From: Neelides folsomi
Lineage: Eukaryota; Arthropoda; Collembola; Neelipleona; Neelidae
Direction: 5' to 3'
DNA length: 64,000 nucleotides
NCBI GenBank assembly: GCA_034687125.1
Contig: JAQGBZ010000001.1
Location: forward strand, 682,001 to 746,000
Part shown: piece after piece, positions 1 through 64,000 of the stretch
Layout: the number at the start of each line of letters is the position of its first letter
Numbering within the stretch: position 1 is the stretch's first letter
Position numbers and translations under genes: made by a program
The notes under the pieces: model-generated
Database searches by the model: none
What the model was told of the DNA's origin: nothing
The model's input: only the letters and a program-made list of their open reading frames with translations

Positions 1-113
1 CTACTAACTGTAATCAACAAATTTGTTTTACAAAATAAGAACACATAATGAAAACTTAATGTAGATCAATATGAAAAATGAATTTTATTGATTATTTTAA
101 TCCATATTTTTAC

Positions 114-1591
114 CTCTTCCATAATAATTATTGCAGCAGAGTAAAGTGAGATTTGTTCATTCTCTGATATTGTAATTTGGATCTTTGAGCTTGATTCCAA
201 AACCGAACACTGTCTGATTGTCGAAAGAGCTGCTTCAAATGCAGGTTTGTTGATATATATTTCTTTTTTGTCCTTTGAGCTTGAAACAAGAGCCATATCA
301 ATCCATTCAAGTACGTATTGAAGACTTCCACGTTGTAGGGCAAGACCCAAAATAATCTCTGCTCCCAAAACTCGACCTAATATTTATTATCACAAATTAT
401 TTAATAAAAAAGTTATATACAGATAAATACTAAGCCAGAGAACTTAAATTTTAATAATAAAACGAGTATCTAGTTAATAATTAAATAATTGGTAAAATAA
501 ATATAAAATATCATTTCATACAGTCAATATTCGCTCCAGAATCTGGCAAGACGACTTGCTTGAGAAATTTTGTCACTTCTTTTAAACTTTTATTTCCAAG
601 AGCAGGAATTTTCTGTTCATTAGAAAGCGACAGAGGAGGAAGAGACCAAATAACTTCTGAAGCTGTTTGAAGAACTTCATTGCACAAAAATGATTGAGCT
701 GTAATGTAGAATTCTATTTTAAATAACGTCTCAAATCTCATCGCTTAATTTAAATTAAAGAGTTATTTCATTACGAGAATCTTGAGCCCAGTTTAGTCGT
801 AATATGCTGAAAATCAAGCTGAGTCCTGTCCTAACACCCATTTCAATTAAAGCATTCGTACAATTTACTTCTGTCGTAACTTTTGGTTCTTGATTCTCAA
901 CCATAGTTGAAAGATTTAAAGGATCTTGTGAGTCAGCCTATAAAATAAATTATAATATTAAGAGAGAATTTTATCATGTTGTATAAATATACTTAAATAT
1001 TAATTAAATTGAGTAATTGAGTTGTTATATATCATTTTTGAATTCTGAGTAAAATTGCATATGCTTACAGTATTCTCTTTATCGTGAAATTTTTTATTGA
1101 GAGCGAATAGAATTCTGTGGATGATCAAAATCCTTTTTCTAAGGATTCCAAAGAAAGTCGATTCTTGACAGACTGATGATGTTAAATCAAACTGAGCAAG
1201 GAGCTGGGAAATGACGAATCTTTTTTGCTCGATGAGTGTTGTTTTCTCAAATTCGTAATCGACAAGATTGATGGTCGGACTCATTTGATTTCTTGGATAA
1301 CTTGGAACAATTTCCTATTTACAAAAAAATATTTATTATTTGAGTCATTTAGTCATAAAATTAATTAAAATAGTAAAAATGTTTAGTAATAAAAATTGAA
1401 TTATTTACTTTTAAATTTATCAGATGATCGAAAAGGGTTTCTGTTCCTCCTCTTCTTGTAACTGCATCGCATCCTTCAAAGATCCAAGCTGAATTTAAAT
1501 GATTTAACCATTTTGCTCGATAGACCGGACCTCCAAGACTATTTTCAATTGTATTTGATCCAATGACGTTGTTGGATGAATTTGTTGCCAT
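114..1591 (-). CDS. HERC1: HERC1-type E3 ubiquitin ligase, N-terminal exons (partial gene)
   Basis: These are the first five coding exons of a minus-strand gene that continues beyond the left edge. Exons by position are 1409-1591 (start codon at 1591), 1069-1314, 775-937, 522-698 and 114-376, and the phases agree throughout (0, 0, 1, 1, 0). The protein reads MATNSSNN at its start. It then follows the N-terminal region of animal HERC1 in order: a KWLNHLNSAWI block, an RKRILIIHRILFALNKKFHD block, ALIEMGVRTGLSL, SLPPLSLSNEQKIPALG, and LALQRGSLQYVLEWIDMAL. HERC1 is a giant cytosolic protein with RCC1-like, SPRY, WD40 and C-terminal HECT domains that transfers ubiquitin and binds ARF/Rab-type GTPases. 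None of those named domains lies inside this window, so catalytic competence cannot be judged. The last exon ends after a Glu-Glu pair with a GTAAAA donor. The family call rests on my recollection of the vertebrate sequence; the match over all five exons makes it secure. Confidence 0.88.
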
Positions 1592-4500
1592 TTTAAATTT
1601 GGATTTACAGTTCGTTAATTTATAATTTACGGTGAATTTTTAAACTTTTATCATATTCGATTAAAAAAAATTATGATTGTTTCGTTTAAATGACTAGCTA
1701 TGCTATTTTGACTTCGAATGGAGAAACACGTTTACAATTTTTTAACAATCAATTATACCAAACTTTAACGATTCTCACATCCACAAATTCATTTTCTTTG
1801 TGGTTTTATTGTTAAAACAACCATTCACTATTTTAAAGTTTTTTGATTTGAAATTCAAATTAAAAAAATTAAGTAATATAATAATTTGCTAAAATTTTAA
1901 TTATATAATTAAATGATCTTAACCGCAAATAAATAATAATAATAGATCAATGAACTTTTGACAATTTAAAACTTCTATCACTTTATAGCCCCACAATGGC
2001 ACCATCATATCACCGTAACCGTACACCAAGGTGGTGTTCGCGCAAATGTCATTCAACCTCTACTTCTTTACTCTTTTACCATCTGACTATTACAAGCCCA
2101 AGATAGAAACGATTGCAATTTCCAATTTTGCAAACCATTATGCATTTATCGTTACTTATTCCTTATAGAATTATTACCTTATGTAAATTATGTATTGTAA
2201 AATTAAACTCAGCTATTAAATTAATGAATATTAATGCTTAATTTTAAATATCATTATAACCTTAAATTAATTAAATCACTTGTAAGATGAGAATGAACGT
2301 ATGAATATGGAATGTTAATAAATAACTATTACACAATGCTAAATTGCATACCACACCAATTCTAATGCCAATTGTTACATTTTCACCAAAAAGTGTAAAA
2401 AGTCGGATGACTGTCGAAATAAAATTCTCTTTTACAGTTTCGGTAGCAAAGCTGGATGGAAAGTGAAGAAGTGTGAAAAGGAGCATTAGCATGAAACGAG
2501 CCTTTGAATCTCCACTCTATGTAATGTGGAGTCAAATGGGAGAAGGCGAGCGACTCTCTTTGAACCGGATCAGATGAATCGGATGTTCTTGATAAAGATG
2601 GAGATTGAATCTCTGGCAAGTAGGATGGGCCCACTCAAAGTCCATCATTGTAAGGGAAAATCCGAAGAAATCTGAAGGAAAGTACACAGAAGAAGATGGA
2701 AACTTCTCGTTCCCTCTCAAAACTCTCAATCTCAAGGAGGAGGCTCAAGATGTTGAAGACGCCTTCTTAGGCATTAGCATAATACATGGGACGTAATAAC
2801 ATAATATAAATGTATCCTCTTATTTCCTCCTCAACTTTCACTCCTCATCTCTGTCGTGGAATTTTATTTTGTGGCAATTCAAAATGAGAGACATTCTGAA
2901 AGCCTCCAAGAAACATTTCATATTTCAAATCCACTTCATTCCCCGACCATCGTCGTGTGAGATCATAAAGGTGTGTGAAGTACTCGCATTTGCTGTACTT
3001 TTATTATCACCAATGTGCTCCTGGTTATGAGACAAAGAGGGGGACGGAGCGGAATAAAGATAAAAGATTTTTCTCAAATCTCTCAAAGTGGATGATAGCG
3101 GAGGAAGAGAGAATAATTCCCAAATAAACTTGGGAAAAGGATAGAAAAACTGGAGGGAGGACGAAGAACATGAAAATCTTTCCCCTATCGATTTTGGATA
3201 AGAGAAAATACCTTCTTGGTTCTTCGAACTCACCCACTCACTCACTCACGTCACATCAGAATGAGTATCATCGTCAGAGTCTCTAATAAGAGTCTTGCCA
3301 TTCATCCAACTACGATATGGCTTCTTCTTTTCACCCACCTACAATAATGGGCCACTGAGACTCATTCTTCTTCTCTTGTCAACCTTGATGCGGATTTTCT
3401 TCTTTTGCACACACTCCTATTCTTCATCTCAAATCCCGTAAGTTGAGTGGTTCAGTCGTCTTTTCACGCAATTTTTCAATCACAATGATTACTTTTTTAT
3501 TATTAAAAGTTAAAATATTTTTTATCCGATATTACCAATTCTTTTATTTCGAATAAAAAATATTTTTCTATTTAAGAAATTCGAGATAATGATTTTACAT
3601 TATCCACGAAATTCAATCCACGAAACAATATTTTGGAATGTTTTTATTTGAAGCATCGAACTGTGAATGATATTTATGATTTCTTTAATTTGGAAACATG
3701 ATTTATTTTGACTTGTTTTTCAACTTGAACGTTCATCCTTAAAGTGTTTGAAGAGTATCTTAATATATCTTTACTAATGATTTATGGCTCCATACGGTCT
3801 TATTTAGGCTTTATATTTTTCTTCCAAATGAAAGAATTCTTAATAATACCCTTTGTAGGATTGTAGTAGGGATAAAATGAAAGGAGTTTTTCGTTCCTTG
3901 ACTTTCGGATCATACTTTTTTTCTCCGATATCCCCGGTTTGGAGATGGGAAAGTCTGCAGAGCGATTTCCTCTTTGGTCGCTTCATCGACTATTTTACTT
4001 TCGCTAACCCCCTTCACATAACTTTCCCACCACGATCCCTACACGAAGGAATCTTTGTCCAAAACGGAACTTTTCCCTTCTCTAGTTGTATCATTATATT
4101 GTCGTTTTGTCTTCTACTGGGTCTAATGTCTCTTTTTCTTCCTCGGCGGAAGATACTTACAAGATGCATAGAGTTGAGGGGGGAAGGAAGGAAAGAGGGG
4201 GAAACGACCAAGGAATCCCAGCCCATTTATCATACAGGGGAGAAAATGAGTTTGATACTCCTTTTGACATCCATGGTTTTCATTCCTCTTTTCTTCCACA
4301 ATGACTTTCTCCTTCCACTTACTAAATCTTCCTCCCATCTTTATTGGGGAGATGCGCCGGGTTTAACCGGTTTAAGTTGTGTTAACAAAATGCTCTGTTA
4401 TTTGATAATAATTAAATAATATTATTAAAAGTACGTGTATAGAAAAATCTAATAAATAAATACAGTAATTTCTGTATGTCTACATAATGTTTTCGTATTT

Positions 4501-7500
4501 TAGCACGTGTAATATGATACGAGTTCTCATATTTATAATTATTACCAATAATATGCAAGGGTAAGTAGGTTAACGAAAATATTTATGCTCATGTTATGTT
4601 TATTGTTATGTTATTACTTTATTACTGATATTGTATCTTGTATTCAGCAACCGTCGTATCAACTTTCTTGAAACCTATGGATCAACGTAAAGAGTATTCA
4701 TTCTGTGAAAATCGTGCTTGGATTAATGCTAATACAAGTTACATAGTTAGAGAAAATGTATGTGGTTCAGGGCAGAGCGACAATGCCTAAACTGAAATTG
4801 CTCACCGTAAATTTCATCTGACAGATTCCATTTGCACCCTCGAATTCCTCCCCCTCTCTTTTAAACTCCGCTGAATACAAACGTCTCAAGATCTGAAAAT
4901 TGATTTCAAAACACTCTTGTCCACTTCAAACATTCAGCTCCAGTTATTCAACCATTCAAATGAAAAGTCATTTGTCAGAACTCAATAGCTAATTGAATAT
5001 GGAATTCCTACATTACATTACCATTTGGTATATAATTAAAATAGTAGAACCTACAAATTAAAATTCATTAGAAAAAGCTAAGGTACAAAAAGAAAAAGAA
5101 AAACGAAATGATTTTATGATCGAAAAACTTCTGAGCCAAACCCCCATTCTGAATTCCATTCGCGTTCAATGACAAAGATGCTGCCTTCATTTTTGTGTGA
5201 TTTCTTTCATTGTTTGCTCTTTAGTCAAAAGATTTTCCGGCATGTAGGGATTGTTTGCTTGCTGTTAAGGAAGTGATGATGTAATGAGAATACCAATTCC
5301 TCTAATTACTTCACACTCCAATCAATATCTAATTAGTGTAAAATCAACGTGATTTTCGCTTTTCCCCTTATTAGCCCCACCGTCTCGGTAATCAAATGGA
5401 AGTGTTATTCTAGAATCATTACTTGAGAACATCCCGAATCGCTTCAGATTATATTTCATTTCGATGTCATAATGATGGTGGAAAATGAGTCGAGATGTGG
5501 AGCCTTCATTTTCACTCTTTTGGAATGAATCTAATGAACCGTGGGGTGAAACCAAGGAGCGCCTTGAGGTTCAATAAGCCTTTTCACTTTTCAGCCTCTC
5601 CAGTTTTTCATCTGTTTTCTTCCCCAGTCTTGGAAAATAAAAGTTTTGGTTCATCCACTCAAATTTTCCCAACCTTGTTGTAATGGCGCATGGGAAGGGG
5701 AATTAAAAGCTTGAATTTCTCAACCATCACACCAAATTACCAACATCAAAAATGTAATGTTGTTCAGGAGTCATCAAGAGGAAGGTGGAACTGTCAGGCA
5801 TGAAAAATAGTTCAATTAATTTAGACCCTCAGCGGAAATTAGTTTGACTCAATGTTTACATTATTTTTCTACTCACCGGCTTAACTTACCTGCGATGTAG
5901 AACTTAAACATCTTATTAGAATTCCGGACGTTTTTTTAACTTCCGCTCTCGACCTTAATTGGAGTGTTTGTGTTTCCATTTAATTTAATGTTTATCGATA
6001 TTTTAAGTATGCATATTTGTAAATATTATTTTTGCAAATATTATTTTTGTACTTGCAATATGTACTTACAGATATATAGTGAAATAAAAAAGATTTTCAT
6101 CAAATATTCTTTCCAAAAACAGCATTTGTATTACGTTGAATTTACTCTTAAAGTTATAAAATATGAAATTCATAAGTAAGGAATAATCTGGAACCCATTT
6201 GGGATAACCATTCTAAATATTTAATGAGCTCTTTTATATCTCAATTTAAAAACAAGAAATTTCCTTCTCCATTGAAGCTATTGAACGCAGGCAAAGTAAT
6301 AAAGCATAGCCATTTAGACATATAAAAGTACGGAGCTCATGGAACGGAATAAAAGTGTGAGTGAAATAAAGCACTTCTTTCCCCCGCTCTGAATCTCTTG
6401 AGTCACGTAGAGAAAGCCATTTAATAAATAAATGATCAAAACATTTGGAAGGATCCTCGCGGAGATTCGGAGTAAGATGTATGGAGGAAATTAAACTTTA
6501 CAAAATGATGAGTGATGACGAGATGAGATGTAGATAAAAAGTAATTTACTCTCCTCTCACAAAATCACCCAACTGAGCTTCATCTTCAACCCAGTCATTT
6601 CTAACCAATTTTATAATTCCATCCCAAGTTCTAAATCTAAGCAGGATATCTGTACAGGTTCTGTCCCAATCTCTAGATTCCTATATCTAAAGGATTAGAG
6701 AAGTTATACAGAATAAGTAGTCTTGCAATTGTATGTGTTTATGTAAGTTTTATAATAGATTGCTTTAGGATAATTCAAACCAAGAATTGTAATCTTACCG
6801 TAATTACTTGCCAACTTTATTACTCCTTTTGGGACTCGAGAGTTCTTAGAATGTTAATTTGAAGCATTTTCCATCCCAGAGCTGAGACTCTATTTGATAT
6901 CATTAGAACATAGTTCATAAGATTCACCACGATCAGTCTTCATGAAATTTCCCCAAAGACGCGTTCGCGTCCCTTATTAGATTATTTTGCATTTGGTGGA
7001 TTGGCCACATAAGGCCACACAATGACGCTCCGTTCAGAAAATGCCATTTTTCGAAAAACAAATCAATCATTGGGCTTAAATTATTGGCCTGAATAATGAA
7101 TCAAATGATAAATTTCAATCTTGTAATTTAGTAGTGGAACCCATGAGCTTAAATAAGATATTAGTTAGTGTGCAAAAAGTGTTACACTCGTATAATATTA
7201 AATTGTTTTATGGCTCAATAATCGGATCTTGTATGTGTGGTTGAGCAATACACGATCACCATTACAATACTCCTTTTAAATTATACAGCTCTTTTTGCCG
7301 AATAAGGAGAAAGGAATCGTAAACATTTTATGGGAGACTCAATTAGTAGATCGGCTTAAGTAGGACTATTAATTCTTTTAAATGACCGCAAAAGATTCGT
7401 CGGATTTATTTACTACCGACTAAGTTATTCCCAAGCAGTTTGTTTCTTTTTACGAGAGATTTGATTCTTATTTCCATAATTTAAATTTCAAATAAAGATT

Positions 7501-10500
7501 AATAATTCAAGCTTAAAGCTCCATGCTGCTCAAGTTGCAAAATATCCTTAATATCAATAAAAAGAGAAACTTCAACTTTCCGTGAAATTATGAGGAACGT
7601 GGAGAAACTGTTTAAATAAAATGACTTTATCTCACAACTTCCCATTTATTTGTTGGACATTGATGGGGAAGTTGTTGGGATCTCTTCGTCAAAGACTTGA
7701 AGAATTCCAAGAAGTTGACCCGCACATGCGTTTGTATTAGGGAGAAAGAATGGGTTGGCGGTATTTCCCACTCACACCAAAATCCCATAGAGGGGAAAGA
7801 TGGAAATGCCCGGGCATCAAATGTTGAGGGAACATAAAAGTTTCGGCAGTTCTAGATCCACCGCGAGAGAAAGCAGACGTGCGGAAAGGGCCGGTCAATC
7901 TTATGACTTATGGTTTATTAGTTCTGTTAAAGGGTGACATTTAATGGTGCCATAAAAAGAGTGGAAACTAAACATGGTCTTCGACTTTCCACTTCAAACC
8001 TTCCCAAGATCTTCCCTTGGGTCATTACAGTTTAATGATTCAACACTCAAAATTTAACGTCTCTCTTTCCCCACGCGCTTCCTCATGGAGAATCAATGAG
8101 ATAAAGAGTGTAAGTATTGGATATCATAGTGAAAATGAATAACAACGCTCTGTGATCCGAATTGAATTCCAATAAACGAAATAACGGTAATTTTTAATTT
8201 TTATTGACATTTACATATCTCTCGTATATTGGAAAGAAACCTATTAATAAAGTATCCTACAATTTATATTAATTTTTTATTTAAATATTATAAGCGACAA
8301 AGCAAAAATATAGAATTATGTCATTAAATATGTTGAATTGAAATAAATAAAGATTATGATATAAAATATACATTATTTAAATATTTATATTTTATGTGTA
8401 CCTGTAGTTCAAATACATTAAATGTTTGTAATTAGTAATTAAAGACAAGGAATAGTTAAATATATGGGAAAACAAAAGGATTTTATTTTTCAACTGTGCT
8501 CACTTATTATGGATAAAAGTTTGGGCATAAATTTAGTCAGGGCAAACCTCCAGGTTGTTTACCGGTTCAATTCTTCGGTCTTCGTATCGAAATAAAGAGA
8601 TTCGCGTCGAGACTCGTTCCCTCGTCAAAGTTTTAAGTTTGTAAAGTTACCTGAAAGGAAGGGGGAAATGGATTAACTGCGAGCCTCGTTGGAAACTTTG
8701 CCAGAGTCCTAAAGAGCAATATTGCCGAAAGCTAGTTTCCCCTCTTTTCTCTGTAAAATGCATGTTGTACTTATATAAGTAGTAGAAGGTATTTAAGGGC
8801 GCTTATAAACTTTCCAGTTCTTTTCCCGCATTTTCCTTACGGCTCAACCTTTTGGAACAAACAGAGTTACCAGCCGTGGTCCTAACTATGCATAACTCTG
8901 TTTAATAAAACAAATTCCACGCTGTTTTTATTTTCAATTGGGAAAAGGAGGTTCAATGGGCAAGAGTTTCTCATTGTCGTCCCAGAGAAAATCTCTGGGT
9001 CGGAATAAATAAAATCGGGGAGCTTTTCAATTTACTTCTCCTCACTGTCTTCACATCTTGTCTCATCCATCCTTCAACCCTTTCCCTATCCATCCTCCCA
9101 TCTGACAATACCCGAATTTCTAATAAATTCCATTCCCGCATTCGCATGTATCAAATCCACCCGAAATATTTTATTCATATGGTACAATTTTTTATACACA
9201 ACAGTTTCTTGCCAAATATAAAACTCGACCATTTTACTTTCAAAGTACGAAATTGATAAACATTGATGTCCATTATGATTATCCAAAATTCAAATGGTCT
9301 TCTCAAAAGTCTAAATAGTCAAATTAAGAAAATACTTCAAAAATGTCTACTCCTTCTTTTTAACTATTTTAATTTAATAAACACAATAATTAAATAATTA
9401 AACTTTTAAAATAAAATTCATTAGATTGGAAAGTTTTCCTTGCTGAATCTAATTTACTTTGAGAAAAAACCTAAAAGTAAGTGAAAATGTAGTTGAAAGG
9501 GGAAGAGTGTAATGGAATGAAGAAGGAATTCCCTTTTCTATTGAAAGACTCGGATGGACATTATCGTGCTAAGAATTTTGTAAAGATGGTTTTAGCCACG
9601 ACGCCATGAGTCTCTTTCTCATTATACGGTGATGGGAATTAAAGTTTGACAGGCTGCGAAGTTGAAACTCAATGACGTTGAAGTTATGACTTGAAGAAGG
9701 GATTATTATCCATAACAAGTTGAATGAAACTTTGGGTTTATCTCTTATTAGTTGGGATGACTTTTAGTTATAGAACTCTCCAAAGAGTCTCTGAAAGGAA
9801 GAAGGTTGCTTAAATTACTTTATATAGATTTTAAACTTTTGAATGCGGAGGGAAGATTGGGATTTTATTCTCTTTAATTAACTTAAAATAGTAATAAAAG
9901 ATTCTATAGGCGCTATAAAATGTACTCTGCTCGATATGAGCCAAATCTTGTGAAACCAAAAACAATCGCGATCACCGTTATTTAAATATAAGTTTGCTAA
10001 AGAAATGGAAATTCTTGCGTCTACCTTTAACTTATACGTATTATTAATTTGTAAGCTAAATGGTTAAATTAAATTTGATTTTACATAAAAACCAACTGGT
10101 AAAGAAGAACCCGGTGCATCAAATTGTTCATTCAAATTGAGAATTTTTAATAAATTATTGAAAAAGTTTTTTCATTAACGATTTTTCCCAAAGAGTGGGC
10201 AAACACAAAAGTACCACTAATGAGCTTTTCCTTTAATCTATGGATCTATACGGGTCTATATTATAGTTCGATAGATTCATTATCCAAGAAAGTTTAATTT
10301 CATTCAGGTATAAAGAGTTGGCTATTCATTATAATACAATTTAAGGCTTAGGTATTTAGTACTTTAGTACTTATGAATTTGCATAATTTATTTGTTTTCT
10401 ATTTATAATTTGTATTTCCAACCAATTAAGGTGCAAAAGTAATTAACAAAGTAATGATCTTTTAGATAAACATTTTAAACATACATTTATCAATCAATGT

Positions 10501-12996
10501 CATTGTCAATTCTCTAATTAGTTTAATACAAAAACAACATTTGTTTACGTCATTAGCATAGTATGTAAACAAAGAAATGATCCTTTTGCCATATTGAGCC
10601 CTAACCCTTTTAAGTATTTCCACAAGTTTTAATCAATAATACAATTAACATGCAAAAAAGAAGAAATAAATCCGAGTTAAGTAACACTGTGCATAGAATT
10701 AAATTAGCCGTCAAATAAATAGTTCAATAATAATTTAGCTGGAGTTTAAAAGAGCTTTGATAAGATTAAGCTCTCGCCAGACTTCCAACATTTGGGAGAC
10801 GATAAAACTTTTTGTCAATTTCACAAGGGGCTGAGCATTAGAAGAAGAGTGTAAATTCCGATTAAAGAAGTTAGAAATAAAATTTCACAACTTATTAAGC
10901 CCGAGAGCCAAAGGATCCTTATCAATAGGATGCTTGTTGAGATGGAAAATGGGCTCGATTTCCTTGAAATGAGGAGACACCTTAAACCGGGGGGAAGAAT
11001 GAGATCCGGATCCTGGAATGGGAATGTGATTGGGACTGGATTTGAAAGTGTGGAAGTCTCCATTGTGTAAATAGAGAGGATGGGGGCATGGGGAGTGAGC
11101 AATTCTCGGAAATTAAATGGACCGTCTTAACCATTCTAAACGAGATTAATGAAGGCCGTGCGCTTGAGACAAACTGCAAATTAGCTTCGCCGCCATCACA
11201 CTTCCATATTCTTCCCCTATCTCCTTCCCATGACCAAGGAATCTATCATAGTTTCCAGGAGTTGAACAAGAAATCACCGACGTGCTCCCTCAACTTCCCG
11301 CTTTTTGATAGAGGAGGAAAGTGAATCGTATCGTTGGGCCTGATTTCCATACATCCATCCTTGTCATCCCAGGATTTTCTCAACTTTAACTTTCTTATCA
11401 TCGTTAAGAAGGGGAACTTCATGTTCCTCTCAAAGTCCCAACTTTCATAATTTTAAGTCAAGCCTCATCTCTCATTTTCACCTTTTTTAATGAACTTCAA
11501 GAGCTTTGTTTAATTTCTCTAAGGAAAAATGTTCCAATTCACGTTTTACATTGGATTTATTTATTAAGGACCACTTGAGTCGAATGTATAATAATGCCAT
11601 AAGATTTTCCATGCTCAATGAATCTCGAAATTTTACATCGAATAAGGAATTCGCTCAGTGAATAGACTCAAAATTACATAGATACGGATCTAGTTTAGAT
11701 GTTGTTCATGAAGTAAATCCTTTACCAAGTTTCTCTATCTATCACGGAGAATTTGCAGAAAATTGGATTTCAGATCTGTGTATTCGAGAGCAAATAAAAT
11801 CACTCGCTTTCTCCGACTTTTATAAAGAGGATGGATGTTGTTGGGCGTAATGTATTTGAATAGTATGTTATTCGCCATCACAAGGGAGGAACTGCCGATC
11901 AAGACGTCGACTTTTAGTCCTTGTTATGCAAATTGGGTGCGAAAGGTGAAAGCACGAAATTCCAAACTCTTCAATGGAGGACAAATTGACGAGATGGTCA
12001 AAAACAGGAAAAGTGATCGCAATAAAGGATGATGAAATATTCATATGGGACTTTCCGATTTTATATACTTAATAGATATATGATAATATGGAAAAGTGGG
12101 GATAAAGTTAAGGGGAGATTTCACTCTTTCAAAATTGTTCCAAATGTGGAGTTCTCTCTCTCTCTCTCTTTGTATGAGCTTCGTTGGCTTCCTCACGTTC
12201 AAGAGGCCTCTTGAGATTCGCGGCAAATGGTGAAATATCTTTTTCGTGCGGGCCGAGGTGCCGCATCTTTTTTATTCACTCGCTCGATCCTAAAATTGGA
12301 TACTAGGAGGAGAGTGGTTCCTATAACTTGATAACTATAACTAATGGATGGAGGAATATAAAAACCCATGAACCATTTATAACGGGTTTTATGCATGATT
12401 TTAATATGAGCATTTGGATATTAATGGGGAAGTGGAAAAGGAAGGAATATCATACATGGATTTGGAGTTTTATTTCGATACAGTCCTTTGGAGTATGGTG
12501 AAAACAAAATCCGGTTCAAGTTCTCCCTTTCTCCTTCATCTCACTCAAAGCTTCAATCTGGGGAAATTGGCTTATGCTCAAGCGGAGGGAATTTGGGTTG
12601 AAGTTTGGATATTAAAATTTCCGGGAGATGAGAAGGAAATGTAACGTAAGAATAAAGAAGAAATTTCGATTATCGCCCTCAAATTCTATAAGCTTTACAT
12701 CTTCCTCAGCTAAGCATTTTTATTTGAAGGTTTACGTAAAACTTTCGCTGCACCGTTGAATCATTCGATTGAAATTATTAAATTGAAGAAGTAAACATAA
12801 TTTTACAAACCTTAATATAAAAATAATAAGTTTACAAACTTTGTCTTGAATTGGTAAAAAAATGTTGTTTTGCTACTATAATAATTTTATTAGGTTTGTT
12901 AAGTTGTTAAATACATTTTATATTGAGTTATAAAAATAATTAGTAATTAATTGTAATCTTTATAAATTAATTAATTAATTTAAACATTGCTTTCAG
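1592..12996. other. Long intergenic / upstream region without a recognisable gene
   Basis: About 11.4 kb separate the HERC1 start from the first coding exon of the Dscam-like gene. The two genes are transcribed away from each other. Reading frames in this stretch are short, overlap on both strands and show no family motifs, and I found no transposase, tRNA or rRNA. The acceptor just before the Dscam start shows that at least one 5' untranslated exon, and hence the Dscam promoter, lies somewhere here. A short TC microsatellite sits at about 12152-12171. Purine- and pyrimidine-rich patches around 3000-4300 produce long but unconvincing open frames. Confidence 0.6.
12152..12171. repeat. (TC)n microsatellite
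   Basis: A run of about nine TC dinucleotides in the Dscam upstream region. Simple repeat with no other evident role. Confidence 0.8.
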
Positions 12997-13075
12997 GAGT
13001 TGAAGATGAGTGCTGGATATATTCAGTTGAAGCTCAAACATGGGACTTTCTTCATTTTTCTTATTCACTTGATAG
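12997..13075 (+). other. Dscam: First coding exon of Dscam-like gene: signal peptide and 5' splice acceptor
   Basis: An acceptor (TTTCAG) ends at 12996. Nine untranslated bases follow, then ATG at 13006 and 23 codons plus one base up to a GTAAGT donor at 13076. The peptide has a short basic N-terminus (QLKLKHG) and a hydrophobic core (TFFIFLIHLI), as in a cleavable signal peptide. The phase (1) fits the Ig1 exon at 16021. I chose this start because no other ATG exon upstream of Ig1 combines a signal sequence, a strong donor and the right phase. It implies a non-coding first exon further upstream. Confidence 0.8.
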
Positions 13076-16000
13076 GTAAGTACGTATGACCTGAATACAC
13101 GATTCAAACTGAAGCTATAAATCAGGTGAAATGTACTAACCTCATCCAAGTCCCATTTCATTTAACTGTTATTGAGACTGGATTTCATTTAAATCTTAGA
13201 AATAGAGATTGAAAAAGGGTTAAACGACTACTTTTAATATGTATGAATCTTTTAAAAGAAATTTAAACTCATATCTAAATGTGGATAGAAGAGAATAATA
13301 CATACCAACTTCTACAGTATTTAAAAAAAACTGTCCCATATATAATTTCTGGCAGTAATGGTTCCGAGTTTGCTGAATTTATATTTCTCCTAATGTTCTC
13401 TTTTAAATTCCATTGTCTAATAAAGAATGAATTCAAAATGATGTTTTATTAAACGTTCCAAGACATAGAAATCTCATATAACATAAGTTCACATTCACAC
13501 AACTCTTAAAATGTTAAATTTCTTTAATGATTTGATTATTTTTAAAAATACCAATTAAAATATTTAAAAATTTTCTAATTTTTAATGATTTTGATATTAT
13601 AATAAAAAGTAATTTAATATGTTTTTCAGATAATACGCAAAAGCTAAATATGCTAAAATCCATTGAAATTGAAAATTTTAAAATAAGAAGCATTTAGCAA
13701 TTTAATTAATTAGCTAACTAGGCTAATCCACTTCTAATTCCCTCCCCTGGGCAGAGTAAAAAAAGTAAAGAATGGTTTTGGGTGTCACTAGTTAATCATT
13801 CCCTTGAAATCTGTAAGTGACGCCGGGTCCCGTGCTAATAACATCAAAAATACATGGGAAAATGAGTTAAAGTAAACATGAAAAGTGTGAAATGTGAATT
13901 CCTGGCAGAGGCCAAGTTGGATCTTCAATGTGTATACCACGTATGAATTATGAATGAGTTTACGAACAGTTATGGCACTTTCCTTTTATAGTCTTTGTCA
14001 GGGAGGAAAGTGAGGAATGAAAAGGAGCTGAAAGGGACGTCTTTTCCTCCTCCACTTGTCTGGATACTTTATTTATTCCATTTATGTAGCGAAATGTGAA
14101 GGGATATTTTATCTCATCATTTTTTCAAAAACCTCCACTCTGCACAAATCCTCCATGAAACAAAAGGCCCTTCGCTTTCATGTTCCTGTCGCCAGATAAG
14201 TCGGGGGTGAAGGTTTGAAATGGATTTCCTTGCAAAAAAAATAAACTGCTAGATGAGTATGAGCAAATAACACGTCCTTGTCACTTTACATTTTCAACCC
14301 TGGGTTCTCCTTCATACTTATAAATGTGTTCATCTTCTCTTTCTTATTCTTCTTATTCTTTCATAAATATTTTACGAATGGTTTCCTAAAAACCATCTTC
14401 ATCTCCTGTCATTCAGATTATTTTCATTGTAACAGTTTCTGTCACAAACGTTGTTCTCTTAGGTCCCTGGAGATTCACACTTAAAACCCTATTTACTATT
14501 CAGGTGAAGAAGAATGTTTAAAAGAGAATAAAAATTCACCTCGTGTCTTTCCCTCTTTTTCTTGGACTTTACATCTTGGGACTTTCCCTTCGAAGAATGA
14601 GCCAAGGCTAGGGATTGATTTTTGTATTGTGAAATTGTGATCCTTTCTCCATGCCTTTGGATATAACTATCGTTGCTATTCATCTTGACGCATTCATGGT
14701 TTTTGCACACTTGAGAGAAATTTTAGTGGTCGGAAGTTGGGTGAGTTGTAGAGGACAGGAGATGTAAGAAATCTATTGGTAACCTTTGGGAGTGCGGGGT
14801 TAGAATCAACTCCGAGAAGATGATTAGGTTAGGAGACGCGGAGGAGTGTAGAATTAGAAAGGTTTGTTGGAGAGCTTCCCGTTTTGCCGAGAGGTGAAAT
14901 TTATGATGTCATTCAACAAATTGTAGCTCATCATTTTTACTCTCCAAATTTTTACTTGGTGTTGGTGAATATGGGTCCCGAGAGGATGAATTTCTCATGG
15001 TGGAGGTGTCTTTGCATGTAAATTGCACATTGCCTTCAGATCGATTTCCACCGAGTCTGTAGGCGATATGATACAGAGGAATTCCCCCCTTTTCTCTTTC
15101 CATAACTCTCATAAGGGTTTGAAGAGCTCGACGTCTCCAAGCGCATCATCTCCGTCCCTTGAGAGACCCACGAGGTGACGTTGAGTTTTATCTCTATCGT
15201 CTTTAAAACATTTTTATCGCTCTTGTATTAATACACGGAATTCATCTTCGGATGGCCAATAAAAAAACTCTTACCAATACTTCGCTTATTATACTTCAAA
15301 TTATTATCACCAAACTTGGCAGGAGCCAAGTTCAGTTTACATCAAAAGAGAAAATCACTCTAAAATGCCCTCATCGCTATGCCCATCATAAAATGAGAAG
15401 GAAAGTGCGTAAATATGACCCGTAGGGAAATCTAGAATCTTTCCTTAAATTGAATACATGTTTTGGCAAAAGTTTGTAAATCTCAAAAACACCTCCAATT
15501 GTTTCATGATTACCATCCGAGCTAAACATTGCAAAAACCTACAAAAGACAATGGCCATTTTACCATGCATAATCTAATCTCCTATATCATTCAAGAATAT
15601 GATCAATATAAAGAATATCTAACTGTTATACAAATCTAGGTAGTTTGGTATAAAAATACGAAAATGCATTTTTAAGAACGCTATACCTTATAACTACAAA
15701 TATAATATTTGTAATATATTTTTGTTATACCATAGTAGGCATATGGTATTACTACTAGATTTGTAGTTGGTATTAAAATAAATTGAAGATGCTTTTAGGA
15801 AATATGAAAATATGTATAAAAGATAGGTTAATTAAGAAACCCATCTTGAAATTTACATTCACTGTTATATCTTTATATTAAACCACTTGGTTTAAATAGG
15901 GCCCACTCATTCAGACCATCTGGAAATGAAATTCCAGAGTGAATGAATATTTGAACAATTCGAAGGCATCAAGGTTGGAGGAGCATGAATTTATTCTCTT

Positions 16001-19000
16001 GTTTTGTTTGATTGAACCAGGAGGGTCGATTGGTGCTAAAGTGGAGCTGAAAGGGCCGAGCCTAATTATGGACCCATCTCCTGTAACCTACTTCTCCAAC
16101 AGCGTAGGAGTGACGATTTCCTGTCTCTCCCGAGGTCATCCGCCTCTAACGACCCAATGGCTCTCGCCTAACGGAGATCCGCTCCCGCAAATACCAGGGT
16201 TAAGGTACGTCACTTTCTTCCTTTGTTGCACCTCTTGGGAAAGGGCGGAAAATTGTAGCCGGAACTTCAGATGTCTCAAGAGGAAATGGACCCATCTTAA
16301 GACCTCAAATATCGAAGCTAAATGATCCATCCACTCTTTTCACATCTTCCCCTTCAAAGTGAATTTTCTGGCAAAGTTTGGACCATCGAAAGACTTGTTT
16401 TGTCAAAATGTTTTTGGTTGACTCTTTGAGTAAATTGAATTTGAGTCCATTTAGAGGTTTTGGTGGTGGTCCCTTGCCATTTCCGTCCTACTACAGATAG
16501 ATTTATTTAGGACAGTTCTTAAAGGATTTCTTTCCATATAATGGGGAATTTTTTTCCAATATGATATGGCTTTTATTTTTCCATGAATACTTGTCTTCCA
16601 TCCTCTCTAGAGAGAGAAAGGGAAGTGAGAGGAAAATGGCTATTAGTTTCTCCGACCTACTCCTGAGATCTCGTCAAAGTTCGGGATCAATTTCCGTTTC
16701 CGCCCCCATCTCCACCAGAGAGGAAGTTTTCTGGCACGGGAGACTTTGGGAAACCGCAGAGTTGAACTACAAAAGGAAATTAGATTAGAAAATTTTCTCA
16801 AGCTTAAATCAAAAATCATTCTGGAGCTATTCTTCTCCCCAATCCTCTTCATTTCAAATATTTTTCTTCGACATCAACGCCTTCGCCGCTCCCAGTGGAA
16901 ATCCGGCGAGAAAAGTTTGCAGTGGTTTAAGCTCACTTCCTCTCCCCACCGTTTACTCAATCCTCCTTTATTTTCATTCACGACTCAATTCAATTTCGCT
17001 CTTTTTCATTAAAACAAAGGCGGGAGGGAAGTGAGTTGAAATTGTCCCAGTAGAATACTAGACTATTACTAGACCTCACGGACTCGGCCCAGCTCAAGAT
17101 TGAGTATATACACATTGAGTTATACTCACTTGGTTGGAGAGACATTTAAAGTTTGCTCTTGAGATCTCGATCGTCTCTTGAAGAAAAAGCTGAGTCAAGA
17201 CTCCCCTTTCCAATTGATATTTAAATTCACTCAACAATCAAACGGCTCTTGAGGCTTCTCGCTGACGAAGAGATTGAATGGGCAATTTTGGGCCCATTCT
17301 TTTCTTAAATTATTCCTTGATTGTTCCTCTTCATCCATTAGGAAGGAAGGGCATTTGATTTGAATCTCGAGAATAAGATTAATTTATCTGAGCATGTATG
17401 AGAATGAGAATGGAGGAAATATATTATATTTGAAGCTCCTCTTTGATTTATTTGTTTATATTCTCCATTGAGAAAGAGGCGGAGTGGAGAGATCCATTGG
17501 GGTGAAACGGAGTGAGGATCAAACTCCAAAATGAATTGAGGATAAATGAAATATGTGACTTTGCATTTAATTTCTCACTTAAACACGAACCTTCTGGGTT
17601 ATGAGAATTTACATAAAGAGCGGAGAAAGGTTCTCGAGCTTCCTCGCATTCGCACCCTTTAAAGGCCTTTCAGGGAGATTTGGTCTGCGGATATTCATCG
17701 TCTCGTGCGAATAAATCATTCATGTCGACACAGAATAATTCCGAGTGGAAAGATACAAGTTGCTCCCCTTTGTTTTCCTATTTGGGAACAACACCATTAC
17801 CCACACCGACGACTTCCGTGTCTCTGTGAAGGAACCTCCACGAAGGAGAAATGAATTGGGAGGGACAAAGAGGAGGGTTTATGCCAATTGAAACCCATTT
17901 AGGACGAATTTGCAGGTCAAACTGTTCCTTTTATTTTATGGCCCTCATCATTATCAAGCGTACAAATCTCCGCCTCTTCCCCCGCGGCTGGCGCAAAAGT
18001 AATTTATTGTTGCAACTGGAATTTCATTTTATGAGTTTAACCTCCCCTGCCTCTCAAGACTCGGAATCCTTAAATGGGAATGGAAGTTCTAAGGAAGAAA
18101 TAAAGGAAAGCGAACAATGAGGAAAGGAACGAAAGGACAGGATGGTTTATCTTCACCGATTTTTTTACAGGAGAGACTCAACTTTCCTCTTACTTTTAGT
18201 ATTCAGAAGAGCTACATTAATGTGAAAGTCAAGAACTTGTTTGAATTGTGACCCTCCTCACAATACCACACGCACACACACCTCAGCCCTTTAGAGCCTT
18301 TACTCATATTCGGGAAAATACGATGGGAAAAGGGAAAGGCGAAGTCAAAAGAGGAAAGTCAAGAGGCATAACAATAAACTTTATTCACCTTTAGTCCCCT
18401 TTCTTTATAACTCAATCCATACGTGTGGATTTAAGCTCATTTTTAGAAAAGTAATGAAATAGCATAGCTCTTACCTAATACTTATAGAACTTGCATTTTC
18501 TGTACTCTATATCTATGTAATACAATATCTATGTATATACAGTTATTTAACTTATAGTTAGGCTAAACCTAAAACATATCATACATAGTATATATAAAAC
18601 AACATTTTAAAAATATGAATGGTATGTCTTATGGTAAACCTGGAAAGATTTGTGTATTATGAATACACTGCTGAAAACTTCCATATCTCGAACCTACTCT
18701 ACTCTACTATCTATACCTATAGTAGTAATACTAATATAGGTAATATTGCACTGATACAGCCTATGAAAAACATAAGATACATACACTCCATAGACTCCAT
18801 ACTTATGCGATGCATTTTTATGAAGGCTCATATTTCCTCTTACTCAACATTTATTACACGTGTTTCTCCTCCACATGAAATTCTTAAACTCTTTCTTAAA
18901 AGTAGAAAACACTTACCCCAAAAAGAAAGTAGAAATTTTTGCATGTCAATGTCGACAAGAATGTCTGTATTCTAACCCTGACAGAAGGTTCATATTACAT

Positions 19001-22000
19001 ACTTATGTGCGTAACTCAAAATGTACTTTATACTATGTATAGTATAAATAAATACTTAGGTAAATGCACGAAGTAAGAACAAAAGAGTAGAATTTCACAA
19101 TACATGCTATTGTAGTACCAGTAAGGTTTAGGTACATATCTTATTACTTATGTTCCCACAAAGCCCACAATATAGTATTCGTGTAAATATTTACTACAGA
19201 TATATTGCGCTATTACTATTTATAGTAATATGCATCATCTATGGCAGACACTTACAATATTGTATAGTAGGTACATACCTACAGGTACTTAGCAGTGATA
19301 TAAATACTTATTCTTATATCATCTTACACATGTTATACATATACAAACATGTAATAAAAATATATTTGTATTCTGAATGTCATCTGTATGTAGAAAGCAC
19401 ACTGTAGTTTTCTATTCGATCCCCAGAAACGTGACGTATTGATTGTGGAATCCTAAAAATGTAATCTTTCCTTGTTGAAGTTTAGAAGTTTTCTCATTTT
19501 TCAAACATTAGAAATCTGCTCACAACCCAAGTCTTAAGTATCTCACTTTTGAATGCACACTTTTCATTCGTGTAAATACCAATACATTGGTAAATGATCA
19601 AGACTATAAATATTTTGTCAGATAAGGTTGTAAACAAATGTTTATGAAAAGTATTAAAGGCTCACCCAATTTGACAATGTAACAAATACAGAATTGTAAG
19701 CTGTAAAGCTGTAGCTGTAGAGAAATTCATTACCAAAATGTCTTTCATTTCAGTGTCGGTTTGAAGTTTCAGCTTTTGTTATTATGTATTAGGACAATAC
19801 ATAAGTGATTAATTCCATTACGAATTCAATGTACTATACATTAATTTTAACAGCTACTTTTACGAAGTTATACACACTATTTGTAATTAGGCACAAAATA
19901 TAATCGAAATATAAATATGTTAGTAAAGGTATTTGTAGTTATATTAAATAATACTGAATGTTACATGAAATACCAAAATACCAAAGACAAAATGAGCATA
20001 TTGTTGAAATGGTTGAAATGAATTCTCTCGGATCACTGACTTATGCAGAAATAATTTCAAATTGATTAATTTGCACATTAAAGTCAGAATGGGGATGCTC
20101 ATTTTGAGCCGAAAATCTCATTAGCCTGGAAGTCAAGATTAATTAATACAATTAGCAGGGAACTCTGTGAGATGAGTTTGAGCCGGGAGATAGTTGAGTG
20201 GGAAAAATGAACCTCATCCTCCAATATATTGAAAAGTTGGCGTAAAATATTCTCGAGTCGCCTTAATCTCGAAATTTTAATCTTCCGCAAATGAACGCTG
20301 TTTCGTAAATGAGATTTTTTGCCAAAATGTGGTGAATTTTAATAAAATTTTAAAATTGGATTTCAGAGAAAGTTTTGCGAACGGGTCTTTGTATTTCGGC
20401 CCATTCAAGCTTGAAGAATATTCGCCGACTATCCACAACGGCCAATATCAATGTTTGGTGACAAATCCTGTGGGCTCTCTGCTGAGTCCAATCTTCTCCG
20501 TCCGAGCAAGTGAGTTTCTGAAGATGAGCAAACAACAGTGGACGTGTTTGCCCATTATATTCCTTCATGCCATTGGCATTTACATCTAATTCTCTTTCCT
20601 AGTTGTTGACCATCCATATGAAGTGTACATAATGGGAATGGATGATGGAGACGCGATCGAGAATAATGCGATCGTTCTCCACTGCAGCGTGAGCCCGATT
20701 CTCTACAAGGAGTTCATCCAGATCACCGGATGGAAATCAGTGGATCAATTCGGCTATGAAAGTGAAATACAATCTGATGGAACCAGGCAAGGAGGAACTA
20801 TTTTATTCCGCTAATATTTGCTTTAATGAGTAAATACCTAAAAATTAAATTTGAATGGTCTATTTGGGTTAAAATAACAAAAGTTCAGGAGTTGCGATTA
20901 TAAATATTCATTTGATTATTCTCCCAAATGCATTAACTTGCGTATAATTTAAAGTTAGATAAAGTAAAAATACATAGGTTCAATATTTATCAAGAAGCTA
21001 AGTGCATTATTTAAAAAAGTAATGGATATTTATGGGGAGGATCGAAGAAAATAATGCTGAGGAATTCCTTTCAAATTAGCATTAGGAGTGGAAGGAGCTC
21101 TAAGAATTCAACTCGTAATTTTTTGATGATAATGTACATTAGTTCTTGGGAATATGTGACACGTCTGCCCGCTGGGAGATTCCTCCATGATAAAAACTCG
21201 ATTCCTGAGTGCTCACAGAAGCCTCATAAAGACGATTTCAACAATTTAACTTTGAAATTCATCGAGCTCTAAGTTCTCTCGGTGGATTTTAGTTTCCCCT
21301 ATCAAAAAATAAAAGAATGAAGAGGGTCGAATTTCTTTACTTTCTTAAAGTTCATGATATTTTTGTTTTGAAAAGTTTTCCAATAGGGCAGCTAAACAAA
21401 TTCCTACTTTAATTAAATATAGCGATTATTTTATATTATAATTTTTCTAAAATACATAATTAGAAGTTATATTTTTTTAAAGTTACCTGCATTTGGTTTA
21501 GCATACCTGCTTAAAAGCGCTATGTATAAATGTTGTAAACTTGTTTATATTTGCAGATATCAAATCACTTCTACTGGTTCCTTAATAATTTTCTCTGCAA
21601 AGTTCCAGCAACTCTTCGTGTGTATTGCTAAAAATACTTTGAACAAAAAGACTCAATCGAGCTCACCATTTCTAGTAAAAGCTAGAGGTTCGTTGAACTT
21701 ATTCGAAATAAACTAATAATAATGAAAGTAAGAATGTAATACTAATATTAGAAAACAATTAATTATTTATTTATATTCCGCTGACAAAACTCGTTTTACC
21801 ATCATATTCATATCCCTTCATATACCACATTTTCATCCACTAATCTGGAAATCTAAATCTATTATGACAATCCGCTTCAATTCTATTTTATCAGAGTTCT
21901 TAACAAGCCAATGAAAGTTTTTGCTCTTATACCATCCTGTCAGTGTGTAGAGATGAACTTTGAACTCTCTCGAGTCTCATCGGCAAAGCACTTACAAGCG

Positions 22001-25000
22001 GATGAGATATGAATAAAGTAGGGCCAACTCGGAAGATCGGCAAAACCTTCTTCCTTTTCAAACCCCACAATTTATGGCAATAAAAAGAAGAGGCGAGGAG
22101 GGGAAAAGTTTATAATCAAGTTTCTAAGGTCAGAGATGGGTCGAGGAGGTTAGATTAGAAAAATATACCCCATATGTCATGGGAAGAGAGCCATTCCTCA
22201 CTCAACTGCTCCTTCCCTTTCACTCGAGAAAGTGGAACTGAAGGTGGCCGGCGTCTCATCTCTTCCTTAACTTATATAGAGATATACAGAGTTGTATGAT
22301 TCTTCTTCTTTTATATCTGTAGTTCGAGGGAATATTTACTTACATCAGATCTTCATTCAGAAGTTGGTGGAATTTCTCCATCCACTCAGACCCTCCTTAT
22401 CGAAGATGAGAGTTGAGTGGAATTGACTCTGGTGACATGTTTCTCCTGTCCACAGACCTTTTCCCAACATGCCGTTCCATATAAATACCAATAGAAATTC
22501 CTTTCAATCTCTTCAAACCCAAATTCAAGTTCTTAGCGGTACAACAAATCTCAATATAACATTTTCCCAACCACTGCTTCAATGATTTCGTTGTTCCCTC
22601 CTAATATTTGTTTACCTCTTTTAAAAGCACTTTCATGTCGTTTACACAACTTTTTAATATCATTTTACTCGATTTACTAAATATAAATAACTCCGTATAC
22701 TTTCTCCATAATATTATGTTAGCTGTATGGATAAATTTAGAGATATACAAATACAATATTATGTAACGTTTATCTAGAGTCTAGAGTATATCTAACATAT
22801 TAATAAAAACATATTGTAATTATTTAATATAAGAATAATAAAAATTACTATAAGGTGCTGGAATTCCATATTATCAGTATTTTCAGTGAGGTTCTTTGCT
22901 ATACTGTCCAGATAAGATGAAAAGAATGACAAAAGAATGAAAAAGAAGAGAAGCTTGATTGAACTGACTGAGAATATCTTTGCTTGATGAGTTCTATTTT
23001 ACTCCTAAAGAATATGAGACCTTCCTGGCATTTAAAATATGTAATGCTTCTCTCTTATATGCAGTTATTTTGGTAATGATGAGACCAATAACTGATAAGT
23101 TTAACCTAAATATAAAATTCCTATACTTCAATCCACACAAGGTGAGACACCGACAAGCATAAAAGATTTAGCTTTAACAAAACTAGGATGCTGAAAACGG
23201 AGATAACCTTGTATCTTCCGGCCGAAACTAAATATAAATAGATGATCCCGTGTGTGTCTTTTCATAAATATGAAACTTGTTATTGGGAAAAGACAGGGAA
23301 AATTGTGAAAGTAGTCAGAGCATAAATCCATATTATAAATTACATCTAAGAATTGGAGGTTCGAAGAGTAAAATCAGATTCCCTTATTAAGTTGTTCCTC
23401 GCTCGGAAGGAGGAAATCGATGGAATCGTAATGGGAAATGAGGGGAAGGAAGAAGCCCATCATTCTCCATATACCGGAGAAAGATCTTAAGGTCTGTTTG
23501 AGCCCAACCCTCATTTTATCCTCATCCATATCTCTCTTTATCAATCCAACCAACTTTCCTCTTTCATGAGATTATTTTTCAATTTCTCAAAGCTTGCGGC
23601 TTAAATCATCGTCGCCGACATCATCATCAACCAGAACAGTCTTTCAGGCCCAATTTATTGAATGGTTCGACGGGCAAATTAATTTACACGACCGCACTCC
23701 AAACTTTCCCCAGGAAAATTCCAAGTCCACACACATTGGACAATTAACTGTAATTCGATATTAAACTTCCAAATCAATCAATTCCGCTCAAATCCGTCTG
23801 CCAAGTGTCCTCGGGTCACTCTGACATGAAGCATGACTAAACTTCACCACCCACATCTGTGGATTCCATCCTACATGACATTACCCCCTTATTCAATTGT
23901 AAAGGAACAAACTTTCCTAAATATCACGATTTTCCAATTTAAATCCGAAATTGGATTATTGGTGAAAGTGTCGAGGGAGGGTTAAAGATGATATCTGTTT
24001 ACTCGACTGCGAAAAGTTGATTTAAATAATATATGGTTCAAAGGTGGATAAGTTCCCATCTTTTAGCTGAACACCATAAAAGGATGAATGTGTAAAAGGG
24101 GTAAATGATCTTTTCCCAAGATTGGTTTCTTTATTCTATTCAGCTGTCGCGGGGGGTCTTCCACCAAAGAGTGTCGGGCATTGGGAGCAAACCACCCGGA
24201 CAGAGATTGGAAGCCCAGTCGATTTACTCTGTCCGGCCGTTGGAAATCCTCCGCCAAATTTTAGGTAAGTGTAATGGGAAGGGAGGGAAGATGAGAAAAG
24301 GAGACGAATCGTGATCGTAAGGATCATGATCTTTCCCCTCTTCCCTGCATTCCCACAACATTGGGGAAAATGGGGAAAAGAATAGGTCTACTTACTCTTC
24401 CCCTTGAAACCACCAAGGAATCTTCCTTTTTATGACAGCCGTCTATCTCACCATATGGGCCCTTCATGGGAGGAGAAAGAGTTAAAGCAGAAAGAGAAAT
24501 TGTATTTACTCCCTCCAGGAAAACGATTACCAATTGAGCCAAAAGAGAAAAAGGTTGAGGTTGAAGGAGGGAATTGAGGAGCGTTTAGGAAAAACCTTAA
24601 TCGTTTTTTATTTAGATGGAAGAAAACCTCTATGGGGCTGAGTAGTCCGATGGAGTCTGGGGGAGGAATTGAAATGAGAGGGCCGCTTCTGAGCTTCGCT
24701 TCTGTCGATGCTTCACACAATGGGTCTTACAAGTGTGAAGTGAGTAATAGTTTTGGCAGCTTTTCGCTCGACCTCACCATTCACGTCACCCCGCACCCGC
24801 TCATCACGATGGAGCCCAAGCGAAAAATAATCAAGAATGGCCAAACCATCGACCTCAACTGTAAAATATTTCCTGCTTCATCACAAGTTTCTTTCAAGTA
24901 AGAGTCAAAATTTTGTTTTCCAAACTTATTAATTGTTAATTACTCAAGATTAATGTTAAAGTCAAGTGATTTTTAATCAATATGAATCTTTACGATGAAC

Positions 25001-28000
25001 ACTAAATTATTAAAATCTCATTAAATAAAGTAAAGTATGTATTAATTGTTAGATCGATTTTCACAAAGTATGTACTATACAATTAATGCTTGTCCAATTT
25101 TTATTAGTGAAAATGATAGTGGAGGTAGTAATTGCGTAAAAAGCATAAGGAAAAATATACAAATTTGTGGATTGATGAATAAAATAAAAGATATCTTTGG
25201 AAAAATTGGCTAGATTCATTCAATTGAATAAATTCAAACCTCGTTGGCCATATGCTCTCAAGCCGCAAGTGTTCCCGAAAGAGCTTAGGATATTTACAAT
25301 AAGATACTTAAGCATTTGCTTGGTCTTTACAAGAAATAGACTCAAGGAGGAGATAATAATATTATTATTATTTCTAACAGTGAAGGAAAGAACCGAGTTT
25401 TACTATCCGCAATTTTTTCTTAAGAGTTTACAAGCGCCAGCCACACGAAAGACTTGAATACTAATTTTTGGAGTAGAATGTCATTTCCTCGGATCTCTCA
25501 GAAATCACCCGGCTCGAGCCTTCCTTAATCCCAAACTCGTTTCCAGGTGGTTCAAGAATGGGAAAGTTCTCGTTGGCAGTAACCGAGTCACGGTCTCCCA
25601 CCAGAGACTCACAATCTTCACAGCGGTAATCGATGACCAAGGCGTCTACCAGTGCTTTGCCCAAATTGGAAATATTAATATTCAAGCATCCAGTGAAATT
25701 GTTTTTGAAGGTTGGTGAATATTTTAATATCACAGGATTAAATATTACACATTTTCGCTATCCAAATTAAAGTAATATTGTAATTATTTAGACTTTCAAC
25801 AAATTACTATATTTATGCATAATAAGTTACCAAATTGTTAAAATATTCATGTCATTTGATGAACCCGGTCTTTTGATCATGTGAGCTAATGGCGTGCCTG
25901 TTTTGTGTCTTCCAGCTTCCGGCCCCGAATTAATTCATACATTCATATCTCAAAGTCTCCAGCCGGGGCCGAGAGTTTCACTCAAGTGCTCAGCAGCCGG
26001 GAATCCAATTCCAAAGATATCCTGGTTCTTTGACAGCCAGGAGGTGATTCAATCATCTCCCCTTGATCCACTCCAAAGCCGGCTATGGCAAAAGTCAGAT
26101 CGGTACTCGGTCGGGAGCTACCGGCAGTCCGCAATGGAGGTTGTAAGTCACCTCAACATTTCTAAGGTTTTTGTGGAGGATAGCGGATTCTATCGATGCG
26201 AAGCTGTCACCTCCAATTTACTCCCTAGTGCCTCACATTCGGCCAGATTGGACGTTTATGGTAAGAGAGAATCAAAGCGAACCTTTGAACTTTCTCATAA
26301 GGTTGGTCAGATGCTTATGGCTTCCCGATAAATTCAGGTCCGTTGTTCATCAAAGAAATGGGAAGCTTAACCTTAGAGGTCGGAACGACGACTTTCATTC
26401 CTTGCTTCTACGGCGGCTATCCCGTTGATAGAGTCGTGTGGCAAAAGAATTCTCGCGAATTGAAACCAAAGGACAAAGACCCTCAGTCTCGATATATTAT
26501 TCTGGCTAATGGAACTTTGAGGATTGACAAGATCAAAAGTGAGGGCGACAAAGGACAATACACTTGCGTTGTTTCAAATAGGAAAGGAGAAATTGCAAGT
26601 GGATCTCTTGACGTTAATGTTATGCGTAAGCCTCCTTACAAATTCTCATTAATCTCACAAAATTACTAAAATACATAAGAAGTTATTAAAATAATTGCAA
26701 ATACCAACCAACAACCTCACTGTGTTAATTTGCAAAAATTTTGCAAATTATTCCTTTCAAAATTTTTTAATAATTCAATATTGTGAATATTTCGTGATAA
26801 TGATTTCATAGATAAAATACCGATGTCACTTTTGTGTCTTATTTTTTTATGTATAGGTATGCATTAAAAATTAACATATAACAATATTTATAAAGACAAT
26901 TGGTCTTGGATAAATAAAATTATGGAATAAAATTTAGTAAAAATAATGATGAAAGAGTAATAAATTCACACGAGAGAAAATCCATTGAGATTAATAATGG
27001 AATTAATGAAAACAATGAATTTCAGGTCCTCCTGTAATCGCCCCCTTCAAATTTGATGAGAATCTCATTGAAGGGACGCGAACTTCTCTAACGTGCAACG
27101 TCAACTCTGGAGATCTTCCAATTGAGATTGTTTGGCTCAAGGACTTTCAAGAGATCCCTGCATTTCTCAACATAACCGAAATGAGGGTGAAATTCTTTAG
27201 CTATCTCAGTTTCGAGGAACTCAGGAACGAGCATTCTGGAACATACACATGTTCTGCATCCAATCCTGCATCAACGACAAATTATTCCGCGAGTCTCGTC
27301 GTGAAAGGTATTTACTACTTTCGCTTCTTCTTTCAACCATAACTCCCAAAAGGTCCCAATTCCCTAATTTGCAACTAAATCACTCAAGTAAACAACATGA
27401 TATCGATATCTTGTTGCCATTTTATGGTTCTATTTTGGATAAAATTCCCATTTATTTCGTCTTCCCCTCCTTGTATTTAATAATACATATCTCGTAACAA
27501 ATATACATAATATGATACATGCTTTACTAATGGTGAAAGTTCCTGATATCTCTTTACCTGGGATTAATTGGGACGTATAACAAAAAGATTACCTTATATA
27601 AAAAATATTAATAAAATGATAGTTGTACTCACATAATAAAAATATAGGATGATACGAGACTCGTACATAAGAAGTAATATGATACTTACGTTAAGTTCAG
27701 TATAACATCATGTAATATTCTCCAGCCATTTTGAAGACTAATATAGAGGAAAGAATTTAAAATTTTAATTTAGTTTATGATTAAAAAATATGTGATTAAT
27801 GCGTTCGTACGAATATGAAGAAGAGAAATTACAACCCAAGTTTGTAAATTAAGAAAAGAAGATTTAGAAGGCCCCTATATTCTTATATTCACGCAGCGTA
27901 CGGCGTAGTGATTTATTGACGCGGTAAATATTAATTATTTATAACAAGGGTTTATTACCTCTTTCTAGAGAGGGAAATTAGTTGGTTTCATCTCTTGAAG

Positions 28001-31000
28001 TTTGGAGTAATCACACCGCAGAAGGGGAAACAAGCGAGTTTTATTTCTTTCTATTTTCTCTCAACAGTTCCTCCCAAATGGATTCACGAGCCTCAAAATG
28101 CAAAAATTGTCTTGAGAAGTGATCACATAATCCCTTGCTTCGCCGCCGGCTTTCCCCAACCAATTGTTAAATGGTTCAAAGGTGAAATTTCAAATTCATT
28201 AAATTTCCATTTGGAACCGAAGATTCCTTCATCTAAATAACCCTCATTTTCTCTCAGAGTCTGGTGTGATGAAGTCATTAATCAAAACGGATGGAAAATA
28301 CGAAATGCTTGAAGATGGAAGTCTTTTAATTCGAGACCTCAAACCAGCCGATTCCTCGTCTTACTTGTGCGAGGTGACGAACGGAGTCGGGAAAGGGATT
28401 TGGAAATCGATTCAAATTCACGTCAACAGTTAAGAAATTAAATTCTGTCCCTTCTTTTCTCTTCTCCATCCTTCCTGCCTATTCTCCAAATCTCTTAAGA
28501 ATTCTCCTTCAACTATTTTAATATATCATCTTCGGACTTAATCTCTTTTAAGTAGGAAACTTTTATCCTTTAACCCATTTCCCCCCATTCTTGGACAAAT
28601 GGTGAGGGACAATGGGATAAAAATTTAATTTAGTAAAGAAGGAGAATTTAGCAAAGGAGAAAAGGGATTTGGGAGGAGAATGAAGTAAATGTTCCATTCA
28701 TTAAAATTAAACGGTTCGTTGGGCAGCTCCGGCAAAAGTTTCAGCTCCGATGACATCCGTCGTTGTGGCTGAAGGACTCCCGGCCCTTTTGAAGTGTCAA
28801 GTCCATGGTGATCCTCCTATCCAAATCCTGTGGAAAAGAAGTGGAATCCTCATTGAGGAAACTCTCCCACGAATCTCATTACAAACGTCTATTGAGTCCA
28901 ACTCCACCTTCCTCACGGCTCAGCTCAAGATTGAGAAAAGTGCGAGATCCGACTCGGGCCTTTACACATGCCATGGATCTAATGAGTTCGGACGGGAAGA
29001 CGATACGATAAGTCTGGAAGTCAAAGGTAGATCTAATCTTCAACCAATAAATTGTTCACTACTCGCCTTCTCCGTCTTCCTCAATTAGAGCCAGAGAAAA
29101 GTTGGGGAACTTTTTTCCTATTTATTATGTAAAATCGATTTTCTCTGCGGAGCTAATTGGATTGGGCCGATTTCTCATATGGAGGGATTTCTCCATTTAT
29201 TTCCTCATTGTCAATTTCCTCTTTTATCCCCTTATTTTCCCTCTCTTTCGTGTTCACCACCGAGGCGGGGAAAATTGCTATTAGCAATTTAGTTCCAAAT
29301 GCTTATAGGATATATAGAAGAAGCCTTGGGTGAGAAGATGTATATTTCTAATTAGTGATATTTGGGACATTATAGCCCGTCCAATGCCTCCTAAGGATTT
29401 TATCGTCGAAGAAACTGGCTCAAGATTTATTCGACTACGTTGGTCTTTGGGACCTCAAACCCCGAAATCTGTCCCAGTCACCTATTTTATCCTTCAGTAT
29501 AAAAAATCCTCAAGTCTTTCTTGGAGCGGAGTGGAAGAAGTATTGAATACAACGGTTCAATCTCCCGCAACCCACGTTGTTCTAGAACCATTGGAACCAG
29601 TCACTACTTATGAAATCAGAATCTTTGCTTCTAATGAAATTGGCCAGAGCCTCCCTGCAGAGCCTCATACAGTCAGCACACTTCCTGAAGGTTAATTAAT
29701 TAATAATTTCACTAAAATAACTTTTAATCAAAAAATCATTAATTAACATTAAGCAGACATTAATTGCAATATTTATTAATACTAACTTAAATAAAGCATG
29801 TTTACTTGACCAAGGACTTACCATGAGTGAGATTAATTTAATATGAATATTTGGAAAAAATCAATATCAAAAAATTGAATTAAGAAAAAATTAAAAATAT
29901 TTACAGTTATTAGAAAATTCCAGTCATATTTAATGTAAAATTAATTATTAAAATCACTAAATTATAATTGGACAGTTGGAAATTCCATTAATGCTTCTAT
30001 ATAAAAATTGGCCTTTATTGCTTGAAAAACAATTTAGAAAGTGATAGAAGAAGCACAAGTCAGGATTTATATGTTAAAGTGAGATTAATTAAAAGAGCAA
30101 ATTGGGCTCAATTCCTCATTCTGTAATTACAATTTCAGCTCCATCCGGACCTCCACTAAATATTTCCACCATCCCACTGAGCCCAAATTCGGTGTTGGTG
30201 AGATGGGAACCGCCAGAGGCCTACTTACAACATGGTCCAATTGTCGGTTATCACGTCTTTGCCTCAATCCAGGCTAGCGGAATCTATTACAAGCTCCAGA
30301 GCGGTTCTAGTGGTGAGAATGGGAGCAATAATATGAACCCAATTATCGTTGACGAGAAGGAGAATTACCACGTGGAAGTAAAGTCGCTTCGGCCCAACTC
30401 TCAATATCGAATAACAGTACGGGCGTACAACAGTGCTGGCATGGGCCCTGACTCTCCCTTTGTTGCCGTTCACACTCCCGAAGGCGGTAATTAACTACGT
30501 GTTATTAATTACTTCCTCCTCACTATTAATTTCACCACTAAGGCTTCCATTTACACATTAAATCTCGTCTATGTAATCTTTACTGTCTCCACATCCCTAT
30601 TAAATAGAAATTATGTATAACTACTATACAACAAATAAATACAATATTGCTAAATATAATGTATTAAATATGTATTATGTAAATGCATATTGTTAAAACC
30701 ATATAAGATTTTCTATACATTATAATAATTGTTGGGGGAATCAACTTTTACTTTGACAGGTTGAACGGTTGAACCATCAAACGATTTTTTATTTGCAGCA
30801 CCTGAAGCTCCACCGAGGCATATTGAATGCACGGCGCTTTCTCCTAAAAGTTTGCAGATTCAATGGGAGTCCCCGGCTCCAGAGTTTGCCAACGGTCGTT
30901 TGACGGGATACAAAGTCATCTATCAACCTGTCGCAGAAGAGCGAGTCGGTGAGTTCATTCTCATGTGTTCTTTGCATTCCACTTCCCCTTTATGGACACG

Positions 31001-34000
31001 TCTTACATAATCCTTTCTCCTTAATCTTCTTGCGTGAGGAAGAAAATGACAATTAGAAGAAAGTTATACTTGCGAAAGTTTTTAGGTCAAAGATAAAATA
31101 TTAATGAAATCTTTTATTTTAATACTTTTTCATTCCTCGCGTTTTAATAGCAATTTCATCCTCTAATAGCTTTTTTTCCAAAAATTTTCTCAAGATAATG
31201 AAAGTAGCAGAGGGGAGGATTACTTTTGTAATTAGATGAACAATTAAAACAGCTTCCTCATTAAATCTAATTTTGGACGACGAGAAAACTTGTGATTTCA
31301 ATTTAAAACTTTTTGAGCTTGATCAAATTCCAAATTCCTTGTTATAAACAAATTATATCATTAAAAAGTTGTACATTTTACACTATCATCGAATCATCAT
31401 TATTTTAAAATTACAAATTTTCCATATTGTATGGGGAGAAAAGTTAAAACAATTCAATTTTAAGTTTATGAGATGAAAGTCAAGTTATATGTAATTTAGT
31501 GAAAAATTGAAAGATGAAGGATTTCATAAAATTTTCGCTTCAAAACATTGGGGATGACAATTAATCCTATTTCGTGTTCTTTCCCTCAACCTGACTTAAT
31601 GAGTTTCTTTCTCTTCAAAAGGTGAAAAGCCCGAAGTGAAGAAAACTTCAAACCGGGAAACGACGCTTCACGGACTACAAAGTTTCACTAATTACTCAGT
31701 CAGAACTTTGGCTATAACTGTGGGAGGAGAAGGAGTTCTTTCCGACCCAATCCATTGCCTCACAGAGGAAGATGGTAAAAAGCCAAATAGCTCTCTTTTA
31801 ACCCTTCTTTAATCAACTTCTTTGTCCTTCTCAATTTACACCTTAATTAATTCCCCGTTCTTTTAATTCCCCGATTTGGTTTAATGCCCGGTTCCCAGCT
31901 GAAATTGAAACTTTTTGCCGCAGTTTATCTAACCCGTATTTAACTTCCACCAAAGGGCCCTTAATTCAAGGGCCAAAGTTTGGTAATGTAAATAAGTGAA
32001 TTTGGGTGAATTAGTGCCAGACGAGCCGGAAGACGTGAAAGTGGTGGTTGGTGGGATCGGGACGGCCATTGTGAGTTGGCTCCCTCCACGAAGTCCGAAC
32101 GGGGTCATTTCCAAGTACATCGTATTCTGGAAGTCAGACAACGAGTCTGTAAAGGAGAAAACGCTTAATCCTTCTGGGGATGAAGAACAATTCTCGTTTG
32201 AGATCAAACGGCTGAAGGAGAATCAACGATACTCGTTCTGGGTGACGGCCAGCACAAGCTCTGGACCTGGAAAATCCTCCCATGCTCAAACTTTGACCAT
32301 CACTTCCAAAGGTGTGAATGATGATAATCCTTTTAACTCCCCTTTCCCGTCCATCAGACTGATAATCCTCTCCGCTCAGCTCCCAATTCCTGACACCGAT
32401 GGGGAAGAGAAATGAGGGAGAGGAAACTCCGTCATAAAAGTTGGGCTTAATTGGACCGATTTACTAACGAGTTTAATGGTCTCTTTTAGTACCAGCCAAA
32501 GTGGCTTCGTTTTCAGTCATAAGGACTCCCTTGTTGGATCAGCCCGTCATACTCCCGTGCCGGCATTCGGGAATCCCACCTCCGAAGTTTACGTGGATAA
32601 GGAAGAATCATCGAATGGAAAATCCTCACGTGATGAGGAATGGATCTCTTTTTATCACACGTGTCAAGGTTTGCTTTTTCTTTAACGTTAAATCCAACCC
32701 ATAATGTTCTTTTTAATAATAAGTTTATAATAATATTTTTATCTAAATCTTACTGTTAAATCTTGAAAATGTTGAAAAATACAGATAAGAAAATGTTAAT
32801 TTTATTTTAAAATTAATTTTAGAATACTTTTTAATAGATCAGTCTATTTTCTGTGATTTACAACCTGTTAAATACATATTAAAATGTTATTTAAACTGAT
32901 TTTAAGGAAATCTTGATTTTTATGATTTTAGGACAGCGACGAAGGTGATTATACTTGCAAAGTTGAAAATTCACTTGGACAAGACGAAGTTCATCATAAA
33001 ATTATCATCAGCCGTCCTCCCCCGGAAGTTCCTATTTATTTGGGCTACGTTTCTCATTCGAGTATCCAAGTTCACTGGGAGCCTCCTCTCGCCGACCCTC
33101 CTGTCACAGGTTTAAAACATTCATCCTGCCACTTACTGTTAGATAGTTGAATCTGCATGACAAATACCCGCACCTGCTCACAATGTGGAAGGGAATTAGA
33201 GGAAGGCGTTCATCAATCAAGCCTACAAATACACATTTTGATAAGTGGGCTTTACAATGGAATAACTTATGTAAATTCCCCAGGCTTTGTTCTCCTCTCC
33301 CAACATGGGACCGGAGGTGAGTGGGAAAGAAAGAACCTTTCACCCAAACTCACTTCTTGGACAATGGAAAAGCTGCTTTGTGGGAACTCTTACACGTTTA
33401 AGATAGCAGCCGTGAACGCGGTCGGGGTCGGTCAAATGAGCAAGGAATTGACTAAAAAGACTAATGGAGCGCCCCCCGAGGCTCCCAAATTAACCGAAGC
33501 TCTGGACGGGAACGGGACGTTGATCCGAATAGATCTGAGCCGTTGGTCTGACGGCGGCTGTCCAATTACCAAATTCCATATTGAATACAAACCAAAGGAC
33601 TCGGGATCCTGGCAGCGGATTTATAGGAAAGATAATCAAACCCGAGTGTTTGTGTTTAAGTCAGAGGCTAAGAAGAAATATGACATTAAAGTGAATGTAG
33701 AAAACGACGCCGGCTCAGTCACCAAAACATTCCATGATGTTGAATCTATACCTGGTAATTGCTTTCAACATCTTCAATCCTTACATTTATATGGCCCTAA
33801 AAACATTTTCTAAGTAGGGTCATACTTTACCAAATACATTACGTTGACTATTAGAGTTTCCATATGTTCCAACATGTTGCTTTTAAAAGTTGATGGTGGC
33901 TCAGAAATCACTGGCCTATAGTAGTGTATACCTTACTATGTATTATATTTATCTTATTTTATATCTTGTATCGAGTGTTTTTTTAAGGACGTTACCAACG

Positions 34001-35874
34001 AGTATGTTAAAGCATAGGGAAAAGTCACCATCTTCTATGCTTTAACATTACTCGTTGGTAACGTCCTTAAAAAACACTCGGTATTTATTCCAGAGTTCTT
34101 CGCCAACTATGAGAAAGTGATGGAACGGACAGATGAAAAGTCAAGCAACGGGAGCTTCCTTACAGATCCCCATGTTATTGTCCCCATTGTTTCGGCTGTC
34201 ATCTGCACGTGTGCCATTGCTGTTTGTATTCTCATCATCCTTAAGAGAAGGTAGATTATTGAACATTCTTATATTAGATCATAGGCCCATTTATCTTCCT
34301 CTAATAATGCCCACACAGCATTTATTTATTCTTGTATTTATAACATTACTAAAGGTTTAGATTTATGTAAGACTCCTAAGAGAAATTAAATAGAAAGTAC
34401 TGACATTGGGTTTAGTTTTTAATTATGATTAATCTAGGCACGCGGAATCAAAGGATGAATGGAAATTCGGGCACAGCAGCAGTCAACAAACATGGCTAAG
34501 TTCTGAGATAGAAAACAACCAAAATGGTAAGTAGTTACCTAACTATTGCTTAAACTTTAAATTTAAGATCCAATACTTAAATTTATTATTTTCACCGTTA
34601 TCAAAAGATTTAAACTATCAAATAACTTCAATTTACCAATTTTAAAAATATTAAATTAAAATATTAAACGCCGTACATATACATATGCAGGTATTTTACT
34701 TTTATGTACACTCTTGTGCCACACTCAACTTCCGACTTCCCCTTTACCCTCCCTGCTATAATTTTATTTTCCCCGAAGCAGTCATTTTGTAGGTTTGGTA
34801 CCTTATATCTTTAATCCACATATGATCACAATTAAAACTTCCAAATATCATGATTAAAATACAAGTGGTTGAGAAATGGTGTACTTAAAACATAAGAGTG
34901 CAATAAATCTGGCCGTTCACAAAGTGGAATAAAGGGATTTTGAAATATTCGGATTTTTTGAACCTATCGAAGTAATTGTATTTTTCACCATTGGGATAAA
35001 CACAAGAAAGGAGTATGTTCATGACCTCATTAAAGAGGATGACTTCAAGAAATCTTGGAAGAAAAAATTGGATGAATCTCCCATTGAAGAGATATGGAAA
35101 TCTATCAAAGATTGACTACCTCTATTCAATGCTCGCGTCAAGAACAAAGAGGGACATTTTGAGTAAACTGTATCACATCTTAATTGTCACAAATTAAGGT
35201 ATGATTTGGTATATTATTTCCGAAATTAACCCTTAAGTTCTTTATAAAATTCCATTTTACAAGTCGGAAGTTTAGTATGGCAGGAGAGTGTACAACTTTA
35301 TTTTATTAAAATTATAACTTCTTACTACATAAATATGATACAATCTACTTTTGCATAAAGAATGCGGAGGAGTTGGAGGCAATGGGAACATGTCGATATA
35401 TGCAACTTTGAATTCAACTAAACCGATTCCAATGGCCATCCGGGACTCGACAGTTCGGTTCCAAACTTTCGGGCAAAGGGAAAATTATGATGCTCCAACG
35501 ATGCCGGCATACTACAAGAAAAGCTGGAGGAAATCCAATAACTCTTCACCTCCAGAGGGAATCGACTTGGGTACATCCTTGGAAATTGAAATACTTCAAT
35601 GGCCCTCCAGATTACAACTACTCACATATTGCGTCTACTATAAAAGTCAATTTTAATTTTAGGTGTCTCACATATTTCCAACCAGAAGAATTACGGCATC
35701 AACCCTCAGCCTCTTCCTGAGCCGCCTCGAGCATTCCGAGCTACCTCAACGTCCTACTATGAACATGATCCCAATTCAGACTCGGATGTGGAAGATAGCG
35801 AATATCAGAGTTATGCAAGGCCTTATCAACTTACAGCTTACAGAAGAAGTAAAAAGAAGTTAAAATACGAATAA
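13006..35874 (+). CDS. Dscam: Dscam-like immunoglobulin/fibronectin receptor, complete CDS (1845 aa)
   Basis: Homophilic Ig-superfamily adhesion receptor of neurons and, in arthropods, haemocytes. Exons: 13006-13075, 16021-16204, 20367-20509, 20603-20786, 21557-21687, 24144-24264, 24616-24897, 25547-25710, 25916-26260, 26338-26625, 27026-27307, 28068-28181, 28258-28428, 28727-29026, 29376-29690, 30139-30486, 30799-30948, 31622-31774, 32015-32311, 32490-32668, 32932-33109, 33284-33754, 34094-34250, 34438-34526, 35361-35570, 35663-35874. They sum to 5538 nt and all junction phases agree. Approximate domains by residue: signal peptide 1-24; Ig1 27-132; Ig2 133-237; Ig3 238-333; Ig4 334-426; Ig5 427-541; Ig6 to 637; Ig7 to 731; Ig8 to 826; Ig9 to 926; FN1-FN4 927-1347; Ig10 1348-1450; FN5-FN6 to 1623; membrane helix 1650-1673; tail 1674-1845. 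Each Ig has its Cys pair with a YxC motif or a close variant. The order Ig9-FN4-Ig10-FN2, the LLCG motif in FN5 and the W-x-DGGCP motif in FN6 are diagnostic of Dscam. Exon 4 uses a GC donor. Only one copy of each Ig2, Ig3 and Ig7 exon is seen, so this is not visibly a hypervariable Dscam1 locus. The tail is short. A Dscam paralogue other than the insect Dscam1 orthologue is possible. Confidence 0.93.
13076..16020 (+). other. Dscam intron 1 (about 2.9 kb), no gene seen
   Basis: Non-coding AT-rich sequence between the signal-peptide exon and Ig1 exon 1. Short open frames occur on both strands, for example a hydrophobic one at 14278-14484, but none has flanking splice sites and phase that would fit the gene. 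A small palindromic AT-rich patch lies near 15680-15750. Confidence 0.6.
16205..20366 (+). other. Dscam intron 2 (about 4.2 kb), splits Ig1
   Basis: Starts with a GTACGT donor and ends with TTTCAG. It contains no second copy of either Ig1 half that I can see. Positions 18430-19420 are markedly rich in TATA/GTA/TAC words and differ in texture from the flanks. They could be an old degenerate repeat, but I find no terminal repeats or coding remnant. Confidence 0.55.
20603..20786 (+). other. Dscam: Dscam exon 4 (first half of Ig2) ending in a GC splice donor
   Basis: This exon encodes the first half of Ig2, from VDHPYEVYIMG to the codon fragment AG. The 3' end reads ACCAG followed by GCAAGG. No GT lies near enough to serve, and the AG|GCAAG context is the known strong consensus of GC-AG introns. 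Joining to the acceptor at 21556 restores the frame (codon AGA) and reaches the second Ig2 cysteine in FVCIAKN. The equivalent exon in insect Dscam1 is the exon 4 array; here only one copy is seen. Confidence 0.82.
21688..24143 (+). other. Dscam intron between Ig2 and Ig3 (about 2.5 kb)
   Basis: This is where the large exon 6 array sits in insect Dscam1. I looked for further Ig3 first halves, meaning an acceptor, a Cys in a DLLC-like context and a phase-2 donor, and found none. The only usable copy is the exon at 24144-24264. The open frames at 22397-22582 and 23128-23331 (minus) have no family motifs. Confidence 0.55.
33972..34080. repeat. Near-perfect inverted repeat (hairpin) in the intron before the Dscam transmembrane exon
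   Basis: A left arm of about 47 bases begins CGAGTGTTTTTTTAAGGACG near 33972. The reverse complement of the right arm (about 34035-34080) begins almost identically, with only a one-base length difference in the T run and one in a TA/TAA step. The loop is about 16 bases. The right arm ends about 13 bases before the acceptor at 34093, so the branch-point region falls inside the potential stem. It could be a small MITE or foldback element. Confidence 0.9.
34094..35874 (+). other. Dscam: Dscam transmembrane and cytoplasmic exons
   Basis: The exon at 34094-34250 encodes a juxtamembrane stretch, a hydrophobic helix (IVPIVSAVICTCAIAVCIL) and a basic stop-transfer (LKRR). Three exons (34438-34526, 35361-35570, 35663-35874) then give a tail of about 170 residues, about half the length in insect Dscam1. 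The third-last and last exons carry SIYATL, which fits the ITIM-type pattern S/I/V/L-x-Y-x-x-L, a proline-rich patch (PQPLPEPP), an acidic DSDVEDSEYQSY block and a lysine-rich C-terminus. The stop is TAA at 35872-35874. Confidence 0.85.
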
Positions 35875-36704
35875 AATCAATACTAAATCATTTATAAATT
35901 ATGGATTAAAGTTTATAATCATGTCTTAGATAAAGAAGCTGAGAAAAGTGCGAGAAACACATTAAAGAAGAAAGGAGCAAGACAACACAGAGGTTCGCGA
36001 GAATATTTAGAATGAACCTTTTTCTCGACATGATTTATCAAATGGTGATCTATTAAATAATCCTAATTTTAAAATGATATCAATTTACATCTTTGTACCT
36101 TCGGCACAAGCCATGAACTATTGAATAAAGTGATTTATATACAAATTATCATACGAATTGTGGAATTTATATAATTTATTGTGATTTTAAATTAAATGTC
36201 ACTATTGATCAAAGTACAAATTAACATTCAGTAAGTAAAATTAAAAATATTTAAGGCAATATTTTTTTACAAAAAATTCACAATGGTTGAAGCTAGGTCA
36301 GTTGCAAAAAGAGATATGTTGAACAAAGAACAATCCCAATTAATGCTACTTAAAATTATGAGTAATGTCTAAAAACGATAAAAACTTACAATTAGAATAA
36401 TAATAAATAATATACATGCTAATTTATAATTAAATACCAGTATCAATATGAGTAGCTTAACAAAGTTACAGAAAAGTTCATTTTCTTAATTACCTTCCAC
36501 CTAACTCACTCATTTCGTCACATTTTAAAATAAATGTTTTATAAATAAAATATGTATTAGTCTTATTCTTTACATAATTAAAAATTAATACAAATATTCA
36601 TTTGTAATTACCTACTTAAAGTTAGATATTCCTTGAGTATAGTTTCTTTAGCTTGAAATCATCCATCTTTCCTGAATTTACAGTTAAACAGGTAGTATCA
36701 AAAT
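35875..36704. other. Convergent intergenic region between Dscam-like and SMARCE1 genes
   Basis: About 830 bases between two stop codons on opposite strands, holding the 3' untranslated regions of both genes. It is very AT-rich and I see no additional coding potential. Confidence 0.7.
36124..36129 (+). terminator. Putative poly(A) signal of the Dscam-like gene
   Basis: AATAAA about 250 bases after the stop codon. It is the nearest well-placed canonical hexamer; the region is AT-rich, so chance occurrence is possible. Confidence 0.4.
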
Positions 36705-39700
36705 TTATTTTTCTTCTGGAGCTTCTGCAGCTACAACAGGTTCAGTCTCAGCCACAGGGACCTCAGCGGGTTCTTCGACAACCGGCACTTCGCTTATCGC
36801 TTCTTCTGTTGTCGTTTGCTCAACTGGAATTTCAGTGCTTTCTTCTACAACTGAAGTATCCTTTGCTTCCTCAAGAATGGGCACCGGCTCTTCAACTGGT
36901 TGAATGATCTGAGTCTCACATTCTGCCTCACTCTCCAATTTCTCAATTGGTTCTTCAGGTGCTGGTGGCTCAGAAGTTTCCACAACCGCTTCAATCTCCT
37001 TAGGTGGTTCTTCAACTTTAACTTCTTCAGTCTCCACAGCTGCTGATTCCACAGGAATTTGTTGAGTTTCACACTGATCTTTGGTTTCAACCATCGGAGT
37101 CATTTCTTCTGGTACACTTTGACCAACATCGACACTATCAACTTCCATCGGTTCTTCATTTTGCTCGGTTGGAATCTCCACCTGACTCGTCAACACTTCT
37201 TCATCCCTTTGTTCAGGAACTTCAATTGTAGGTTCAGGAAGTAAGCTTTCTTCTACCAATTCTGAAGGAGGCGGTTCGGAAATTTCTGGTTCAGGAGCAA
37301 TCACTTCACTCAATATTTCAGAAACAGATTCAAGCTTTTCTTCAGGCACTGGTTCAGTTGGAATTTGCAATTCTTCAGAAGTTGGTTCATGTGGAGGAAC
37401 AAATTGTTCTTCCATAAGAATTGGACCTTGAGATTCTGTTGGAATTAATCCCCCTTCATGCTCATGAGTTTCATGGGCCACCAATGGAATTTCAATTTGA
37501 GAAATGAGATTGGAACTTTCTGGGTTCTCATGAAGTTCAATTGGCATTTCTGGGTTGAATGTTTGTTCTTGGAAGGCTTGTTCTGATGGAGCTTCACTTT
37601 GTTGTAACAAGACCTCTGAAGGTGGAACCAATTCCTGTTGAACTTCACTCTCAAGCTGAAACGTAGTTTCCTTGATTAAAGACGGTTCTTCAGATTCTTG
37701 AATTTCCATTGCGTCCGGTTCAACTCTTTCAACTATCGGCATAGGAGCTTCAATTTCCATTGCCTCAACATGAGGAAGTTCAATAGAAGCCTGGGGTTTT
37801 GCCGGCTGATCATCCAATGATGCAATTGCTGAGGAAGAACTGTCCGCCAGGGCCAATCTATCAGTTTCGCTCTGTTCAACTGCTTCTGATTTTCCCGGTC
37901 CTTCAATTTCTGGTTCTTTCTTGGATTCTTCAGGGCGTTCGAGTGGCCCTTCAGACCTCGGAGCTTCAGGGTTAATTTGGGGAAAGGGTGGAGGAGGAGG
38001 TTGAGCAGCTTGTTGTTTCGCTTTTTCTTCAAACTCCTTTCTTAGAATTTCCATTTGTTTCTCAATGAACTTTTGGAAGGTTTCGTCTTCGACGGCTCTC
38101 TTGCAATGTTTCTTTAACTCTTCATTGAATGTGTCACTCGACTCCATAAATTTTCTCTTCTTTGCTTCGAACTTTTCTTCAATCTGTTGTAATTCTGTTT
38201 CTAATTTTTTCTAGGAAAATCAAAAAATTCGGACGTTATACTTTGGTTAGATAGATACAGATACAGACAAACATGGATGAAGTATCTAAAAAATCATTAG
38301 TTAAAATAGCTTTTTTAAAATAAAATAAAAATAAATTACCTGGTGCATTGTCAAAGATTGAACTTGGCGTTTCAATACACTCATTCTAGCTGTTGTGACC
38401 ACCGATCTGATATCCGGCACCATCGAATCTGAGAAGATTTCATTGATGAGTCGGTGGTTTCTTAAATATCTCGCGTGTGCTCGATGTTTCTCAGAAAATC
38501 CATCATCGATATCTAAAAACAAGCAGAAAATCATAACAATTAATATTTAATTTTATAAAATATTAGTTTATATAAAAAATCATAGATAAATTGTAGAATA
38601 TTTAAGTACCATCTTCGTCTTCAGCAGGTTGAATTTCAATTCGCCTTTCGGCTGCAGATACTCCTTTTGAATTCCGGCTCGATTCGTTGTCTCTTTCACT
38701 GAGATCTTGTTGAGCTAAATTAATTTTATATATAATTTTATAATAAAACGATGGACCCTTTCTTTCGTTCAAGCAAGCAATTGAAAAAGCCATTTTTTGA
38801 AGAAAATATATTCTATATTACAAAAGAAATTAAGCAATGAAAACATACCTCTAGTTTTAGCAGCAATGTAAGATTGATATTGTGGTGAATTGTGAAATGT
38901 TTTCAAGGCACGTTCATATTCACTCTAGTAAGAGAAAATAATGAAAAGAATAATCAACTGTTACAAAAATACTTTTACCCAACTTTTGCCTTTTAATTTA
39001 AAACTTAATATGAGAGCAAGAGATCTTATAAATCTTAATTAAATATTTCAGCCAAAATAAAAGTTTTCATTTCATCAACATGCTTAATAATTTGAAAATA
39101 AAAAATTGCAGTTTTCGGAGTACTTTACATCGACTATTAAAAAAACCTTTTGTTTTGGCTGAAATCCAAGATTGGTAGCCGGACGAGTTGTAATAACTTT
39201 TCAAAGAGTCATTATAATCCACCTATTTATTAGCCATTAAATTTAAAATCTAAAAAATTAACTTTCATTTATTTTAAAACTAAACTTTATCCTACAATTT
39301 TATCCATTTAAATGTCGTTCAAAAATTCTAATTCGTCAAGTTTTTGATTGATTCAGATTATATCATAGTTCCAGATTTTTGAAAAATTCAAGTAGAATAT
39401 CATAAAAAGTTTTAAAAATTACCTTTTCACTTTCATATTCCGCAATGTATTCCTGTTTTTCAGGCTCAGGTAGATCTCTCCACATCCGTCCAATAATTTT
39501 CCCAATTTCCCATAACTTCAGATCCGGATTTTCGGCTTTGACCTGATCCCAAACTTTTCTGCTATATCTCATGTAGGGCATTAAAGGCTTCTCAGGAGCT
39601 TTCGGAGCTTTCGGAATTCGGCCATCCTATTTATAAAAATACAATCATTTTAGAGTTGAAAGGGAAAGTGAATATTTCTTGAGCTTACGGCAAATCCTTT

Positions 39701-40880
39701 AGATCCGAGTTTTTGAGGGCTAAAGGCCGGGTGGCTATGAGACGTCTGAATAAACGGGTTCACAATGTTGTCCTTCATTCCCATCATCCCTCCGCTAGCT
39801 GAAGCTCTCAGACGTTCTTTTCATCAAAACAAAAATAAAATATTTATCTCTTGATGAATTTTCCTCATTGGTGCATTGGTTTATTAACAACTTTTGATTT
39901 ATCGTATAAATTTAATACAAAGTATACAGACGCTGTTTATTTATCAGAGAATGAGCGACGAAAAAAGCACGCATGCAGTAAATGATATTAAAAAAGGTTC
40001 AATGTGAGGGTTGAAAGAATAATTGATCATTAATCAAAACAAGGAAACAGAACGGGGATGGACATTTTACCTTTGAGAATGTTGAAGGTCGGCAGACTAG
40101 AATGAGAAGACATTCCATCTACAATTAATAAAAATTCAAAAACTAAGAAAAATAATAAATTAAACAGTGAATGTCAAAATCTACCATGCTCAAATGACTA
40201 ATTTACTCAAATTAACTTAAATTAATCAACTGGAACCAGTTGGTTAACATTCTGATTTTAAAACAGTTCGAATTAATCAAAACGATGTCATTGATTTCAA
40301 ATGATCGGGTCAGCTTGATCGAGTTTGATAATCGGATTATCGGATTATAATGTGTATAATAAATTACTTTTTATTTAGAATTATACCTATAATTAACAAT
40401 ATTTTATATATTTGTATCAAATATTTTTAATGATTAAAAACATTTTCTTCATAGTTAATGTTTGATAAACAAAGAAATGCTTATCATGAGAAGACAAGAA
40501 ACGTTATACATACATATTATTCAACTCTCACTTTAACATTGCATAATATATGGAGTTTAAATTTAAATATTAGCAATTGACAAGTTTTGCAAATTGTACT
40601 TTTGACTATTGGCGTCATTAATCATGAGGAAATATGTCAATAAAAACGTTAATAATAAATGAAGGTATAACAAATAAAAGGATATGGAAAGTTGGAGGAT
40701 TGAAGGTTTCAAGCATCATTAAACTGTTTATAAACTTAAGCAAAAGCGTTAACTATAATGATGGATATAATTTGACATGTAATCTTTTTTGACATTTGAG
40801 TAAACCGGTGCTTAATTGAAGGTAAACTTACGGCCAGAAGGACTCGATATATGCCGGTTATAGTTGGGTGGAAGAGCCAT
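36705..40880 (-). CDS. SMARCE1: SMARCE1/BAP111 HMG-box subunit of the BAP (SWI/SNF) chromatin remodeller, with alternative exons
   Basis: Nuclear subunit of Brahma-associated remodelling complexes (dalao/BAP111 in flies). Exons, start to stop: 40832-40880, 40071-40118, 39689-39816, 39423-39626, then one of 39147-39222 or 38849-38924, then 38610-38714, 38340-38512 and 36705-38210. With one alternative exon the CDS is 2289 nt (762 aa), all phases consistent. Start [10 protein letters not shown]. The HMG box begins near residue 89 ([30 protein letters not shown]). The family signature follows: [37 protein letters not shown], and [13 protein letters not shown] running into a coiled coil with a SDTFNEELK motif. 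Residues from about 340 to 762 form an uninterrupted Glu/Pro/Val-rich acidic tail with no predicted fold. This makes the protein nearly twice the length of the vertebrate one (about 410 aa). It is head-to-head with the UBAP1-like gene. Confidence 0.94.
38849..38924 (-). other. SMARCE1: SMARCE1 alternative exon A (76 nt)
   Basis: Encodes [19 protein letters not shown] plus IAAKTR, the segment directly after the HMG box. The acceptor has a long pyrimidine tract ending CTTACTAG and the donor is GTATGT, so both sites are strong. It is 76 nt long, phase 0 in and phase 1 out. It is homologous to exon B upstream (12 of 25 residues identical) and joins the same neighbours in frame. Confidence 0.88.
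39147..39222 (-). other. SMARCE1: SMARCE1 alternative exon B (76 nt)
   Basis: Encodes [19 protein letters not shown] plus ISAKTK. It has the same length (76 nt), the same phases and the same alignment to the SMARCE1 family segment as exon A, 222 bases further downstream in transcription. The acceptor is AATAAATAG and the donor GTTTTTTT, both weaker than those of exon A. Including both exons would add 152 nt and break the frame. Skipping both also breaks it, so exactly one must be used. Confidence 0.85.
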
Positions 40881-41396
40881 TTTCTAAAAAAGAAAAGTTA
40901 ATTTATATTTATTTTTAATCTTATTAAATAATTAAGTTTAGAGAGTTTATCGATAATTGATATTAAATATTTATAAATCGTTAATTGAATTTATTGCGTA
41001 TATTCCAGTGTATATTTTACTTACATGAATTTAATTCCCTCTTGAGCACTTTAAATAGGCTTTAAATTATCAAGAATAAGAATCGAGCAATTAATTTAAA
41101 CACAATTAACCTTATAATTCAATTTTGAAAAAATCAGTGGCGGTGAGGAAAAGAATGAAGTAAAGGCTTGGAGTCCAAAGGGCGTGGCTTACGGAGTTTC
41201 ATAACCTCATGTGATAACCCAACCGGGCTGATTTGAATCCGTTCAGTATTTTGGTACATTTGGTTTCAATAGGCTCCGCCACTCTCTCCAATTTCCTTCA
41301 TCTCCTTTTCACAGATTTCACGCACAGTCACAGTGAAAATTATTATTATTGTTATTTAGCTAACTCTTCTATTACAACTATTCCATAACATTTAAC
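40881..41396. promoter_or_regulatory. Bidirectional promoter region between SMARCE1 and the UBAP1-like gene
   Basis: Only 516 bases separate the two start codons on opposite strands. The sequence before the SMARCE1 ATG reads TTTTTAGAAA, so a short 5' untranslated exon, possibly ending near 41024 with a GTAAGT donor, is likely. The most GC-rich part (about 41150-41300), with CGGTGAG- and CCGGGCTG-like patches, is the best candidate for a shared core promoter. No TATA box stands out for either gene. Confidence 0.55.
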
Positions 41397-44006
41397 ATGG
41401 AAAGAGATGGTTAGTTAGCCTTGCATTCTACTCTGTGTGTCATCACCTCGCCATTCGTTTAAATCCGTTAATGGAATATTAAATCAGCTGAGGAAGAACA
41501 ACATCATTGATTTAGGTAGTTAGTTACAAAAAGATTAATTCAAAAGTCATTAAATAGGGCCATTTTCAATATTTTCAATTAGGAAAACTTGGATTCTCCC
41601 AAGAAGACTTCCTTCGTTGTTGTGATATTTTATTTTTTAGTGCTAAATTTTGTACTTTTGAGGGCAAGAGCCTTTAATTTTTTTATACAGACATGTCAAA
41701 TGTTGTTCACCTTTATGAACCATTATTTTAAATTCTCTTGAGCTCAATTCCAACTGGCCCTCAACCTTGAATTGTTCGTCTTAGATTAAATATCTTCACC
41801 TTGGACTTTTACACACATTTTCTTATATACCATTCAATTACATCGTCATCATCCCTACAGAGATAAAACAAAGGTGAATAATGAATATTTTTTAACTTGT
41901 CCTTTTCAATAACTAGGAATCCAATCGTTTACAATGCTTATTGTTATAAGAAAATTCTGCCATCATGTTTGGTATCAAAATTTTAAAAATATATTGTTAA
42001 TTTTTAGGAGTACCTTCTTCAATGTCCGACCGAGGTTATTTGGACGACGTTCCTTTAAAGCTAAATAAAAAGTTCACCCCAATTCCACGGCCAATATTTA
42101 AAGAAATCGATATCCATATTCCAATTGACGCTCTTGAAGAGGATGTAAGCCAATTAATAATGAAGGTCAGAATCGTAAAACGCCTCGAGATTGAATTTTT
42201 TTCAGTTTTTCTCGGTTTCCGCCGAAACTCCAAAAAATACCGCAAAGGTTCCAAATAAAAAATAGTGGATTATAAAAGAATTATTAAATTTTTAATCAAA
42301 TCAAGGGATATTTATACTATATTCAGGGTAGATGAGATTGAGCTGCCTATTTTCAATGAATTATAACTTTAGTACTGTATGATCGATGATTAAAACCTTT
42401 AAATAAATGTAAGGTTAGTCGATGGGTTATCTTTTATCGTATATTGAGTTGTTTAGTAGTAAATTATTAGCCGAAATTATTAAATCATTAACGGTGAGCA
42501 CTTTATTTCTGTAATTCATTAGAATTACGGAGTTCCATTGCCCGACCCACTCTGTTTATACCAATACTATTTTATATTCTTTCAAGTTTTGAGGATTTGA
42601 CCGTTTCTTTTTACAAATATATATATAATTTAGTGTAACTTTATCTTCCATTTTCAATATTTATTTAAAATTGGAAATTATATAACATTGTTTATATGGT
42701 AAACTTTTTAATTTAAGGGATTTTAGAGAACTTTAGTATAAAAATTATATAGAGCAAAATTTAAATTGAATAATGCACCATAGCAAGTGAGTTATTATCA
42801 TTAAATTTTATTGTATTTTTGGAGTTTCGGCGGAAACCGAGAAAAACTGAAAAAAACTCAATCTCAAGAGGTTTTACGATTCTGCCCTTCAATTAGCTTT
42901 TAAGGAAATACCCCTAATTATATCTGTTGAACATTTTGAATTAAAATTCAATAATAAAGTAATAATTTATTTTTCAGTATGACTTCACACATGAACGCAA
43001 AGTTCTTGAAGACTTTAAGAAATGGGAAATCAGTCAAAAAGAAGAAGCAGAGAAATCCGCAGTACGGAAACAGAAGGAATTGGAAAAGAAAGTAGCAGAA
43101 GAGCAACGACTGAAAGAATTAGCTGAAGCTCAAAGCGAAGTTGAAAAAGTTGAAGCAGCCGAATTGGAACGTCGGAGATTGGAAATGGAAAGAGTTCTAT
43201 TGGAAGAAAAAGAAGCTGAGGAAGTTCGGTATCAACAGTCAATAGAATCGCAAGCAGAAAATAATGACAAAATAATGTATCAACAGCGATGTTCACCCGC
43301 TGGTAGTTCCTCACTCCCTTCACATCACAGTCCTGCCCAGTCACTCCATAGATCCCCTAATCATTTCGGCCACAATATTTTAGGACCTTCTCACGGTCAC
43401 GGTAAATTTGACTATTCCGATTTTGAGCCCGACACGGCCAATCCTTTCGACAATGCTGAGATCAACTCGATAAACGAAATGGCGGTTCTCGCATCCGTTC
43501 TAGATCACTCCACGTCTCGGACCGGCGTTTCCTCGTCGACCAAACTCAACAATGTGAATTACAAGGACGGGTCTGGAATGTCCTCTAGTTGTCCTACAAC
43601 TTCCGGGAATCCTCCGCACCCTCCTGGGAATTTATACTATCCTCAACAAACTCCGAATCATCAGAATCCTTATGCTCCGCCGGTTTTGGGCTCTGGGTTG
43701 GATTGGAGGCCAGAGGGGAATTACTACGGTCACCCAGTGGACAATGATCTGCGAGTTACCAATTCGACGTCGTTTAAGAAACTCTACTTTCCTCTTCTCT
43801 CGAGTATGGCTAGTCGTGAACGGGAACGGAATGCGATCAAGGCACTCGGGCCACTCCCTCATTCTCAACCGCAGCCGACAACGCTTCCAGTCCAGAGTAT
43901 GTCAAGCCCGCTGCTGGCCCAGCCTCCCGCAAGCCACGCAATGCCAACGTCCGTCCCCCACTCCCATTCCTATATTCATTACAAGCCCTACAATGAAGAA
44001 CCATGA
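41397..44006 (+). CDS. UBAP1: UBAP1-like ESCRT-I subunit lacking the C-terminal UBA region
   Basis: UBAP1 is an ESCRT-I subunit that sorts ubiquitinated cargo at endosomes. Exons: 41397-41409, 42008 to 42165 (or 42144), and 42978-44006, all phase-consistent. This gives 399 aa, or 392 with the earlier donor. After MERDG comes the family's N-terminal UMA segment (YLDDVPLKLNKKF and, after the junction, YDFTHERKVLEDFKKW). A charged coiled coil of about 70 residues follows. Near the middle is the conserved DYSDFEPDTANPFDNAEINS, matching the UBAP1 block with F-E and NPFDN-like residues. The rest is Pro/Ser/His-rich low complexity up to a stop at 44004-44006. Vertebrate UBAP1 is about 500 aa and ends in overlapping UBA domains (SOUBA); I see no such helical domain here. 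Two in-frame donors compete: GAT|GTAAGC (42145) is the stronger by consensus, and AAG|GTCAGA (42166) lies at the edge of an inverted-repeat element. Confidence 0.82.
42162..42890. mobile_element. MITE-like element with about 78-bp terminal inverted repeats in a UBAP1 intron
   Basis: The left repeat (about 42162-42240) begins TGAAGGTCAGAATCGTAAAA. The reverse complement of the right repeat (about 42813-42890) begins TGAAGGGCAGAATCGTAAAA, and the two stay nearly identical through TTTCTCGGTTTCCGCCGAAA. About 570 AT-rich non-coding bases lie between. The size (about 730 bp), long inverted repeats and lack of an open frame fit a non-autonomous DNA transposon. No clear target-site duplication is visible. 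The left edge reaches into or abuts the annotated exon end. Confidence 0.85.
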
Positions 44007-44361
44007 GGACAAATCTATGTACCGTGAATTAATCTGCTTCTATTCATGTTCCATGTACGACTACTACTATGTATCTGTATGTGTGTAATATGAAAGAATT
44101 GGACACTTATTCTTACAGTTAATTTTACTAAATACATTTTTTATTAAATTATCCGAAAGAGTAATTTATTTATTGGGGGCACACGAATGTTATGAAATTT
44201 TTAAAATAAAATTAAACCATATTTAGATATGTGATTTTAAATCATAAAGATCTTAATTATTATCGACATTTTTCACATTCATGAAGATATAAAATATGTA
44301 ATTGCATCTTTATTTTAATTTAGGTATATTAAATTATCACTTATTTATCACGTAAAGAAGA
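44007..44361. other. Convergent 3' intergenic region (UBAP1-like / MNAT1)
   Basis: About 355 AT-rich bases between two stop codons on opposite strands, holding both 3' untranslated regions. AATAAA-type hexamers occur on both strands (for example near 44203 on plus and 44165 on minus), which is expected by chance at this composition. No coding potential seen. Confidence 0.65.
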
Positions 44362-45683
44362 TTACGAACAGTCCATTTCCTCATTTGGTCGAATATTCCT
44401 TCCAATACTTGACGGATAAAGACAGAGATCGAGAAAAGCATCTTGGATGGCTCTTCTGCAAGGGTTAACTGAACGATGTCCACCAGCTTTCTGTGACACC
44501 GAAGCTCCTCGGATATTATCCAGATAACCCATTTGGATGATTTCTTCAGCAGTTGGCAATGCTGGGCCATTGGGTTCAAACACAATAGGTCCTTCGTATT
44601 CGTAAAGTGGAGCTTCATCAACTTTCGGTGGTGCTAAAACCCCTATAGCTGACGGAGCTCCGCCAATTCGAATCCCAGAAGAAAATTGATTTTGACGACC
44701 GTTTAGAGAAGGGAGTTGGGCTTGTTCGGCTGCATTGATCAGATTGGTTCTATTGGCAAGAATCTCTTTGGTGTCGCGTTCTTTTAGTAGTTGTTGGTCG
44801 GCCAGGGCAGCCGCTTCTGAAGTTTTATGTGCATTGACAATTGAATGAGCATCCATTTCGGAAAACATGAGGTCGTCAATGAGGGCTTCTCTCGTTTTGA
44901 TTTTCCTAAGCTTTTCCTCTTTCTCCAATTTAACATTTTCGTAGCGCCGTTGTTCTTCGAGGAATCTCTCTTGTTCGAGAATTTCTTCAAGCTCTAGGAG
45001 GTCGGGGTTTAAGTGGATCTTTGATTTATTGATTTGATCCCGGTTCACCTTCTTATATTGCTCAATTTGACGGTTTGTTTCGATGATGTCGATATTATTG
45101 ACGAGATTGAAGATGATCGTTTCGACCTTTAAAAATGAAATTTTGCAAGTGCGATTTAGAGAGAAAATAAGTAAATAAAAATATCCTATTAAATCATTAA
45201 AATTATCTTAAATTTCTTAAATCTTAAATTAATGTTAAGTTATTTAACCGATAAACAAGGGTAAAATAATTATGTAATGAATCGAATTATACCTCTTCTA
45301 AATAATCGTTGTACTCTCTCAACGAAGAGAAGTCTGACTCTCTTTTAGTGTAATCTTTTAATACTCGTTTCCTAATTTCAACCTCTTTTTCGACTGAAGG
45401 ATCTTCAAATAACTGAACCCGAAATCCGGATCTTCTCAATGCATGTCCGCATTCGGGGCACACTCCCGATCCTAAAGCATTCGAAAATAAAATGTAAATT
45501 AAGTGTACCTTCAAGTCCATTAAAGCAAAGTTAAAATATCGTCAAAAATTATCAAATACCTTTTAGAAATAGTAGCTCAACACAGCTGTCACATAGAGCA
45601 TGACCGCACACATTGACCATCAATTTTAGTGCCGGATTCCGATACTTCGTCGTTTTACAACGTGGACAAGCTAAATCGTCCAT
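44362..45683 (-). CDS. MNAT1: MNAT1/MAT1, CDK-activating kinase assembly factor (TFIIH subunit)
   Basis: RING-finger protein that stabilises CDK7-cyclin H and anchors the kinase module to TFIIH in the nucleus, acting in RNA polymerase II CTD phosphorylation, repair and CDK activation. Exons are 45560-45683 (ATG at 45683), 45293-45471 and 44362-45126, with phases 1 then 0, giving 355 aa. Residues 6-54 form the C3HC4 [19 protein letters not shown] and GVCPECG, with the last pair split across intron 1. Then come the near-invariant [38 protein letters not shown], a long charged coiled coil (about residues 110-190), [18 protein letters not shown], and the C-terminal CDK-activation segment with [11 protein letters not shown]. 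About 15 extra residues follow that helix, and the protein is about 45 residues longer than the human one. It is convergent with the UBAP1-like gene. Confidence 0.96.
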
Positions 45684-46064
45684 GATTGTAAGAGATATTT
45701 AATTCCAATACTCGGTTAATTATCAATTGTGTCGATGAGGTTCCAAATCTTTAAATCTGAGAAATCCGGGATGACGGAGAGAGAAGGAAGAACCACGCAA
45801 AGAGAGAGAAATGAGAAAGGAATGCAACTCATGACTTTCGCGTTTTCAGATTACAATTTCTCTCGAGGCATCAACTAGTCTGGTACCGTTGGATAAACCG
45901 TTTAATGACAATTAAATTGTTAGTTAAATAAACTTAAGTGCTTTCTTTCTCTGATCAAAAAAGATGCTTTTAACTTCTTCCTATTTTAATTTTTTCGATA
46001 TTTTTATAAACTTTTAATTGAGTTATGTAAAATATGTGCATGGGTTAATTTCGTAATTTCGCAT

Positions 46065-46146
46065 AAAATGCATTTTTATGTAATATTTGTAATTTAAATG
46101 CATTTTATGTAATATCTGTAATTTAAATGCATTTTTATGTAATATA
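46065..46146. repeat. Tandem repeat, about 30-bp unit, 2.7 copies
   Basis: Units of the form AAATGCATTTTTATGTAATA followed by TTGTAATTT are repeated almost exactly, with one-base length variation in the T run. Non-coding. Confidence 0.85.
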
Positions 46147-47479
46147 ATAATTAACATGCATAAAACGAGTAGATATCTTGAAGTTTGACTTTAAAATTAC
46201 CAACTATAACTATTTAAAACGAAGCAGATTAAGATTAATTTGGATCTTCAATTAAAATGAGTAATGAAATTATATGATGAGAATGATAATATTAGTTAAA
46301 AATTATTGTTTATTAGGATGAATTGAAGAGAGAAATAAGCTTTTTCGAGGATGACTAAACGAATTTAAGTTTGTTATTGTACCTAATCGTATTGGTGAGT
46401 ATTAGGTAAATACACAAAAACATTGTATGTAATATCAAAATAATAAATCTTCGTTCTTACAGAGAACCTTGAACTTGGAATTTTTCCTGACTCACCTGAG
46501 ATTCTTGGGAGAATTGCTTCATTTCAGAGCAAAACGAACCACAATTCTCTCAATGTTTCTTTCAACTTAAAGGCATATCTCAACTAATGATTATTATAGA
46601 AATGGAGGAGAATGTTTAAGAGTGAATTCTCGTTTGACTAATTATGAGAAAATCAGCATGTTATTGCCTTATTGGCTCATTTCAACTTTCATCTTGTTAT
46701 TCCAAATTATTCTGAATTCTAAGTAATTCTTGTTGGAAAGTCCAACTTTAAATTCGCCATGTCGCATTAACCTGAGATTATTAAATGTGTTCTCTTTAAT
46801 TCTAATGCGACGTTACAATGAGAATTGCACATCACCTTACATATAAGTTAAAAAGTTCTATACTTGCTTTACTATCTTTATGACCAGAGTTCAAATATTG
46901 TATAAAGACGTCAATTAGCATTTACTGTCCGCGTTTGAACAAAACCCGTATACCTATAACATAAAGTTCTTAAACGCATGTCTATATAAATATTTATATA
47001 CAAGTCAATTATTATATTTATTCATGTGCACTATATTAGTATTGTTATAATTGCAATATAAGGAAGTACTTATAGTATGCACTTAACAAAATCGTTAATT
47101 TAAGATTTCTCAAAAATAAAAATTATTATTGCAAGAATTATAAGGGATGATTAATTTTCCTTCCTTCAAAGAACTAATTTAAAAATGAATTTTGATCCGA
47201 TTGACCCGATTTGCAAATGACTATTTATGACATTGAAAGTTAATTTAAAAGGTTCAAATCTTCAAATGGAATAATTGGTATTTAGTGTAGTTTGTGGATT
47301 TTGTTTTTCTCTTTATCAAAATTCTCAGTAAACTGATGTGTATGCAACATATTACAAATACAATTAACCTATCATCAATTTAATTATGCACGTTGATTAC
47401 TTAAAAATGTTTATTTATCCAATTAAAATAATGCACATTACAAGTACAAACAAATTATGAGTAAATAATAATTTAATAG

Positions 47480-47493
47480 GTGTGTGTGTGTGT
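47480..47493. repeat. (GT)n microsatellite
   Basis: Seven GT dinucleotides in the MNAT1-CSP1 intergenic region. Confidence 0.8.
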
Positions 47494-49001
47494 AAATGGG
47501 AGATTGGAGTATAACGCTAAAAATCAATTCTAATAGGTACATACTAATTGCTTTCGATTTTTAATGATTTGCAATAAAGATTTTTTTTAACTTATTCAAA
47601 CTAGTTACAAATCTATAAAATTATTACTAATAATATACATAATCGATGTTCGTGTTAAATGAACATTTACACGCCCCTTAAAACAACATCTACATTCATT
47701 AAAGTATGCATTATATAGCGAATTTTAACGACTCGACCTGTTTACCTTTGAATAAAAGCATTTTTATAATAAACATTTAAGATCATTTTTGATAGTTCTG
47801 CGAAATATTGTTCCATTAATTAAAATGAATCTTTTTAAATTGCATCTCGCGAATGACGTCTTTTTGTATTGTGTTTACACATTCGATGTTTGTCCGATTA
47901 AAGAAAACCCTTTCTAGAAGGTTTGCCAAATATTGCTTGATGATTCACAACCTGTCTTTTGAAGACTTTGGGTATTTAGTTGCTTACGCATTTAAAGCTT
48001 GTTTAGATGTTTAATCAAATTGACTCTAATTAACTCATCAAGTGAATGTGCACAATGTTTGGTCACAATCACAATACTTCCACATGTGAGTTCCACTTTC
48101 GATGATTCATTATATGATATAAGAAATAAGATTGATAGCGTATTATTGATATAATAAATATAAGATCAAAGAAATTAATCATGAAGGTAATTCAATTCAT
48201 TATGGCCTGGATAAGCTCAATTATGAATCTATTTTTTGGTATATTAAAGTTAAATAAACAAACAATGGAATATTCTTTCAATTTAAAGATCCACAAAATT
48301 TTGTTTATTCCGGGTCGACAATGAAATGGAGAATCCAAACAAACCACTGTAAAAAAGAGCTCATGACCATTCTAACAAGTGCGGATAAGTGATGGTTGTT
48401 ATAAAACTTCTTGTATTTATTATGTATTGGCATTATAATTGTAAATGAGAAAGGAAATGTGAAATGAGCGGTAAGTATCGATATAACAAACCAATCGTCA
48501 GTTCCTAAAAGTGAAATCCTTCTTAAATTAAACCCAATAATTGGATAATTGGCTTTTGAGCTTCCTTGAACTAATGATTTGTCCATTCAATTCACAATAG
48601 GTTCAACATTGTTTCCAACCGCAGTTATAAAAATACAATGGCCATTTTCCTCCCTCATTCATAAGCAATTGAGCAAAGGGGGAAAGACAATTGAATGTAA
48701 ATTGCGAGGGAATGGAGTGACGGTGGAGGTAAGCCGATGATACTTTTTTCACAGAGGCTGGTGGCGTGTGGGAAAGTGAAGGCTCTGGATGGGTCAATTA
48801 GATGGCCAGTTTTTGCACAACGTAAAGAGATGACGCATCGAGGGTTTGCTATTCCCCTTATAGCCTCATACACATCATAGATAATATGTAAGCAAATAGA
48901 TATCCCATGGTTGGAATCTTGCTTGGGATCTACCTGAAGGGTTAAAAAAGAGGAGGCGAACAAACGACTGGAGATCCCAATCTCCCATTCAACCCGATGA
49001 A

Positions 49002-49037
49002 ATAAAAGTGCGAGAGCCAGGGTCCAAGTTCATCAGT
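49002..49037 (+). promoter_or_regulatory. Putative core promoter of CSP1 (TATA-like box and TCAGT initiator)
   Basis: ATAAAAG at 49002-49008 is followed 30-33 bases later by TCAGT at 49033-49037, the arthropod initiator consensus. Together they fit a TATA+Inr promoter about 160 bases before the CSP1 start codon. No transcript data are available. Confidence 0.5.
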
Positions 49038-49196
49038 TGTTGCAAACGAACGGTGGGCAATAAATTGAATCTCTGCTCCTAACCAAGACCTTAATTTCCC
49101 AATCACTCGTCCGTCCACTTCAGATCAAACTTCGCCAATTTCTCTTCCCATCAGCTTCTCACCAACTCACAGTCCTCAGTATCTCGTTGATTGAAG

Positions 49197-50815
49197 ATGA
49201 AGCCCGTTCTCCTCCTCGTCTCCGTCCTCATCGCCGTTTCCTTCACCTATTCCCATGCGGCATCAATCAGAGTCAAAAGACAAGTCATTCCGAGAGAATT
49301 CCAAAATCTTAACATTGAAAATTATCTTAAAGTAATTAATCATCATCAATTTTAATCATTTAACCATTTATTAATTTTCACATTTTTAAGCTATTACCAA
49401 CATGTTTTTCTATTACATAATTCTATCATTATCGTTATGCACATCCTCAAAATATTCATTTATTTCTTTTACAGAATCCACGTGCTGTTGCTTTCCAATT
49501 GAAATGTATCATTTATGATGGTGAGAATAATTTAACTTGGATTTTTCTTTATATGTCGATTATATTCTTTAATGTTTTTTTAAATAATACTTTGATTAAA
49601 TTACTATTTGAATACAGTTGTGATTTCTGGGTACTTTGTTATTTGTTAAATGTTAAATAAAATTTTAATTGAATCTTTTAGGTCCTTGCGACAGGATTGG
49701 AAAATATTTAAAAGTAACAATTCCCGAATTGCTAACTAACCAATGTAAGAGCTGTGATCCAGACCAAAGAAAGAAGGCTGGACAATTGGTGGCTTTCATT
49801 CAACAAAACTATCCCCGTGAGTGGGACGATGCTGTGAAGAAATTCCAGGTGAGCCAATCTCCTCTTTTTTCCTCCAACAAATGAATTTTAGGCCAGACAT
49901 GCTAATTGCACTTTACCAATTCTCGTTAATTAGCACATTAAAAAGTAGATGCATCAAACGCGTATTTTTATTACCCACAATGGTCCCATTAGATAATTGA
50001 ATACATAATCTTCCGAAAGCCTTTTTATTTTCACTTGATTATCTAATTCCTATACATTCCAATTATTATGAAAAAGGTTCTATTGAATTCAAGTTAGACA
50101 GGTGGCTTGTTTTTTGGACCCATACAATATACTGGTTTGAGTCCCTATATGATTTTTAATCGCAATTAACGTTTTACATTCAATTCACATTAAAGGATTC
50201 ACATAAAAAGTAATGTGCAATTAAGGCAGTTTCAGAATGAAAGAAAGTGAAAATCACCATTTTTTATTTCCCATTACTTTTCCTACTTTAACTGTTAATT
50301 ATGAGTAAAATGAGACGGTTGAATAAATTGGGTCTAATGTTCAACAGGGAAATCAACAAATTAAGCAAGAAGATCTCAACAAGTTCGAGGATCTTTTGGG
50401 AGTTAAATTACAGCCAACCCCGGCTCCTGATGCTGCCCCAGCTCGCCCCGTCGATTTGAAGAATGCGGCCAACTTCCTCTCCCAAGTTGGATCCCAAGTT
50501 TCCCAAAACGTGAAGAACGGAGCCGCTGCTCCAGTTGGAGATGGCCCCATTAGGAACCAAGCCCAATTTGCTGCTTCCATCTCAGACCTCATCAAGGACT
50601 TGAGGGCTACGACAGTGAAGCCAGCAGCGGCCGGAGAACAACAAGACAAACTTACCATGATTGTTTCCGAAGTTCAGCAAATGGCTGACAAGACCACACC
50701 AAAGACCCAAGTGACTCCGGCTCCAGTTGCTGTCGCCGCTGCTCCAGTAGCTGTTGAAATTCCAGAAGTTTCCGCTGCCCCTGCCGAGATTGAAACGACT
50801 CAACCTCAAGCTTAA
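49197..50815 (+). CDS. Chemosensory protein CSP1 (OS-D family) with long Ala/Pro-rich C-terminal extension
   Basis: Secreted small ligand-carrier family (OS-D/A10) that binds hydrophobic molecules in the lymph of sensilla and other tissues. Exons: 49197-49331, 49475-49520, 49682-49848 and 50348-50815, phases 0, 1, 0, giving 271 aa. Signal peptide residues 1-21 (VLLLVSVLIAVSF core), then RVKR at 25-28, a possible furin-type processing site. The CSP core has C56-X6-C63-X18-C82-X2-C85 (CIIYDGPC, CKSC) and the family C-terminal motif FIQQNYPREWDDAVKKF. Normal CSPs end about here, near residue 116. The last exon adds about 155 residues rich in Ala, Pro, Val and Gln with a VAVAAAPVAVEIPEVSAAP-type block and no cysteine. 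It lacks the ancestral CSP intron but has three others. It is the first gene of a five-gene plus-strand cluster. Confidence 0.93.
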
Positions 50816-52601
50816 TTTTAATTAGCTCAAAAAATAATTAATTTATCCTGAAAATCTCAATACTTTAGCTTTACTCTCAAAATACTTGTATTAATTTTAT
50901 TGAATAATTAGTTTTATTAAATAATTGATTAATTAAATAATTAATTATTGTGACTTTTCGTCAGACCGAGTGATACTTATTCGTTAGATAATACCTTCAA
51001 GATAAAAACTTTGTTCTTTATAAATATTACTTAAACACATCTTTAATTTACTTATTTACTTTTATTTTAAGAAATTTTAATTAAAAATTATTTCTCATTT
51101 TTGGAATTCCCAAAGGGTGCTATTGACTGAAAAGCAGACAATAAGATCAAATATGTAATACATATGAAAATATGTCCTATATGTTCGATATTCACTTTCA
51201 ACATATAAACAATGATAAATGATTTAAGTGTTAATCTGTAACTACTCACGAGGTAATTACTTGTATTAAATTAACGACAAGCTCTCCTGTTTACTACAAT
51301 TCTTTGTGATTTTGTAGCATAAAGTAACATAGTAAATACATAAAAGATTCATACTACTACTACAGATATTATACTGATACTGATGTACATACATTACTAA
51401 TGTAGATCCAGATGTACCATAATAAGAACATTTAACATTAAAATGCCCAAAAACTTTAACATGACCTTAGCTTGGATGGATAAGAAAATATTATGTTAAA
51501 CCATTGGAGTCTGAAGTATGCGTTTATTTGATCAAAGGTGGTTGGAAAATGTTTGTTCTTTGGATGTGCGAGGAAGGAAGAAGAAGACGCGAGGTCGGTT
51601 GACGTATAAAAGTGAAATTTTATCCAATTCACAATCACATGTTTCCTCATCACCTCAACACACGTCATGAACCATGATGAACATCTTAATCATTGATTCC
51701 TGCAAAAGAAAATGAGGATGTTCCCATTTTCTATTTATTTCCTGTCCAAATGTCGCACTGGCTGTCCTTCGGGATTCCAAATTCCGAAGGTGACAAGAAA
51801 ACGACTCCCGACCTCAATAAATACTTCACCATAATAATGCATACATAAATACATATAGTGTAGTATATGTCTCCAAAGGTCCGTCTCATTCACTGATGCA
51901 ATCGACCATTGTTTGCATAGAACTAATGGGACAAGACAGGACAATACATAATAAGTATGATATAAGTAGATATTGTATAATGTAATACAATATCCTCTTC
52001 CTCCTTCATTCGTTTCCTTATAATTTCTCGTAATTAATTCTTTCTTTGATTCTTATATGATTCTCATGTTCTTCTCATTACATTCTAATGCCAAATGTAA
52101 AACAATTCAATTTCCTAAGTCCTGTACGTGATTTAACTCTTTAATAGTAAAAGATAGTATTCTATTAATAGTTAAAGGGTCTTTGGTACATTGTTCAGAC
52201 TGAGAAAAATAAAGTCCTTTTTCTGTCACGACAATCGAAAGGGAATAAGAGTGAGCTTATTATTGACAAAAGGGGAGTTGGATAAGAATGTGACCTTTGA
52301 ATTGAAGGTTTTAAGAACTAGGTCTAGGCCTTAAGGGGCCTCCCTTCTTCCAGACCTTTTCACCTCGGCCTTCATTCAGCTGCTGTTCGTCCCTCGAAGA
52401 AGGACTGGAAATAAAGTAGACGAATTTCTTCAAATATCCAACAAATTTAAAGTTGAGAAATTTTAACTTTCATTCAATTTTTTATAATTAGTAAATTAAA
52501 TGTCTAAGAATTTAAGAATGGTCAATTAATTTATTTCATTCATTCATTCATAATTAGTAAAATTAGTTCATTATCTAACAAATTCCCTTAATTGTCAAAG
52601 A
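50816..52601. other. Intergenic region CSP1-CSP2
   Basis: About 1.8 kb. The first part is the CSP1 3' region. No CSP motif (Cys pair, KC-L/I-x-Y or the N-Y-P-W C-terminal motif) and no other gene is visible. A CATT tetranucleotide stretch lies near 52538-52553. Confidence 0.65.
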
Positions 52602-53223
52602 ATGAAATTCCTGTGGGGATTTTCCTTCAGCCTCGCATTCCTCTTCGTCATCATCTGTTCCGGTAATGCGAATCAAATCCTCGATCGGTAAATATAATTT
52701 TATTGAATCAATTCCAAATGAACCAAACATTTGGCACCAATTTGAGGATCTTGTTTTACTTGGGAATTTGAGTTTAATGGTCAATTAAGGGTGAACGTGG
52801 ATAACTACTTGACCCATCGTAATATGGTCGAGTATCACATAGCTTGTTTATTGTACAACGGCCCATGTGACAATATTGGCAATGAGATGAAGAGACTGCT
52901 GCCGGTCGTCGCAGCGAGCAAATGTTCACAATGCACGATGCAACAGAAGCTAAAATTGAGAAAAATCATTCAGCATTGGCAGTCCAACTATCCTAAGGTG
53001 ATATGCCCATTTATTCTTTCTTTATTCTTTACAATTAGCACTTGGAGGAAGAGGACGGAAGGGGAACAGTAAATGATAAAGAAGAAGGAAAGAAAGATGT
53101 AAAGAACCAAATGTCGGAAATTTGAATCTTATATGTACAGATTTGTATGTTGTTCTTTTTTCTCCCTAGGCTTGGAACGATATGCAACGAGAAGTAACCA
53201 GTGGAAGATATGCACACCATTAA
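52602..53223 (+). CDS. Chemosensory protein CSP2 (OS-D family)
   Basis: Exons 52602-52687, 52790-52997 and 53170-53223, phases 2 and 0, giving 115 aa, the normal CSP length. The signal peptide (FLWGFSFSLAFLFVIIC core) ends near residue 21-25. The core starts VNVDNYLTHRNMVEYHIAC and has C48-X6-C55-X18-C74-X2-C77 (CLLYNGPC, CSQC), then HWQSNYPK split by an intron before AWNDM. The first intron falls just before the VDNY start of the folded domain. The ancestral phase-1 intron after the second cysteine is absent, as in CSP1. AATAAA follows 55 bases after the stop. Confidence 0.92.
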
Positions 53224-54014
53224 ACACATTTGCTCACAACTTGATATTCAGACGGATTCTCTCAATGGAGCTTCATAAATAAATATTTTTATAACTTCAA
53301 CTTTCCAAATGCCTCGTTGATTTTCATTATATAAATAAATATGATTGCTTTTGTGCATTTATCATTTTGACTTTCTTCATATCAAACTCATTACTATAAA
53401 ACTAATGAATTATTTACAAATGGTGCAAGAGGCGAAACGCATATCTCATTCATAAGTATGGCACATATATGATTGCCGAGAAGTTGAATAATTATTTAAG
53501 TTGGTCAATTAATTGACGCATTTATTGGCGTGTTAGTTCATACTTTTGTGAAGGTCTGACGGTCAATGTTACAAATCATCCTCTTGAAATTGCATCTCCA
53601 CTAGCCCATGTTTTTCATGGTGGATGGGAGGATTACTGCAAGAGCAGTAGTAGGAATTTGGAAACGAATTGATTTCATTTCCAAAGACTCGAAAGACAAA
53701 TAATCAAAAGTTGCACATGGGCTCATTAACATTGAACATTATTTCAATGGCTGGCTAATAAGAATTTATAATGTGGAATTAATAGGGAATGGTTTTTATC
53801 ATTGTTGCATTTTAGTTATAAGGACAACTTGGAGCTTAGTCAGCTTACCATAAGTGAAATGATACAATCTCAATATATGCGTCAAATCAAAAATTGATGG
53901 GAATATAAAAGAGACTTTTTTACATTGGGACTCAAATGCCAATTGGTTTTCAACGAAGGTTCTAGCAAGATCCGATTCAGTTCAAATACATTTAACTAAA
54001 AAAATATCAGCAAG
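53224..54014. other. Intergenic region CSP2-CSP3 with candidate TATA box
   Basis: About 790 bases. TATAAAA at 53904-53910 lies about 105 bases before the CSP3 ATG and is a plausible core promoter. No other feature is evident. Confidence 0.5.
53278..53283 (+). terminator. Putative poly(A) signal of CSP2
   Basis: AATAAA 55 bases after the CSP2 stop codon, in the expected place for a short 3' untranslated region. Confidence 0.55.
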
Positions 54015-55225
54015 ATGAAAGTGAAAGAACTTCAAAATAGAATTGTTTTGTCTTTATTATCTATAGCTTTAGTTGCGAGTGTTGTGATCATTAGTGTCAG
54101 TTCATTCCCCTCACCCTCGACCTACAACAAAAATCCAAATAGACACGGAATTCGGATACAACCAGAAATAGGTTTGACACACTTGCCTCTATTCAACCTT
54201 ATAATAAAAAATCATATAAAATTTATCATCATTATTTTGGTTCAAAGCTTAATTGTTATTAATTATTAACTTTTCAGATAAAATTAATGTGGACGAATAT
54301 CTCAGTAATCATAAAGCTATGAAATTGCAGATTGAATGTAAGTTTTAACATACCTCGGGCATTAAGAACCTAATCTAAAATAAAAGAACAAAATATTAAT
54401 AAGCGGTTTTTTATTTATTAATTTAGGCGTAATAAGAGATGCTCCTTGCGATTTTGTAAGTTGATTGATTAATTATTTTTTAAATAAGTTATTTATTTAT
54501 TCCTTTTCTTTTTATAGTAAATTTAAATGGAATTAAACATTATAAAGCTATTTTATGGTTTTATTTCTACAGGTCGGTCGATGGTTGAAGCGTAAGCTGA
54601 AATAAATTATTACAATTTTTATATTTGTATCTGTTGATTTGATGAAATAGACTTTAATGGATGGTAAAGTTTGGCGAGTATTATATCTCTAAATATAATA
54701 TATCAACCCTACATATTTTCTTTTTAATTCCTTTTACTGAATCACTGATTTATTTAAGATATGAATATAAAATGGAATCTAATTACAATGATTTGATTAG
54801 CGAGAATTGCATCTGCATTAATAGGAGAATGCTTACTGTGCACTGAAAAACAAAAAACACAACTTCCTAAGATTGTTAATTTTATTCAAGTAAATAACAT
54901 TACAATGAAATATTCTTATTGATTTTTGGAAGGATTTATTGGGATAATACGCATTTTTCGACAATTTATTATTGTATAAAACCATGTAATAATTACTTGG
55001 TTCGTTAAACTTTATTAAAAAATTTTTATTATGTAGACTCATTATCCTAAAGAATTCAAGCTTGGAGTAAAGAAATATCTCATCTCATTTGGAATTGAGA
55101 TTCCTGACGAGAAGCCAAGCACAAATAAGGAAGAAGATGAGACTCCAGAAACTCAAACGATAACCAAACCAGAACAAAACGAAACTAAAGTAGAAACAGA
55201 AGAAATTACTACTCTGAAACCATAA
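54015..55225 (+). CDS. Chemosensory protein CSP3 (OS-D family), split into six small exons
   Basis: Reconstructed exons: 54015-54171, 54278-54337, 54427-54455, 54573-54591, 54801-54889 and 55037-55225, with phases 1, 1, 0, 1, 0, giving 180 aa. The signal peptide is unusually far in (hydrophobic LSLLSIALVASVVIISV, residues 13-29), followed by a basic linker. The core begins KINVDEYLSNHKAMKLQIEC, then C73-X6-C80-X18-C99-X2-C102 (CVIRDAPC, CLLC) and FIQTHYPKEF. Exact recovery of X6, X18 and X2 spacing across four introns supports this exon model. Exons 3 and 4 are only 29 and 19 nt. The intron after WLK is the ancestral CSP phase-1 intron. An acidic Thr/Glu tail of about 45 residues follows. The sequence is very AT-rich even in exons; transcript evidence is lacking, so a pseudogene cannot be fully excluded. 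Confidence 0.8.
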
Positions 55226-56060
55226 AATAGATAGGTATAAATCTTAAATACTTGTGATGATAATCCAATCTTTAATGTTGGTCCACCTGCTATAAAGTAC
55301 CTTTAATAATAGTTAAGTTTTAATAAATTGTTATATTAAAATAAACAATATATTGAATAAATAATTTCAACTAAATTTTTTAAAAATTATCAATATATAA
55401 ACCATTTTCATTAGCTAATGCAATAGAATTGGAAATGCTTCATGGTATTTTTATTCAACTTATAATAAAAATTATTACCTATAAAAATTAAAAGTTATCA
55501 TGAGTTTTTGAAAACTCGATCATGAAAACTCGATCATGAAAAGCACAATATATTGTTAAAAGCATATTTGATAATCTATTAGCACTTATGTATCAAAGTT
55601 AGTTGCCCTTTAGCTCATATTCGTTTCATATTCTAATGCTTTCAGAATGATAATGATGTTTTTCTTTTTTTTCATTCTTGTCGAACTTGTTAATTTACTA
55701 TTAAACTTACTTTTCAACCTGATGATGCGCGCTGTTCACTACGTCATTGTTTCAAATTGAATGATAGAAACTGCTTTCACATTTTTGGCATAACAAAATT
55801 TCCGTCGATGACGTTAAATCTTTGATCGAACAAATGGCTTACTTATTTCATATAAATTCATCGTTCTTTCGTAATATTTTTTAATGCAAAACTGTCCTTT
55901 GTTTCATAAACACTTCTTAATTTGAGCTAAAGTTCTCTTGTATTGAGCTAACCTTACAAACAACTAAAAAATAGCTTTTTTAAATATTTAAGTCATTTAC
56001 TTTTAAAAATTAATTATATAATAAAATCAATTAAAAATATTACATATTAGGACCATACAA
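55226..56060. other. Intergenic region CSP3-CSP4
   Basis: About 835 AT-rich bases. A 14-base unit GAAAACTCGATCAT is repeated in tandem at 55510-55537. No gene seen. Confidence 0.6.
55322..55327 (+). terminator. Putative poly(A) signal of CSP3
   Basis: AATAAA about 97 bases after the CSP3 stop. Confidence 0.45.
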
Positions 56061-56711
56061 ATGACAAAAATGGTTGGACTTAATAATTATAAATCTGTAG
56101 CTATTATCTCTGTTGTATCATTATCCTTAGTACCAATACTGATTAATGGAAATCCAATCAAAGTAGAAGAAGAATCATCAGAACATCATATAATCTCTCC
56201 ATTACGTTTATACACGGAAGAAACCTCTGGTTTCTACAATTCCCGGAAACCAAGAAAAACTGAGAAACTTCAAGACTCTTGGCTGGCCAGAGTTGATGTC
56301 GACCAATATCTGAAGAATAAGAAAGCAGTGAAATTGCAGATTAAATGCATTCTTGAAAATAATGCCGCCCGCTATTGTGATAACATTGGAAAGGAAATCA
56401 AAAGTAAGTTGAAGCTTTATGCAAATGTCATTAAGATTCATTTCTTATGTGCGTACTTTACGCATAATTAAGAAATTACAATTAAGACTTTGTCCATTGT
56501 CTTTATGTAAAATATTTGGGCGAGATAATTATAACGTGTCGAATTTTCAGGACTGATGCCGCTCGCAATGGCTAGGAGAAATGGGTCTCAGCTCTGCCCT
56601 GATTGCGATCCAAAGCAAGTGAGAAAAATCCAACAGATAATTGTGCACATCCAGCAAAATTATCCTGCTGAATGGACTGAAGGAATTAAAAAATTTGGAG
56701 CACCTTATTAA
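56061..56711 (+). CDS. Chemosensory protein CSP4 (OS-D family) with altered cysteine spacing
   Basis: Exons 56061-56403 and 56551-56711 joined in phase 1, giving 167 aa. A second in-frame ATG at 56070 is an alternative start. A signal peptide (SVAIISVVSLSLVPILI) is followed by an acidic/basic linker of about 45 residues before the core (VDVDQYLKNKKAVKLQIKC). Cysteines are C96-X9-C106-X23-C130-X2-C133 instead of the canonical X6, X18, X2: three residues are inserted in the first loop (CILENNAARYC) and five in the second (ARRNGSQLC). The family C-terminal motif HIQQNYPAEW is intact. The single intron sits one base into the codon after K114 in GKEIK, exactly the ancestral CSP intron. AATAAA follows 46 bases after the stop. 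Confidence 0.9.
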
Positions 56712-59700
56712 TTACAATTTACTATAATGACAAATAGAGCTAAACTAAAAATAATGAATAAATATTTAAATAATACGACATGTTATTAAACATTGTCTCA
56801 TTATCTCACAAAACTCACAATATCTTACAACCATTTGTATACCAAAACACATTTAAAGAGATAAATTAATAATATGAATTGAACGGAAAAGTACGAAAAG
56901 ACTGAAGATACTACAACGACCGTTTATAACTGTAAATGCGCTTAAACTTTAAATATTTACAATTCGTCAACTTTTAAATTAGACGGACTTTACCAAATAA
57001 CGATTACTTTCGAAATCTTGACAAAAAGGTTGTATTTTAATGAGCGCGTAATTATTAGCGCCTTTATTTCATCAAACTTTTGTGAACAAACCTTTCAAAC
57101 AAAGGACTATCATTAAACAAACAGTCCTCTGATAAGACATGAGTAAAAATTAACTCGTACACATAATAAAATAATAATCAAAGCATATTACAACAATGAT
57201 AAACTTTTTTATATTTTATATGATAATAAATGATAATACATAAGTAACAACAACACGTGCTTTCAAAAATTCACACACTATCATCGACTTACGGTTCACT
57301 GTGCATTTATATGTTATTATATAAAATTTAAATATATATACATATATGCAATATATATCCATACGATTATAAGGAAAGTTTTGAAGAATATTTTGAGTCA
57401 TTGAGTTTCAACTGAAAGTGAAAAATATTTCTCAATTCAATTCTCACGTAAACTGGCACAAAGGAAGTTGACGAAGTGCTTTAATTGAATTTCCTCAATA
57501 GGTCATTAGATTTTATAATTGAAATTTTGCTTTATTACACACAGTAAATCTTATACTTATCTACTCTTGAGCAAAAGTAAATTTCATGAAATGTCTTAAC
57601 TTGCATATGAAACTAACTGTATGTATAATATTTTGATTAAATTAGTAAATACAAATAATAAGTAAATGTTGTTCAAGAAGAGAATTTTTATTAATATATT
57701 GGGTATGCATTATCAAGTCTTTTATTCCAAATAAAAAAATCAACATTTTTATATTTAAGAAAAATTAATAATGGATATGATACAGATGGTTGAAGACCTC
57801 CCAATGCTTGCTAGTCAAATAACTAAAATTAAATTGACTTTAACTTTATATTATTCCAATTTCTGAACTCATTATGAAAAATGGAGAAATAATTAAAAAC
57901 AGTGTTGAAGTGAAAAGACGTTTTTATTCCTTATCTATGATATTAAAACAGAAAGTGAAATGCCACTTTAGATTTCCAAAGATTTGAGGCAATGAATTTT
58001 CCACAGTTTCAGCTATTTTCGTGACCGTGACTCGATATAAATTTCACGGTTCCAATTTCCTATCCAAACCCAACCAACATTAAATTGAACCTTAGTTTAT
58101 ATTATACAAGTACATCGAGTGTAAGTCTTTATGTTAGTAGCAAGTAGAAGAGAAATTAACATGTTCTTCCAAAAGTATAACACTCAAAATATTATGTGTA
58201 TTTATTAAATTGAAGATTTTCCATATAAGAATCTGCCAAAGGAATATTTTAATGTGCTTCTTGATCTCATCTTTTTTCACCTAACAATCTTGTTAGAAAG
58301 TCTTGTTCATGTATTATTAAAAATTATTTATTTAACAACCATTTTGAATACTTTAACTTTTTAACAAGGCGAATCTCTGCCAATTAAACAGACATCTCTT
58401 TTCTCAAACTCTCAACAATAAAACCTCAAAATGACAAAATAATGAATGCATAAAATTAAATTGTCGAAGACTTCCCAGAGCTTCGCAAATTCATAGGTCC
58501 CAAACGCCCTAAACGTGCCCAACTCCTCTTGTTTAAACTCTGTGGATTTTGTGAAAAAATAAAATGTTTCATTCAATACCTCTCAATTGGAATTGTGCGT
58601 GACAGATTAAAAGTAATGAAGATGATATATAATTATAGAAAGAAGTCATTAAGTCACCTTCATTTCGCAAGAAAGTCTTTCGTTTCGCTCCAGGAATGCT
58701 TGGGCGATTATTCTAATAACCTCCATTCCCTCATCTCTCTTGCTCCTTCTCCTTTGGCCCTCACTTCCAATTCCCTCCATTATGAGTGATGAGTTTCATT
58801 ATTACATGAACTCGACGCTCATGCAGGTCTAATTTTCTTCATTTCCAAAGAAGGAACAAGAACCATTGGCTTGGAGCTATTCTGATCGTAAACCCCTTCA
58901 ACACCACAAGAGACACAAACAGGAGGGAACAATAAGCAAAGCACAATCAAAAGTATTTTACTATGGATCGTAGTTATATTGTGAATAGGGTTGAAAAGTA
59001 GGTTCCCCATCCTCATTATTTCCGCTTTTGATTTCGCTTTTCCATTACACTCGAGTTAATAATAATGAGATTCTTTGGGCTTCTCGTACCTTTGCGTACT
59101 CAACCGAAATAATTTATACCCCACATAATCCCCATCCATTCTTATATGATTTTATGCACAAATACATTTTATTACTCATTTAAAATTAAGTTCCTTCATA
59201 AATTAATAAATAAATACAATATAAAATCATAAAATCATATTCTGACTGAATATTAATTTCATAAGTACGTATTATATTTTTCATATCTTATTATTATTAG
59301 TATTTTGTGTGCAATGTGCATGATTACGTTGTATGAATATTAGGTTAAGATAAAAATGGTAATAAATGCGGAGGTAGACTCACGAGAAAAAGAGTTCATA
59401 GCAGAACTAAACTGAGAAAAGTGACGTGTGTGACTGTAAGCATGTAGGTATGTTTATTTAGTGTAAATAAATATATTAAAAGTTTGCAAAACAAAAGAGG
59501 TTAAAGTTCCTCTTTCTCAATTATTTCTCAATAATATTATAATTGGTCTCACATATCTGTAACTACATTGGTCACACAGGTAGTAAAATCCCAGGTGTGT
59601 ATGTCGGGTGTCAAATGAAATGATGTATAAATTTTATCTAATGACAAAAAAGGTGCCGTGGGTTATTCGACGGCGGTCGGAAGTGCAAAATTGGGAAAAG

Positions 59701-60266
59701 TTAGTTAAGTTGTATGGGACCTTTTTGCCCTGGAAGTCTCTGTGGGGTATCTGTGGTGAAAATGGAGAAAAAAGATTGAATTAGATAGACGATGAATGTG
59801 GGATATGGGAAGTGTTGTAGTGAGATGTGTGTATGGGACTATCCTCGATTTCATCGTTTTATCCACATCCAGATCCTCTGGTTAACCCTTCGACTCCTAT
59901 CTTTAATAGAAAGTCTCCACATGTGCGAATGATATCTAAAATTCCACGAGGAATGGGAAGCTCTGAGATATAAAGAAGGTGTATAGAAGTAATATAGTCC
60001 GCCTGGTTCTTCCCTACCCATGCCCACACTTTGTGTGTGTATATCAACTATGGGAGTTTGCTGTAACTTTCTCAACATTTTAAGCCCCATTGTTGGAGTG
60101 TCTGTGGAAAATTTGTACCACTTACTTGCAGAGTGCAGTTGATCGTGCAAGGTACTGCAACAACATTTTTCATTTCATTTTCTTCTCAACCCTCCGAAGT
60201 TAAACTCCTGTCTCTTTTTGAACAATTCTTTAGTTTTTTTAAAATTGTTTATAATAGGTTGATAAT
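56712..60266. other. Intergenic region CSP4-CSP5 (about 3.6 kb)
   Basis: AT-rich, with no further CSP exon that I can find and no recognisable gene. Open frames at 58529-58789 (plus) and 59851-60150 (minus) lack motifs and suitable splice sites. The CSP5 promoter must lie at the right end. Confidence 0.6.
56757..56762 (+). terminator. Putative poly(A) signal of CSP4
   Basis: AATAAA 46 bases after the CSP4 stop codon. Confidence 0.5.
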
Positions 60267-62340
60267 ATGTGGAAGCGACGAAATTTCCGGGCAGTGAGTT
60301 TGAGTGTGATTCCCCTTCTTTTCTTCCTCTCGAATGAGTTGGTCGAAGGCCGCCCAGAATCTCCTCAAGTTCAACATCAGTACGAACACCAAAGGCCGCC
60401 GAACACTCGGCTCAAAGATCAAGTTGTTGCGGATGTCTCCTATTTCAGCAATCTGAATGTCGAACATCAGTTGGCAAATAAGAGGTTCGTTGAGCTCCAG
60501 ATCGAATGCCTCATCTATGATGGCAAATGTGATTTTTTTGGAAAGAAGGCGAGAGGTAATCTAACATTTGATTCAACTTATTACTTTACACTTTTATTGC
60601 TTTTATTGATTACTCGATTACCAAAATGTACTTTCATTTCGACATTAGATTAAACTTCAATTATCCTCAGTAATTTCTCATGATTTGTAATGTAAAGCAA
60701 TCCACATTAACATTGATTAAAGTATTATCGTATATCCTATAATTTATGTAGAAAATTAAAATAGTGAACAATTCATATTGAAATTGCCGATTACTTAAAA
60801 AATATATAAATATTAAATATAAGTATAAACATTTTAAAATAGATACTTAATGATACTTGAATTTTATTAAGATTGTCAATCTTGTTTTTTGACCTTATGA
60901 ATAACAATAAAATAAAATCCCACTAATAAAAATTTAAAGTAGACTATTGATAGACTTGTAAAAAAAGAGTGAAATTAACTCTTTTTATGGTGCATTTTAG
61001 AGATTCATGTTCTATATTAGAAAAAATCAAGTTTTATGAGACTTGCCTCACCGGATTCTAAAGCAAAGAGAAACGCGTGTGGCAAAGCGAGGATATAAAA
61101 CATCCATCTTTCCAATCTACCAACATTGTCAAAGAAGAAGATGCTGAAAGTGAGGAGTCGGAGGGCATAGGCCAAATAATGTAATTGTCTTCTGATGATG
61201 TTTTGCTTAGCTAAAAGGTAATGGAACTAACAGGAGGAAGGGTCAGAGACAGTAATAACAATAATGACATGATGAGGTATGCGGTTGGCCCATTTATTCT
61301 TTTGACCACATGTCTCATATGCAAACTTTGGAGAATTATATCCAATTTATGGTAACTCAGGAATTCCATATAGACCATCATTTTAACTTATACAACAATA
61401 TCAAAATAATGACAACTTACCAAATAACAATGGTATACCATATGACAATGTATGAACTTATAATTTATAATATATACAGTACATTTTACTAAAATAAAGG
61501 ATAAAAAATATTGAGAATAAGACATAGCAAATATGTATGTATAAGTAATATACATGGCAGATATTGATGTAGGAATGGTAAAGTATGGGAAATGATAAAT
61601 ATCAAATTACATTATGATGCTCGTCTTGAATCACTTGGGAAAAAGCGAGATTTGTGCCCCAGCAGCAGACGAAATAAATGATTACCATTATTCTTAAAGA
61701 AAGACCTCCAAAAGGAAGTCTAGCTGAGGACATTGTACCAAATCAGACATGTTGTTTGCATGTGTTTTTAAAAAAGTAAAAGTGTTATTTACATTCAATT
61801 TCATATTGCGTGTGGTTTCCTATTATAGGTTTATTGCCCAGCGTGATTCTCAACAACTGCAGGCATTGTTCATACAGCCAAAAACACAAGTTGAACCAGG
61901 TAGTAGTTCACTTGCAACAAAACTACCCAGGAGCTTGGCGGGACGCATTGGCCAAATACGGCGGAGCCCCCAAATTCATCACCGCCCTTTCCCCTTCATT
62001 TAATTTATTCGGGAAGAAGCCGACCAATGGAGGAACCTACGGAGGAAACGGAGCTTCTCCGGCTCCCATCGTCGGAACTTCATATAATCCCGTTTTACCG
62101 CAACCGGAGTCAGCTCATACAGAAGTCCAAGAAGATGGGGAAACTTCGCTTCCGGCTCCGGTCAATACTTTAAGTGCAAGTCCCGCTCCGGATCCGATCC
62201 CTGCTGTTGAATCTCCAACCCCTCCAATGGAACCAACATCAAGTCCCGAAGGATTCGAGTTTACTTCGAGTGCTAAACCAATGTCAACGTCTGTTGTGGA
62301 AAGCACCATTGAAGTGAAGCCGACGACAATCGAACCATAA
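60267..62340 (+). CDS. Chemosensory protein CSP5 (OS-D family) with Pro/Ser/Thr-rich tail
   Basis: Exons 60267-60555 and 61829-62340 joined in phase 1 across a 1.27 kb intron, giving 266 aa. Signal peptide (SLSVIPLLFFLSNELVEG), then a Pro/Gln/His linker and the core (LNVEHQLANKRFVELQIEC). Cysteines are C81-X6-C88-X18-C107-X2-C110 (CLIYDGKC, CRHC), followed by HLQQNYPGAWRDAL. The intron is the ancestral CSP position, although the preceding conserved Lys is Arg here. From about residue 140 the protein continues for about 125 residues rich in Pro, Ser, Thr, Ala and Glu, likely disordered and possibly O-glycosylated. It shares the long-tail feature with CSP1 but not CSP1's composition or intron pattern, which suggests independent acquisition. 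Confidence 0.92.
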
Positions 62341-64000
62341 ATTACAGATATGTTGTTTGAACATGCGGAGTCCTATTTAAGGCTTCTTATTATTCTCTTT
62401 ATAAGGGGCCTTATAAGGTAACTTGAAACCAATTCCTATTTTTGGCATTCGTTCGGCATGATGATTGTAATATAAATCAATTAGATCTCTCAAGCCTATT
62501 TTGATAAATACACTCTATAATACATAAATAATATATAAATTTCTTCCAACTTCCTTTCACTTTTTAATCAATGTTGGATTTCTTGTTTAGTCACATCGTG
62601 TCTTTGTGGAACAAAGAATTTTTGTCACGTACGAAACCAATAGTGGTTTACCTTTAAGAAAAAACCAGAGACATTTTTATCACTTCTAAGTCACTAGTGT
62701 GTACGAAGATATGGGGATTTACTTGTAAATTATAATTACACCCAAGAAGAAAATGAAAGTACCAAAAATTATTAAATACTAAATATACAGAATATCTGTA
62801 TTTGAGAGTAAAAGAAGATACTCATTTTGATAGACTATAAATATAAATAGTTGCATACTTATTAAAAATCTAATGAGTAATTGGTAATTATTAAAGTTAT
62901 CAAATAAGAAATATTTACCAGTTTGTTGTACGATTGTGCCTTTTTGTAAAATGTACAATATCACTATTTTAATAAAATACCTCACAGAATTTGCTTAACC
63001 CGCGGTATCAACTTAAATAGAAATAATACAAAGTTAAATATTGAAGTTTAAGCTTAACATAACATACATGTATTAAGATTATTTTGTGTTAATTAATGTT
63101 GTGTTTGATTGAATGGGTTTTAAATATTTTTGCAAGAATTACTGATTATCATAAGCCTGTAATAAAATTGTTTAACTGAGTTGTGACATGTATGAGAACA
63201 ATGAGAAGTAAATAAACCTATTTAATGAAGTGCACACAATTTTACATTTAATTCATATTTTTATAGGGTCATTCAATCAAGTTCTGAAAATGGGATTAAA
63301 ACCATTATCTACTTATAAGTATTTTTCTCATATCATTCATATTAGCCACATCATGAACTCAACAATTAAGAAGTCAAATAGCCTTGAGAATTATGTTTTT
63401 TAAATCATTTAATTTCGATTTCTCCATTCAAATGGCAATTTGAGAGAAAATATTTCTCTGTGTGTATTTTCTTTTTTCAATTATGTAGATAGGTTTATAA
63501 GGAAAAGTCTTTCAAGACTTCACCAAGTATGTTTCTTTATTCACCATTACCATAAAGTAAAACCGAAGTGTCAAAATTCATTTCAATACAAAGAAGACAA
63601 TTTCTTTATATGAGATTTTAACATGTGAGTGATGTGGAGAATTTCAATGGGTTTCCTTTCATATCAGATAATTGTGATCGCCCAAAACCTCGCTCAACGT
63701 CTTCCCTTATTATGGAACAACTTCAATCAACGGAAAAATTTCAAATTATAATTGGTTTAAAACTACTTTTAACAAAATCGCATTTTAATTTTAAAGGTAA
63801 GGTAAAACAACATCTCAAGATATAAGATGAGGAAAACTAAATTTTTAAAAATAATATTTAGGTTTTTAGGTAATTAAGTACGGCAGTAAACATCGAATAC
63901 ATTATATTTTAAACATTATTAAATATAAAATATCTCATAGCATTTTACAGTTTGATGTAGTTCACCCGTTTGATTTAACTTAAATGTACAGGTACACACC
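62341..64000. other. Right-edge region, no gene recognised
   Basis: About 1.66 kb after CSP5, AT-rich. An open frame at 63625-63825 has no family motif. No further CSP exon is recognisable before the window ends. Confidence 0.6.

Follow-up and report, generated by a model that had tools for sequence, protein, structure and literature searches.

The window, i.e. the whole stretch of 64,000 nt analysed here, carries on its minus strand a complete and intact SMARCE1/BAP111 (dalao) gene, extending from position 40880 to position 36705. Several other genes and repeats surround it. A Dscam-type gene (15930-35656, plus strand) is represented by Ig and FN3 ORFs and by the DSCAM/DSCAML C-terminal FN3 domain; its matches in a six-frame self-comparison (E up to 1e-3) look like ordinary Ig-Ig and FN3-FN3 similarity, and its adjoining Ig ORFs at 25458-25715 and 25885-26328 match at 35% over 60 aa. 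A near-perfect hairpin of ~50 bp with a short loop (33968-34084) follows the last of the Dscam FN3 ORFs that we identified; it folds at −73.5 kcal/mol (z −15.9), and none of 200 shuffles was as stable. Outside this hairpin, a candidate foldback element or small-RNA hairpin, the window contains no further exact 12-base match to its 39-nt arm. On the other side, upstream of the SMARCE1 start, two 76-nt arms of an inverted repeat (42161-42236 and 42816-42891; 93% complementary, 579 nt apart), which may be the terminal repeats of a small mobile element, immediately precede a coiled-coil ORF (42966-44003, plus strand) that lacks a Pfam match and presumably resembles UBAP1. They are followed by a gene for the CDK-activating kinase assembly factor MAT1 (44365-45207, minus strand; Pfam) and by a tandem cluster of OS-D/chemosensory-protein-like genes (49669-62337, plus strand), three fragments of which pass the Pfam OS-D threshold; the other members have no Pfam match and are similar in the self-comparison to the OS-D fragments or to each other. 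The Dscam-type, OS-D and MAT1 genes next to SMARCE1 point to an arthropod, probably a hexapod.

The spliced translation of the SMARCE1 gene is a frame of 762 residues without internal stop, composed of seven constant exons and one of two 76-nt alternative exons, which we call A and B. The features that concern us are the following:

36705-40880, minus strand: coding region of the SMARCE1/BAP111 (dalao) gene, an open spliced frame of 762 aa with a human SMARCE1 match and an HMG_box domain
40880-40832, 40118-40071, 39816-39689, 39626-39423, 38714-38610, 38512-38340 and 38210-36705, minus strand: constant exons
39423-39626, minus strand: constant exon that encodes the greater part of the HMG box and ends in EYESEK in phase 0 (spliced frame, Pfam)
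39147-39222, minus strand: alternative exon A, 76 nt (25 residues plus 1 nt), with a weak acceptor (7 pyrimidines in 16 positions) and the weak donor AAG/GTTTTT
38849-38924, minus strand: alternative exon B, 76 nt (25 residues plus 1 nt), with a strong pyrimidine tract (13 in 16) and the donor GAG/GTATGT
38610-38714, minus strand: constant exon 3' of the pair, whose frame requires exactly one 76-nt exon ahead of it (spliced frame)
39143-39165, minus strand: 5' arm of a hairpin, comprising the last 19 nt of exon A and the first 4 nt of the intron, 5' splice site included (23 nt, 91% complementary to 39045-39067)
39045-39067, minus strand: 3' arm of this hairpin, within the intron between A and B (inverted-repeat search, folding)

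The identification of the gene as SMARCE1/BAP111, already proposed in an earlier note made on this DNA, was supported by the similarity of the predicted protein to human SMARCE1 (PDB 6lth, chain Q; E 8.7e-46, aligned over 126 query residues). The Pfam HMG_box profile matched the protein with either alternative exon, well above the cut-off of 25.4 bits (B form: E 3.5e-19, 69.4 bits; A form: E 1.2e-18, 67.7 bits). As in animal SMARCE1/BAF57 and Drosophila dalao/BAP111, which share one row of an orthology table in the available part of PMC3307773 (BAF57 and dalao), a SMARCE1-type HMG box is accompanied by the conserved region that follows it, and both align to the human protein. The gene differs from these relatives by the duplicated exon over the end of the HMG box and by its last exon (36705-38210), 1506 nt long and encoding 501 residues, which adds a long tail rich in E, P and V.

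Exons A and B are located between the HMG exon, which ends at 39423, and the constant exon starting at 38714, A being the upstream one. Inspection of their borders confirmed the two 76-nt exons of equal phase that the earlier note had placed there: both have AG/GT borders, are entered in phase 0 and are left in phase 1. Either of them alone gives the open frame of 762 residues. If both are included, the junction AAAG/AGTGA reads GAG TGA and the frame stops after 169 codons, and if neither is included the resulting frameshift leads to a stop after 194 codons, so that the earlier assertion that using both or none breaks the frame also held. Exclusivity would thus be enforced at least by the reading frame. 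mRNAs with such premature stops are expected targets of nonsense-mediated decay. Mutually exclusive exons are described, in the available text on the Kassiopeia database (PMC3923563), as neighbouring exons of similar length that are homologous, keep the same reading frame and conserved splice-site borders, and occur one per mRNA. Exons A and B are neighbours of 76 and 76 nt, 12 of their 25 residues are identical, and they have the same frame and conserved borders.

In the protein, the pair does not fall entirely behind the HMG box. The Pfam HMG_box covers residues 8-75 of a 125-residue query in which the alternative exon starts at residue 66, i.e. 10 residues inside the box, and the structure of the human HMG domain (7cyu) stops at matching residue 76, 11 residues into the exon. 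The exon thus swaps the 10-11 residues at the end of the HMG box together with the 14-15 residues beyond, and its former description as lying directly after the box applies to this second part only. Eight positions are common to A, B and human SMARCE1 (Y3, K8, N12, S13, Y16, I20, A22 and K23); the net charge is +1 in A and +2 in B. By analogy with other HMG boxes, we take the swapped segment to be the end of HMG helix 3, on the minor-wing side.

Several observations bear on the origin of the two exons. Of the 25 residues, 12 are identical between A and B, as the earlier note had counted, and 11 of A and 13 of B are identical to the human protein. Their BLOSUM62 score of 67 compares with a permutation mean of −13.8, and none of 100,000 permutations was as good, which was likewise the case for A and for B against human. 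The pair was also recovered independently, at E 2.5e-7, when the six-frame translations of the window were compared all against all by BLAST. Scanning these frames with a profile built from A, B and human gave scores of 113 for A and 110 for B, which are high by construction, and of 31 for the third-best place, so that no third, decayed copy of the exon was found in the six frames of the 64 kb. Each exon has kept human residues that the other has lost: N4, S6 and Y10 in A, and E2, H11, P14, Y19 and R25 in B. The introns that flank the two exons match at only 17 of 40 and 12 of 40 bases in ungapped alignment; they are no longer alike, and the duplication is therefore not recent.

Site counting, which for this comparison covers 25 codons and one outside sequence (human), gave pS 0.70 and pN 0.325 between A and B, corresponding to dS 2.03 and dN 0.43 and to a dN/dS of about 0.2 that is only rough because dS is near saturation. 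The two exons differ at 8, 7 and 15 sites in first, second and third codon positions, and at least 15 third-position changes occurred in 1.2% of neutral runs. We simulated neutral drift with the same number of changes in 20,000 runs starting from B and again from A. The frame stayed open in 28% (from B) or 25% (from A) of the runs and 12 identities were reached in 1.0% and 0.8%, respectively; about 0.01% attained the A-B score actually observed, and no run equalled the actual match to human. These results suggest that A and B are old duplicates, both apparently constrained as protein. Long selection on the pair instead of a recent duplication, as the earlier note had it, is thus borne out by the neutral-drift runs and by dN 0.43 against dS 2.03. 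Its further statement that nucleotide divergence far exceeds protein divergence is true of synonymous sites only: overall, nucleotide identity (46 of 76, 61%) is higher than protein identity (48%), and the age claim is supported because of the synonymous divergence and not of the overall nucleotide identity. Raw pattern matches in viral contigs (14, 35) and genome contigs (84, 131), where animal DNA occurs only by accident, yielded no confirmed related locus.

We estimated splice-site strength from pyrimidine counts and from energies of pairing with U1. The weaker splice sites belong to A, the upstream exon: its acceptor contains 7 pyrimidines in 16 positions and its donor pairs with U1 at −4.1 kcal/mol, against 13 in 16 and −6.4 kcal/mol for B. 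With A as the upstream exon, this reverses the earlier assignment of strong sites to A and weak ones to B. The other six acceptors have 7 to 12 pyrimidines and the seven donors other than that of A pair at −4.1 to −8.1 kcal/mol; the constant exon 38714-38610 has splice sites as weak as those of A on both sides.

Known devices that make neighbouring exons incompatible were considered next. A mixture of U2 and U12 introns is not supported, all eight donors starting with GT and lacking the ATCCTT core of the U12 donor motif. Nor is steric incompatibility supported. The intron between A and B measures 222 nt, a splicable length in a gene whose model includes an intron of 62 nt (39688-39627), and branch-point-like motifs lie close to the B acceptor; given this length, nothing evident forbids the joining of A to B. 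Short AT-rich inverted repeats common to the first intron and to the regions upstream of A and B suggested docker-selector pairing, but they were not significant in shuffle tests: 63 and 71 of 1000 shuffles were as good for the 40 nt at the start of the intron that follows 39423, paired with the 100 nt upstream of A and B, respectively, and 267, 276 and 174 of 300 shuffles for whole-intron pairings, the latter being the comparison that covered a docker in the last intron. In docker-selector clusters such as Dscam exon 6 (Ivanov and Pervouchine 2018, in the accessible part of PMC6071210), complementary segments likewise lie near duplicated exons; the SMARCE1 pair differs in having no significant upstream docker for the selectors of both exons.

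An inverted repeat at the A donor, by contrast with shuffled sequence, is significant as a repeat. Its arms are separated by 75 nt and their duplex is worth −24.5 kcal/mol, with 0 of 1000 shuffles as good. With a score of 17 it ranks second among the ungapped inverted repeats of the 64-kb window whose arms lie no more than 100 nt apart, a class in which seven places reach at least 13; twelve block-shuffled windows gave seven such places in total and none of 17. The 146-nt hairpin folded with z −2.74 (3 of 200 shuffles as stable) and, in a second run, z −3.08 (1 of 200), and among 438 windows of similar G+C two fold equally well, although these may include the region of the hairpin itself. The arm in exon A has no exact 12-base match elsewhere in the window beyond its two arms. 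The edges of the repeat carry no target-site duplication, and we rejected a transposon origin; Rfam, at its gathering thresholds, and a tRNA scan found nothing.

The position of this repeat allows a further mechanism to be considered, on top of the exclusive pair and not as an alternative to it. The RNA hairpin might hide the 5' splice site of A and leave B as the default exon, and its melting, by a factor, by temperature or through elongation speed, would give A. The length and complementarity of the arms, the rank of the repeat in the window, the shuffle results and the fold of the hairpin all favour this possibility, for which the donor hairpins at the regulated exons MAPT (tau) exon 10 and SMN2 exon 7, as reported in the consulted part of PMC11802352, offer a precedent: there too, a single arm of a local RNA stem contains the exon end together with the 5' splice site. 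In our case 75 nt separate this arm from its partner, which lies further downstream in the intron, and the calculated accessibility does not favour B over A. Opening the 9-nt donor of A costs 5.8 kcal/mol, a value reached or surpassed at 20% of 400 random GT sites (the cost is 2.2 kcal/mol when folding is confined to 60 nt on either side, without the partner arm), whereas opening that of B costs more, 7.5 kcal/mol, reached or surpassed at 7% of random GT sites. Once pairing with U1 is included, net costs of +1.7 (A), +1.1 (B) and +1.0 (constant donor at 39689) result, and the mean unpaired probability is 0.10 at the A donor and 0.05 at that of B. The B donor can pair with sequence of exon B (−15.4 kcal/mol; 4 of 1000 shuffles did as well), the 146-nt local fold at this donor being unremarkable (z +1.15), and the 731-nt region folded as a whole is ordinary (z −0.58, with 5 of 20 shuffles equally stable). 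As the calculated opening costs do not make the A donor less accessible than that of B, differential masking of the donors is not supported in this form, and we regard the hiding of the A donor by the hairpin as conceivable but rather doubtful.

The weakness of the A acceptor and donor, as in a dying exon, also speaks against an exclusive pair, although the constant exon 38714-38610 is equally weak. It would fit a duplicate that is dead or dying and is spliced rarely if at all, in a gene that normally uses only B, and so would the location of the A donor, with its GTTTTT, inside an inverted repeat. Such an exon would hardly be expected, however, to have maintained an open frame, its phase and borders, and a protein similarity that exceeds neutral drift and has persisted despite near-saturated synonymous change, and we hold this explanation to be very improbable. 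The same conservation of the A protein sequence, with respect both to human SMARCE1 and to B and at a dN/dS of about 0.2, weighs against A being a poison exon, which needs no conserved protein sequence. According to this equally improbable proposal, A would be spliced in together with B and the transcript sent to nonsense-mediated decay, lowering the level of SMARCE1 without producing any A protein; the immediate GAG TGA at the A-B junction and the weaker splice sites of A are what it would account for.

We therefore consider it highly probable, from the protein-level conservation of both exons and the logic of the frame, that A and B derive from an old tandem duplication of one SMARCE1 exon and have been kept as a functional mutually exclusive pair, one per mRNA. 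Both exons would be spliced in vivo, each mature mRNA carrying exactly one of them, and two full-length SMARCE1 proteins would result, distinct in the 10-11 residues that close the HMG box, in the 14-15 after these and, presumably, in their DNA binding. Exclusivity would be policed by the frame and by nonsense-mediated decay, which would clear the products of double inclusion and of skipping; the accessible part of PMC6071210 counts this decay among the contributors to exclusive splicing. Because of the quality of their splice sites, B would probably be chosen by default, and use of A would be regulated and depend on help, perhaps because the hairpin folds and restrains the donor end of A.

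Tandem-duplicated exclusive exons are a well-described kind, as the portions available of PMC6071210, PMC3923563, PMC9013439, PMC5224494 and PMC9741552 attest. The SMARCE1 pair resembles those of insect Mhc, 14-3-3zeta, Dscam and MRP1 and of human PKM and U2AF1 in consisting of neighbouring homologous exons of equal length and phase, of which one is expected per mRNA, joining or skipping both breaking the frame in the present gene. It differs from them in its host, a core SWI/SNF subunit, and in that the swapped segment, whose exclusive use is predicted, covers the end of an HMG box. In the openly licensed literature, as far as titles and the beginnings of abstracts go, no exclusive exon pair is described in SMARCE1/BAF57/dalao/Bap111, in agreement with the earlier note, which knew of no case in this family. 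The available passages of PMC3303723 mention neither dalao nor Bap111 and those of PMC7954323 neither HMG nor chromatin, and PMC3307773 lists SMARCE1 and dalao in tables, its passages saying nothing about their splicing; no paper on a solution structure of the SMARCE1 HMG domain was found in the openly licensed literature. Tentatively, then, an exclusive exon pair in SMARCE1 appears to be absent from print, the general device being well known.

If the pair is functional, one gene would provide two versions of an HMG subunit that differ exactly at the end of the box, and a chromatin DNA-binding domain would join the protein segments tuned by exclusive exons. The diversity of SWI/SNF subunits is mostly known from gene paralogues. 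A comparison between the two natural isoforms could serve to test the role of the HMG box end in SMARCE1. In a bolder version, which we deem unlikely as a whole, the BAP complex of this arthropod lineage would have two interchangeable forms of its DNA-binding subunit, which would arise by exclusive splicing within the HMG box, and A would be kept in check by a donor hairpin that a tissue factor or temperature can open. Were the hairpin to act in this way, the locus would constitute a splicing switch for the grip of a chromatin remodeller on DNA.
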